A stretch of 64,000 bases of DNA from Heliocidaris erythrogramma (Eukaryota; Echinodermata; Echinoidea; Camarodonta; Echinometridae), in assembly GCA_025617745.1 (NCBI GenBank), contig CM046853.1, positions 52,849,021 to 52,913,020 of the forward strand, given 5' to 3'. The notes beneath the pieces are model-generated. The model was not told where the DNA came from. It searched no databases and saw nothing but the letters and a program-made list of their open reading frames with translations. A program made the translations under genes and the position numbers. Positions 1 to 64,000 of this stretch are shown here, piece after piece; positions within the stretch are counted from its first letter, which is position 1, and every line of letters starts with the position of its first letter.

Positions 1-3000
1 TGACCTCCGACACTGTATAAGAGCAAAATGTTTGTCTCGTCTATTTGTCTTGAGCCACAAGCATTTCATGGCAGGGATAGCCAACTCAGTATGAAAAGTG
101 AACATTCAAATCAAGCTTATTAGAATGGCTGAAAAAAAATCATATGAATGAAACACAGCTTACTGTATTCCTAACATATAGAGCGAATACTAGTTGAAAT
201 TTTCAAGCAACAGCAACTCATAAAAATATGTGGCTCAGAAAAAAACCCATGTCATTGAATGGGTTACATTATTGTATTAATGTACTCATTGCTTTACTAT
301 TTATTTGTTATTAATGCACAACTTTTTATGTTTATGCAGGTTGTATTCAAACAGTGTGATGTTCTGTGTACTAAATATGGCTGAAATTTTAAGAGATTTG
401 TTATTTTCTCTATCTGCTATTTATTACAGGCTGCAGTGTTTTCATTATTTATCAGTTTAGTTATCACCTTTGCTTTGTATTCACTTATTCCGCACTGTTC
501 AAGAGGCTTTTCAAACTTGTGATATTAACATATTTTTTTATTTATTTATATGTGTATATGATCATATTCACTGACTTTGCAAGCCAAGCAAGAATTGCAT
601 TTTAAATACCCCCATCTTCCCATGTTTGTATAACAACCTTCATATTCAGCGTTAACCCTTTCAGAACAGGAATTATTTAATGGCTAAATTGATCATTTTT
701 TTTTCTTCAAATTGGCAACAATATTTTTCTTTTAGTGCTTCGTGGTTCAACTAAGATGTAATGTCCTTGAAAACATTATACATGGTTAGGAATTTTGTCA
801 AAGTTGAAAATTTGTCATTTTGGATTAAAAAAAACAATGATTTTGAACCTCTCAATGTGTTGCCAATTTAAGGATTTAAAGCCTATTCTTGTTTTTTAAA
901 ATTCCTGGCATCACACACAATATGGTCATGCACCAAAAATGGACATAATGTATGCAGAAATTTTTGCTCTTTCTATTCATGCATCTGGTATGTTTTTTAG
1001 AGCTCTGAATCAAAATTTATTCACCGAGTCGAACCACAAAATGTGGTCAATTGTCTCGAAAGGGTTAATGCTTTCAAGTCCCAAAAGATATCTTTTAGTA
1101 TGGCTGTGTTTATATTTTGCTGAAATTCATATTTATGGCAGTGTTGGCAAGGTTGGTTGCCTTTTATATGACTCAGCTTCAGTGAAGCCGTATATTTGTT
1201 GAAGAGGAATACATGCACACAACTAATCTTGTGATGTTGATACTTATTGTGTTGTTTTCCTTTTCTGTAAATTTTGAATTTTTGAAAAAGTTTTGAATGT
1301 ATTTTAGACATGTTAGTCATGGTTTCTTTACAATATGTAGAGTAAGTAATTCCTGAAAAATGGAAGTGTTTGGTTGTGTGGTCACATGGATAGGGATGGG
1401 GATTTATGGAGAGTTGAAGGTTCAAGCCTTGGCAAGGGACTTGTTCTTCACTATGCAAGTTTAAATGAAAGAAAAGAAAAAGAAACTTGTGTGTAATATG
1501 TTGTATCAACATTGGTATCAGACCTACTTTCCTTCATTATGCAACTTTAAATGAAGAAAAAAGTAAAATAAAGGAGACACCTAAATTGTAAATCATCTAA
1601 AAATTGGAATTGGACAAATTCACTCAGTGATTTGATTATCAAAGAAGCAATGGAAATTTGTGTCTCTGACATCTGTTTAATAGCGTATGCAGACATTTAG
1701 TTGTTCATCATGGATTGATCTGCACAGTTCAGAGAAAGCGGAATAGATGGAGTTCAAAACTTTGAAATGATTTTTTAGTATGTTTATATTAAGCAAAGGG
1801 ACTTGATTACCTCAAATAGAAAGTAGAATAGAAAATTGACAAAGTATTGCTATAAATATTGCTTATAGCACATCCCTATTATGGGCAGTGAATGATTTTG
1901 TCTTCATGAGCAAGTACATGCATGTATATATTAAGTATTTTTATTTTGTTGTTGTTGCATTATTTGCCTTCTTAAATTCATACTGTACTGTAATACATAT
2001 TTTATCATTCTAAAGTTTACAATAAGTATTTTAACTCTGGTATATCGAAATCATGATTCTATGAATTTCATCATACTATCAATTTGCTCAGTACTATGAT
2101 TTTAAAAGCACAAATCATATTCAGAGTAATGGATATTATCTCTTCTGTGTCCATGTTTATTATTATTTCTAAAGCTATAAAATAAGCATCTGATGCATTC
2201 TACTGCACTGGTAAATCTTAAATTCATAAGAATTTATCAATTGTCTTCGAAACCTATCTATCCATTTGTAGATGAACTTGTGTGGACTCCTTTGTAACAG
2301 TAACTTATAAAAAATGATACGATAAGGAAGATAGATCAGTAAGTGCCCTATAAAGATTTTGTTTTTCTAATATAGTTAATAAGAAGCACAAATGAAGTGG
2401 GAAGCACAAATACAGCTACTTCGGGCATGGCTAGTATTCATTGATTATATTTGTGAGTGTGTGAATCATATTGAACTATAGATCCTACTCAGTGAAATGT
2501 TTTATTTCCAATTCCCAGTGATTGAATTCAACAAAATGTTTTAGAGGTAATTGTATCAGAGAAAGTACATTTTGTAACAGAAATAGAGGGGGAAAAAAGA
2601 ATGGAAGAAGAAAGGTGCCCTCCATGTGGATAGAAGGTTATAAAATATAATGTGGTTATATGCATGTTCTTTCTGTCATTGTAAAACTTTCGGCAGATTG
2701 ATATTTTAGAAGTAGATGAACTTTGAGCATGTTGCATGCAACATTATTTGGGAAATTGATATATATTTTAGTACATTTTCTCCTCTTCTTTTCTGTAGGA
2801 ATAAAGAGGTTAAAGAATAATTATGAAGTGAGGAAAGGGATATTTGAAGATAGGATATCACAACGGAATATGCATTACATTGCAAGAACCTGTGATCAGC
2901 TGAACGAGGTTGTGGAGTCTGTTTTGTATGAAATAAAATATATATTAAACATAAATGACATTTTGGGTTTTATACAGCTGTATTTTTGTCGTCCTGAGAT

Positions 3001-3421
3001 GAAAAGTATAGGTGAGACCATAATTTTCATTTTATTGAAGAAAACTGTCGGGGAAATTGATTAGGCAAGTCCAATGTGATTGTACAGTTTGTGACATACA
3101 TATCCAAACATAAGGGAGGAGGAACATAAATTAATATCAAAAGTAACATTTTACTACATTTGATTTGACTACATTTGGTCTGACCCAAGGTGAAGTAAGA
3201 ATATTAACATATGTACAATCATTAGGTATACAGAAATCTTTGGTGTGTAATCTCCAATGTATGAAATATATGAATGAAGGCAACACACAGTTTTGTAGCT
3301 ACAAGGGGGCACACGGAGAAGGGGGTACATGTCCCCCACTTGAATGACAATGAAAAAAAAGAGAAAGAAAATAAGGAAAGGGAGAACAGGAAAGGGCCAA
3401 AAAACCCCCCATAATATGACC
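1..3421 (+). repeat. Segmental duplication, left copy
   Basis: This stretch aligns in the same orientation to 44416-48153, to my eye over 90% identical with many small indels. Similarity is already present at base 1, so the copy extends beyond the left edge. It ends at the shared TGACC at 3417-3421, just where AASS coding sequence begins. The right copy lies about 1.6 kb downstream of the AASS stop codon, so this left copy looks like the 3' flank of another AASS copy upstream. Open frames inside (939-1202, 2723-3064 and others) have no recognisable domain and are probably chance. The last part (from 3288) is a hAT-like repeat fragment. Confidence 0.9.
652..1068 (+). mobile_element. piggyBac-like MITE, copy A
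   Basis: A roughly 417-bp element bounded by TTAA on both sides. It begins TTAACCCTTTC and ends GAAAGGGTTAA, so the ends are inverted repeats starting CCCTTT inside a TTAA target. That end structure is known from piggyBac elements. Related copies lie at 45073-45484 (same orientation, inside the duplicated block) and 27251-27662 (inverted, in an AASS intron). No transposase is present. Confidence 0.7.
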
Positions 3422-3570
3422 ATGGAGTCACCATTCTGCCTGTATCATCGGCACCAGCACTTCAAGTCCCTGCGGTTCTCCGGTGATGGCATATTGGTGT
3501 GCTCCATCGAGTTGCCCCGTGAGACCACTATTTCTTTGGTGGTCTCTTGTTCCCTCTTGTGCCTGAACTG
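3422..3570 (+). pseudogene. AASS: AASS exon, damaged (end of lysine-ketoglutarate reductase domain)
   Basis: Reading ATG GAG TCA onward gives MESPFCLY, then GDGILVCSIE, LPRETT and, after a one-base frame change near 3525, FFGGLLFPLVPEL up to a GTAAG donor at 3571. From family knowledge, vertebrate AASS has here PFC-Y-DADQH, GILMCSIDNLPAQLP-EAT and FGDMLYPYVEEM. Three kinds of damage are visible: DAD is replaced by HR, about five residues between CSI and LP are missing, and one base is missing before FFGG. No AG acceptor adjoins the conserved part; upstream sequence is the duplicated block. The exon end is in phase with the next exon. Likely a broken, 5'-truncated exon. A cryptic acceptor near 3394 would keep an open frame up to the frameshift, so splicing cannot be excluded. 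Confidence 0.75.
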
Positions 3571-4401
3571 GTAAGAAAGTACTTTTTGGGTATGTAAAGC
3601 TTGACATCGCAGGGAACTGAGGCCAATTCAAGCATGAAGTTGAGTTCTGATCATTACATTGTGAAAGAAACTGTCTCAAATCCACTGGAAAGGGTTAAAT
3701 AAGTCTATATAAGAATTGGTGTGTATTGTGAGGTTTTGGATTCATCAAAATGGGTATATGGGACTGAACACACATGTGACGTGGATGTTCGGCCCGAGCA
3801 CTTCAGCTATTTCTCGTCATATTTCAAATATGAAATCACTTGATAAGCAATTCTTTTCAGGCGACATTTTTTACTATGATGTTCTTCCAAGCTGACATAA
3901 AAGGACTGAGAAAGCTCACAAATTGTTTTTCACCTTTCCCAGAACTCAACCTTCTCTTTAAACTTGATTTATAAATGGTCGAATAGTTTGGCAACTGTCT
4001 GTTTGCGAGATAGAGCTGGACCTCCTTATTTTCAACATTGTCAGTTGAATGAACCTATTGCCTAAAATTTAGTATTGAGCCAAGGAGTAGGCATTCATGA
4101 AGATCATTGATGTTCAAGTGAGCAAGTGCGAGATCACAATTGGACATGCCATCATAAATTACAATGTTTCTATTTATTTAGAAAGTAAGCCAATGAAGAT
4201 GTTATGTGCTGTCCGCATATTTGATCATTTTATTGTTGCAAATCATTATGCTCTCAATTCTTCATTTTATAGACGTAACGTCATTATACCAGTCTTGGAA
4301 TTTCATTTTCTAACTCTTTTTCTTTTTATGCTTGCAAAAGCTGTTGAGACCAGCTAACTTTAAACGGCAAATATCTTCCAATCTTCAATTTTTCCTTTCA
4401 G
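3571..4401 (+). other. AASS: AASS intron, nothing recognised
   Basis: AT-rich sequence between two AASS exons. The open frame at 4097-4357 shows no domain and crosses no conserved sequence. I see no mobile-element ends. Confidence 0.6.
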
Positions 4402-4461
4402 TTGACATCTGATGCTACCAAGCCTATTAAGGAAGAGAACTTCTCAAGAGTAATAAACGAT
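4402..4461 (+). CDS. AASS: AASS exon: linker after reductase domain
   Basis: A 60-bp exon after TTTCCTTTCAG and before GTAAGTATG, encoding LTSDATKPIKEENFSRVIND. This matches the LLSDATQPL-NFSPVV-D stretch that follows the reductase domain in animal AASS. It joins the preceding exon in phase 0 (PEL then LTSDATKP). The next conserved residues (AV..SNG, then the GxGxxS nucleotide-binding start of the dehydrogenase domain) are not found downstream until 21437. Confidence 0.88.
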
Positions 4462-4640
4462 GTAAGTATGATCTAAATACCTGTGTATGTATTCTTTCTT
4501 TGATGTTTTTGATCAATTACCAGGTATATATAGTAACGAACCATGTGGAATGGTAAAGATGGAAAACTGCATTTTCTTGCAATCATGTAGAATTTTTTCT
4601 TTGTTGGCTGATCTTATGGTCTTTCTCATTTGTGCTTGAC

Positions 4641-4716
4641 GGCAATTCCACGGTAACGGAAGGACATTCAGATACAGTTTGTGTCTGATTGTCCTTTCGT
4701 TACTGTGGAATTACCC
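4641..4716. repeat. Short palindromic element (hairpin)
   Basis: The left arm GGCAATTCCACGGTAACGGA and the right arm TCGTTACTGTGGAATTACCC pair almost fully across a short loop. This looks like a miniature inverted-repeat element or a remnant of one. No target duplication was identified. Confidence 0.6.
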
Positions 4717-6015
4717 TTGACATGTATTGCACTGTTTTCACCCTTCCAAATTAAATAATTGTTATATAACTGTTGACCTCACACTATGAAATGGCCGGCC
4801 ATTCTCTCTCAATACATTCTCATGTTTGACTCATAATTGTTTCGACAGGTCTCAAAGGCCGCTAATTTATTCCTTGGACATTTTATCTTGAAATGACCTC
4901 AGTTAGGATTTGTGAAAAGACTTAAATGAGAAGAAAAAAAAACATTTTTTATATTCTCTGTACAGCATGTGGGTCTATGGCGAACTTAAACTGATCTTGA
5001 TGTTTTTATTACGCTAATAAATTATTGCCAAACCTCTGGAAGAGGTCTCCATAAGAACCCCATTATTATGACATGAGGAAGGACATTCAGTCTTTGGTTT
5101 GCTGGTAAACTAGTTTATGTATTCATACCCGTTGCACATTTAATTCTTTTATTCTCTCATTTTATCGAGTAAATATAACCAACATTCATTATTCCATCAA
5201 TTATGTATCAATACCACATATCAATGAAACATCTTTCTGTATTTCAGATCGAATATCAATATATCACCCACTGTTTGTCCCAACTGATGTGAATTGTACA
5301 TATATAGTAGGTCTGGGCAAACAACTATGCCTGGAGACCGTTAATTCCCTCCTATTAGACAGACAAGGTCATGGGGCTGGCTGACCTACGGAAAATGCAA
5401 AAATATGGTGTTTTCTATCATTTCTATTAACAATTTTCAGAAAGAAGCTCAAAAAATGAATAGAGTGGGAAATTCCATGTTAAAATAAACTTCGAACGAA
5501 ATGAATTGACCAACGATTAGTCAACTTTCTTCATAAGGAACATAGTCTCACGTCAAGACGTCGGCTGTAAAACCGTGTAAATTTATTTTAAAAATGCGCT
5601 TGTTTTACAAATTATAATGCATATACATTTTTTACAAAGCTTTACCAAGGAAGTAACACTTCCCTGGCTTTACAGTGAAATTCAGTTGTAATGAATATTG
5701 TAGTGTATTGTCCCGTTATTTCTGAATACAAATAACAATGAATAAATGAAATAAATTGTGCTTAAAGTCCGAAGGACAACATATTATTTAATCTTTAATG
5801 AGTAAATACTCAGGAGTCAAATAAAAACACCGCAGGATCCAAAAATTTATACTAATATATATATATATTTATATATAATATATACATTAACTGTGTGGAT
5901 ACGTACACCTTCGACCTTCTTTGTTCCTCTTTGTCAATGCCAGCACGTGAAATATGAACATTTTATATTCGAATTGAATTAGCTTGATATGTGGCCCACT
6001 CATTTGGCCTATCCT

Positions 6016-6016
<1 letters not shown>

Positions 6017-6047
<31 letters not shown>
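6017..6047. repeat. Poly-C tract (31 bases)
   Basis: An uninterrupted run of 31 C. Its length in the assembly is likely unreliable. Several shorter C or G runs elsewhere (10071, 10135, 17188, 18944, 21217, 49221) lie inside repeat elements. Confidence 0.9.
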
Positions 6048-6048
<1 letters not shown>

Positions 6049-8480
6049 CCGAAACCAAGGCTGAGCATGAGGATAATATCAAAATACATGTACCCATGTT
6101 ACGTTATGTAGCTAATAAATAACCAGTGACCCCCTGGTATAAAAGTTTTCTAATTATGAAACATTGTTTTGATTGGGAACCTCAATATTCATCCACTCAA
6201 ATTAATATAATTCCCGGCTCCTGAAAAAATATTTCTCAACTACCATGTTTTTCTTTTCTCATGACTGAAATAGCTGTTCTTGGTCAAAAAATATACACCA
6301 GGACCAGGTGTGGAGAAAGTAGAAGAAAGAAGCCATAAATATCCTAAAATTGCCATGACTATTAAACTTTTTAGCATCAGTCCATTAGAACAAATTACAT
6401 TACTTTTACTGAAGGTTTTGTTTAATCTGCGTCACAATTATCAGTTAATATTTTCATGAAGAAGAATTTGATTGAACTAGAGTCTCTAGTAGAGAATTAG
6501 AATGACAGAAATCATTCTAGTGGTTTCAACTTGATTCATTATCTAATCCCTAATATAATATAATAATAACAATATCATAACATTATAATAAATGAAATGG
6601 AGGCGGGATGAAGTGAAGGAAGTGTTGAAGAGACACTAGGAACCACTTTTATTTGCCTTTACTATTAGGGGGTGGTTACATACATGCTGGAAGTCCCCTC
6701 CTTAAAAATAAGGGGTAGATAATTATCTCCCCATCATCCACGGCAAAAAGTAACTCCAATCATTATTACTGGGCATGCATGCAAAATATGAAATAGAAAA
6801 TACCTGTACCATGTGTACTGTAGGGCTGTAAGTATGATGCTGCATGGTGATGGTGTTATTTCATGACACATATGTCCTTTGTGAAATCAGGGAGGTGTCT
6901 CGTTTCCACCTCCCTGGTAAAATGTTCCTCACTAAAAGTATCAACGTCGCCAAATGTGCATCCTAGAAATGAGAGCTTGACCAGCAACATGTATTATAAT
7001 ATTCCTGTAATTTCCCATTGGTGATATAAAAGGAGCACTGAAAACACGATGCTAGAGCAATATAGTAGAAAACCAAGTTCGAAGCTTGAGAAAACGCGCC
7101 AAAGTCATTGAAAAGGTCCACGTGCTTTCTGTTTATTATGCCATATGAATGTGTGTGGCATGTTATATGGATGACACATGCAACTCACTGCCTGTCGGGC
7201 CTGGGCTATGGTCAAGGGAATCGATTGACCTTGTCTCTGAGTGTCTGCAAGTACTATAGTCTCTGATTAGAAAATTTGACAAATTATTTTGTCGAAATAA
7301 CACGAAAATGTGTCTGGTAGTGCATGGACCCATGGGTAGAAGGGGTTGGGGAGGGCAAACTGAGACCAAGTTCCGCAGGGAAAGGGGCAGTTGTTTATCA
7401 GATGTAAAAAAAAAACCGCCTCCATACATTATTATTCTTAGTCCACTGCCTGAACTGTCTCCGTGTATCGCGCGATCGCGATCCTGATCCTAAATTACAC
7501 CCTCAATGCTAACACGATAGGCCAGTCCTTTATCCCACCGATATCCACCCTCGCAGACAGTCTATTCGAATTTGTTCCCGCCCACAGGCGTAGAATTTGC
7601 ATCATTCATGAATGATTACGTAATATTCAGTTTTCAGTTATCGGGTCGATGGGCAGGCCAGAGAGATCTAGGGCATTTTGTACGAGGTACCTCCTTGGGT
7701 ATAAGCCAGTTCGGGGTTAGCGCATGGTACAAATGACCCCAAATATCCACAGATATTTTAGACATGGAGGGTGCCTTTATGTGCACTTCAGAAAAATAAC
7801 TCTGGGAGTGATAGAGGTGCCTCATGAATAGCTTGTGTTTCCCCCTTTAAAAAGAATACTTCCACCTGGATATCATGGAATGCACCATTAGTGCATAATT
7901 GAATAATGATTACATGACATTCATGAGCACATATCGAATATTAGTGTCAGTGGGTTTTAGAATTTGGTACAGATGACCTTTATCTGCTCATGCTCAAATT
8001 GCATCTCCGAAGTGGCTTATTATTAGACAGATATGTTGCAAGGTTTTGAAAAGCGTTGTTCCTTTGGATCTTTTCGTCATTGTAAACCATATATAGGCAT
8101 ATCAAAACAACAAATAGCTTGTACTTTTGTTTAAGGAAAATATCTGTGTTTTCTTTATAGCTCTCATACTATCTCTCATACTAGTAGTATTAGATTTCGC
8201 ATTGAACTGTTTATAACAATAATTAACTTGCCTATATTTCAGTGTTCTGCAATTAATGGGGATTGACCTTTGTTGATAAGTCAATTACCCTCTGTTACCA
8301 CCCCATACATGTTTTGATTTGTATTACTTCGTTCTTTATCTACATGTATTTTATAAATGCTTGTCCCTGTTTTTCTAGTTTTAGTTTCATTCAATCTGTG
8401 GAAATATTAACAGAACCGTATGTTCGGATCACGCCTCTGTTCACACTAACTAATAGGAAACTAATTTTTAAACAGTTTTT

Positions 8481-8680
8481 TAGGCATTACTCCCAGTGTT
8501 AAAGATAGTATGCTCGGTCTGTCAGGAAAATCATCACAAGTCAGAAAAATTGGAACCAGTGGGATTCGAACCTGTCATCTACTGCTTGCAGGGCAGCGAC
8601 ATAACCACCAGGCTATTCTGGTTCACGGCCAAGTCACGATGAACTGAAATCAAATACCCAAGATCCTCATTTTTTTTACT
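8481..8680 (-). mobile_element. tRNA-derived SINE
   Basis: On the minus strand a tRNA-like head begins GAACCAGAATAGCCTGGTGG. It includes a five-pair anticodon-like stem around the loop CCTGCAA, the B-box-like GGTTCGAATCC, and the pairing end CTGGTTCCA. A non-tRNA body (ACTTGTG...AACACTGGGAGTAA) follows. The acceptor arms GAACCAG/CTGGTTC pair. This is a SINE, not a working tRNA gene: the anticodon loop has C at position 33 and the D arm is degenerate. The same family occurs at 8715-8835, 22238-22560 and 35286-35523. Confidence 0.75.
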
Positions 8681-8714
8681 CATTGATATTGAACGGTCCG
8701 CCGTGGACAATAGT

Positions 8715-8835
8715 AAATGAAGAAGCTTAATGGGAGGAATTTTAATGTGTAATTTTTTTTAGGCTTTGCTCCCAGTGTTAAAGATCGTATGCTCGATCTG
8801 TAATGAAAATCACAAGTCAGAAAAAAATTGGAACC
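8715..8835 (-). mobile_element. Partial SINE body, same family
   Basis: Contains the body CTCCCAGTGTTAAAGATCGT, ATGCTCGATCTG and CACAAGTCAG, then ATTGGAACCA where the tRNA-like head should begin. The head itself is missing. It lies next to the more complete copy at 8481-8680. Confidence 0.65.
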
Positions 8836-9435
8836 AAAGAAATTGGAGAAAAAAAAAAATTTATCCAAACACATTGTGTTTGATCTTGAAATACCATCAC
8901 ATTCTTAAGTACGGAAATAAGAAATGCCATAATTTCAATGCGAAAATATCGAAGAAAATTCGTTCGCTAGCATTTTCCATTGGCGTATAGATCCGTAGAT
9001 CCGTACATTCTTTCTTTTCCTTATAGGTTGAAAATTCCAGTTGAAATTCTTGCATATATAAAGTGGCTGGATTCCCAGTCTCCCTCCACACTACAAAATG
9101 TTCCCTTCCCGAGCTGTATATTTCATGTGTCAGCACAATAAGTCCTTTGATTTTAACCTCTTCACATGTGAAACTAATCCCCAGTCCTCAGAATAGCTTA
9201 AACCTCCTGTAAATAAAACTGTCCTACTCTGCCTATACCTTATCACATTAATTCCATCCTAAATAGTATCATTTAACTGAGATAAGTTCCAGAGGTAAAA
9301 CAATGTGAAGGGGGTCAATAAACCCATGGCTATGTCTTGTCCCAAGAGGAAAGGGGTGAAGCTAGTGGACCGCTTGACCACATAAACATATCATTATGGT
9401 ACATTACGTTGGGAGAAATTCTTTGTTCTTTCTCT

Positions 9436-9490
9436 CTTCCTCTCTCTCTCTCTCTTTCTCTCTCTTTATCTTTCTCTCTTTCCCTCTCTG
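9436..9490. repeat. CT-rich microsatellite
   Basis: Run of TCTCTC with interruptions. The overlapping open frame with serine-leucine repeats is an artefact of this repeat. Confidence 0.85.
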
Positions 9491-9957
9491 CCCTCCTGGA
9501 GAGGGGATGGAATGTTTTCCCCCAAAAACATGAGGTTCTGGTATATGTATATAGGGAGGGAGTAAATTGTTGCAGTGCAGATTTGTGATTTTAGGGATAG
9601 AGAGAGGCCATTGATAGTTGTGAGCCCTTTACATATTCACGCCCATGGTTCCGTCCATAACAGTTTATCTAAAATACCATTATATCACCTGTTTATTACT
9701 TGCATTACTGATATTGGTATTGATACTGATATTACAAAATATGTAAATTCGGTAATAATAGGGGATCTGTACCCATATAATTCTCCATTCTGCCAATAAA
9801 GATAATTTGCGACCTTACCAAAATGAGTAAAATGACAGTGTCACGATAATTATCTTGTTACTCAAGTTTATTTTATCGCAACGCTGCCTAACCAATGTTT
9901 AGCCGGTTAATTATCATGATCTCATCATAAACATGACAAATAGTTGTCAAATAGAGT

Positions 9958-10326
9958 CAGCGGGGGCTTAGGCGGATCCGGGCGGACACTTCCGGCCCAT
10001 GCCCCCCTCGCTTTGGAAAGAAAAGTATGCATTTTGACCATAAAGGATCCACCCTTTTGTCGATTGTGCCCCCCCCCCCCTTTAGAATGAAAACTTTTTT
10101 GCAGAGAATTATGGAGGGAAACTGGACCCCATAACCCCCCCCCCCCCCCCCACTGAGCGAATTTTGGAGGTCTGGCGAAAAGAAAATTGTCGCCCCAAAA
10201 ATTTGCGAATTTTCGAGAAGCTGGCAAGACCAAAAAATATGGGTCTAACTTTTCCAGAAGTTGACGAACCTGCATTTGTGTGCCCCCCCCCCTTATATGA
10301 AATCCTGGATCCGCCCCTGAGCGGGG
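9958..10326. mobile_element. Probable non-autonomous DNA element
   Basis: The left edge has CTTAGGCGGATCCGGGC and the right edge CTGGATCCGCCCCTGAGC, which are inverted relative to each other around GGCGGATCC. The interior is G/C-run rich and non-coding. Ends of this type recur in many animal repeat families. Exact ends and target duplication were not resolved. Confidence 0.5.
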
Positions 10327-10460
10327 GCATAATTAATTTGTATTGAGAACTAGAGGGGCGTTGTCATGATTCAAAAATATTCAATTGACAGCAAGAGGAG
10401 CACTATGTCTGTGGCGATATAGCGCTTTTCTGGTTCTCAACTAAACATCTTTGAATTATG

Positions 10461-10677
10461 CTACACTCTTAGAAATATTGGGCAAAATTTTACCCAAATT
10501 TTACCCAACATGAGGGTCCTTATGAGTCCGACCAACTTTTGGGTAAACTTTACCAATTTCATTCTTATTTTTGACCAATGTTGGGTAAATGCATGTAAAA
10601 GTTGAGCAAGATTTAACCAACCTATGCCCAATCTTCATTTACCCAGTGGCATTTACCCAACATTTCTAAAAGTGTAG
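10461..10677. mobile_element. MITE with 22-bp terminal inverted repeats
   Basis: Begins CTACACTCTTAGAAATATTG and ends ATTTCTAAAAGTGTAG, which are inverted copies with a few mismatches. The 217-bp interior repeats ACCCAA and TTGGGTAAA motifs in both orientations. No coding capacity. Confidence 0.8.
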
Positions 10678-12831
10678 CCTCCCCCTGCATGCCGACTTTG
10701 AACCCCTTCAAACTGCCGACTGTTGCCTGCAACACAGAAGTTTCGGTATGCGCTTTAAATAGGCCTGTGATATTTTAAACTTTTCCAAATTCCTAGAATG
10801 TTGATTCCACAACTATACGCTAGCCTTAATCGGGTTGCATTTACGATATAGTGGTGTATGTACGATGTTAGGGTCAAATGACATCTAGTGCTGATAAAGT
10901 CAAAAAAATCATTTTCTTACAAACCGCTGCTCATTTGTCCGATCTTCCATTTATTTTGATCTTTATTTTATTTTATTTTGAAACTTCAACTCTGAAGTTA
11001 TTAACTTTTTTGGATAAAGGATCGTGTATGGCGTGTATAGATCACATCGTTTTAAATGTTTGGTTACAGTTTGCAAAACTGCTGCTCTCTATCTCTCTCT
11101 CTCTCCCAAGTTATCTAATGTTCCATCGGGTGTGATCATTTTTTTAGATAATAACATTTTGGGATAGAAACATATATCATGTATATCGTGCGCATGCCAT
11201 TGGGGTTAATATGGGTCGTAATAATTATTATGGTCACCTATATAGCCTATAGGCTAGCCAAAGATACGTTTTGAAACCTCAACTCACTACTCTTTTTCGT
11301 GTCTGAGTAAATTGCATTATGATACTTCTGGCAAATTTTGTACACCACTTGGTCTACTTTTATATATTTTTGGGGTAAATACATGCGCCTTCCCCTCTGA
11401 AAAAAAACCCCTGAAGATACGCAGAGTGAACATTCACCTAACAAACTTCTCTTATCAACAGGTAATGCATGCGACCTACAATGAAATTTGCTGAGAGTAA
11501 TAATGTCTCTTTGGCCTATATAGGACAAAAAGTATCTTTCAATTTTATGGTCATTTTTAAACATTCTGTAATTCGAACAGATTATGTTATTATAGACCAC
11601 ATGGATAATTTCCGTTCCTGTTGGAACATACACATATTATGTCAGAGAGCCTCAGGTTTAAAGCATTGAGTACCCATTGTCAGCTATTATCCACTACCCT
11701 GAGATAGCCAGACGTTCCCAGAGCCTGAGTATTGAATAGTATCTTCAATGAATTGAGACCAAGGTGATATGAAATGATATGAAGCGACTCATGTCTTTTA
11801 TGCATGCACCTGAGTAAGTTATAAAAAATATTTCAATACTTCTGCTGCTTTTCCTTTAACTACCCTTAACCATTATCAGACAATTCTACATTTTACATGT
11901 TTTAATATCAATCCACGACCAGTTTCACCTTAGACCATACAGACCATGCTTATTTACATGCCAATTAACACTGTCCTAAAAACATATATGGGAAACTTAA
12001 AATTGATATATACATTGAAACTCCCAGACCTCACTACCATACAATTTAATAGCATTGTATATGAACTGATAGCTGTAATCCTTTTTCTTTCACCAAAAGA
12101 CTTTCCGAGCCTGTGCTACTTGCTTGAATTTGTTTTTTAAGTTGTAATTATAAGTGAATCTTATGCTCAGGAATATAAATCATCAACCACATGTACATCA
12201 GTCACGTTACCATTCTAAGTAAAAGTTGGAATTCTTCAGATTTTCCCTTTGGAGGAAATAATTTTTGTCTTACTTGTGTGTACAGTTATTGTTTTCCAAT
12301 AATCTGCCATGCTATTCGATGATACAGTAATTGCAAATCTTCCTGCCATTCAAACAAAATTGTAGTATCATCAGCATATAACCAGATATAAGGCAATATA
12401 GTTATGTAAAAGTTCCTACTTCTGCATTATTTAGATGGCTATAAACATCACTTGCCGAGGAATCAAGTCCCTCATAGAATCTCACTATAATGTTTCTGAA
12501 AATCATTTAAATACATTGCAAATAGCGAGGGGGAGGGTTCTCTATACCTGACGTGAATAAATCTGAATACTTTCCATCGACTGCAACGCATTATTTTGCA
12601 TATTTACAAATGTTATTAATGATACCAAAGGGCTTGCCATTTAGGCCCAGCATCAAATTTTTTAACCATTAGTTTCTGTCATTCAGGTCAAATGCTTATT
12701 GAACATAAATAAAGGCGTTTCTCCTTTCAGATGATCAAGTATCAATTATAAATTATCAATTATCGTCTTCAGAACAAGTATTTGATAAGTTGTTGAATAT
12801 CCTGAACGGAAACATCATGAGCCCAGGACAT
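10678..12831. other. Non-coding intronic stretch
   Basis: AT-rich sequence without recognised genes, splice-flanked conserved peptides or clear element ends. The open frames here have no family resemblance. Confidence 0.55.
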
Positions 12832-12839
12832 GATGAAAC

Positions 12840-13181
12840 CAGTGGCGTAGACACGAACACGCTTTCTATTGTTAGGGGGGGGGCAGTGGCGTATCCAGGA
12901 TTTCCAAATAGGGGGGGGGGCGCGCCAGGAACTATTGATCGCCGTCATGGGGCAGGGGTCTTTGGAAAAATTTTGCTTCTGAAGAAGGGCTGATAGCAAA
13001 ATAGTGCTATATGTGACCAATTTTGAAGCCTATTTAATGAACAATATTTTCAATTGGTATGAGGATTTTTTTTTTTGTGCTGGTTTTTTTTTTGACGGCC
13101 AATAGGGGGGATACGCCCCTGGGGGGTGATGAATAGATCATCCCCCACTAACAATGGATATTATGCGTGTCTACGCCCGTG
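12840..13181. mobile_element. hAT-like MITE with 8-bp target duplication
   Basis: The ends CAGTGGCGTAGACACG and CGTGTCTACGCCCGTG are inverted repeats. The element is flanked on both sides by the same 8 bases, GATGAAAC (12832-12839 and 13182-13189). An 8-bp duplication and CAGTG-type ends are characteristic of hAT elements. A second element of similar type (12884-13121) lies inside it. Confidence 0.88.
12884..13121. mobile_element. Inner hAT-like MITE nested in another
   Basis: Begins CAGTGGCGTATCCAGG and ends GGATACGCCCCTG, inverted repeats related to but distinct from those of the surrounding element. The flanks are G runs, so its target duplication cannot be read. Confidence 0.7.
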
Positions 13182-13263
13182 GATGAAACTGATAGTTCTG
13201 AAACAGTCAATACGCAATGGCTGCAGTGCTAATAAGCATATATCTACACAAAGTGAATGTTGT

Positions 13264-13356
13264 CCAGAATTTTTGGAAATTGCTAAATTCTTGCCTTTAT
13301 TCAAAAAGGGAAAGAAAAATTTGTGTACAAATTACCGCCCAGTTTCCCTAACCTAG
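13264..13356 (+). pseudogene. Fragment of non-LTR retrotransposon reverse transcriptase
   Basis: Encodes PEFLEIAKFLPLFKKGKK followed by NYRPVSLT and a stop. The pattern (V/I)-P-(L/I)-FKKG-(D/K)-x-NYRPVSLT is the conserved start of the palm region in many LINE reverse transcriptases. Only about 30 residues remain; the 236-bp satellite begins right after. Remnant, not functional. Confidence 0.75.
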
Positions 13357-15495
13357 CTCTCTAACCTAGCTCTCTCTGCCAGAGTTTAGGGGAGAGAAGC
13401 ACCTAGGTTTTGCGTCGATTTTTATATTTTACCAAACTTAAATTATCATTACATTGCTATTAATCATATTATACAAATCATTTTTATATATATAATTTCT
13501 ACGAAGCATGTGAATAAAATCTAACTTTTAAAAATCAAAGTTATTCTAAAACCTGACACTCCCCTTACAACCAGACATCTATGCTAGGTCTACGTTTACC
13601 CCTAACCTCTCTCTGCCAGAGTTCAGGGGAGAGAAACACCTAGGATTTGTGTCGATTTTTATATTTTACCAAACTTAAATTCTCATTATATTGCTATAAA
13701 TTATATTGTACAAATCATTTCTGTCTATAGAATTTCTACGAAGCATGTGAATAAAATCTAACTTTTAAAACTCCACGTTATTCTAAAACCTGACAGTCCC
13801 CTTACAACCAAACACCCATGCAGGGTCTACGGTTACCCTGACCTTTCCCTGCCAGAGTTCAGGGGAGAGAAACACCTAGGATTTGTGTCGATTTTTATAT
13901 TTTACCAAACTTAAATTCTCATTATATTGCTATAAATTATATTGTACAAATCATTTTTGTCTATAGGATTTCTACGAAGCCTGTGAATAAAATCTAATTG
14001 AAAAATATGCAAGTTATTCTAAAACTTGACAGTCCCCTTACAACCAAACACCCATGCTAGGTCTACCGTTACCTCTGACCTCTCCCCGCCGGAGTTCAGG
14101 GGAGAGAACCACCTAGGTTTTGTGTCGATTTTTATATTTTACCAAACTTAAATTCTCATTATATTGTTATAAATTATATTGTACAAATCATTTTTGTCTA
14201 TAGGATTTCTACGAAGCATGTGAATAAAATCTAACTTTTAAAACTCCAAGTTATTCTAAAACCTGACAGTCCCCTTACAACCAAACACCTATGCAAGGTG
14301 TATGGTTACCTCTGACCTCTCCCCGCCAGAGTTCAGGGGAGAGATCGAACCATCCAGGTTTTGTGTCGATTTTTATATTTCACAAAACTTAAATTACAAT
14401 TACATTGCTATTAATTATATTGTACAAATCATTTCTGTCTATAGAATTTCTACGAAGCCTGTGAATAAAATCTAATTGAAAATATGCAAGTTATTCTAAA
14501 ACTTGACAGTCCCCTTACAACCAAACACCCATGCTAGGTCTACCGTTACCTCTGACCTCTCCCCGCCAGTGTTCAAGGGAGAGAACCACCTAGGTTTTGT
14601 GTCGATTTTTATATTTTACCAAACTTAAATTCTCATTATATTGCTATAAATTATATTGTACATTATTTTCTACGAAGCATGTGAATAAAATCTAACTTTT
14701 AAAACTCCAAGTTATTCTAAAACCTGACAGTCCCCTTACAACCAAACACCCATGCAGGGTCTACGGTTACCCTGACCTCTCCCTGCCAGAGTTTAGGGGA
14801 GAAGAACACGTATGTTTTGTGTCGATATTTATATTTTACCAAACTTAAATTCTCATTACATTGCTATCAATTATATTGGATAAATCATTTCTATGTATTT
14901 CTACGAAGCATGTGAATAAAATCTAACATTTAAAACTCCACAATATTCTAAAACCTGACAGTCCCCTTACAACCAAACACCCATGCAGGGTCTACGGTTA
15001 CCCTGACCTCTCCCTGCCAGAGTTCAGGGGAGAGAAACACCTAGGTTTTTTGTTGATTTTTATATTTTACCAAACTTAAATTCTCATTATATTGCTATAA
15101 ATTATATTGTACAAATCATTTTTGTCTATAGGATTTCTACGAAGCCTGTGAATAAAATCTAATTGAAAAATATGCAAGTTATTCTAAAACTTGTCAATCC
15201 CCTTACAACCAAACACCCATGCAGGGTCTACGGTTACCCTGACCTCTCCCTGCCAGAGTTTAGGGGAGAAGAGCACGTATGTTTTGTGTCTATATTTATA
15301 TTTTACCAAACTTAAATTCTCATTACATTGCTATCAATTATATTGGATAAATCATTTCTATGTATTTCTACGAAGCATGTGAATCAAATTAACTGAAAAA
15401 ACAAGTTATTTTAAAACCTGGCAGTCTCCTGACAACCAAGAATTAGTAATATAGTTATAATTAGGTATAACCCTGAGCGGTCTAGCCCGAAATTT
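13357..15495. repeat. 236-bp satellite array, about nine units
   Basis: The motif CCAGAGTTCAGGGGAGAG recurs at about 13384, 13621, 13857, 14094, 14331, 14571, 14791, 15022, 15258 and, degenerate, 15491. Spacing is mostly 236-237 bp (220-240). Each unit contains GTGTCGATTTTTATATTTTA, TCTACGAAGCATGTGAATAA and CCTTACAACCAAACACCCAT. Two sub-variants differ after AATAAAATCTAA: one has CTTTTAAAACTCC, the other TTGAAAAATATGCAAG (near 13995, 14475 and 15165). No coding potential. Confidence 0.95.
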
Positions 15496-17997
15496 AGGGG
15501 AGAACACAACCCAAATCTCAATGCCTAGATCCTGCCTACCAGTCTCACATTCACTTTTTAAAAACCTTCTAATATTCCTATGGAATTTCACTTCCTTCCA
15601 TGTAAATATTTGCCAATATCGTGACAATAACTATTTCTTGAATCGTTTTATAAATGCTACAATAACGAATCAAAGAGTTAATAATGATCTATCGCCATGA
15701 AAATGAACGAGATGTCTTTTAAGTGTTACTTGCTTGATGCGTCTTTCCAAAGTAATTTTCAATTGAAAACCTAAAGTGCTGTCGAGCTAAAATTTCAGAA
15801 TTTGAATCCTCTGATATATTATGCTTTGTCATTTCAATTTGATGATTTTACGCCAGGTTCTTATATTTAAAAAAAAATGATCTTAATGTTTCTTCTTACG
15901 CCCTCTAGGATTTGTGTATGTGTATTATGTATTTTTTAATTTTTGTTTGTTTGTTTGTTTTGGGTTTTTTGAGGGGGCTGTCTTCAAAGTGACACATACA
16001 TGTATTTCCATTGTTTCAGAAAGGTTTGTAATATTCAAACTGGACCCCGTCTTATAGAGCTGCGATCGATTCGAATCAATTGCAACTCCTTATAAGTCTG
16101 TAAGATGGGGCCCTGGTCTTACCTATTCCATTTCATGCCATTCATTAGTAAATGTGTGAGATTCGACATAATTTTTATTATTTTACTTTAAAATGATGAC
16201 TATAATTATATTGTTGTGTGGCAGTTGGTCAAGATAACATCCCGACTCAGGTCAATGATCCAACGAAAGAAAATAACCCAAATATCTACAGACAGACGTG
16301 ACAAAATCTATTTTATCTACGACCTTCAATCTATGGATATTTCATTGTAGGCCAATTGTGTATTTGGGGGATACAGATGTAATACTGGAGCGCAAGGGGT
16401 GTCAATGTACCAGACATGAGCACTATGCAAGAACCCATCATTATTATTACCCCGAACTGATAATAATTTCATTTTGTATAAAAGGAAATACTTTGGAAAG
16501 TTACTAACTTTAAGATAGGTTTTGCGGTAAAAATTTAGTTCAGCGTGGTTCTAGGTATAATTTAAGGTCAAAATTGAAATTGTCTATACATCTCTCATAT
16601 AACAACAAAACTAATTCGAATGTTCTTTCACTTAAAAAAGAAAAATAGGTACAATAGGTGTGATTTCCATGGAACTGGCTATAGTAGTTCATTCATATCG
16701 GGTACTTATGGGCAGTTATTTGTTTGAGAGAATGCTTTTATGTCTTTAGTTTAAAATATGGAAGAGAAAATTTAGTCATAAGCCTAACCTATGTTTTTCA
16801 ATCAACTAAAGTTTGAACAATAGATAATTCAAAGGCACTTTGAACTTTGTATATCTTAAGAATGAAAACGACAAAGAAAACATAATTTTTGAAACGGAAC
16901 ATGTTTCGGAGTCATACTCCATCATCAGCCTGATTATTTTACAACAGAGACAGTGCTATATATACTTTCAGATTACATACCAAATAACATGAACAGTTAA
17001 CAATATAAGTTAACAATTTTATATCTGTGTAACATACCAAGATGAATATACATTGGCCCCAGATGATTCAGACTCCTGCATATTATCATTAAATCATTTC
17101 CATGTACTTACATGACTAATTTAAAGACATATACCCAAACACATTTGCCATAAGGGACACTTTACGGGATTTTAGGTACAAATGGTGGGGGGGGGGCATT
17201 TGAAGAAAAAAAAAACAACCTGGTGGAAAATCAACAATCAACAATCTAAGCTGTGGATTGTCAACTTTTCAACATGGGTTTGAAAGATGGAAATCATCAA
17301 CTGTTCAGGAACTAGCAACACTTTTGTATGAGAACTTTTATCTGTCTGTCACTAGAGCATTTTGTATTTAATAATAGCCATTCAAGTTTTATTGGGTTTA
17401 ATCCTATTCTGTACAGGCTTTATGTGAAAGCGCACAAATTTTGTCATGTCACGAGAGTTGTACCTATTTACTTTAAAATGAATTATTTTCTCTCTTTGGG
17501 GAAACAAAATTTGGGGGATACCAGCTGCCACACTCTCTAAATTTCGGCGTTGATGCACGGCAACATCCTAAAGCAATGTTGATCTGTGATAACGGGTAGC
17601 AAACCAAGTCATAAAGTGACAAGAACATGGATGTAATTAGGAATTTCCAAAATACCTAGTAGATATTGAACGATGCTATGGTATGATGAGAGTCTGTAAA
17701 TGTACAAAGGATATTTTTAGCTATTTTTAAATGTTAAACAGAATATTTGTAATTCGTGTAATTGAAATTCAAAGTCTGAACACAGGAAGACAAACGGCAG
17801 GAACAGTCAGAAAGTAAAAGAAATTCACACATTGAAGTGTGCAATGTGGCAATGTAATGATAAATATACTATTAAAAACAACAACAGTATAATAATAATA
17901 ATAATGATAATGATAATATAATAGAACATTTAGAGTCCACATGACTTTAACCTTTCTATGGCAACTGCAGAAGTAATAGAAGCACTGGCAAAGTTAT
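15496..17997. other. Non-coding intronic stretch
   Basis: No gene recognised. Contains a small hairpin at 16042-16112 and, near 16897-16940, a CATGTTTCGG...CATCATCAGCC motif of a type common in invertebrate repeats. Confidence 0.5.
16042..16112. repeat. Short palindromic element
   Basis: GGACCCCGTCTTATAGAG and TAAGATGGGGCCC form imperfect inverted ends around TGCGATCGATTCGAATCAAT. Probably a miniature element of about 71 bp. Confidence 0.55.
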
Positions 17998-18101
17998 ACA
18001 GCTGTAGTAGTAGTAGTAGTAGTAGTAGTAGTAATATAGTATTAGGCCTACTACACTTACTAATATTAGTATTAATATTAGTAGCAGTAGTAGTAGTAGT
18101 A

Positions 18102-18143
<42 letters not shown>

Positions 18144-18338
18144 GAATTATATAGTAATATAGTAGTAGCAGTAGTAGTAGTAGTAGTATAGTAGAAGTAT
18201 AGCAGCAGCAGTAGCAGTGGTAAGTGTATATAGTAGCAGTAGAACTACTGGTAGTAGTAGTAGTATAAAGTAGTATCGTAGTAGTAGTTGTAGTAGTAGT
18301 AGTAGTAGTATAGAGCTCTAGTAGTAGTAGTAGTAGAA
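17998..18338. repeat. TAG/GTA trinucleotide microsatellite, left part
   Basis: Long (TAG)n tract with interruptions. It resumes at 19067-19220 after an inserted element. The minus-strand frame rich in T, L and Y is an artefact of the repeat. Confidence 0.95.
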
Positions 18339-19066
18339 CACGTGGCGTATCTATGGATTCTGGCGCCCGGGGCAAATAAAAAAGTTGCGTCCCCCTACTC
18401 CTTCTTCGTGCCTAAACCTACTTGTACAAGCAAGGGAGCGAAGCGACCGAGCGGCAATTTTTTTGCATTTTTAACCCTAAAAAGCACAATTTTTTGCGCA
18501 TTTTACCCAGGAAATTTTGCAAGTGACCACTGTGCATGCAGTTGAGAAGTTCGAATTTTGTACATTGATAAACGGTTTTCTATTCACGCCCTTCTAACAT
18601 TGGGAGCGAAATTAACGAAAAGTTGAAAGTTGAGATTTATTTTAAATGTTGACCCTCTGCAAATGCTTTATTATGCATTTCATCCTATATTGGAGGCGCA
18701 ATACTTAGCAAGAGGCAGATGAAACTTACAGGTTAGCGAGCAAAGCAACGACATTTTCATCTTTATTTTCAAAATTCTGAACCCTTAAACAACTATTTAA
18801 GAACTATATACCGGGCGCTCGAAATTACGAGATCCTGAAAGACAATAATTATCTGAAGGGACAAAGCGACTGGGCTTTAGAAAATTTGCGCATTTTAAAC
18901 CCTCAAAAACTTTATTTCGAATGCTTTTACCCTACCGATTAGGGGGGGGGGGGCGGGGCGCATAATCCTTAAGAATTGTGCTTTTTCTTTCTCACTTTTG
19001 CGTTCTTTGCACCTCGTCCAAGTGCCACCCGGGGCACGTGTCCCCTGCCCCCTAAATATGCCACTG
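18339..19066. mobile_element. hAT-like element inserted into a microsatellite
   Basis: Left end CACGTGGCGTATCTATGG and right end TAAATATGCCACTG are inverted repeats of the CAGTGGCGTATC type. AGTAGAA flanks both ends (18332-18338 and 19067-19073), consistent with a 7-8-bp target duplication, although the target is itself a TAG repeat. The 728-bp interior is non-coding and carries CCCGGGGCA near both ends. Confidence 0.75.
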
Positions 19067-19220
19067 AGTAGAACTACTAGTAGTATAGTAGTAGTAATAG
19101 TAGTAGTGGTAGTAGCCTAGTAGTTGTAGTTGAAGTAGTATGGTATAGTAGTAGCTATTAGTAGTAGTAGTAGTAATAGTAGTAGTAGAATATTAAAGTA
19201 GTCGTAATAGTAGTTCTACA
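19067..19220. repeat. TAG microsatellite, right part
   Basis: Continuation of the (TAG)n tract after the hAT-like insertion. Confidence 0.9.
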
Positions 19221-19629
19221 TCTACTAAAAAAAAAGCAGCAGAAGCAGAAATACCGAATATTATTTTGCTGGGTGATGCTATACTATTGCTCGAAGTAGA
19301 ACTTGATTTGCCACTTTAAACCACATACCCAAAACTGGTTTTATAAATGCCAGGACACCCAGCTTTATGTACACAACACTGGAACACGCAATGCAGGAGA
19401 ACCACAACTTTCCTTCCATCCTTGGTTGTGGAATGTCTCTGCTCAATTCATGCAAGGACATGTCATGACCCCACTGTTTTTCATGCAGGCTTGCTTTTCA
19501 CAAAATCCTCAACCATACCAAGGAGTTCGGTCCTTGACCAAACCCACCCGCGTGCCCCCCCCCCCCCCCCCATTCATACATCGAAAAGAAGAGAGGAAGA
19601 GAATATAAGAAAGAAAAAAATGGACCAAT

Positions 19630-20275
19630 GAATTTCCAAAGCAGGCGAAAGAAACCTCTAATCGGTGTTCAAGATCCAAGTATTACCAATGCTCCCAGTT
19701 TATACATCTTCAAACGTAAACTGAAGTTTTACTGGAGTAATTATCTAGTTGATTCTTCTTAATTGTAATTATTACATGTATTGTAACATGATTTTTTTAC
19801 AATTTACTACTGTATAGCAACTGTCGACTTGACTCTCCTTATTTCCTTTCCTGTAGCCGGATTTTCTTTTCTTTTCTTTTCTTTTATTTGTGTCGCTTCC
19901 TGAATGTCCTTTTCTTTATATGTATCTCATCCCCTCCCCTCTTTCTGTACATAATCCCTTCTCCCCATCCTTTTAATGATTTAGTTATTTCATGTCTATA
20001 AAAGATACAAACACTTATTTGACAAACAGTTGTTATTTGTTATGTTAGCTCGTTAGGTATATTTTCTTCTATTAAACATTTGTTTTTTCATCTTCTTTAT
20101 GGCTTGCTTTGAGGGACTGACTTTTACAAGCTAAGCTTTACCCAAGGTCTCCTCGTCTTTATGTTTATTTATAATGGATCATTGTTCATACTCAGTATGA
20201 CATTTCATTTTAAATTTGTAAAACTGTGTAACATGTTTCTTGAAAGAAAGACAAATAAACTTGAACTTGAACTTA
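19630..20275 (+). mobile_element. 3' end of a CR1/L2-type LINE
   Basis: Two frames give NEFPKQAKETS and, shifted, APSLYIFKRKLKFYW followed by a stop, the pattern (SLPxxI...S.FK.KLK.Y) that ends many CR1/L2-like reverse transcriptases. A roughly 500-bp 3' UTR follows and ends in AAATAAACTTGAACTTGAACTT, a short tandem tail typical of this clade. 5'-truncated and frameshifted. Confidence 0.7.
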
Positions 20276-20423
20276 TGTGCCATTTAGGTCGATACCCCCT
20301 CCCCAAGATGAAAACGCGTACTGTAAGTTGTTCGTAGACCTGTCAAGTAAAAAAGAAAGGATACATTTTCTTTTTTCATTCCATTTTAGCACACGATAAT
20401 TACAGATATGTATGGACGTGGGC

Positions 20424-20640
20424 AGGCAAAGAGAAGAAGAAGAAGAAGAATAGAGAGAGAGAGAAACTGAGAGAAATGGGGAAAGAAGGCGGGGAGAGAA
20501 AGGGAGAGAGAGAGAGAGAGAGGGAGGGGAAAGAAGGCGGGGGAGAGAGAGAGAGAGAGGGAGAGAAAAAAAGGAGAGAGGGAGAGAGAGAAAGTGAGAG
20601 AGGAGGGGGGAAGAAAGCGGAGAGAGAGAGTGATTTTGCG
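20424..20640. repeat. GA-rich purine tract
   Basis: About 215 bp of GAGAGA/GGGA-type purine strand, including a duplicated GGGGAAAGAAGGCGGGGAGA-like unit. The overlapping long frames are low-complexity artefacts. Confidence 0.9.
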
Positions 20641-21436
20641 AGCTCCTCTCCCATTTGCCCTCTATACTAACAAATCATATTGTAATTTCCTCTGTCATGT
20701 CTGTAGTAAATATTAGATCATACATGCACCAGGGAAATGTCACATTTCCCTGCATGCACCATTGATATTGATAGCTTCACATGTTTTACAAAAAAACATG
20801 TATGAAACAAATCTTTTCCATCATTGCATCAACAGCTAAGAAAATTTATGAAATATGAACTCGCAAGAGTTGACGATTTGTGTTAGATTGATTACAGCTT
20901 CAAGACTTTATGATGTTCTTATTTCTTCTCGGGTTTTACTGAAAGTTTTACTCACTGTTTTCTTTAATTCATCTGATTTTATTAAAATAAACTAAATACG
21001 AGGGTGGACTTTATTTCTCACTCCCTCATTCTATTTATATTTCATACGAATAACAGTATTACCCATCCCCCGTCACTTATCCAGAAGCACACCGTACGAA
21101 CATAAGGCGGAAGTTAAAATACATTACTTTTCTTTTTATCCATTATGCAATGAATACTTAAAAAAAATAAAGATTAACATTTGCAAACTTGTTATTATGG
21201 CTCAAATATTCTTGTTGGGGGGGGGGGGGGGGAGGGAGGGGGTCTTGGAACCCCTTCTTTCGTATCAAGAGGAGCTTAAAATAGCCCAGTACAGTTAAGA
21301 TTAAACTGATTTTATGAAGGCATGACACATGAAATTGTATCATCTATCAAAAAATTGTTTTGGAGTGATCTGACAAGAAATGGCTTTTATTTACTTTTCA
21401 TGATCAATCACTTCCCCTTTGTGTCTTCCTATCCAG

Positions 21437-21547
21437 TCTGTTGCCTCTTCATCTTCATACACGAATCGCCAAGATGTGTATAGAGCATAAGCGACACTTG
21501 GCAACCACTAGCTACACATCGCCAACACTCAGAGCCCTGCAACAAAG
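21437..21547 (+). CDS. AASS: AASS exon: saccharopine dehydrogenase domain, after nucleotide-binding part
   Basis: A 111-bp exon between TATCCAG and GTCAGTG. Frame: last base of a split codon, then LLPLHLHTRIAKMCIEHKRH and LATTSYTSPTLRALQQ. This matches the family segment SLLPYVLHPLVAK-CI, (V)-TASYI-PAL. The exon ends two bases into a codon completed by T of the next exon (QS-AVDAG). The required preceding exon ending in ..VIS was not located. Confidence 0.9.
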
Positions 21548-21842
21548 GTCAGTGAACTTTGATGTACAAAATCTAAAAGGTCGTATGATAGTAATATTCG
21601 TTTCTTGTATAGTTAAGCAATGTGTCTCTGTGCGCATCCAAAGAGCTTTGAATTATAACCTAGGTTCAAGCCTAGCTGCCCCTGATAAAGCACTGAAGCA
21701 TTCAAATAAATCCTTTCTACCAGTATCCATTTACTTCACTTAGGTTGAGTGTGGCAATTACAGATTAATGACTTCCCATACAACATTAATGCTGTTGCAG
21801 AGATTCGAACCCTCTCCTATGTTCTTATGTAACTGAATGTTG

Positions 21843-22006
21843 TACTGTCAAACCACCTGTATAGAAAGACCACACTGCTTGTTTCCCTTGAAAAGTATTT
21901 ATCATTGAAACATGTACTACAGAAACCTGTACATAAAGACCACCTGCTCATAGAGACCGCTTTTCATGTCTCCCTTGAGCAGTCTTTATATACAGGTTTC
22001 GCTGTA
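21843..22006. mobile_element. MITE with TACAGT-type ends, copy 1
   Basis: Begins TACTGTCAAACCACCTGTAT and ends ATACAGGTTTCGCTGTA, inverted repeats. The interior is AAAGACCAC...CTGCTCAT...AGACCGCTTTTC. A second copy lies at 28250-28426. Tc1/mariner-like TA-flanked ends are likely. Both copies lie in AASS introns. Confidence 0.75.
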
Positions 22007-22237
22007 CATGCTTCTTTCTCTGCCGGCATTGTGAATTTCATTCACTTGCTCAAAACACTTAATTTTTCATTTATCTCCATTGTGCATCTATTAGCTGTTG
22101 CTAAGTCAGTCAAATTTTAGACAGGCATTATATTTTGTTGAGGGAAGGTATTGTCTGCAAAGCTTTCTAAGATCTGATCAAAAATAAAATGTTTCTGTTT
22201 TGTTCTGTTTTCTACCATAAGTTGAATGTAATAAACG

Positions 22238-22560
22238 AAGAAGCTTGACTGGGGAGGAATTTTTAATTTGTAAACAAATCTTTAGGCATTTTACTCCCAG
22301 TGTTAAAGATCGTATGCTCGATCTGTAATGAAAAACACAAGTCAGAAAAAATTGGAACCAGCGGGATTCGAACCTGTCATCTACTGCTTGCCGGGCAGCG
22401 ACTAGCCTGGTGGTTAAGTGGCTGCCCGGCAAGCAGTAGATGACAGGTTCGAATCCCGCTGGTTCCAATTTTTTCTGACTTGTGTTTTTCATTACAGATC
22501 GAGCATACGATCTTTAACACTGGGAGTAAAATTCCTAAAGATTTGTTTACAAATTATAAG
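22238..22560. mobile_element. Head-to-head inverted SINE dimer
   Basis: A minus-strand copy (about 22238-22405) and a plus-strand copy (about 22405-22560) of the tRNA-derived SINE meet at their tRNA-like heads around GCCTGGTGGTTAAGTGGCTG. Each arm contains GGTTCGAATCCCGCTGGTTC and the body AACACTGGGAGTAA. The arms are nearly identical, so a transcript would fold into a long hairpin. Confidence 0.85.
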
Positions 22561-23236
22561 TTGAATGTAGTTTCATTTAATTAAACAGTTGAAGATGCAA
22601 CTGCTTAATGAACCAGTTGAGTTACGTATAATTTGTGTATGAAATGCGCAAAATTTGCTATTATTACCCGAATGATCATCGATCTGGCTTTGATAATTTT
22701 TGTAATAGCCCAATAAGATTATTGATTATATTTGAAGCATATAATGTCTAATGTAAGAAAACAAAAGTCGAATGTATGGTGAGGTGTGGGACCATCAGCT
22801 ACCTACAGGCTTTAGTTAAGAGTCGTCCAGTTCTACGTTTTTGCAAATTTCTTTGTTAAACTTGATTCTACTTATTCTGAAGTTGAATTGTAGAGCAGTT
22901 TATAAGAAGGACATGTCAGTAATGCTTGATCGTTTAAAATTTTGTTTTTACCACATTTACAGGTCCTGAAACTATGCATGTGTAGTAAATAAATCAATGA
23001 ATCAAAATCTTGATATTGCATGTTACTGTTGTGAATTTTACTTCGATTTCTAGAAAACGATAATTTGACAAAAAATGAATGGAATTTTTTCATGGTGGGT
23101 GGGGGAATCTCTATGAATTTCTCTTTGTTCAGTCACAAAAATATTTTCTCTCATTGGATGCCGTGCCTTGCGCATACTTGAAGATGTATAGCTAGAACCT
23201 TCAGCCATAACTCCTATATTTTTAACCCCCATACAG

Positions 23237-23345
23237 TGCCGTGGATGCTGGTATAACTATGATAACAGAATGTGGTCTGGATCCAGGCATTGATCACATG
23301 CTAGCAATGGAATGCTTTGAAAATGTCAAACAACAAGGAGGAAAG
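23237..23345 (+). CDS. AASS: AASS exon: GLDPGIDHMLAM segment
   Basis: A 109-bp exon between CCCATACAG and GTATGTATG. It encodes AVDAGITMITECGLDPGIDH then MLAMECFENVKQQGGK. GLDPG-DHMLAM is a signature of the saccharopine dehydrogenase domain. The first T completes the serine codon split from the 21437 exon. Ends in phase 0. Confidence 0.96.
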
Positions 23346-23702
23346 GTATGTATGTCTGTATCATATCATCAATCATCCCCCGCAAAAAAAAAGCAACGAC
23401 AACAGGCGTCCAAACAAACAAAGAAAATAGCTATTATACAATAATAAATTTAAAGCCATGATCAATGCAACTGTGATTTTGTTTCTTTTATTAGCTCTTT
23501 AAACCATTTAGAATTAATATAAATTAGTTCGTATGCACTAGCATAATTTAATAATTTTTGAAAAGTCATATATACTGTCATTTATTTTATCAATGAAGCA
23601 AACTGAAAAATTGCTGTTATGTATATAAATGCTATTTTCAGTCTGTCTAGATACATTTTACCAGTATTTTTGCTTCATTGTATTGACACTTTAATGTGAC
23701 AG

Positions 23703-23779
23703 GTGAAACTGTTTGAATCATGGTGTGGTGGTCTACCTGCTCCAGAGTTTTCAGCCAATCCACTGAAGTACAAGTTCAG
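23703..23779 (+). CDS. AASS: AASS exon: CGGLPAPE segment
   Basis: A 77-bp exon after TGACAG and before GTGAGTTG. It encodes VKLFESWCGGLPAPEFSANP then LKYKF and two bases of serine. CGGLPAPE-NPL-YKFSW is strongly conserved in saccharopine dehydrogenases. The split codon joins AG|T in the exon at 26911. Confidence 0.96.
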
Positions 23780-24038
23780 GTGAGTTGACCTATACCTTAG
23801 GAATACAATAGAAGTTTACACTTCAAACTCTGACGCTTGATGAAATATTTTCTATATCTGAATATATTTATGCTTCCTCCATAAGATAGAGAGAAAAAAT
23901 AGAGAGCTAGGAAATAAGTAAAAGAGAAAAAGATTTGAATTCCTTTTTTTCAACGAAATATTGTAAGATGAATAGGCCTATATGCTTATTCCAGATGTTT
24001 GTTTTTGTATTGTAACTTAGTCTGACTGTCAGTCTGAC

Positions 24039-26858
24039 ACAGGCCTTCATTTTTGAGGAGCGTGATCGCGCTGGCGCTCCTACCGCGCTCCTCAAGCCCT
24101 CCTCAAGCCATAACTTAGTCAGGAGCACTAACAACAGCGCTCCTTATTTGTTTTCCATATTAGTAGCCTACATATTAAAACCACTTCCATAACAACAATG
24201 TCATGTTAGCTTTATTACGAAAAAACAAACCAGTGTTTTATTACGAAAACAAGCCATCAGTGTTCCCGGCCCGACCATAGTCGATGCCCGACTCACAACT
24301 CACGTAGCTTCACGTCACGTATCGCACCGGGCCTGACCCAGTTTAGTCCTATGCTAAAGCTACACGGTTCACAAAGCTACGCACCATACAAATCACATAC
24401 ACGCCAATGCCAATGCGACGCGTTCAAATTGGGGTAAAATACACACCGATACACACATGATATGCACAGCCCATATCAATATCAAGATTTGCATTCATTT
24501 ATTGCATGTGCGTAGCTTTATAGGACCTCTCATTTTTCCGAACAAAATTTTGACACAGGCATTGATATCGACCTGAATGTGTTCTTGACATTTGGCCGTC
24601 GTAATTTTCTCCACAAATCAACTTTAGAATATGTAGAATCGGGATATGGAAATGAAATTTGTACAAACAATGATTTTTATGACTTTCTAGCTGCATGCTG
24701 AAAACAAAGTGCGTAGCTTATGTTTAGGCCCCCAATCGTACATTCTCCGAAATATAATAATCCTTATATTGTTGTGACCTCACCAGTGCGGCGCGCGATG
24801 TCGATGTCAGCCAATAAATAACGTCGACTTTATGTATTTGCCTTTTCGATAGTTCATTCACGCGATTGGCTAATCAAAAATTCGCTCAGGTCTTAGATAT
24901 AGATCGGCTACATATGGAAGTCTAGCCGATCTAGGTCTACGTCTAAAAGTTAGACGTATTTATAAACAGACATGTAACACAAAATAATTTTTGGTTAAAT
25001 ATAATCCACCTTTGACGTGAATTCTGGTCAGAGTCAAGGCCTGACTGCGAGGGATGGGATCGCTACTGCGCATCGCTACTGTGCATCGCTACTGCACATA
25101 TCCACGATCGTGTCTGCAAATACAACTCGGAGCAGAACAACTCGACTTGAAAAATCATTTTTCCACCGAAATCATCCCCAAATCAGAGCTGTCAACCATT
25201 CCGTTTTGACAGAATTATTACCACTTTTTAACCAATATTACGGCACTCCGTTTTTTCTTCATGAAATACGTTTAAAAAAAAAAATATTCCAATATATGTA
25301 CTAAAATGTGTTTGCGTGAGTTCTGTGTACATGTATGGGAAAATACAGTGTTGTCTATGACTTCCGGGTTTGAGCTATCGATACACGTAATGTTATACAG
25401 TCCCACCGACTTAACCGACCCCAAACTGATCGATGGTACATGTACGGTATATCATTCAAATAACGCAAGTTTCGATCGCTCTTCCGTCGTGTGACTGGGT
25501 CGTGTGACTGTGTCGTGTGACTGCGAAAACATGTTTTATTCGCATGCAGCGTGCGGTATACCGCAGCGTGCAGGCCATGCAAAACGCATATAAGCACAGC
25601 ACCGATCTCTATATGTGGGACAATGTATTAACGCTTGCTGTACAGCGCACGGGCTTTGTCACGATTGTGGATTTAACGGAATTAACGGAACTGGAGAGGA
25701 TTTTAAGTTTTGTTTGAAAGTACATGTATTCCTTTTTGTCTCGCCCACCGGAGGTGAAGGCGAGACTAAGGGATCCAAATTCCGTCCGTCGTCCGTCCGT
25801 CCGTCACAAACGTTATGACAGATAACTTTGCAACCGTCACTCACTTTTCAACCAAACTTGGGTTGTAGATGCACTAAGGGGACCTGCATGTTATGGTGCC
25901 GTTGGAGGTCACATGATAGGGTCAAAGGTCATTTGAGGTCATACGTTAAAGTTTACCTGCAAGACTCTCTTATGACAGATAACTTTGCAACCGTCACTCA
26001 CTTTTCAACCAAACTTGGGTTGTAGATGCACTGAGGGGACCTGCATGTTATGGTGCCGTTGGAGGTCACATGATAAGGTCAAAGGTCATTTCAGGTCAAA
26101 CGTTAAAGTTTACCTGCAAGACTCTCTTATGACAGATAACTTTGCAACCGTCACTCACTTTTCAACCAAACTTGGGTTGTAGATGCACTAAGGGGACCTG
26201 CATGTTATGGTGCCGTTGGAGGTCACATGATAGGGTCAAAGGTCATTTGAGGTCATACGTTAAAGTTTACCTGCAAGACTCTCTTATGACAGATAACTTT
26301 GCAACCATAACTCTCTTTTCAACCAAACTTGGGTTGCAGATGCACTGAGGGGACCTGCATGTTATGCTGCCATCAGAGGTCACATGCTAAGGTCAAAGGT
26401 CATTTCAGGTCAAACATAGTTTACCCGCAAGACTCTCTTATGACATAACTTTGTAAACGTCACTTTCCAAACAGTAATGTAGATATATGCAAGCATAACT
26501 TATGCAGATTTATGCACTTGAGGGACCTGTTGCATGGCAACAGAGATCACGATATTTCTAGTTATCGCATGTGGGCGAGACACATTATCGCTAATGCCTT
26601 GTTTTTGCTGTAAATTCCTTTTTTTTGCCATGATCATGATTCCTTTTTTTGGTTGCACAAGGTTGACAGCTCTGCCAAATCGTGAAATCGAAATACGGAA
26701 TTTCAAATTCATGGAAAAAGGGCATTTTAGCACCTTTTATTAAATTGAGCTCCTCAAAAATCACAGGAGAGTGATTGTAAGGAGCTCAATTGAGCTCCTC
26801 GAGAAAATAAGGAGTGTGATTTATGGAGCTCCACCAAATTCTAAACGTGAAGGCCTGT
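24039..26858. mobile_element. 2.8-kb DNA element in AASS intron
   Basis: Left edge ACAGGCCTTCATTTTTGAGG and right edge CGTGAAGGCCTGT are inverted around ACAGGCCTTCA. GAGGAGC / GGAGCTCC motifs follow at both ends. No convincing transposase: the open frame at 25017-25304 has no recognised domain. A tandem-core element (25739-26604) is nested inside. No exact target duplication was seen, so the boundary call is tentative. Confidence 0.55.
25739..26604 (+). mobile_element. Tandem-core element with GTCTCGCCCAC ends
   Basis: Starts GTCTCGCCCACCGGAGGTGA and closes with GTGGGCGAGAC plus a short tail shared with its inverted copy at 41231-41777. The core holds units exactly 157 bp apart (start codons of identical chance frames at 25828, 25985 and 26142) plus a decayed fourth unit, each with TATGACAGATAACTTTGCAA and GGTCAAAGGTCATTT. 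Flanking repeats around a roughly 160-bp tandem core are known from pearl-type and Helentron-associated (HINE) elements of marine invertebrates. Non-coding. Confidence 0.8.
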
Positions 26859-26910
26859 ATAGTGCATCATAAACCTGTGTTCCCCCTTTTTATGTACCCA
26901 ATGACAATAG

Positions 26911-27145
26911 TTGGAGCCCTGCCACGGCCCTTCTTGCCATGACCCGAGACACCAAGTACCTGAAGGACCAAAAAGAGATCTACCTTCCCCCTGGGATGCA
27001 CATGGACCCTGCCAATGTCACCAGCTTCAACTTCTTACCAGGGTTCAACCTGGAGGGCTACTGCAATCGCGATGCCATGCAGTACGTCTTCCTCTACGGA
27101 ATCCCCACAGCTGAGAATATCGTCCGGGGGACACTCAGATACAAG
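26911..27145 (+). CDS. AASS: AASS exon: largest saccharopine dehydrogenase exon
   Basis: A 235-bp exon after ATGACAATAG and before GTGAGCAAG. Encodes (S)WSPATALLAMTRDTKYLKD..., NVTSFNFLPGFNLEGYCNRD, AMQYVFLYGIPTAENIVRGT and LRYK. It matches the family stretch SWSP-...[31 protein letters not shown]. Base composition is richer in G and C than the surrounding introns, as expected for conserved coding sequence. Ends in phase 0. Confidence 0.97.
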
Positions 27146-27250
27146 GTGAGCAAGTCGGCCGAGCCAGCATTAAAAAATAATCAGTGACTCTGCAGTTTTG
27201 CCCCCCAATGTTGCCCCCCAATGCTGCTGAATTCTCTCATCCCCACAGAC

Positions 27251-27662
27251 TTAAGCCTTTTGAGAAAATTCACCACATTTTGTGTTTTTGGCTCAATAAC
27301 TTCTGATTCAGAGCTTTAGAAAATATACCAGATGCATGAGTAGAAAGGGCAAAAATTTTATGCACACACTATGTCCATTTTTGTTGCATGACCATATTGC
27401 GTTTGATGCCAGGAATTTTACAAAGAATAAACTTTAAAATCCTTAAATTGGCAACACATTGAGGGCTTTCAAAATCATTGTTTTTCATCAAATTGGCAAT
27501 TTTTTCAACTATTCAAAAAAATATCTAACCATGTATAATGTTTTCAAAGACATTACACCTTTTTAGAACCATGTAGCACTAAGGAAAATATTATTGTTGC
27601 CAATTTGAAGAACAAAATGGGATCAAGTAGCCCTTAAATAATTCCTGTCATAAAAGGGTTAA
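27251..27662 (-). mobile_element. piggyBac-like MITE, inverted copy
   Basis: Inverted relative of 652-1068: TTAAGCCTTTTGAGAA at the left and AAAAGGGTTAA at the right, with shared internal CATGTATAATGTTTTCAAAG and ATTGGCAACACATTGA. TTAA at both ends. More diverged than the two copies in the duplicated block. Confidence 0.7.
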
Positions 27663-27865
27663 TGCAGGAAGCACTCGATTCCCGCAGGCATGGGTTAAAG
27701 CATAGATAGGAAAGGATATGCATGTAGATAGCATTGATATGTTTATTGATTATCAATTGATGGGATGTAAGATTCTCCAATTCCTGAGTGAAGGTTACTG
27801 TCACATTGCCCCTGCTCTTCAGAAAGAGATTCATTGGCTTTAAATATTCAACTGTAACACTCTTT

Positions 27866-28019
27866 GTGCATGTCGTGGGAGCATTGTGGTATAGCAGTGA
27901 AGGCTCTTGACTTTCATACAAGAGATCTTGGGTTCAATCCCCACTCAGTTCTCACAACCTTGGACAAGGTTTTTACCCTCATTCTTCCCTCTCTACCCAG
28001 TTGTATTAGATGAATACCT
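27866..28019 (+). mobile_element. tRNA-derived SINE, second family
   Basis: A tRNA-like head with TAGCAGTGAAGGCTCTTGAC (A-box region) and GATCTTGGGTTCAATCC (B box), followed by a CTCACAACCTTGGACAAGGT body. Distinct from the GGTTCGAATCC family. A MITE starts immediately after. Confidence 0.6.
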
Positions 28020-28157
28020 GGGGAGCGTTTCATCAAGCGTTTTGTCAGTGATTTTTACCGACAACTGTTATAAGCTACTGAAATCCTTGCATCTGATTGG
28101 CTGAGAGCAAATGTGTCGGTAAAAATCACTGACAAGACACTTGGTGAAATGCTCCCC
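28020..28157. mobile_element. MITE with long inverted ends
   Basis: The ends GGGGAGCGTTTCATCAAGCG and TGGTGAAATGCTCCCC pair, and the pairing runs on through GTCAGTGATTTTTACCGACA for over 40 bp. The core has TTATAAGCTACTGAAATCCT and GATTGGCTGAGAGCAAAT. Relatives at 29806-29943 (inverted core) and 39129-39267. Confidence 0.8.
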
Positions 28158-28249
28158 TGGTTGTGCTAGGGTCATAATAATTGCATTTCCCTCAGAAAGA
28201 AGTAGAACAGTATTGATATTGATGAGGCTACCCTGGGGGATGAAATTGA

Positions 28250-28426
28250 TACAGTCAAACCTGCTTTAGCGACCACCTGTCTATAAAGACCACAATTTTT
28301 GTTTCCCTTAAAAAGTGTTTCTCATTGAAACGTGTATTAAAGGAACCTGTATATAAAGACCACCTGCTCATAAAGACCGCTTTTCTTGTCTCCCTTGAAC
28401 GGTCTTTATTAACAAGTTTCATTATA
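28250..28426. mobile_element. MITE with TACAGT-type ends, copy 2
   Basis: Same family as 21843-22006: starts TACAGTCAAACCTGCTTTAG, ends AACAAGTTTCATTATA (a decayed end), with internal ATAAAGACCACCTGCTCATA. Confidence 0.7.
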
Positions 28427-28517
28427 TTTTATTACTTTTATAATGCCCCTGCAGTGCAGAAAAGAAGATTCATTTCTTGCAAATAATGTACAATATTATT
28501 GCTCTTTGTGCATTCAG

Positions 28518-28613
28518 GGATACTGTCACATTGCCACTGCACTGAGTATGATTGGCTTATTGGATGAGAACCCACACCTCGCCCTAGAAGAAGATGCTCC
28601 AGAGATCACGTGG
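28518..28613 (+). CDS. AASS: AASS exon: helical segment of dehydrogenase domain
   Basis: A 96-bp exon after GCATTCAG and before GTATAAG. Encodes GYCHIATALSMIGLLDENPH then LALEEDAPEITW. It follows LRYK of the previous exon, giving the family pattern RGTLRYKG(Y)...LGL.....W. Phase 0 at both ends. Confidence 0.93.
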
Positions 28614-29805
28614 GTATAAGTCTGTGCTTTGTTAAGCCTCATTCACATGTGCCACGGTAAACCGCCTGCGTTTATCACAGTTTTTTTGTTAATTTTCTTC
28701 ACATTTGTGTATTGTATAACACACAGACAGATATAGGTGAGTATGTGGAGGACCTTTATTTTTTTACTGTGGCTTATGTATAGCCTTTATACAGGGATGC
28801 CAGTTCTTTAAGCTATCATCTGTTTTTAGGCTCTGTCACCCCTCTTTTTTGGGCTCATTTAGGCTTTATTAATTATAAACCTTTATCATATCTCTGTATT
28901 TTTTTCAGGCTGATTCGGTAACAGCAACTGGTATCTTTCTTTCTGTATTCTGTATCTCCTTTCACAATACTCTCAGAGAATGTCCTGAAAAAGATTCAGT
29001 GTCAAAGACACTAAGGTGACTTGAAGAGTTACATTTCATATATATACTCTGAAGATGATTATTCCCCAGTATATATCTAGAAAAAAGGTGTTTTATTGTT
29101 CAAACATTCTTATAGTTTTTATGACTACTTATACTCCAGTATGATCAATGGTGTTTGACTGATCTTCAGACACTGTTCTGAGAACCGCTTAATGGACAAA
29201 TTAGCCACTTTCATGACTTTGTCAAAGAGTTAAAATGTACCTTGTTTGATATATAAGTTTTTCAGGTATGTTAGTCATTACTTTTATAGCACTGGGTCCC
29301 CGGGGGGCATGTATCGTTGAGGCCTGTACATCATCCGCGTACACAAAAACGGATAACAAGGGTACTTTTTCAGCATTAGGCGCGGAACATGGGTTACATG
29401 TTTAGGGTATCAAAAACAGCAAAAATCAAGAAAAGGGGTATCAATTTCAGAGACGATAAGAAGATCCACAGAAAGGAAGGGGGATTATAGTTTGGCAATG
29501 TGTTCCAAATTAGGTTAAATTTCTTTACGATTCCTTTTGGGCTAAAGAAAGGACTGTGATGATGATGTAATCCTGTGATGATGATGTAAAATACCATGCA
29601 AGATATACAATTGCCATTAAGGGTACAAATATAACGGATGTTCGACGGGTTTCCCGGTTTAGGATATCAAAACTACTCCTCCCGCAATCCCTGTTTCGGG
29701 TGTTTTTCAGAAAGTGATTTACGCTGAGGATTTACAGGTCTCGATGAGACATGCCCCCCTTGGACTGGGTCTCTTGCAACTTTCCTTTTGAAGTTATGTG
29801 AGAAC

Positions 29806-29943
29806 GGGTGAGCATTTCATCAAGTGTCTTGTCATTGATTTTGACTGACAAATTTGCTCTCAGCCAATCACATGCAAGGATTTCAATAGCTTATAACAGT
29901 TGTCGGTAAAAATCACTGACAAAACACTTGATAAACTCGCTGA
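29806..29943. mobile_element. MITE abutting a splice acceptor
   Basis: Related to 28020-28157: GAGCATTTCATCAAGTGTCT at the left, CTGACAAAACACTTGATAAA at the right, and the shared core inverted (TTGCTCTCAGCCAATCACAT). Its right end is about 13 bases from the AASS acceptor at 29956. Confidence 0.75.
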
Positions 29944-29956
29944 TTTCTTTCTGTAG

Positions 29957-30078
29957 AGAGAGCTGCTGTGTGTGACCATGGGTGCTAGCATGGGCAAGGA
30001 GTTCACGGAGGAGGAAGCCAACAACATGGTGTTTGAAGCAGTGGGAAAAGATCAACAGAGACTACAAGCAATCAGAGA
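29957..30078 (+). CDS. AASS: AASS exon: LLC segment
   Basis: A 122-bp exon after TTTCTTTCTGTAG and before GTAAGTTATT. Encodes RELLCVTMGASMGKEFTEEE then ANNMVFEAVGKDQQRLQAIR and two bases. It matches the (K/R)QLLCDLVG...EAV..K.....L.A.E segment of the family. The split codon is completed at 40707. Confidence 0.92.
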
Positions 30079-30118
30079 GTAAGTTATTTTGACTGTCTTA
30101 GAGTCAGAATGGTTCTTT

Positions 30119-31840
30119 TAATTTTTTTTTTAAATCTGGAAACGTTTTATTGGTCAGAAAACACATAATATACAAAATATGTGTTACATTTGTTTGCAGA
30201 AAATAAACAATACTGTTTGACACATTTACATTGTACCATTAACAAAAAAGTGTCATTCCTGTGCACATCCCGGCTGCATCGAAGAGACCACCATTAGACC
30301 GACAATAAACAGAAAGAAAGCGAGGAGAGAGAGAGAGATAATATCACCCTTATAACAGCAGTGATTCCATCCGTCCCCGGTCGGTCTGGAGACGACCCGG
30401 CAATTCACAATCTGATATTCATTATTATAAACAGAACATAGTACATCAAAACACCACAACATGGAAAATAAACTCACGTATAAAAAAATCATGTAGATTG
30501 TTTTTTTTTTTTTTTTGAGCATTATATACAGAAAGATTATCATAAACATTACGAAACGGAGAAAAACCTATTGATATTTTGCCACTTCGTCATATGCTTC
30601 TCAATTATTTTTTTTTGCAATTTGTTCCTCAGTGGACTTGTATGACAAAATATTATAATAGTTAAATTGCTTCAGACTAGGAGTAACATCTTGGTATTTA
30701 CATCGTAAAGTGAAATATGTGCTGAGTAATGTAAGGAAATTAAAAGCTGAAGAGGGTTAACTTCTAGGTTTAGTAATTCCAAACAAAATCATTTTGTATG
30801 AAAGAAAACAGGCGGGATTGAAATTCAACACCCTAATATGTAGCGCATTCCAAAAAGCTTCTCTTTTTGGACACGTAAAGAATAAATGATCAATTGTCTC
30901 GGGTGACATATTGCAAAACGAGCACTGAGAAGTATTTTCTTCCCTATTCGTACTAACCATTCATTAGTGGGTACCAAATTATTCAAAATTTTAAAGTGCG
31001 TGATTAATGATAGCTTTGCTGCAAAAAGAAATTCTTCCATGTACCTGGTATATTTTTATAACAGTCTAGCAATACAAAATACTCAGTGAACTTTAGTCCT
31101 TTTTCTTTACAGTCTTTCCACCGTAGTGGACGTCCAAATTCATCTAACATATCCGCAATTCTTATAAATCCCTTTTCTTTTATTTCTGATTTAAAAATGG
31201 ATTTTCCGTTCAATATTATACATTTATTATTCCAAATACATTGGTTGGCAATATCGTTTTTCCTATTCAAAAGACACCATGTTTCTAAAAGTTCCCTAAG
31301 CCAGTTTGACACTTCAGTGTCCAAACATTCCACATCAAAATTACAATGGAAAAGATATTCTCCACCAACTGGTGGCAATAATTCAAAACAAATGTGTTTC
31401 CAACCTATAGATGGTGATGTAAATAATCTTGTAACCCATTTAATTTTCTGAGCTTGAAGAATTGATGTAATACAAGTCATCTTTAAACCTCCCTCTTTGT
31501 AATGTTTTACCAGCACTCCACATTTTATTCTATCTGGGCCTCCCCATACAAATTTGTATAATACTTTGTTAACCTTATGGATAAATGAATCGGGAATGGA
31601 GACTATACTGGCTACATATAACAACTGGGATATAGCAAAAGTTTTAACAATTTGAATTTTTCCATACAATGAAAGATTTCTGGCTTTCCATAAAGTTCAG
31701 ATGAGATTTGATATTTGATAAAATTCTTTGCAGTTGTGCCATTCTATCTTCAAAAGAATAGGAGATATCGATTCCAAGAATTGTCAAAACATTAACGAAT
31801 TTGATATTGAAAAAAATTGCTGGGTTTTGTATGTTTTTTT
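30119..31840 (-). pseudogene. Decayed Tx1/L1-like LINE, ORF2 C-terminal part
   Basis: Minus-strand frames, read from 31.8 kb down: SFEDRMAQLQRILSNIKSHL, then MYGKIQIVKTFAISQLLYVA, FVWGGPDRIKCGVL, a region ending in CSFCNMSPETIDHLFFTCP (a Cys-rich zf-RVT motif), and finally YKSTEEQIAKKNN. The parts lie in different frames (31004-31669, 30825-31040, 30757-30960), so several frameshifts are present. A minus-strand AATAAA followed by an A-run at about 30119-30150 marks the 3' end. The catalytic part of the polymerase and ORF1 are missing, so it is 5'-truncated. It sits in the AASS intron, antisense, about 40 bases past the exon donor at 30079. Confidence 0.85.
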
Positions 31841-34300
31841 AAATGACATTTGAGAATCACATTCCAAGTGTAATAAAAAATTTCTCGTGTAATTATCTGA
31901 AATATAATAATAAACTTATCAATTTTAATTTTAATTATTTCAAACAAAAACATTTCAGATGACTAATATACTCAAGGGAAAGTGGAAGAAAAAAAGCACA
32001 GGATAATACATAACAATGGAATAAGGAAAGAATACATTTTTGATTTCCTGAAAAGATTTTTTTTTTCTCATTGTAAACTGTACTGAAGAAAGCATATATC
32101 AGGACCTTTTCACTTGAGTAGTCACATGTTTGTAGTAACTTTTTGACTTTTTACGTTGGATGCATTATATTTTTAGGTATTCTGTCTTTCATTCCATCTG
32201 TAAATTCCAAGAATTTGGCTTTTAAGTGCTTGCCCAGAGATATTCTGGATAATTCTAATTTGATTTCAATTTCCAGATTATTTGTAGTCATAATCATAAA
32301 CATGAACTAGAACTTTTATTTTTTTTCTTTTCTTGAACAAAATAAGGTCTAGATTCTTCCTGCATCTTGTAGACTAGATTCTGTTTACACCACTGGAATT
32401 CTGTCTCATATTATTTGCATGAAACATACCATTTAGTGTAACATATTACTCATTATTTTGCAGTCAGCTTTATGCTCTACTCATCACATTACACAAACTG
32501 CCATGTGCACTACAGTGAAATTCAAAACAAAAATAACTTCCTGTTATACTAGTTGTTATACTTGAGTGTAGATTTTCAGAAATAAGAATACATTCTTGTT
32601 ATTCAAGAAATTTCTGCACAAGTGTAAAACTATGTACTTAATTTAGCTACATGGACAGTCTGACAATGTTATCTGGCCGTCAGTTGTACAGATCCACTAC
32701 ATGTGACTTGTAAAATTACATATTCTATACATACACTTTTCTTTCATTCATTTCCACATGCGTATATCACTCAAAACTTCAAAACTCATTAAAAATTGTG
32801 TGATGTTCCAATTATTCTGGAAAGTTTGTTACAGTACATTGTGACATTCATAGACTCTACTAGAAGTCGTAGAAATGCTTTGTTTTGGCATAACTATTAT
32901 ATATGGCCAAAGCATATATCAGGAATAGTCCTGGTCCCGACTTGTCCAGATAAACAAGGTCGGACTGTACTGTTTATATTTCTTACATTATTAAGTCATA
33001 CACAAAATACTACAATACAAATTTCATTATAACTATTGTCAATCAAAGTTCTGAAATTACTTGCAGATAAAGAATTCGCACATTATAAGTTTACCAGGTC
33101 ATTCAAAATCCTTCAGAGGTTATTTTGGTCTGTATACCTCCAAACATGGCTAATATCTTCTAGACATTCCTATTACTTATTTGTGAACAAAGAAAGAATT
33201 AAATCTTTCTTGAATTATCCACATCTATGTGACAAAGAATTCCTGAAATAAACAGTACTAAGACACTTCTTAAAACAATGGAAATAAGTATCACCATTTA
33301 ACTTTTCTGAGCCAAATACTCTCCAGGATTCAGAAAATTAATCATATTGTATAAAATGTACTATCATTATTGTAATATATTTGACTCTTCAAATGTACAG
33401 TAGAGTAAAAATGAGAGATTGAGCTTCTGCATGCTTTATCTCCTAAAATTGCCTGGTAGAAAAAAAGTGGAATGTGAAATTCTTGTGATCCTTGGGTCTT
33501 TTCCAAAAAAAGCACCAGGGAGTCCTGGGTCGGTATTCAATTCAAAACATGCACTAAGTATTCATTTTACTTTAATAGCATTTGGCTTTGTAGAATAGCT
33601 TAACTCTTTTTCAGATCAAATCCAATTGTGGCATCACATATCCATAAATGTGTCGCATTGAATGCACGCTTATATAATTTGCTTATGCGCAGCTGGTGCT
33701 GGTACTGCTCTGCGTGCATGAAAGCCACATACCTGCCAATCAAGTAATTGGCTTAAATCTGCTATGGAGCTGTCTTAGACCTAGGGTAAAATACTTAGCC
33801 AAAAGATTCAACTGAATACCAAATTTTATCTCGGCCGAAAACTAAGTAAAATACTCACATTTCTCCCTTAAGTATTAAAGTGTATATATGGGTCCTGGAA
33901 AAGAAAATCTGCACGTAATAAGGTCAAAATATTTTGTCTAAAATACATTTACTGCAGATAGATAATCTGTATAATGGTTCCTAATAATTGAACTTATCTG
34001 TAATCATGTAAGCGTACCATTTAAATGTACGTTTAGGTATGTGAAGCGGCAGAATCTTAATTATACCTGGAAAGCTGAATGAAATTAAGATGTAGCAATT
34101 GATGTGAGTGTACTGAGAAAACATCACGACTTGCTTTGATTGCATCAGAATTAATACCCGTTCATAAAAAGCTTACAATAAGCTCAATTTCTGTACCACG
34201 GTATAGATTTGTCAACATCTGAATGAGAATATTTGATTTTTTTTTTAGAATGGAGATTGTTCTGTTAAGTATTGTGAGTTGTTTTGCTTTTGCAAGTTCT
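31841..34300. other. Non-coding intronic stretch
   Basis: AT-rich AASS intron. No conserved exon, element ends or RNA gene recognised. The open frames at 32796-33251 are without domain signal. Confidence 0.55.
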
Positions 34301-35257
34301 TCATTTATTATTTACTTTGTCATTTTGAAGGCTTTGATGAGCTGATTGTATTTGATAATTTCTTCTACAAGTCAGACTGGATTCATAGTAGATAATAATA
34401 CCTACTATGAGCAGTATGACTTCAAGAGGCACAATAATGTAGTGAACATTCAATTCTTTCCAAAAATCAACTTCCATTTTTGGAGATGTTTGGGATACTG
34501 TGTCTGGTAAGTAATAATGTGCAGAAGATTGTTCTTCCTTCTTTGGTGTGGTATTGATACTATGTGACATTGTGGTCATTGTAGATGTGGTAGGACATGG
34601 TTCTTTGCTATTCTCACCATCTGGATACACATAATCATTACATGCACACAGTCCTTTAGGTTCTGTCAAAGTGGAGGAACAACAAAATGCCAACTGTGTC
34701 TGTCTAATCAGCAGGATTTCTGTCAAAGTTGTATAGGTTTCAATAGGGCTGGTCAGTGTAGGCATTCTTTCACCATTTTGATAGCATAGAATTTGACCTG
34801 CCAAACTCCCTTTGTCTGCTTCACATTCTAATGAAACCCAATCTTCACCCTTGTTCCCACTCATACTACATGATGCCTTCCCTGGAGGATAGTCTATTTG
34901 CAGCCCAACTCTTGTGAGTTCTCCCAGGAGTATCCCATCTTTGTATACAAATGAAATATATGTCCCTGCATCACTTCTTATTAGATTGCTTATTGTAAGA
35001 TGGAGAGAGCAAGTGTTAAATTTCTTTTTGATTTGGACTGTAATTCTGTCTGCCTGATCTTGAGGTAATGAATGAGCTGCTTTACTTTCTGTCAATTCAA
35101 AGAAAGGGGTTTTATATCCATGCTGTAAAGTGACATTGGTACTGTCACATGGGTATGGGAAATCAAAGTTTGCTTCTTGCCCTTTTAGTAATGTTATGGA
35201 TTGGCACTGATGTGAAATCAGTAATATGATTGAAATGGTGAAATGAAGATTAAACAT
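34301..35257 (-). CDS. Single-exon Ig-like type I membrane protein
   Basis: 318 residues, antisense inside the AASS intron. Residues 1-20 (MFNLHFTISIILLISHQCQS) look like a signal peptide. Residues about 21-125 resemble an Ig V-type domain: a Cys at 37 (FPYPC), LHLTISNLIRSDAGTY at 85-100, then a G-strand-like end. DAGTY is followed by ISF, so the usual YxC cysteine is absent; Cys83 might substitute. Residues 126-215 form a second cysteine-rich module (C130, 145, 158, 192, 193, 204, 206). A Thr/Ser-rich stalk follows (about 218-262), a membrane helix at about 273-290 (YIIVPLEVILLIVGIIIYY) and a 28-residue tail without an obvious signalling motif. Its function is unknown; a cell-surface recognition or adhesion role is an inference from the layout. 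I cannot name a family member. Confidence 0.75.
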   Translation of the reverse strand: MFNLHFTISIILLISHQCQSITLLKGQEANFDFPYPCDSTNVTLQHGYKTPFFELTESKAAHSLPQDQADRITVQIKKKFNTCSLHLTISNLIRSDAGTYISFVYKDGILLGELTRVGLQIDYPPGKASCSMSGNKGEDWVSLECEADKGSLAGQILCYQNGERMPTLTSPIETYTTLTEILLIRQTQLAFCCSSTLTEPKGLCACNDYVYPDGENSKEPCPTTSTMTTMSHSINTTPKKEEQSSAHYYLPDTVSQTSPKMEVDFWKELNVHYIIVPLEVILLIVGIIIYYESSLTCRRNYQIQSAHQSLQNDKVNNK

Positions 35258-35285
35258 CTTTGCTTGTGTAACAAAAATAATTATT

Positions 35286-35523
35286 AAATGAAGAAGCTTG
35301 ATGGGAGGAATTTTTTAATTTGTAAACAAATTTTTAGGAATTTACTCCCAGTATTAAAGATCGTATGCTCGATCTGTAATGAAAAACACAAGTCAGAAAA
35401 AATTGGAACCAGCGTTGAATCCCGCTGGTTCCAATTTTTTCTGACTTGTGTTTCTCATTACAGATCAAGCATACGATCTTTAACACTGGGAGTAAAATGC
35501 CTAAAAATTTGTTTACAAATTAA
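35286..35523. mobile_element. Inverted SINE dimer next to the Ig-like gene
   Basis: A minus copy and a plus copy of the 8481-type SINE body meet at a short centre containing GGAACCAGCG / CGCTGGTTCC. The tRNA-like heads are mostly deleted. The arms share ATTTTTTCTGACTTGTGTTT. It begins about 30 bp upstream of the ATG of the Ig-like gene (35257). Confidence 0.85.
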
Positions 35524-36971
35524 AAATAATTATCTTTGAAAAAAGTAACCGATTAAAATGTTTCCACCAACTGTCTGAATATAGTCAAAACTAGCAGTTT
35601 AGAAAGATAAGAAAATTTGAAAGATTATTACAACAATATTTGTATCAGCATACCAAATAGAGAATTTGGTGGTTGTTAATGCTATTGTTTACAAACACTA
35701 CACATATCTATTAGGAAGTTTGAAGGAATATGAAACTTAAGTTTTACCACAGAGATCCCCTGTATCGAGCAAATAATTAAACTTTTTGTGATTTCAAAAT
35801 GGCAGCAAGCTGTTGAAATACATGCAGAAGAATCCTCAACTTAGCAAGACTTCAAACTTCAAACAGGTTCATTGAGTCAAAGCAGTCACGAGGCTAGATT
35901 GTCATAGAAATATGCAAATGTCACCACAGTTGGACCTTCTTTGATTTGTAATCCACAAGTGATTTTCCATGGTTTGCAATTCTTAGAATATTCCTATAAA
36001 GTTATGTCAGTATGTCAATTTGCAGTTTGCAGCATGTGGCTGAGAAGATCCAAGAATAAGCCTTCTGTATCCTTCGCAACAGTTAAATTTGATTCCAATT
36101 TTGTTCAAAAAGGAAGACAGTGACAGTTTGTTTTGGCAGTAAATTTGTTCAGAAAAAAGAAACATTCCATTCTTGAGAGATTTCATTCTTATCAGGTGAA
36201 ACTGTAAAAGAAAGAAGACAGGTGAAAGACTTGGCATGTTATAAGAGTACATTTAAATCAACAGAAAATTCTTAGGCTGAAAAAGTAGTCTTCATTACAC
36301 AATAAGCAGCACATTATACATTTTAGGACCCAACAGAAAAACATCAACAACAGCTTTGATAAAACATTTGTTTGTTTTCATCTTCATATCTCAGCAGTCA
36401 ACATGTCTATACATGTCCATTTTGATCCTCAAATTAAGACCATGTTTTCTCTGACTTCAGAATATGCCCAATGCCCACTCTCTTTTTAAATTCTGTGAGT
36501 TATCTCATAAATTCTGATTTTGCTAGTAATTATGCACAAATGATACAAAATAGTGAAGGCATATAAGCTTACCTAAAAATTTCTCATGAGCTTTGAAATC
36601 CTTTGTGACAATTATTGAAAATACCATGGCATACAGCAACTGATGTGTACCGGAGGGTACTACCTTTATCCAACAGTAGTGTCAGAAAATGGGATTATAA
36701 AATGGCTGACAATGTGAGTCCAAAGTCATTGGAAAATGGAACGTGCAAACATAATTTAATAGTTCACCGTTATTTGTGCTACGTTTTATGTGGGTTTTTC
36801 CTTTCTACATATCTTATTGGTTATCTGCTGAGATATGAAGATAAAAACAAACAAATATCAAAGCTGTGTTGACATATATATATGTCATTTAAGAACCCTT
36901 GATGTGTTATGGAGTACTAAAGTTTTATATTATTAGTGTAAAAGCATTGTCTATAATATGATCAAAGGTCT
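35524..36971. other. Non-coding intronic stretch
   Basis: AT-rich with no recognised gene or element ends. Short open frames are without domain signal. Confidence 0.5.
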
Positions 36972-38115
36972 ATATATTCCCGACTCAGCAGCGTTCCGCC
37001 GCCGGAACGTGTTATCTTGGTAAAATCTAGACACCTATAATTTCTGGTGATGCTGCCCCCAGTGTTCCGTCTTTTTTAGGGTAACAGGCCATATTTTGGG
37101 GGATAGTGTGCGCTCTAGCAGTCACATTTCTCAACGGATTTTGTTCAAATTTTGCATGAAGGTGTCTCTTGGTATAATCTAGAAACCTGTAGATTTTGGT
37201 GATGCTGCCCTCATTGTTCCGTCCTTTATAGGGTCAAAGGTCATTTGTCCAATTCAAGCACTCTTCTGCATTTCTTGATGGATTTCATTCAAATTTTGCA
37301 TGAAGGTGTCTCTTGGTGTAATCTAAAAACTTAATTTTTGGTGATGCTGCCCCCAGTGTCCCGTCTTTTATAGGGTCAAAGGTCATACTTTGGAGGATGC
37401 ATGGCGTGAGTTCACTCTGGAGGCCACATTTCCTGATGGATTTCTTTCAAATTTTTTATGGAGATATAACTTGGTATAATCTCCACATCTTTACTTTTTG
37501 GTGATGCAGCCCTCATTGTTCCATCCTTTATGGGGTCAAAGGTCATGTATTTTTGTGCTCTCTAACTTCCACATTTCTTGACGGATTTCTTTCAAATTTT
37601 ATATGGAGGTGTGTCTTAGTGAAGTCTAAACATCTTTAGTGTTTGTTGATGCTGCCCCCAGTATTCCGCTTTTTATAGGTCAAATGTCATATTTTATTTG
37701 CATGCATTCAAGAGGACACATTTGTTGACTGATTTCTTTCAGATTTTGTATGGAGGTCCATCATAGATTACTCTAGACCTCTACAGTTTTTGGTGATGCT
37801 GCCCCCAGTGTTCCGTCTTTCATAGGGTCAAAGGTCATATTTTAGTGGATATCTTGTGTGCGCTCTGAGGTCACATTTCTTGACAGATTTCTTTCAAATT
37901 TTCTATAGAGATGCATTATACTCTAATCTACACACATTGTTTTGGTGATGCTGCTCCTAGTGTTGACAATAGTCCGGGCCACTGGCGGCAATCTCTACGC
38001 CATCCTTTTGTTTGAGGGAGGGGAGGGGAGGGGGGAGGTTCTTTGTCCCTCCTTCGAATCGCTGCCAGTGCCGGGGATACATTCACATTGCACGGCAATG
38101 GACATTTCTAGTTTT
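36972..38115 (+). mobile_element. Tandem-core element, second family
   Basis: Roughly 150-bp units repeat with GGTGATGCTGCCCCCAGTGT, TATAGGGTCAAAGGTCAT and TTTCTTTCAAATTTT-type motifs (copies near 37050, 37200, 37340, 37505, 37645 and 37795). GC-rich ends: GTTCCGCCGCCGGAACG at the left, and TGCCAGTGCCGGGGATAC, a CATTGC/GCAATG hairpin and ATTTCTAG at the right. Non-coding; same architecture as 25739-26604. Confidence 0.75.
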
Positions 38116-38589
38116 GTTTGAGTCTCACAATACAAGAGAAATTATTTAACAACCTCTATAGCATCCAGATTCTGAAAAAATAAACATAGTTTGGACGTAA
38201 TCACCTTGTAAAAAGATACTTAAAACTGAAATTGTTTTGAATTCTGAAAAACCAGATTATTAGAAGGAGGTGTTGAGTCAATTTTTATTGATAGCTACAA
38301 GGGGTAGATTAGATATATTGATCTAGATGAAAACTTAAATTTGACAATCCCTAAAACACTGAAATTAGTTATACATGGATCAAAAATATTTTGAAATGTT
38401 TGCAGTTGAAATGAAACTACTCAAGTATTTAAGACTTAATACATTAAAGAACAAGTCTAAGGTTTTAGCCCTCTGTACTATCATGACTACAAACTACTCC
38501 AACACAGACCTCGTGGTCTATCTGTAATCATTATTATGAGGCTAGGAAAATGACCACTTATTTTATTACTCCCTGGAAGCCTATAACCA

Positions 38590-38822
38590 ACAAGCTTTGC
38601 TTTTACTTTTAGGCTCCTTCATATCCTCATTTCCAATTTTGTTAGTCATTCTTTACAAGTTACGACAAGTAATCCAAAGTGATATATTTTTTTTATGTAC
38701 TTATGTTTATTACATAAATACTGTATTATTTTTATTATTATCACTTCTTGTAAACAAACCGACAATATGTATTAACAATGAAATGTGAATATGAAATAAA
38801 GTGAAATTGAACTTCAACTTGA
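38590..38822 (+). mobile_element. Probable LINE 3' tail
   Basis: Ends ATGAAATAAAGTGAAATTGA then ACTTCAACTTGA, much like the tail of the CR1/L2-type fragment at 19630-20275. No reverse-transcriptase residue pattern remains. Confidence 0.4.
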
Positions 38823-39128
38823 TGCCACCGTGCAATGAGGCAGTGTGTCAAGCAAGAAAAATATAAGAAAGGGTGAAAAAAAATGGTATTCTAAAAATAT
38901 TTTGTCTTTCAGTTTAGAGATAGGACTTATTGTCATAGAAAACTCAAAGTGCACAATTTCATTGTTTGCATGGATATCTTTAAGATCTATCCGTGTATAC
39001 ATATACATACATGCATGTACAGTCATTAACCATCTACCCTCCATAACCTAGATTTATTGCAACAATTAAAGACATCTCTGTATATCATAAAAGATAAAAT
39101 ACCCTTCAGTATACCACCGCAGGGCTCT

Positions 39129-39267
39129 GGTTCATAAAACTTCTTATCAACAAGTTACAATAATTTTTATAAGCTACTGAAATCCTTAAATCTGATTGGC
39201 TGAGAGTAAATTTGTCATAGAAATGAGGCAGTTGTTATTGATAACAAGTTTCATGAAACGGGTCCTG
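39129..39267. mobile_element. MITE, relative of 28020-28157
   Basis: Shares the core TTATAAGCTACTGAAATCCT and GATTGGCTGAGAG. Ends GGTTCATAAAACTTCTTATC and AACAAGTTTCATGAAACG are inverted. A different palindromic MITE starts two bases later. Confidence 0.7.
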
Positions 39268-39268
39268 T

Positions 39269-39385
39269 GGCCTGTAACATAAAGAGATAAATATTGATAT
39301 CAATCGTAAGTCTATGGCAAACCATGTACTGAAGAGTTACAATTGATTGTAAGATTGATTGTATCTCTTTATATGTTACAGGCCC
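39269..39385. mobile_element. Palindromic MITE
   Basis: GGCCTGTAACATAAAGAGAT at the left and ATCTCTTTATATGTTACAGG at the right are inverted ends. The interior carries paired GATTGTAAGATTGATTGTA-like motifs. Confidence 0.75.
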
Positions 39386-40394
39386 CTGGTCCCTCAAAGA
39401 GGCGGTTGCAGGCAGATTAAAGCACGCTTGCTATCAACTGGTTATTTCTTTTGCTCATGAACTTTCAGTTTGACTGTCACCTGTTATCAGCTGTATAGAA
39501 CAATGCATTGCTATTTTTAATATTCATTCATAGTTACATTCTTTTAATCTTGAACTTTCAATGTGATTTACGAGTATTATTTAAGTGTGAATAGAACAAC
39601 ATAGTTGCAAATATTCTCTTTCTGTGTAAGATTATTTTAAATCTATCACCTTTTATCAGCTGTATATAAAGGCAATGCATAAGCTTAGCTCAGGCCTCAA
39701 GCTTGAATACACCACTGATACAATATCTTTCCAGTCATGATACTGGCATTAATTCTAGTGATCATTGGAATATAAGTTTAAAGCTGCGAGGTGTTAAGAA
39801 AGGATAATAGGCTGAAATAGTTTTTCATGTCTCTTCTATCCTATAACGTAACTGGAAATTTTAATTTTTCACAAAAATGAGATATTGTTCTTCTTCTTGA
39901 TTGGAGTAAGATTTTATCAAGATGTTTAATTTCTCTTTGATGTACAGGAAACAAATCTTACAACTTCTGAAAAGTCACATTAGAAGATGATGTCATGCCA
40001 TTCTTCATTCAGAATCTTTCAGAAGTTTTATATCTTTTTTTGAGTGAAAAAAAAACAACTGTCACTATAAACTTGTTGATAGTTGAGATGGAGAAGGGCA
40101 TGGAAGTCAAGCCCTTACATTCCCAAGCAGAACTCAGAAACATTTGTGATAAAACTGTCATAAATTGTTAACTCCAAAAGTTGATATTAGGGCATCAAAT
40201 AATTGCAAATGTGGACCTCTCAAGAAATTTGTGAAAGTTTTTTTTTTTGTGTGTGTGTTTTAGGGTGTTATAAACTCGTTAGTAGTTCAGATGGAGAAGG
40301 GCATGGAAGGTTTTTTTTTTTTTTTCCCTTTCCTTGTCCGGTTTCACAGCGTGATTAGAACCAAAACTTGAGAAGGATGTATTCATCCTTCTGT

Positions 40395-40485
40395 TACTAA
40401 TAATAATAATATTCTGCTTTTATATAGCGCCTAATACGTCGACGATGTCTCTAAGCGCTTTACAGATATATTACTCAGACATCTC
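40395..40485. repeat. Short dispersed repeat with TATAGCGC / GCGCTTTA
   Basis: TTATATAGCGCCTAATACG ... CTAAGCGCTTTACAGATATA, a short interspersed sequence of a type common in marine invertebrates. Full boundaries not resolved. Confidence 0.4.
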
Positions 40486-40706
40486 CTTCAATTCATTTCT
40501 TGTCATTACTTGAAAGGAAAAAAAAAAAAGTTCTAAAACTCTTCATTATCCTAAAAGAGTGTAATTTGTTGAAAACCTGCAGTGGTAACGAAAAATAACA
40601 ATTTTTTTGTATATTATTTTAGGGAAAAATATCAAATTGTAAATCACTATACATCATTGGTTAATGATGGGTAACATCATGGGCTGCTGTAACACACAGT
40701 CCAAAG

Positions 40707-40771
40707 TTGGCTGCATGTGGGAATGATTCAGAAAGACATCTGCAGCACAAACGCCTTTGACAAGTTGCAAT
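40707..40771 (+). CDS. AASS: AASS exon: short linker exon
   Basis: A 65-bp exon after CAGTCCAAAG and before GTAAGTTTG. It encodes, with the split codon from 30078, (D)WLHVGMIQKDICSTNAFD then KLQ and one base. The phase fits exactly on both sides, and WL.......FD.L resembles the family's EWLGLL...LDAL. The acceptor is AAG with a poor pyrimidine tract, and the segment is about ten residues shorter than in mammals before EGERD. Confidence 0.68.
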
Positions 40772-40859
40772 GTAAGTTTGATATGGTAACTGAAATAGTT
40801 TTCCGAATACCACTTCATTCTTCTGTTACTAATCCATATGCCTTTCTACCCATTTGTAG

Positions 40860-41036
40860 CTGAAGGAGAGCGTGACCTAGTGATCATGCGTAATGTGATC
40901 GGTGTGGATTGGCCAGATGGCACTGAGACCCAGGAAGAGATAGGATTGACCGTCTATGGAGAACCTTACGGTCTCTCAGCCATGGCTATGACTGTAGGAT
41001 ACCCAGTAGCTATTGCAGCTAATATGGTACTGGAAG
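40860..41036 (+). CDS. AASS: AASS exon: C-terminal catalytic-domain segment
   Basis: A 177-bp exon after CCCATTTGTAG and before GTATGTAAG. Encodes (S)EGERDLVIMRNVIGVDW, then PDGTETQEEIGLTVYGEPYG and LSAMAMTVGYPVAIAANMVL then EG. It matches the family pattern E(K/R)D(M/L)(I/V)VMR..(F)G...P.G....I.L..YG...G.SAMA.TVG.P.A.AA..(L)L.G. Confidence 0.96.
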
Positions 41037-41230
41037 GTATGTAAGACTAGCATTCTTGCTATCATTTTTTTTTTCACAACTGTTTGTAAATTAAGTGTTG
41101 GGTTACAGCACCTCTGGGGAATGGTGTCAGAGGACGAGAGCATCTTTGCGGTTTGAAATATTAATTTACATATTTGTTACACATATATATCAGAAAAACC
41201 CACCAGCTCCAAAATACCAATAGAACATAA

Positions 41231-41777
41231 ACAAGGCATTAGCGATAATGTGTCTCGCCCACATGCGATAACTAGAAATATCGTGATCTCTGTTGCCATG
41301 CAACAGGTCCCCCAAGTGCATAAATCTGCATAAGTTATGCTTGCATATATCTACATTACTAATGTTTGGAAAGTGACGTTTACAAAGTTATGTCATAAGA
41401 GAGTCTTGCGGGTAAACTATGTTTGACCTGAAATGACCTTTGACCTTATGTGACCTCCAATGGCACCATAACATGCAGGTCCCCTTAGTGCATCTACAAC
41501 CCAAGTTTGGTTGAAAAGTGAGTGACGGTTGCAAAGTTATCTGTCATAAGAGTCTTGCAGGTAAACTTTAACGTATGACCTCAAATGACCTTTGACCCTA
41601 TCATGTGACCTCCAACGGCACCATAACATGCAGGTCCCCTCAGTGCATCTACAACCCAAGTTTGGTTGAAAAGTGAGTGACGGTTGCAAAGTTATCTGTC
41701 ATAACGTTTGTGACGGACGACGGACGGACGCCATTTGGATCCCTTAGTCTCGCCTTCACCTCCGGTGGGCGAGACAA
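41231..41777 (-). mobile_element. Tandem-core element, inverted copy of 25739-26604
   Basis: Reverse complement of the element at 25739-26604 with fewer core units (about two). Ends CAAGGCATTAGCGATAATGT at the left and GGAGGTGGGCGAGAC-type sequence at the right. It lies in the last AASS intron. Confidence 0.8.
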
Positions 41778-41963
41778 TAATGCAAACCCAGGAACAAGTA
41801 AATGGTAAATGGTGAAAAAGGATGAGTAGTGTTTAAACAAGCTAATTCTGTTTGGGATATATGGGGTTTTTGATAACTGTGCTATCATAACCCCAATTTT
41901 GGCATTATAATTTTGTGACGAATATGTTATTTTGATCATGAAACAAACTTTCATTGATTTTTA

Positions 41964-42470
41964 TACCCCCGCCAAACGAAGTTTGAAGGGGGTATATAGG
42001 AATCAGTCGAAGGTTGGGCGGGCGGTCGGTCGGTCAGTTGCAAATCTTGCGGATCGAACTACTTCCTCAGTTTTTGACCAAAAGTCATGAAATTTGGTAC
42101 ACACATTGGTCTTGGTGGGAAAATGTGCGAGACATATTTTTTTGATGAGTGGGAATCTGCGTTGCCATGATAACGGCATATTTATGGCAGAAAATCAAGG
42201 AAACACCTTGCGGATCGAACTACTTCCTCAGCTTTTGACCGAAAGTCATGAAATTTGGTACACACATTGGTCTTAATGGGAAAATGTGCAAGACATATTT
42301 TTCGGATGAGTCGGAATCTGCGTTGCTATGGTAACGGCATATTTATGGCAGAAAATCAAGGAAACACCTTGCGGATCGAACTACTTCCTCAGTTTTCGAC
42401 CAAAAGTAAAAAAAGGCTGTTGTCACGGGGCGGGGGTATTAATCATGATCTTCAGTGATATTTCTAGTTT
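41964..42470 (+). mobile_element. Tandem-core element, third family
   Basis: Starts TATACCCCCGCCAAACGAAG, whose sequence folds with TTTGAAGGGGGTATA. Core units of 161 bp (identical chance frames at 42094 and 42255) carry CTTGCGGATCGAACTACTTC. Ends with CGGGGCGGGGGTATTA and then TGATATTTCTAG. Non-coding. Confidence 0.75.
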
Positions 42471-42708
42471 CATTTGGACCATGTATATTTTGGATACCAG
42501 ATTTGTAAAAATTGGGCTTTTGTCAGAAGGTGATGTGAAATTTTATAGATGTAAGTCAACTCATATATTTGAATGAAATTAAGAATCTTTCAATATTAAT
42601 AAATAAATGAAGATAAGTACCTGGGTATATAATATGCTGAAATAAAGATGATATTAATGCTCAAATAGTTATTCATAAACCTTTTCGTTAATTCCTTTCC
42701 CACATCAG

Positions 42709-42824
42709 GTGAGATTCAGCAGAGGGGTGTGGTCCTTCCCCTGTCCAAGGACATCTACAAGCCCATCCTCAACCGTCTCAAGGCAGAAGGTATCCGTGCA
42801 TCCACACGCTCCATCAAGGTCTAA
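42709..42824 (+). CDS. AASS: AASS terminal coding exon
   Basis: Begins after CCCACATCAG. Encodes (G)EIQQRGVVLPLSKDIYKPI, then LNRLKAEGIRASTRSIKV and TAA at 42822-42824. It matches the family C-terminus (G....G...P.SK.IY.PIL.R.KAEGI...T.S). A proline/histidine-free CACC run and a roughly 600-base 3' UTR follow. Confidence 0.96.
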
Positions 42825-43414
42825 ATACCACACCACCACCACCACCCCACCCCTCCCTTTTCCCCTTGAATCCATGCTGCAGCCTTATGATTGTACCGAG
42901 GGTAAAGTGGCTGTTCAACTTGTGGAGACCTTTAAACATTGTTTATGCAATTTCTGTGGATCCCAATGTTGAATTATCTCTTGCTTAGTGTCTAAAGAGC
43001 CCAACTTATACACGATTCCAGACAGCTGAAATGAATGCAACTAGTAGGGAGTCTTCTTGTTGCGGTAGTTACTGAGGAACAGGCTTCATCAGTGGCCCAC
43101 TCTTAGCAGCTGAGGACCAAACATGAAGTTTTTGAAGTGTTTCAGTAGACATCCATGCTAAAGGTCCCGAAAGATAGACAGACAGCTGATGTTGCATGTA
43201 TTGCTATTCTGGTGTGTGGGAGGTTTTAAACCTCATCTTTTTGCCTTTCAGGGTTCTTTAGAAAAAATTATGTGTGCATGCTGTGAGTGTTAATTTGGCT
43301 GTATTTGCAAATTATGTAGATGCATTTGAGAATAATGGTAATGGTTTTGTTTTAGATTTTTAAAGATGCTTTTTATGTGGCTTCCAGTAATGCATGCAAA
43401 CTGATAGTGTTTTG

Positions 43415-43420
43415 AATAAA
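43415..43420 (+). terminator. AASS: Candidate AASS polyadenylation signal
   Basis: AATAAA in TTTTGAATAAAGTCAAG, about 590 bases after the AASS stop codon. First canonical signal seen in the 3' flank. Confidence 0.5.
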
Positions 43421-43647
43421 GTCAAGCCTAGGTTAAGGAAAGATATCTTCTCAAAACTGATTAAGAGAAAAAATTAGAGCTACTGGGTATGTGCTGTTTT
43501 ATTATTTTTCATTAATGCTTATTGAGGAGGCCTCTCATATTGAACTTTTAAAATTGATTTATGGGACAAATCCAAAGGATCTGTCACATTTGTCAGAAAA
43601 TTATCTAATTAATTTCTCTATTGCCATTCAATCTCTTCTTTAAGAAC

Positions 43648-43858
43648 TACTGTAAAACCATAAATTTTTGTGTGCATGAAACTTTCACGATTTTTGCGAG
43701 TGGTCGAGATTCACGAAAGTTTCATGCCGCGAAATAATCAAATCACAATTGAAACAACATGAAATTATTGCAATTGGCCAAAGTTTCTTGCTGCAAAATT
43801 GTCTGTCATTAACAATTTGCGAACGTTTTATGTCGCGAAAATCTCCGGTTTTACAGTA
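43648..43858. mobile_element. MITE with TACTGTAAAACC ends
   Basis: TACTGTAAAACCATAAATTT at the left and CCGGTTTTACAGTA at the right are inverted. TA at both edges suggests Tc1/mariner-type insertion. The interior repeats CATGAAACTTTCACGA and its complement. Confidence 0.75.
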
Positions 43859-45072
43859 TATCATGCTCTATGCAGAATTTAATTTGCTTGCATTTTGAAA
43901 GTTTTTTTTAAATGTTATATAAATATAATTTTACATACTTTGTATTAGAGCCATATATGTATATGTCCTTATCCTCTTCAATCACTGTTTCAAGGCGAAC
44001 ATGCTAGGTTTTATTTTTACATTGTACACAAATGTGTATCAATTTTGAAACATAAATTGTGCCAGTGACTCGATTTTGCTGAATAGGTTACTTTACCTGG
44101 TGTATACAAGTTTATGGATGTCTCTATGAATGATGATATCACTATAAATGGAATCCACCTCGTATACAAAATTTTGTTGCTTTTTGGAAAATCCTTGAGC
44201 AGGTTTTGGGGTCAAGAGGAAGTTTTTATCAAAGAAATACCCCTATTAATTGAATTTGAGTGCATTGGTTAACTGGTCTATTGCTTTTGTTGAACTGTGT
44301 GTTCTTACAAGGGGTTTTTTAAAAGGTTTTTTTTTGTTGGTGATATTGAGTTTTATTGATTCGTGTTCACTGACCACAGTTTGTGAGATATTTAAGTATG
44401 TTATGAAACGTTTTGTGACATCCAACAGTGTAGGATAGCAAAATGTTTGTCTTGTCTATTTGTCTTGAGCCACCTTTCTTAGCATTGCATGGCAAAAGAG
44501 CCAACTCAATATGAAAAGTGAACATTCAAATCAGGCTTATTAGAATGGCTGAAAAAATCTATGTGAACTAAACACAGCTTACTGTATTCCCAACATATGG
44601 GGCGAATACTAGTTGAAATTTTCAAGCAACAGCAACTCATAGAAATATGTGGCTTAGAAAAAAACCCATGTCATTGAATGGGTTACATTATTGTATTAAT
44701 GTACTCATTGCTTTACTATTTATTTTGTTATTAATGCACAACTTTTTATGTTTATGCAGGTTGTATTCAAACAGTGTAATGTGTCTGTGTACTGAATATG
44801 GCTGAAATCTTAAAAGATTTGTTATTTTCTCTATCTGCTATTTATTACAGGCTGCAGTGTTTTCATTATTTATCAGTTTAGTTATCACCTTTGGTTTGTA
44901 TTCACTTATTCCGCACTGTTCAAGAGGCTTTTCAAACTTGTGATATTAACATATTTTAAAATTTATTTATATGTGTATATGATCATATTCACCGACTTTG
45001 CAAGCCAAGCAAGAATTGCATTTTAAATACCCCCATCTTCCCATGTTTGTATAACAACCTTCATATTCAGCG

Positions 45073-45484
45073 TTGACCCTTTCAGAACAGGAATTATTTA
45101 ATGGCTAAATTGATCATATTTTTTTCTTCAAATTGGCAACAATATTTTTCTTTTAGTGCTTCGTGGTTCAATTAAGATGTAATGTCCTTGAAAACATTAT
45201 ACATGGTTAGGAATTTTGTCAAAGTTGAAAATTTGCCAATTTGGATTAAAAAAGCAATGATTTTGAACCTCTCAATGTGTTGCCAATTTAAGGATTTTAA
45301 AGCCTATTCTCGTTTTTAAAATTCCTGGCATCAAACGCATTATGGTCATGCAACAAAAATGGACATAATGTGTGCAGAAATCTTTGCTCTTTCTACTCAT
45401 GCATCTGGTATGTTTTTTAGAGCTCTGAATCAAAATTTATTCAGTCAAACCACAAAATGTGGTCAATTGTCTCGAAAGGGTTAA
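45073..45484 (+). mobile_element. piggyBac-like MITE, copy C
   Basis: Paralogue of 652-1068 carried in the duplicated block. The left TTAA has become TTGA; the right TTAA is intact. Confidence 0.7.
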
Positions 45485-46135
45485 TGCTTTCACGTCCCAA
45501 AAGATATCTTTTAGTATGGCTGTGTTTATATTTTGCTGAAATTCATATTTATGGCAGTGTTGGCAAGGTTGGTTGCCTTTTATATGACTCAGCTTCAGTG
45601 AAGCCGTATATTTGTTGAAGAGGAATACATGCACACAACTAATCTTGTGATGTTGATACTTATTGTGTTCTTTTGTGTTCTTTGTTTTCCTTTTCTGTAA
45701 ATTTTGAATTTTTGAATGTTTTGAATGTATTTTAGACATGTTAGTCATGGTTTCTTTACAATATGTAGAGTAAGTAATTCCTGAAATATGGAAGTGTTGG
45801 TTGTGTGGTCACATGGATAGGGATGGGGATTTATGGAGAGTTGAAGGTTCAAGCCTTGGCAAGGGACTTGTTCTTCATTATGCAAGTTTAAATGAAAGGG
45901 AAAAATAGAAACTTGTGTGTAATGATATGTTGTATCAACATTGGAATCAGACCTACTTTCCTTCATTATGCAACTTTAAATGAAGAAAAAAGTAAAATAA
46001 AGGAGACACCTAAATTGTAAATCATCTAAAAATTGGAATTGGACAAATTCACTCAGTGATATGATTATCAAAGAAGCAATGGATATTTGTGTCTCTGACA
46101 TCTGTCAGCGTATGCAGACATTTTAAATGAATTAA

Positions 46136-46186
46136 ATGAATTCATGGTGAACAACTAAATGATTTAGTTGTTCACCATGAATTCAT
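46136..46186. repeat. Perfect 25-bp palindrome
   Basis: The left arm starts ATGAATTCATGGTGAACAAC (46136-46160), one G follows, and the exact reverse complement runs 46162-46186. The left duplicate (about 1696-1720) has only one arm. Confidence 0.9.
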
Positions 46187-46747
46187 CTGCACAGTTCAGA
46201 GAAAGCGGAATAGATGGAGTTCAAAACTTTGAAATGATAATTTAGTATGTTTATAAGCAAAGGGACTTGATTACCTCAAAACAAGTGTTTAATGAATCAT
46301 GTTTGCTGCTCGAAATAGTGTTGTTACCTCCATTGACAAAGTATTGCTATAAATATTGCTTATAGCACATCACTATTATGGGCAGTTATGGGCGCCAAAT
46401 GATTTTGTTTTCATGACCAAGTACATGCATGTATATATTAATTATTTTTATTTTGTTGTTGTTGCATTATTTTTGCCTTCTTAAATTCTTAGTGTACTGT
46501 AATACATATTTTATCATTCTAAAGTTTACAATATGTATTTTAACTCTGGTATATCAAAATCATGATTCTATGAATTTCATCATACTATCAATTTGCTCAG
46601 TACTATGATTTTAAAAGCACAAATCATATTCAGAATAATGGATATTATCTCTTCTGTGTCCCTGTTTATTATTTTTAAAGCTATAAAATAAGCATCTGAT
46701 GCGTTCTACTGCACCGGTAAATCTTAAATTCATAAGAATTTATCAAT

Positions 46748-46977
46748 AGACCTGTTTACTGAGTTATTCGAATTTTATGCATATTTTTGAAACAAAGGTT
46801 GTTCTTGACAACCTGAAAGATGGCCAGAGGCTTGACAGACATAGCAACAAGTAATGTATGCAAACTGGAATCCAAGTATTGTAGTTCATTCATTAATAAC
46901 AGGTTAATGGAATACCTCGTTACTAGGTCCCCAGGAAAGAAACATCCATAAATTTGAATAACTTAGTAAACAGGTCT
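46748..46977. mobile_element. MITE present in only one of two duplicate copies
   Basis: Begins AGACCTGTTTACTGAGTTAT and ends ATAACTTAGTAAACAGGTCT, inverted ends of about 30 bp. The corresponding site in the left copy (about 2236-2244, ATCAATTGTC) is empty, with a 2-bp (AT or TA) target. A decayed relative lies at about 49020-49141. Confidence 0.9.
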
Positions 46978-48038
46978 ATTGCCTTCGAAACCTATCTATC
47001 CAATTGTAGATGAACTTGTGCTGACTTCTTTGTAACAGTAACTTATAAAAAATGATACGATAAGGAAGATAGATCAGTAAGTGCCCTATAAAGATTTTGT
47101 TTTTCTAAGATAGTTAATAAGGAGCACAAATGAAGTGGGAAGCACAAATACAGCTACTTCGGGCATGGCTAGTATTCATTGATTATATTTGTGAGTGTGT
47201 GAATCATACTGAACTATAGATCCTACTCAGTGAAATGTTTTGTTTCCGATTCCCAGTGATAGAATTGAACAAAATGCTTTAGATGTAATCGTATCAGAGA
47301 AAGTACATTTTGTAACAGAAATAGAGGGGGGAAAAACGTTTTTGTCATCAAAAAAGAATGGAAGAATAAAGGTGCCCTCAATGTGGATAGAAGGTTAGAA
47401 AATATTATGTGGTTATATGCATGTTCTTTCTGTCATTGTAAAACTTTCGGCAGATTGATATTTTAGAAGTAGATGAACTTTGAGCATGTTGCATGCAACA
47501 TTATTTGGGAAATTGATATATATTTTAGTACATTTTTTCCTCTGTAGGAATAAAGAGGTTAAAGAATAATTATGAAGTGAGGAAAGGGATATTTGAAGAT
47601 AGGATATCACAATGGAATATGCATGACATTGCAAGAACTTGTGATCAGCTGAACGAGGTTGTGGAGTCTGTTTTGTATGAAATAAAATATATATTAAACA
47701 TAAATGACATTTTGGGTTTTATACAGCTGTTTTTTTGTCGTCTTGAGATGAACAGTATTGGTGAGACCATAATTTTCATTTTATTGAAGAAAATTGTCTG
47801 GAAATTGATTAGGCAAGTCCAAGGTGATTGTACATTTTATTGTGTCATACGTATTCAAACATAAGGGAGGATGAACATAAATTAATATCAAAAGTAACAT
47901 TTTACTACATTTGATTTGACTACATTTGGTCTGACCCAAGGTGAAGTAAGAATATTAACATGTACAATCATTAGGTATACAGAAATCTTTGGTGTGTAAT
48001 CTCCAATGTATGAAATATATGAATGAAGGCAACACACA

Positions 48039-48153
48039 GTGGCGTAGCTACAAGGGGGCACACGGAGGAGGGGGTACATGTCCCCCACTCGAATGACAAT
48101 GAAAAAAAAGAGAAAGAAAATAAGGAAAGGGACGAAAAAACCACAATATGACC
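48039..48153. mobile_element. hAT-like repeat fragment spanning the duplication edge
   Basis: CAGTGGCGTAGCTACAAGGG followed by GGGGTACATGTCCCCCACTC, resembling the CAGTGGCGTA ends of the hAT-like elements at 12840 and 18339. The left duplicate has the same sequence from 3288 with a mutated start (CAGTTTTGTAG). The right end of the element was not identified. Confidence 0.5.
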
Positions 48154-49019
48154 CCTCCCACACCTTTCCCTAATCAATAGCCTTGCCCCCTCCCAACCCC
48201 TCCCACACCTTTTCCCTAATCAATAGCCTTGCCCCCCTCCCCCATGATGCCAGCGCACCTTCGAAGGCTAGACTTGCACTGCGCATCAACTGCTCAACCT
48301 TCATATACTCTATAAAGTTGCTTCAAATGACAAAAAATAATATGCAGGATCAGTGACAGATCAGTTCGTTAAAAAATATAGAATTTATGGAAATTTAGCA
48401 AGTCAGATCAAATCCGAAATGGCAATTTGAGTCGGCAACTATGAAGTCATGTACAGAGGTTTCATAAATTTCCTTTATTTTTTCCAAAGATATTCTCAGT
48501 AGCATTTTTTCTTCTAACCAAGATGATATATGTTAGTTAACCACTTCTACATGCCCTCTGTAATGTCATAAATCTGTTCTTCCATCAAAAATCAAGATAA
48601 GAGATGTTTTGACAATTTTGTGTTCAAAATAGATGATGGGTACTAGCCAAAATATAATATCACAATAGCAGGTTCGAGTCACTAATAGTGGGTAAGGGTT
48701 TTTGCCCATCCAATCAACAAAGGATAAGGTTTAAATTACATCTATACAAGCTGTGTTAACTCTGAAGGAAATTGGGCAAAACAATAAATGGAATAGGGTA
48801 TAAAGAAGAAAATAATAATAGAAAAATGTAAAAAAAGAACCCCCCCCCCAAAAAAAAAATGATAATGTATATATAAGATTATGTAAACCGTAGTTTCCTT
48901 TGCACATAGAAATTTTATTATACATATTGACAATCGCAATCTAAAATAGTTTTTATATACTACACAATGGTTAAGGTAAAATCAGAATCTTGTCCTGCTT
49001 ACATGCAATAGGCCTGTAT
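48154..49019. other. Intergenic sequence, nothing recognised
   Basis: A duplicated CCCCTCCCACACCTTTCCCT block near 48154-48240, then AT-rich sequence. No gene or clear element. Confidence 0.5.
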
Positions 49020-49141
49020 GGATGGAATCCACTTTGCATAAATTAATTGTTGCTATGTCAGGCAAGCCTCTGGCAAGCTTTTGAGTTGTTAAGAGCAACT
49101 TTTTTTTAAGAAGTATGCATAAAATTAGTAAACAGGTCTAT
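49020..49141 (-). mobile_element. Decayed MITE, relative of 46748-46977
   Basis: Contains GTTGCTATGTCAGGCAAGCC, TATGCATAAAATTAG and TAAACAGGTCTATTGC, matching the reverse complement of 46748-46977. Confidence 0.65.
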
Positions 49142-49177
49142 TGCAGTAAATTGCCTTTAAAACAAACTGCAACAGCA

Positions 49178-49871
49178 CAGGCCCGTAGCCAAAGGGGGGT
49201 CGGAGGGGTCGGACGACCTCCCCCCCCCCCCTTCTTGGGCTGAGGTCCGCTTTTTCATGAAAAAAAAACACACACACACCTTTAATCTTTGTTACCAGAA
49301 TTACCCACACGCTGTCAGTTGTACAGCATCAAAGCTGGTGTAGTGAGTTGCAGTGTTGCCAACATTTTGGAAAAAGTAATAAATAGATTTTAAAAAGAGG
49401 TGGCCATAGCTCCGGAGCAGCGGAGCAGCAGCGCGCGGAGAGCAGAGCGAGAGGGGGGGGTGATCCCCTCTCGCCAAATTTTGAAATTTTGATGCTATTT
49501 AATAGGGCCATTTTTGAAGAAAAAATTGCCTACACAATAACACCTCTTGGAAATACGTAGAAGTAACCCATTATTGATTAATGAGTACGTAGAACGTACT
49601 TGACCCTCAAAATACGTATTCTACGTATAAATACGTAGTCAAATATTTTGTTTCTGCGACTTCAAAAATGTGTGTTCAAAATCAGCATTCACAACCCCTA
49701 AATTTCCCATCGGGAGTCCTTAAATTGCAGCAGAAAGCATCTAGATTTTAAAATTTTCCGGAGGGAGCATGCCCCCGGACCCCCCTAGCAAGGGTCCGTA
49801 TTGATTATGACAAAAAGGTCCACTTTTGCAAAAAACGACCCACTCCTTGAGAAACCCTGGCTACGGGCCTG
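49178..49871. mobile_element. 694-bp element with CAGGCCCGTAGCC ends
   Basis: CAGGCCCGTAGCCA at the left and TGGCTACGGGCCTG at the right are perfect inverted repeats. The interior is non-coding with G/C runs and internal palindromes (GAGAGGGG...CCCCTCTC). Flanks share CAGCA, but no clean 8-bp duplication is seen. Confidence 0.75.
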
Positions 49872-49969
49872 CAGCAGAATAAAAACCATGTATATGAATT
49901 GCAAGTTGGGGTAGAAAAAAAATGGCTATGCTCAACAAAGGTCCCTACGCATACCAGGGCCCAAGTTGC

Positions 49970-50100
49970 ATAAAACTTTTATGTCATGATTTATGTCATG
50001 ATTCATGACATAAATCCCTGAATCACCACATAAACATAAATGTCAATGACATAGCTTATGCGGAGATTTATGTCATGATTCACTGGTGCATTATGAGATA
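49970..50100. repeat. Inverted repeats of TTTATGTCATGATTC
   Basis: Several direct and inverted copies of TTTATGTCATGATT / AATCATGACATAAA within 130 bp; can fold into hairpins. Confidence 0.65.
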
Positions 50101-50989
50101 CAAATTGGTGCTTTGCACTACTTTTATGAAATTTTATTTTTGCTATCGGTACGATGTTTTTGTTTTTGTTAATTATTTTCAAGGCAGTTTACACCATCAT
50201 AACTGAACACATAATATAATTAATCACCGATTTTTTTTTTTAAAGCTCTTATCTTGTAATTATACAGACTACTGGGATTCAGAATGTTTACTTAATGATC
50301 AATTAAGAAAGAATTAAGATTAAAGTGTCTCTCACTGTTTTGAATGACAGTCAGTTTCTATGACTAAAAAATGTTTCACTCTCTGTTTTGGTAGGTTTTT
50401 TTTGGTAACACAATAGCAACAGTTTAGCATTATCTCCCTAGTACAATACAATGTGTACTGTCACGATGCAAGCATGCAATAGATGCAATGAACTGAGCAA
50501 CAAATACGTGCAGTGAGATACACGCACCTACGAACAAATTCATTTTGACAACATAGTTTTGTCAAAATATCCCTATTTGAGAATCCACAAGCGTGATGTA
50601 GTTTATACAGTTTATAAAACAAATATTGACCGCTTATTTTGGGGGTCACGGGTAAACTATAGCTCCTCAATGATCTTGAGACGGCACAGTTTCTACTTTC
50701 AGGAATAGGGGAATATTCTGCGTAAGTGGGTTTAAAATACAGGTACATTTACTTGGGAGAATGAGGCTTCAGGGTAACGGATTATAAACATCTACAGGAT
50801 GACCGCATGCTTTGTATTTCAGAAAGCTTTCTTCAGAGTGCTCTACTCAGTTGTTTCAGTACACAACACAACAGCTTCAAATCCAGGAAGGCATCCTCTT
50901 TCACAAACATTCAATATCTCTTGTGACTTGATGGAAAGTTCAAAGTTCAATTCATTGTTGCCAATGTGATGTAGATCTTACGATGCATG
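50101..50989. other. 3' flank of KIN17
   Basis: AT-rich, no second gene. Contains the expected KIN17 3' UTR. A minus-strand AATAAA is seen near 50125 (TTTTATTTTT on the plus strand), but its use is uncertain. Confidence 0.45.
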
Positions 50990-51052
50990 TCACGAACCCT
51001 CTGGGCTGTACTTGCAGACGTCTTCATAAGCTTGACCTTCAATGAGTTTACC
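50990..51052 (-). CDS. KIN: KIN17 terminal exon
   Basis: Minus strand after GTTCTTAG. Encodes GKLIEGQAYEDVCKYSPEGS and TGA. It matches the KIN17 C-terminus (K.R.VEGI.YEDISK..). Confidence 0.93.
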   Translation of the reverse strand, partial: GKLIEGQAYEDVCKYSPEGS

Positions 51053-54000
51053 CTAAGAACAATTAGAAAATTAGAGAAGACAGAAAAAATAATACATTAA
51101 TTGCACAGAGATGCCAACCCCAAAGGATGGTTGTCTGTAACATGTAGCATATTTTGCTTGGCCATCTAATAAAGTACCTCCAATTAATTTCATGAATTCC
51201 TACAGGCATGATGGATCAGTCATTCTTTAAATGATAATAATAACAATACTCCATTTTTTTCAAGAGCATGTCACTAATGAAATAATGTTTCTATGCACTT
51301 TAACAATGTTGCATTTCAAATAATACATCCTACCAAGTTACCAATTACTAAACCTGAGTCTAGAGAGCCAAGGGAGAATAAAGTGCCTTATCAAAGGACA
51401 GGGATTCAGACCCTTAACCCCTTGTAAATCAAGTACATAAACTACAAGCTAAACATTATATCATGCTCTTCCTACTTTTTTTCAAATTGGAAACACTACT
51501 TCATCTCATTGACTGTTCCATTCTACCAACATTCATGTATCACTAATTCAAATGTATGAATAAATATTACCCACTACATGAAAATGCAAATTCTAAAACT
51601 TTTTTGTATCAATAAATGCTTTTGTGTGTAGGGGAAAAGGAGCTATATAGTTTGTAGTGCCCATTTGAAGAATTTAAGTCTTTTTTTACCAATAAACTTA
51701 GTTTAAACAATCGACATTCCTTTCACGTATATTGGCCTGATGCATGTTGATGCACGCTCATTCCACAAAGTATGAGAGTGTGTTAACTCACCGAGTCGGA
51801 TTTGACTGTGACACTAAAGTTCTTTTCATCAAGGGCGTGAAGCGTTCCAGTCACCCCTCTGTAATCACCATTCACTATACAGATGGGTTTACCTGCACAG
51901 CAAGGAAAGCAGGGCAGGTATTTAATTTCATTACTTAGGAACATAAATCCAGCATATCAAATACTCATGAAAGATATATCTATTTCAAACACAAATTGAG
52001 GTAATGGAATATATACTATTTAATCTGTTGAGGGTATATGATAATAATGATACTAAGCAATATCCATGTAATACAAAGGTCAATCTGACCTGAAAGACAA
52101 CGTTACAATCAGATTTCAGTCTAGAAGTTGAGAAAATATGAAATAAGAAAAAAAATTGGCAAATTTGAAAATAACAGATTTGTTTTATCACTAGGCATAA
52201 TGCGCAAATCATCCATGGTAGAGTTTAATTGATGTGTAAGAGCAAAAGTTTGTTTCTTTAATATACAAAAAAACCTGCACGATTATTACACTAGTATACA
52301 TGTATTACAGAACTTTAAATATACACTGTGTAATTGTGTCATTAAATTGACAATTAAATTGAACTAAAAAACGAAAACACAATAAATAACAAGAACAAAG
52401 AAAAAATTCATTTAAGCCTCACATACAAAGACGTATCTAATCTCTGAATAGAGAGATGTAGTTGAAGAAGGACAAGAGAATCTGAAAATTTACCAATGCC
52501 TGGAATGACAGTTTCTAGATGAACTTGATCAACTTTGACCTTTGCCCCTGTATCTATAAGCTTGATGACACCTGTGTAGCGGTCTATTACTTCCTGAGGG
52601 ATAGAAAAGAAGTTTGAAATATTAGTATTACATTTATATCCACTTCATTATCATCATTATCATCCTCCTTCTCTTCATCATTATCATCATTACAATCATC
52701 ATTATCATCATTACAATCATCATCATCATTGTCAACACCATCACCACCATCATCACCCATATCACCATCATCTTCCGCCTCTCCTCCTAATCATCATCAT
52801 CATTACAATCATCATCATCATCATCATCATTACAATCATCATCAACACCATTATCACCAACATCACCATCATATTCCTCCTCTCCTCCTAATCATCATCA
52901 TTACAATCATCATCATCATCATCATTACAATCATCATCAACACCATTATCACCATCATCACCATCATCTTCCTCCTCTCCTCCTAATCATCATCATCATC
53001 ATCATCACCACCATCTTCCTCCTCTTCTCCTAATCAACATCATCATTACAATCATCATCATCATCATTGTCAACACCATCATCGCCATCATCACCACCAT
53101 CTTCCTCCTCACCTCCTAATCATCATCATCATCATCATCATCAACACCATTATCATCATCATCACCAACATCACCATCATCTTGCTCCTAGTGCTGTAGC
53201 TCGGACCGTTTTCCGGTCTTTGGTCCGGCGGACAAAGCATTCCGAGCCGGACTGCTTCCGATCCGGGCTGAGGCAAGAGTTGGGTCAGCTCGGTAACAGA
53301 GACCGGTTGTAAAAAGGTCATTAATCGTCGCCGTTTATCATCATGCCACGAGCGCATACGCGTACGTGTCTTGCTTAAATCCACAGCTATTTTGACCAAG
53401 CAAGGAGTTATCACAGGTCTGTGATAAGGGTCCATGCTTGCATTATCCACACACTGCATACACAAACGTACGTACGCAAGATTGCTGTTCTGCGCTGTGC
53501 ACACAGCTCACTGTAACAAGCTCAAGTTGTGAAACCTAGTGACCAATCAGGAGTGAGATGTTGAAATTAACATAAATGAAAGTTCGGCAAACTTTGGTGA
53601 CCGGTGACCCAAGTGCCTGGCAGCTAGCTTGGTCCACTTGCATTGCCGATGATTTTGCGTGCGCGCGCACGCACCCAGTCGAGATATGATCGGAGCAGGG
53701 GGATATTGGGAAAGGGTGAAAAGGGCGCGTTCAGTTGATAAAGTTTGTTGACCTGTAAAAACTGTCAACAATGCCCAGAGAGAAAGGCAACGTGTTTGTA
53801 TTATGTTGATGATACAAAAGGTGTGTTTTGTTAGAAACTCGCAGCGCAATCGAAGGTGCTTCATTTATTGCGATATCGATCATGCCAGCATGATAAATGT
53901 ATAATCTCATTAAGTATTTCCCTTTCTTTGACTGTAAGGATCGGAAGAATTATTTTTGAAGATTCATGGTGTGCCATATACTATAGTGAATTTGATAATT

Positions 54001-57000
54001 TTGATTTATTTATGATTACTGTAAGCGACGGTCGCCAGATAAGATACAGCGTCGACCGTTAGATGAAAAAAAAAGAATACGATTGCCAGATTGAACGAAG
54101 GACTGTCGACGATTATTGAGTTTTGAGCCCCAAATGCGCATTATTTCTTCCGATATTAAGACGCAAAAAATAGCTTACTTTTTTTTAAATGAAATGTATG
54201 GATCGCAATAATTATGCGGAGGTGAAACGGTGAAAGAAATTGAAGCTCATCATATGAAATAAAGTAATAATCGTCAGATGAAATTAAATTGCACTCACTA
54301 AATGATACAGATTTACGATCGCCCAAAGAAATAATATTTATATTACTAGAGTATTAGACAGATGAATAAATGACGGCCGATGTATATTTTTGTTGCCTTT
54401 AAATAAATTCACTGATGAGAATGATCAATACATGGAAAATGCACGATATATATTTTTTTGTTGCCCTTAAATAAATTCACTGATGAGAATGATCAATACA
54501 TGGAAAATGCACGATATGATTGATAGTATTGATAATCATTTTTGCGCACCGAATGCGCTTTATATTTCTACCGATATTATAACGGCAATGATTTTTAAGG
54601 AACTGTATGGATCGCAAGAATTATTGCGGAAGTTTAATGTATGTATTTTGTCGCCCTTAAATAACTTCTCTGATGAGAATCAGTGAAGTTATTTATCCAT
54701 GTATATAACTTTTTTTCATGTGTATATTTTATTTATGGTGACAACCCGTCTATAAAACAATGTCAGCGAAGGACGCCAGAATAGAGTGGCAACCGCGAGG
54801 TGAAAGAGGAAATCACCAGATAAAATAAAGAAAAAAAAAAACCACCAGGATTTATTTCTTTAGCATTCACCATGGTCACGATATTCATTTCTTTTTGCCA
54901 AGATATTTTTCGTCGTATATGATATATGTGACTGATTACTTGTGGATTTTCTGAAGGTTCAATTTGGAAAAAAAGGTGGTTCATAGTCTGGAATATGAAA
55001 TAGGAGCGGTACAATTAGGATTGAGACAGGAGGAAAAAGAGAGCATTAAGAGAAGAGGACAAACACCGTGTGAGCGGAATAGAAACGAGGAGAAAAAAGA
55101 AAAAAATGGAATGGTGTCAACGTGATAGATAGAAGAGGAAAATGACAAATTAAAGAGAAACATCGGAAAAGCTGAATGAAAAGCTGACAGAATAAAAACA
55201 GCCATAATACAATGATTAAATGATAAAAACAAAGAATAACACAAGGAAACACGATAGAGGTTTAAAAAGCGTTTTGTATCGAGATTCATGTTGTGATTCT
55301 AGCTTCAATAATTGCTTGAACGCACCCTTAAAATTGCAAGAGGCACCGGCCATCGACAAATTCTCAAAAAGTAAATGAATTAACTCAACTCATTTTAACG
55401 ATATTTCTCTCGTTGCTTTTGCATGATCCCCTCTTTCCTAGCTCATTTTTACCCCTTTTCTCAATCCATCAATCCGTCGATTCAACACAGACTTCATGTA
55501 ACTCCCCCCCCCCCCTCTCTTTCTCTTTCTCTCTCTTTGTACTTTTTACAAATTGCATATAGAATTGTTTGATCTACCGCGCACGCGCATACTATTTATA
55601 AATAACCACAGTGATATCAACAAGCTGCCAGACAATGGCTCCCAAGAGTCTCTCAATGTCATTGACCCAGTTAATGATTTATGACCTGCTGTGATTTTTT
55701 TCACGCTAGCCTATACGATATGCGTCGGGCTTTCTGGCAAGTAGATCTACATGTATACTAATCGCGTTACTTAAACCAGGGAAGTGTTAGAGAGACTTTC
55801 CCTGCTTTTACTAATTGCGTTATGTAGACGGTCCGGACAATGGGCGAGGGCTTTAGCCCAAGCGAGTATCATCACTGGTGAACTCATCATTATTCATATA
55901 TGTTTATCGATATGAGAGGAGTGTATTCCATCATGGACCTACACTCTAGTAGGTCCATGGTACGATCTTCTTTCTTATACTCTCGTTATCCTTATCATTC
56001 CTCTTCCAATATTTTCTCCTTTATTCTCGTTCGCTATCCTGCCGACTTTCGTTTTCATGGAGAATCAAAACAATAGTATTCCTTATCAAAGCTTATGGGA
56101 ATTATTTGAGCAAAGATTTCAGCTTGCCAGTCATGCCAGACAGCTGGCGCCCAGCTGGGTGTCATGTCTCTTTACACCGCGGTCTCTTTACACAGAGTGC
56201 GTGGCCTGAGCGACAAGCACATTCCACGATGTTATGCAAATAAATTTATGCCGGTTGGCCGCATTACTCCCTCCTCCATGGAGTCACGTGTGACACTTTT
56301 TTTTTAGCCAGGCAAATGGACCAATCGTATTATAACTGGGCAGCGGTCTTGTTAACTAACAGCAAAATCTCGTTTGCCATTGGCTTGCGAGGAGCTAGGA
56401 CTCAGCTTTGGTAAATTGAGACACGCCCACTCAAGTGTATGAACTGAAATTTATGCTCAATATATAGCTCATTATTACAGGAGTGGCGCGAATATGATCG
56501 GGTGACTGACGGGTGGGCAGTCGGTCAGGGACGATAACTATCACAACTGATCCTAAAGTTGTGGCACGTGGCATGTCTGGACCGCAGACGGTGAGATAAG
56601 AATGTAACGGTCCACTGTACTCACTAAGGACAAGGTCACTTGCTTTTTTCTTTCCTAAAATCAGTCGTAACTCAATTCCGGGTTACCGGTCTGGTCCAGA
56701 CCGATCGAGATTAAAGAAATACTTCATCGGACCGAGCCGATCCGAGTTTTGCGTTCCGAGCTACAGCACTACTTCCTCCTCTCCTCCCAATCATCAACAA
56801 CACCATCATCACCAACATCACCATCATCTTCCTCCTGTTAATTCTGGTACTACTACTACGAACACTACTTATACTACTTTTTGATAGAAATTGGGGGTAT
56901 GATGGCTACATTACCTTGACAACACCCTTCTTTTTGAAGAACTTATCCCCTAGCCTCTTGGTGGTGATCTTAACGATGATGCCCCTTCTCAACCAGTAGT

Positions 57001-60000
57001 CTTTCTTTTCAACAAGTTTTGCTTTCTTCTTTGCCTCTTCCTAAAATGGGTAAAAAAATAAATTGAACTGAATTTGAATAAATATTCCATATATAATACA
57101 TAGAGCAATGCTATGCAATTGTTTCAACACAGTTATACCCCCCCCCCTTTCAAATGACATCAATATGGTAATTTACTCGGGCCCTACCTTATCAAGAGCT
57201 GTGATTGAAACACATTAGTATTATAAAATCAGAGGTTAGGTTTTGTTAGGTTTGGAACTGAATGGAGGCAGATTTCATGCAAAGATTTTTAAAAATTTAA
57301 TTTAAAACTGCAAAGACAGAATAAATGTCCTCAGGTGAGATTCAACCAATTTCATCTGTATGTATCTTTACACCTTTGAATTCAATTAAATTTAACAAGA
57401 AATACTAACAAACGTAAACTAACAATAACGTCTGCACCAAATCAACCTGTAACTATTCCTGGGTCGGGCAAATTCTACTGTGAGGAACAACTGCTTTGGT
57501 GTATACCGTGCTACACAGCAGAAAGAAGTATGCACAATAATTATGTTAATGCCGTTATTATCATATTGTACATTGAGTTGCTCTTATGATAAAATAATAT
57601 CTTGTTTCCAAAGGTATTCAGTTTAGCTGGTTTCTTTAACATTTCTGACATGAGTATGTCTTATATTCTCGGCTAAGAACCAGAAGGGCATCGACTCTGT
57701 GTTGTAGGAGTTAACGCCCTTCTGGCTCTCAACAGACGAATTATGACATTGGATATACCTCCATGATTTCTTCTAGGGCTGATTTTCTCTTTCCAGACTC
57801 TTTCCTGCTGCTGTCTTTCTTCTTGGACATGCTGACTGCTCCCGCTTGCAGAATGTTTGTTCTTTATTCATTCAAAAGATAAAGGGGGAAAAAAAATGGT
57901 ATTCTTGCTCATTTTTTTTCAGTATCATTGCAAAATTAGATCGTGCTTTAGATCTTGAAATGATTTTGACTGGTTAACAGGCCAAACTGTCATTTTACGA
58001 AAATGAAGCAACACATTAGTAAACTGTCATTTGGCCCTTTGGCCCTTTTCGTTAATTTTTTCATTGCAATGCATTTGAATACCTATATATGATTGACAAA
58101 ACAGTTAAATTTGGCACAAATTTGGCCCTTTTCGTTATTTTTTTCATTGCAATGCATGTTGCTTTTCTTATTCTCAGTTTATATAAAGAAAGATAAAAAC
58201 ATAGGATATCGAAACACTTAAAGGGTTTGACTCATCATACTTTTTGTCTTGGCTGCCTTTGGAGTCTGCTTCTTTTTCACTCCCTCTGCTGCCCTCTCCT
58301 GACTTGCCGGCCGATGACCCAAAGCTGAAGGTCACTTTCTCTTCTTCATTATCTCGCTGCAATTCTGTGAACTCTGTTTGCTGGGGAAGTATAAGCACAA
58401 GACACAGATGTCCATGAAAGAATGAATGAATGAAAATGCACAAATATGATGTTCATACATCCAACAAGATCCTGTCTGAAATTTGACCAGTGACCAACCC
58501 TTGCCCCAACAGCAATCTTTTGACACTTCACTACAAGTAAGTATTGACTCATGACTAACCATTGACCCACAGCCAACCTTGACACTTGACAAGTAGTAAG
58601 CTGTGACCCATGATAAACCTGTGACCTTTAAATCCACCTTTGACATTCCACTACTAGTATGCATTGATTTATCACTACACTTTGACTGACAACCAACCAT
58701 TGATATTTGATTACAAGTACACCTTGACACATAATTAACCCTTGAACTGTGACTATCATTTTGTTAACTAACTTCATCTAGACCACAATAATCCTGTATC
58801 ACAACTAACATTTGACCCTTGACTAACCTTTGACCCATGGGATTCACCGCGTGCAACCTGCTCCTGGATGTGTTTCATGATCCTTTCCTCATCATCCAAG
58901 TCCAATTTATCTTTCTTCCTCAGCGCCTCCTGTCGTTTCAACGTTTCGGGATCACGGTCAATATATGTAATAAACCATCCCTTCTCTGTGTGGTCCACTA
59001 CACAGTACCCTGTGTCAAGGAAGAATTTAAAAAATTCCTGGCAAATTAATTGAAAAAAAGGCCAAGGAGGCCTTTCTTTTCCCTCTAGGGATTGCAACAA
59101 CAAGCATACACTAGAGTTTGTTTAGACAGTTATACATGTACTAATGCTCTACTTACAAAGAAACAAACTCCTTACTGTTTAGGAGTACAGGTATCCATCT
59201 ATTCATCAACAGAAATCAAATGAATCAACACCATAGGCAATTGGTACAAGAAGGATGTTAATAGAGTTGTGACTATAACTACTAGTCATTCCTTTTTAAC
59301 ATCATCAACTGATTATAGCCACTTTGGATCAAAATAAAATATGACAAAAATAGGGAGTCAAAATTACAGCAACCAGTTTCCCTCAGAATAGATTATATTA
59401 CGTGAACTTTAAAACTAGAGGGCCACTGGGAAATTAAATTAATAAAAGGTCTCGTGCTTTTTGGTCTCTTGAAATTGTCAAGCTCTCCTCCCTTACCTTC
59501 TCTCCCCAGCCACTTCACAAACTCTGTCAGCGTCTCCCATTTGGTGGAGTTCATGTGGACATGATCTCTGTCTGAGATATACTCGTTGTAGACAATGTTG
59601 GAATGGACACGGCGGGTGTTGAAGCGACGCCGCAACAGCTCCATAAAAGTGTCAAAGAAGTCACTGTGAAGGTTTTATTCAGGGGAATGTTGAAATGTAA
59701 ATGTACATATATGTCTCAAAGAATACCTAAAATATAATATATACATGTATCATAAGAAATTTCAGCAAATACTTCTATTTTTACCGAGACATGATTTTGG
59801 CAGTGCAACATTGTAAGATCTTTCACACAAAATTAGAATTGGGGGTGGGGGTTATTGAAAATAACCTATAAAAATACAGTAATGCATTATTCATGGTTAT
59901 GAATGAAAAATTTGTGAAATAGAGGCAGCACTATCTTAACAAAATTACCTCATTAGCAGGAGTCATTCAACACCTCAAGTGCTTCACAATCTTAGAAGAT

Positions 60001-60464
60001 AATTAAAAGTAGTTTATCAAAAATGTTGCTGCAGCATCTACCTTAAAAATAGCATCAACTCACATAAATGGAAATTCTACGTTTGTCTTTATCCTTATAT
60101 TCATAACAGATGTTTTGTATAAAATTTCTCTTTAAGTTTTGTTATAATTTTCTTAAGACTTTATTATTAGTACAACTCATGCACTGAATCACTATACTTT
60201 CAAATTCAAATTCAAATTCAAATTCGTATTTATTTCATTTCCAACAGAAAGAAAAGACAATGGCATTACAGATATTGTTACAGAAAATATGAAGACAAAT
60301 ACACTGTCAGTTAGCCATAAATGTGAATTACAGTCCATAATCTTGGGAAATCATTAGCGATACACTTACTTTGAGAAAGAGTCTAGAAATTCTTCTTCGT
60401 TATCTGCAAACAGTAAGAGCTGCCTCTGATGTGATTCCGATGTGAGATGACACTTGAATCCATT
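50990..60464 (-). CDS. KIN: KIN17 gene, exons 2-10 (DNA/RNA-binding nuclear protein)
   Basis: Minus strand, exons in order: 60370-60464, 59497-59663, 58828-59009, 58225-58380, 57759-57831, 56915-57040, 52494-52593, 51792-51892 and 50990-51052. All join in phase without internal stops. The domain order is the family's: zinc-finger remnant, winged helix, Lys/Ser-rich linker, DYWL segment and KOW/SH3-like C-terminus. From family knowledge, KIN17 is a nuclear protein linked to DNA replication, damage response and spliceosomes. Exon 1 (initiator ATG and the CxxC half of the finger) was not found up to 64000 and must lie upstream. Intron 7 (52594-56914) is enlarged by the minisatellite and a transposon. 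The gene converges with AASS; about 8.2 kb separates the two stop codons. Confidence 0.96.
51792..51892 (-). CDS. KIN: KIN17 exon: KOW/SH3-like domain, second part
   Basis: A 101-bp exon after CTGTGCAG and before GTGAGTT. Encodes (G)KPICIVNGDYRGVTGTLHA then LDEKNFSVTVKSDS. It matches the family's R(I)LVLNGGYRGNEGTLE-INEK-FSAT pattern. Confidence 0.95.
52494..52593 (-). CDS. KIN: KIN17 exon: KOW/SH3-like domain, first part
   Basis: A 100-bp exon after TATCCCTCAG and before GTAAATTTT. Encodes EVIDRYTGVIKLIDTGAKVK then VDQVHLETVIPGIG. It matches EVIDKYTAVVKMIDSGDKLKLDQ-HLETVIPA-G of the family. Confidence 0.96.
52640..53188. repeat. CAT-rich minisatellite, left part
   Basis: (CAT)n with higher-order units of about 115-120 bp built from CATCACCATCATCTTCCTCC and TCTCCTCCTAATCATCATCA. 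It resumes at 56772-56840 after a transposon. The overlapping poly-His/Ile frames are artefacts. Confidence 0.95.
54383..54520. repeat. Tandem duplication inside the 3.58-kb element
   Basis: TAAATAAATTCACTGATGAG and AATCAATACATGGAAAATGC-type sequence occurs twice, about 68 bp apart, and a third partial copy lies near 54655-54690. Confidence 0.8.
56220..56470 (+). promoter_or_regulatory. Promoter-like block inside a transposon
   Basis: Clustered sites: octamer ATGCAAAT (56234-56241), CACGTG (56286), CCAAT (56321-56325), an inverted CCAAT (CCATTGG near 56378), a CACCC/GC-type box (CACGCCCAC at 56422) and TATATA (56461-56466). Order and spacing resemble a polymerase II promoter firing to the right. 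Inference from motifs only. Confidence 0.35.
56915..57040 (-). CDS. KIN: KIN17 exon: DYWL segment
   Basis: A 126-bp exon after CCCATTTTAG and before GTAATG. Encodes EEAKKKAKLVEKKDYWLRRG, IIVKITTKRLGDKFFKKKGV and VK. It matches DYWL-P-IIVKI-TKKLG-KY-KKKA-V of KIN17. Phase 0 at both ends. Confidence 0.97.
57669..57736. repeat. KIN: Hairpin element in KIN17 intron
   Basis: AACCAGAAGGGCATCGACTC and GAGTTAACGCCCTTCTGGCT are inverted ends of a roughly 68-bp palindromic element ending CTCAACAG. The end GTTGAGAGCCAGAAGGGC recurs at 62281. Confidence 0.7.
57759..57831 (-). CDS. KIN: KIN17 exon: basic linker
   Basis: A 73-bp exon after GCAGTCAG and before GTATATCC. Encodes MSKKKDSSRKESGKRKSALE then EIME, one base preceding ATG. 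A Lys/Ser-rich linker and (K)SALEEIME match the family's KKKSALDEIMEIEE. The acceptor was chosen because only it keeps phase with the exon at 58225. Confidence 0.88.
58225..58380 (-). CDS. KIN: KIN17 exon: TEF-EL segment and Ser-rich linker
   Basis: After ACTTCCCCAG. Encodes QTEFTELQRDNEEEKVTFSF then GSSAGKSGEGSRGSEKEADS and KGSQDK. It matches FTELSRENDEEKVTFNLS of the family. The low-coordinate end depends on using the donor GTATGATG. That choice keeps phase with the next exon, but the edge is less certain than the others. Confidence 0.85.
58470..58827. repeat. Degenerate TGACC-type minisatellite in KIN17 intron
   Basis: Imperfect units of about 70-75 bp with TGACCC-TGACTAACC-TTGACC and CACTACAAGTA. 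It reaches up to the splice donor of the exon at 58828. Confidence 0.65.
58828..59009 (-). CDS. KIN: KIN17 exon: winged-helix end, IDRDPE segment
   Basis: A 182-bp exon after CTTGACACAG and before GTTAGTC. Encodes YCVVDHTEKGWFITYIDRDP, ETLKRQEALRKKDKLDLDDE, ERIMKHIQEQVARGESHGSK. It matches KGW-I-YIDRDPET--RQ......LDDEE......QV-RG. The donor GTTAGT (58826) was preferred over GTGAAT because it gives phase 0 into QTEF. Confidence 0.95.
59497..59663 (-). CDS. KIN: KIN17 exon: winged-helix domain
   Basis: A 167-bp exon after CCTTCACAG and before GTAAGGG. Encodes (N)DFFDTFMELLRRRFNTRRV, HSNIVYNEYISDRDHVHMNS and TKWETLTEFVKWLGRE. It matches LELLRRRFGTKRVH-NIVYNEYI--R-HIHMN-T-WETLTDF-KWLGREG, the core of the KIN17 winged-helix domain. 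Confidence 0.98.
60195..60300 (-). mobile_element. LINE-type 3' tail with TTCAAA repeats
   Basis: On the minus strand GAAATGAAATAAATACGAAT is followed by AAATTTGAA-type 6-bp repeats, a tail like those of the CR1/L2-type fragments in this window. No coding part visible. Confidence 0.5.
60370..60464 (-). CDS. KIN: KIN17 exon 2: end of zinc finger
   Basis: A 95-bp exon after TCTCATTTAG and before GTAAGTG. Encodes NGFKCHLTSESHQRQLLLFA then DNEEEFLDSFS and two bases. It matches (EN)GFKCH--SESHQRQLLL..........FS. The histidines CH...SESH belong to the C2H2-type finger whose CQMC cysteines lie in exon 1, which is not in this window. Confidence 0.97.
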
Positions 60465-60717
60465 CTAAATGAGATGGAAGGAAATTTTCACAAAGGATCT
60501 GAGATGACTGGCTTAATATAAATGCCAAGTAAAACGATTTCTTGCTTCTGATCATTTTCAAAACATCTGGACAAGAAAGTATGATTCAACCTAACTTAAG
60601 TCTCATGTGTGCAGCTCAAAAGATATACCGGAATCCAAGGCTAGGTGGATGTTCATTCCGCTTCATCTGGATATTTTCATTACAAAACCAACGAGTACGG
60701 CTAGACGTAATAGAGGC

Positions 60718-60912
60718 CACTCATAGCGACTTTACTATACTTCGTGTGTAAAATCTACAGTAGGCAGTCATACACCTCAACCTTTTCAAACACCACTGCA
60801 CAAAAGTCACCAACATTCACTCAAAATCGGCATTTAATTTACAAAAACCGACCCCAACATATCCATGAAATACAACAAATTCAAATCACCGATGTTGGAA
60901 AAGATAATTCCA
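60718..60912. repeat. Direct repeat, copy 1 (partner 63814-64000)
   Basis: Shares CAGTCATACACCTCAAC, ACACCACTGCACAAAAGTCA and ATCGGCATTTAATTTACAAA with 63814-64000, about 90% alike by eye. Probably copies of one mobile family. Confidence 0.85.
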
Positions 60913-61059
60913 AAAATGAAATTCGTAATTTACTGTCGATTCTGGCCAAACGGGGTATCGGAGTCATTGTGTACATTTCCTGATCGCTGCGAGCGCTGGC
61001 ATCTCCCCAAAAGAACTTTGTTGTTAAAAATTTGGTCCCTATCGCGTACACGGGAAAGT

Positions 61060-62165
61060 CCTGATTTTCTGTGTGCGCGATCATAGAGATCAATGTGCGC
61101 ACGTGAATACGTGATACTGAGTTTCTTCGTGGACAAAACTTTATTGGCCGTTTTTAGTCTAAGACATTGGCGGTATGAAAACAACACACGATCGCAAAAA
61201 ATATCGGCAGGGATTTCTTCGGTTTTGGACATGATTTTGACTTTGGATTTTGCTGGAAATATGGTTCTTCCTAACGGCCATTTCAGGTATACCTCCTATA
61301 GGAGGGAGATATTTAAGAGCTGAATTTGAAAGGAAGTATTTGAAATATTTATGACCACTATTCGTGGTGTGCTTGGGAGGTAATTTAGATCCATTTTGTT
61401 TAATTAAAAAAAGAGAATTCAATCTCATTGTCAGTCAGCAAGTGCAATATACAATCACAAATGATCTTTTTTTTCCACGCTGTAGCTCCGTTTGTATGCC
61501 TGTTTAATTAACTCAATAGAGTGATATTGAAATCAAGGCTATATCGTGGTAGAGGAAACCACTCGTTTGTTAGGATGCAAAAATAAAGTGCAGAGTCTAT
61601 GGACGGGGAATGAGGAAACCAATTAATGCATGTAACACAATGAAGCGCTTCTGTGCGGAGTGAATTGTGGTTGCCTCAACCACGATAATGCCGAAATCAA
61701 GACAATGCAACATAAATCTCTTCAGTTGTTTAAAAATGATGGAATTTTGAACTTGACTCTATACTATCATATGTGAGCTTTTGTTGGCCTCTATCACATG
61801 ACGAATAGTGGTCATATTGACACGATAAGAACGCAAAAATAGTACCGGTAGGTATTTTCTGTTGCATGTACTAGGTATGGGGGGAAAAATAAGATAAATA
61901 TTTTAAATACTTCCTTTAAAATTCAGCTCTTAAAAATCTCACTCCCACCTCAAATGGCTGTTAGGAAGAACTTTTGATATTTCCAGCAAAATCCAACGTC
62001 AAAATCAGGTATAAAACCGAAGAAATCCCCACCGAATTTTTTTCGCGATCGCATGTTTTTTTCATTCCACCAATGTCTTAGACTAAAATCGGCCAATAAA
62101 ATTTTGTCCACAAAAAAACTCGGTGCGCACACACTGATCTCTATGATCACACAGAAAATCGGGAC
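61060..62165. repeat. Fold-back repeat, arms about 280 bp
   Basis: Arm 1 (about 61060-61348) and inverted arm 2 (about 61890-62165) share GTCTAAGACATTGGCGG-like, TTTTGCTGGAAATAT-like and AAGAGCTGAATTT-like sequence, with a 540-bp spacer. A third copy of part of arm 2 lies at 62935-63050 in direct orientation. Confidence 0.8.
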
Positions 62166-62344
62166 AAAACATGACAAAATGAGACATGGTAATGCTACAT
62201 GATGCTATCTGACTTATAAATCAGACATAAATTAACAGAGTTCTGCAATGGCGTGTGGAGCTCCGAATTGCATTTCATCTGTTGAGAGCCAGAAGGGCTT
62301 TACCTCATATACTTTTACACAAAGTTAACACGTTTCTGACTCTA

Positions 62345-62805
62345 CACAGACTAGACCGAAAATTCTGTCTCTCGTTCGTTAGCTCTTCACTTAGAGACAG
62401 AAACGGCCGTATCACTCTGCTGTGCAAACCGAATACACATTGACTTACACCATGTACACACTATAACAGTTTGAATACGGCTGGAAGATTTTCAAACGGA
62501 GAAAACCTTGGACCCTGAATTACCTGAAAAAGGAGCATTAAAAGGAATAAAACAGTCAAATTGGTAAGTTGAACATGTTCGTTTAAGTACAGAGCCTAGG
62601 CCTAATCTATTTAATTTACACAAATATTTTTAAAAATCGTAATATTCACATTGTAACAACTACAAATGTACATGCCTACTCAGCGTTCCTCGGCGGTCAG
62701 TGAGTTTGCACAGGCCAGTGTACGGAGCGTTTCTGTCTCTAAGTGAAGAGCCGACCCTATCCAAATAAGAGGCTAACGAACGAGAGACAGAATTTTCGGT
62801 CTATA
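62345..62805. repeat. Inverted repeat pair
   Basis: GACCGAAAATTCTGTCTCTC and AACGAACGAGAGACAGAATT are inverted, as are CTCTTCACTTAGAGACAGAA and TTCTGTCTCTAAGTGAAGAG. The right arm has an extra roughly 20-bp insert. Confidence 0.8.
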
Positions 62806-63212
62806 CACAGACAGGACAGACGATTCATCTTCATCAATTTTTTTTTTAATTTGTAAAAAAATAATAAAAATGTAAACTAGGCCTAGAACACACCACGAAT
62901 AGTGGTCATATTGACCACTACGAATACAACATGCAAAAATAGTTGGTATTTTCTGTCGCGTGTAGTAAAGGTATGGGGGGAAAAATAAGATAAATATTTT
63001 AAATACTTGCTTTCAAATTCAGCCCTTAAAAATCTCACTCCTACCACTCATAGGTACACGCCATTGCCGACTGTGTAGGAATGCAGCCAACACACATCCC
63101 ATACCTAAACTGCATCACTGTGCATTTTTGGCTATATTTAAGTGAAACTCATATATTGCAGTTTACTTAAATCTAAATACTTATGTTGAATAATAGATGA
63201 TTAAAACTTACC

Positions 63213-63410
63213 AGTTTGTTTTGTGACCTTTGAAGAGGGTTTCCTGAAATTTTGGGTACTTTTTGTCGATAACTCCTATCGAGACTGTCCCGTCAGCATC
63301 CAGTTTGTATTTTTCACGATTATGATGAAGGGAGCCCTCAGCGCTCGTAGTGGTACCGGCGCGATCGGTTCGTCGATCTCCTACGAAGACCTGGAAGGGC
63401 CAAACTGACG
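63213..63410 (-). other. Open exon-like frame of unknown family
   Basis: Minus strand, ending at a GTAAGTTTT donor. The frame reads VFVGDRRTDRAGTTTSAEGS, LHHNREKYKLDADGTVSIGV and IDKKYPKFQETLFKGHKTN. It is open from about 63480 to the donor, with no in-frame ATG; CAG acceptors lie near 63403 and 63392. It does not match KIN17. I do not recognise the family. It could be an exon of another gene or of a mobile element, or chance. Confidence 0.3.
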
Positions 63411-63496
63411 ACTTAAAAAAATTAAAAATATTACGTACGTACGTAATATTTTTTATTTTTTTACGTCGTCAGTTTGGCCCTTCCAGGTCTTCGTAG
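63381..63496. repeat. Perfect-looking 116-bp palindrome
   Basis: CTACGAAGACCTGGAAGGGC and its complement GCCCTTCCAGGTCTTCGTAG bound an A/T-rich centre with ACGTACGTACGT. The arm overlaps the start of the exon-like frame at 63213-63410. Confidence 0.9.
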
Positions 63497-63813
63497 AATA
63501 GCTTGTGTGCGTAACATTCTGCGTACGTATCTACGGTGCGTAACCATGTAGAGCGGCCTCACTAGTGCGCAACATATTGAGAGCAGTCGTCATCCGTATG
63601 GAGGTGTGGGTAACAAGTACCAAAAAGAGGGCTGTAAATGTAAGTTTTTATAACTTTCTACATTTTGTATCTTAACGAACTGATAACTTAAAATCTAAAG
63701 AATGATACTTAAGTATCAGTTTGCCCACAAAAACCTCCATTTCAAACAAAATTACATCTGTATCCCCAATACCCAGTATACACACATGTATATGATCCTA
63801 ATGGTCAATATGA

Positions 63814-64000
63814 CCACTCATAGCTACATTCCTATACTTCGTGTGTATAATGTAGGCAGTCATACACCTCAACTTTTTAAAACACCACTGCACAAAAGTC
63901 ACAAACATTCACTCAAAATCGGCATTTAATTTACAAAAACCGACCACAAAATATCCAAGAAATACAATAAATTCAACTCACCGATGTTGGAAAAGATATT
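63814..64000. repeat. Direct repeat, copy 2 (partner 60718-60912)
   Basis: Continues to the window edge. Both copies contain CACCGATGTTGGAAAAGAT; on the minus strand this copy reads CATCGGTGAGTT, a possible splice donor, while the other reads GGTGATT. Confidence 0.8.

Follow-up and report, generated by a model that had tools for sequence, protein, structure and literature searches.

Pseudogenes and new gene structures can both arise from partial tandem duplications, and the locus described here, in the lysine-breakdown gene AASS of the sea urchin Heliocidaris erythrogramma, shares features with several systems reported earlier. In the partial-gene tandem duplications of Drosophila yakuba and Drosophila simulans, as far as the sections available describe them, part of a gene is captured and the parental gene is kept (PMC4503668, PMC5460883), which is the arrangement encountered here. 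The heterogeneous duplications of mosquito ace-1, in the portions of these reports at hand, illustrate that tandem copies may hold the divergence of two alleles (PMC6121789, PMC5137868, PMC10997782). Monofunctional saccharopine dehydrogenase (SDH) transcripts of LKR/SDH genes are described for plants and mouse in the accessible part of another source (PMC3017810), and the segment duplicated here likewise spans the SDH half of the gene. Furthermore, neighbouring copies with allele-like divergence are a feature of heterotype false duplications, judging from the available excerpt (PMC9516828). A literature search on AASS, sea urchins, truncated tandem copies and false duplication returned nothing on this locus.

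The window, i.e. the whole stretch of 64,000 nucleotides that was analysed, corresponds to C1:52849021-52913020; the genome searched comprised 1.06 Gb in 26 contigs, and the region compared with itself measured 264 kb (the window plus 100 kb fetched on each side). Coordinates are window-based, with zero and negative values for sequence that precedes the window; adding 52849020 to a coordinate gives the genome position. U denotes the upstream AASS gene and the left unit, and V the right-hand, 5'-truncated AASS copy. Exons are labelled 1-9 and 11-21, label 10 being unused, so that U has 20 exons. A search of the window for RNA families gave no match. A 12.9-kb contig of the genome carries COX1, which reads well under the echinoderm mitochondrial code (AAA as N, TGA as W), a reading that restores residues conserved in COX1 and points to an echinoderm; the gene order of this contig looks echinoid-like.

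Duplicated units and their junction

Self-BLAST of the window paired positions 1-2241 with 44416-46747 (90.6% including gaps, E=0) and 2237-3383 with 46975-48132 (93.7%, E=0), and a global alignment between 1-3421 and 44416-48153 (3247 matches, 117 mismatches, 431 gap columns) agreed with it that the one block copies the other, as the preliminary description had noticed; the same alignment places the end of the similarity at TGACC (3417-3421 and 48149-48153), again as described. Base 1, from which the block had been taken to run, is the mere edge of the window: the copy is real, and it reaches left to -22441. Altogether, 23 same-strand collinear blastn blocks pair U -22444..3383 with V 3419-48132; the aligned bases number 15,808, of which 964 are substituted. 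One of them (V 15869-15975, 31% divergent) lies inside a mobile element and must therefore be a chance match; dropping it (22 blocks left) alters the divergence figures little. The duplicated stretch extends from the middle of exon 7 to 5.3-5.8 kb beyond the AASS stop codon. The two copies are collinear and in the same orientation, the second beginning at the end of the first, and both the right flank and exons 1-6 are single-copy (each of these exons matches once). When the right flank (48100-50300) was used as a genome query, none of 78 matches besides its own started before about 49173 (40 of 3390 candidates scored). The interval 49177-49870, about 1 kb to the right of the end of the duplication, is a dispersed repeat, for which that search (likewise 40 of 3390 candidates scored) gave dozens of matches across the genome.

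The upstream gene was located by tblastn, using as bait a human AASS sequence, which found upstream exons from -27613 onward and only later exons within the window. U is complete: this AASS gene spans -27688 to -2345, with 946 codons in 20 exons and GT/AG at 19 of 19 introns (exon borders were placed by eye and then verified by translation). The sequence to the left of the window, where the preliminary description had advised looking for the last AASS exon and its 3' flank, holds that exon at -2460..-2345 inside this complete gene; U is thus the fuller copy which that description expected upstream of a 5'-truncated one. The U product matches solved AASS chains, which we take to be human, over the LKR domain (3.5e-189, 28-484) and the SDH domain (3.7e-120). 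PF05222, PF03435 and PF16653 score above the cut-off and PF01262 (AlaDh_PNT_C) under it (21.3 vs 23 bits). Both domains lie in one open frame, as in a bifunctional AASS (LKR/SDH). A genome-wide protein search returned 28 matches, all 28 at C1:52.82-52.89 Mb and all in U or V. Two smaller features were seen along U: its exon 13 acceptor (about -17910) is without a 28-bp pyrimidine-rich stretch that V retains at about 21406-21433 (by eye), and a run of 61 C lies in an intron from -19877 to -19817.

The order of the units, the truncation inside exon 7 and the positions of all the genome-wide matches agree with the head-to-tail duplication proposed at the outset. The length of about 44.7 kb then given for it holds for the present right unit; the left unit measures 25.9 kb, and a later mobile-element insertion accounts for 16.4 kb of the right unit. 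The observation made in the preliminary description is confirmed and its interpretation, apart from these amendments and one at the junction, is supported.

The parental sequences at the junction are ATATGACCCCTCCC on the left and CACCACCATCGAG on the right (exon 7), and the joined sequence is ATATGACCATGGAG. Only the 3 bp ACC are common to both parents, and the microhomology of five bases (TGACC) first suggested is rejected because the exon parent, as it reads here, matches in ACC alone. V starts at a codon boundary of exon 7. No AG directly precedes 3422, and the coding sequence at the junction is indeed without an acceptor. Conserved AASS coding sequence does follow, in that 3422-3570 aligns to the 3' part of exon 7, but the exon is decayed: its 9- and 15-bp deletions keep the frame and its 1-bp deletion breaks it. 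The first V codon has changed from ATC to ATG within ACCATGG (3422-3428), in the AASS frame, and a start-like context thus sits right on the junction; about 0.1 kb downstream the 1-bp deletion breaks the frame opened by this ATG. The junction is taken as real from the sequence assembly, since there is no N in the 264 kb around it, false duplications are mostly separated by gaps (PMC9516828, in the part available), and a 3-bp join would not be expected from an overlap assembler.

Table 1. Coordinates of the two units, the junction, the exons of V and the inserted element (window-based)
Feature	Coordinates	Strand	Remarks
Left unit U	-22441..3421	+	25,863 bp; 1..3421 is its right end, the 3' flank of AASS
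Right unit V	3422..48153	+	44,732 bp; collinear blastn chain to U
Shared junction bases ACC	3419..3421	.	Junction compared with parents 48105-48180 and -22480..-22400; break 3421/3422
AASS exon 7, 3' part	3422..3570	+	No acceptor; 9-, 15- and 1-bp deletions and 6 substitutions vs U; exon alignment, tblastn
AASS exon 8	4402..4461	+	Identical to U; splice dinucleotides intact
Dispersed mobile element	4782..21147	+	16.4 kb; left end CACTATGAAATGG, 4 bases before the expected start of exon 9; right end lost
AASS exon 13	21437..21547	+	2 synonymous changes
AASS exon 14	23237..23345	+	1 synonymous change
AASS exon 15	23703..23779	+	1 synonymous change
AASS exon 16	26911..27145	+	6 synonymous and 2 nonsynonymous changes
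AASS exon 17	28518..28613	+	2 synonymous changes and 1 nonsynonymous; donor GTATAAGT where U has GTAAGTCT
AASS exon 18	29957..30078	+	2 synonymous changes
Exon 19 deletion point	39678..39679	.	212 bp (U -5112..-4901), including the whole of exon 19, gone from V; U/V alignment
AASS exon 20	40860..41036	+	2 synonymous changes
AASS exon 21 with stop	42709..42824	+	1 synonymous change
V 3' flank	42825..48153	+	Homologous to -2344..3421

Exon losses and the mobile element in V

V is without exons 1-6, 9, 11, 12 and 19. When it was scanned frame by frame with the peptides of exons 9, 11, 12 and 19, the best scores were 26-31, against 41-45 for exons found elsewhere (scores that carry no formal chance level). 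Nucleotide searches of the 264 kb matched exons 11, 12 and 19 in U only and, for exon 9, recovered in V just 21 bases of the preceding intron; in the genome search these four exons occurred once each (exon 8, of 60 bp, is too short to appear for either copy). By these three approaches the presence of the missing exons in a diverged state is ruled out. Exons 9, 11 and 12 amount to 323 bp removed from V, and the join of exon 18 to exon 20 runs into an immediate stop. As assembled, V cannot encode saccharopine dehydrogenase, nor can it serve as a monofunctional SDH, because most of the NADP-binding domain is missing with its exons and splicing together those that are left breaks the frame. It probably yields no functional enzyme in this haplotype, AASS being supplied by U.

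The element inserted ahead of exon 9 is dispersed in the genome. A 2.5-kb query from 4780 matched at least nine other places at 97-99%, starting at query base 1-4 (40 of 424 candidates scored); eight of the nine reach the end of the query and one stops at base 2314. The copies on C15, C4, C7 and C2 have the common start CACTATGAAATGG and different flanks. In another search, at least ten other places matched from query base 1 or 92 up to 21147 at 95-99%, shorter ones also ending there, and since the C15, C4, C7 and C2 copies continue past the base matching 21147, the V element is truncated on the right. All these copy numbers are lower bounds, 40 candidates having been scored per genome DNA search. 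Homology to U resumes in V near 21185, so that the breakpoint on the right would fall somewhere from 21147 to about 21185; the right end of the element was lost in a deletion that also took exons 9, 11 and 12. Its insertion in V is later than the duplication. In each of the three stretches used for searching, the V element and the C15 copy share 99% identity. Within it lie a 236-bp tandem array (13370-15439) and, near 13.3 kb, a tail that is presumably reverse-transcriptase-like; no inverted repeat was seen by eye between its left end and the cut at 21147. Between 4.8 and 21 kb there are 81 open stretches with a minimum length of 55 residues; of the 45 viewed, the long ones were low-complexity or unremarkable (by eye). 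A new gene in this interval is rejected, the genome searches showing a dispersed element.

Other repeats were recorded in and around the window. A short element with inverted ends occupies 46748-46974 (+) in V, the corresponding site in U being empty near 2241, and a related inverted piece lies at 49023-49143. A tandem array of units of about 150 bp extends over 37005-37964, with a related array near 160113-162415, outside the window. Similarly, a complex of direct and inverted repeats at 60717-64000 has related copies at 116-121 kb, again outside the window.

Constraint, history and rival explanations

Between U and V, the nine complete exons show 3 nonsynonymous changes over 843 sites and 17 synonymous changes over 246 sites (codons split by introns are left out of these counts), with no indel in 1,103 bp; Ka is 0.0036, Ks 0.069 and Ka/Ks about 0.05, and all GT/AG dinucleotides are retained. 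Non-exon sequence has diverged by 0.064, at a rate of 0.206 indels for each substitution; if the chance block is left out, the values are 0.062 and 0.210. A V that evolved neutrally along its whole branch should carry 27-28 nonsynonymous changes and 7 indels, as opposed to the 3 and 0 observed, the joint probability being 1.8e-12 (4e-12 when the chance block is excluded). The relaxed Ka and the indels in former exons that mark a neutral pseudogene are confined to the exon-7 stub, where 3 nonsynonymous changes and 3 deletions give 6/149 against 3/1103 in the nine exons (Fisher p=1.6e-4; the stub substitutions were classed by eye, its 112 nonsynonymous sites are a 3:1 approximation and the counts are small). 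With one, two or three events dropped, the excess stands at p=9.3e-4, 5.1e-3 and 0.025, respectively. Synonymous changes are not in excess in the stub (3/37 vs 17/246, p=0.73, site numbers approximate). Because the nine exons carry 17 synonymous changes, 3 nonsynonymous changes and no indel, and the stub 3 deletions and 3 nonsynonymous changes, V did not spend the greater part of the U-V divergence as a neutral pseudogene. The neutral change since the loss of constraint on the nine exons has a 95% bound of about 0.5% when omega is fixed at 0.05, a value chosen by the analyst. Judged by eye against human, the three amino-acid changes divide into one that points to V, one that points rather to U and one that is not assignable. 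Substitution divergence is uneven along the units, with 3.6% in the 3' part vs 8.1% elsewhere (Fisher p=2e-29); leaving out the chance block gives 3.6% vs 7.9% (p=1e-26).

The explanation that we regard as probable, with good confidence, is a real head-to-tail duplication whose right-hand copy is now inert and whose exons 8-21 were long shielded from decay. The copy would have been born from a break joined with little homology, by end joining or template switching. Ka/Ks and the identity of the element suggest that exons 8-21 were shielded for most of the U-V divergence, either because the disabling events in V are recent, or because functional AASS alleles on duplication-free chromosomes exchanged sequence with V to the right of the junction, or both. 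The exon-7 stub, welded to the junction, would have decayed meanwhile, as such exchange cannot renew it. Against this explanation, the uneven divergence is unexpected from one duplication without later exchange, and the changed exon 17 donor of V fits plain decay. Within the explanation two histories fit, namely that the exons of V were useful and then recently disabled, or that the copies differ by allelic divergence from birth or through later crossing-over to the right of the junction. V is inert as assembled under either of them.

It is quite possible, at somewhat less than even odds, that the duplication or a later exchange brought together alleles already several percent apart, in which case the low Ka/Ks would be inherited and V would never have been functional alone. 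Urchins are highly heterozygous, the available part of one report giving 3.47 and 4.40% for Arbacia lixula and about 3 to about 5% for other urchins (PMC11310861), and a value of 3.22% being given for a brittle star in the portion at hand of another (PMC11310086). The divergence blocks (3.6% vs about 8%) and the bound on neutral change point the same way, and the ace-1 duplications, as far as the cited text covers them, are a precedent for the pairing of alleles. The stub is the obstacle: if the duplication were very recent, it should not outpace the rest, and its 6 events compare with about 1.0 expected at 0.5% neutral change (P=0.0007), unless they reflect repair of the junction, from which the stub changes could partly stem.

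The decayed stub fits better with V exons that were once useful, and it accords with allelic divergence only if exchange followed an older duplication or junction repair did the damage. A specific form of such usefulness would be that exons 8-21 of V formed an alternative 3' half for AASS, dependent on U for the promoter and exons 1-7, selected for most of the U-V divergence and recently destroyed by the mobile element, with intact haplotypes perhaps still segregating. The splice from U exon 7 to V exon 8 would be compatible (both phase 0), the nine exons keep GT/AG and a low Ka/Ks, the stub decayed and the other exons did not, and copies of the element elsewhere are up to 99% identical to it. 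Nevertheless, this proposal is unlikely: V would be redundant, as U owns a complete 3' half; exons 9, 11, 12 and 19 are missing as assembled, with the instant stop at the 18-20 join; and the exon 17 donor is altered. The high identity of the element to other copies is compatible with both histories, and the insertion could be older than this identity implies if the V element was the source of the C15 copy. Between the two histories we lean towards allelic divergence, because it requires no unseen transcript; the 3-5% heterozygosity of urchins together with the 3.6% and roughly 8% blocks also favours it.

That V is the AASS of the other haplotype, set beside U by the assembler as a heterotype false duplication, is very unlikely. 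Urchin heterozygosity (in the accessible part of PMC11310861) comes near the 3.6% of the 3' part, and a low Ka/Ks is what alleles would show. Against this, the join lies in ungapped sequence and shares 3 bp, not a read-length overlap; the stub carries three deletions; four exons were lost, through an element insertion with its deletion and through the 212-bp deletion, which is not expected of a functional allele; and the 5' part diverges by 7.9-8.1%. Lastly, an unconstrained pseudogene ever since the divergence is hardly credible for V, promoterless and truncated as it is, with its exon losses and changed exon 17 donor, as the deficit of nonsynonymous changes and indels would require gene conversion confined to coding exons, which is rejected since Ks (0.069) resembles the non-exon divergence.

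Comparison with known systems

The event itself is ordinary and of a known kind; what is unusual is the preservation of exons in a broken gene. The contrast between preserved exons and a decayed stub can distinguish function after duplication from exchange with functional alleles, and it calls for caution, in that, in a species with high heterozygosity, a low Ka/Ks of a truncated gene copy is by itself no proof of function. Unlike the heterotype false duplications outlined in the excerpt available (PMC9516828), this locus has no gap, a 3-bp junction, exon losses and a decayed stub. Monofunctional SDH, in the part of the source consulted (PMC3017810), differs from V in that V is without most of the exons of the NADP-binding domain. 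The ace-1 reports, in their accessible portions, concern locus duplications holding different alleles (PMC6121789, PMC5137868, PMC10997782), whereas V is truncated and non-coding as assembled. Compared with the partial duplications of Drosophila, within what the available sections cover (PMC4503668, PMC5460883), the AASS locus of this urchin is set apart by a join from intergenic sequence to the middle of an exon, by the lack of an evident chimeric gene and by later damage from a large element.
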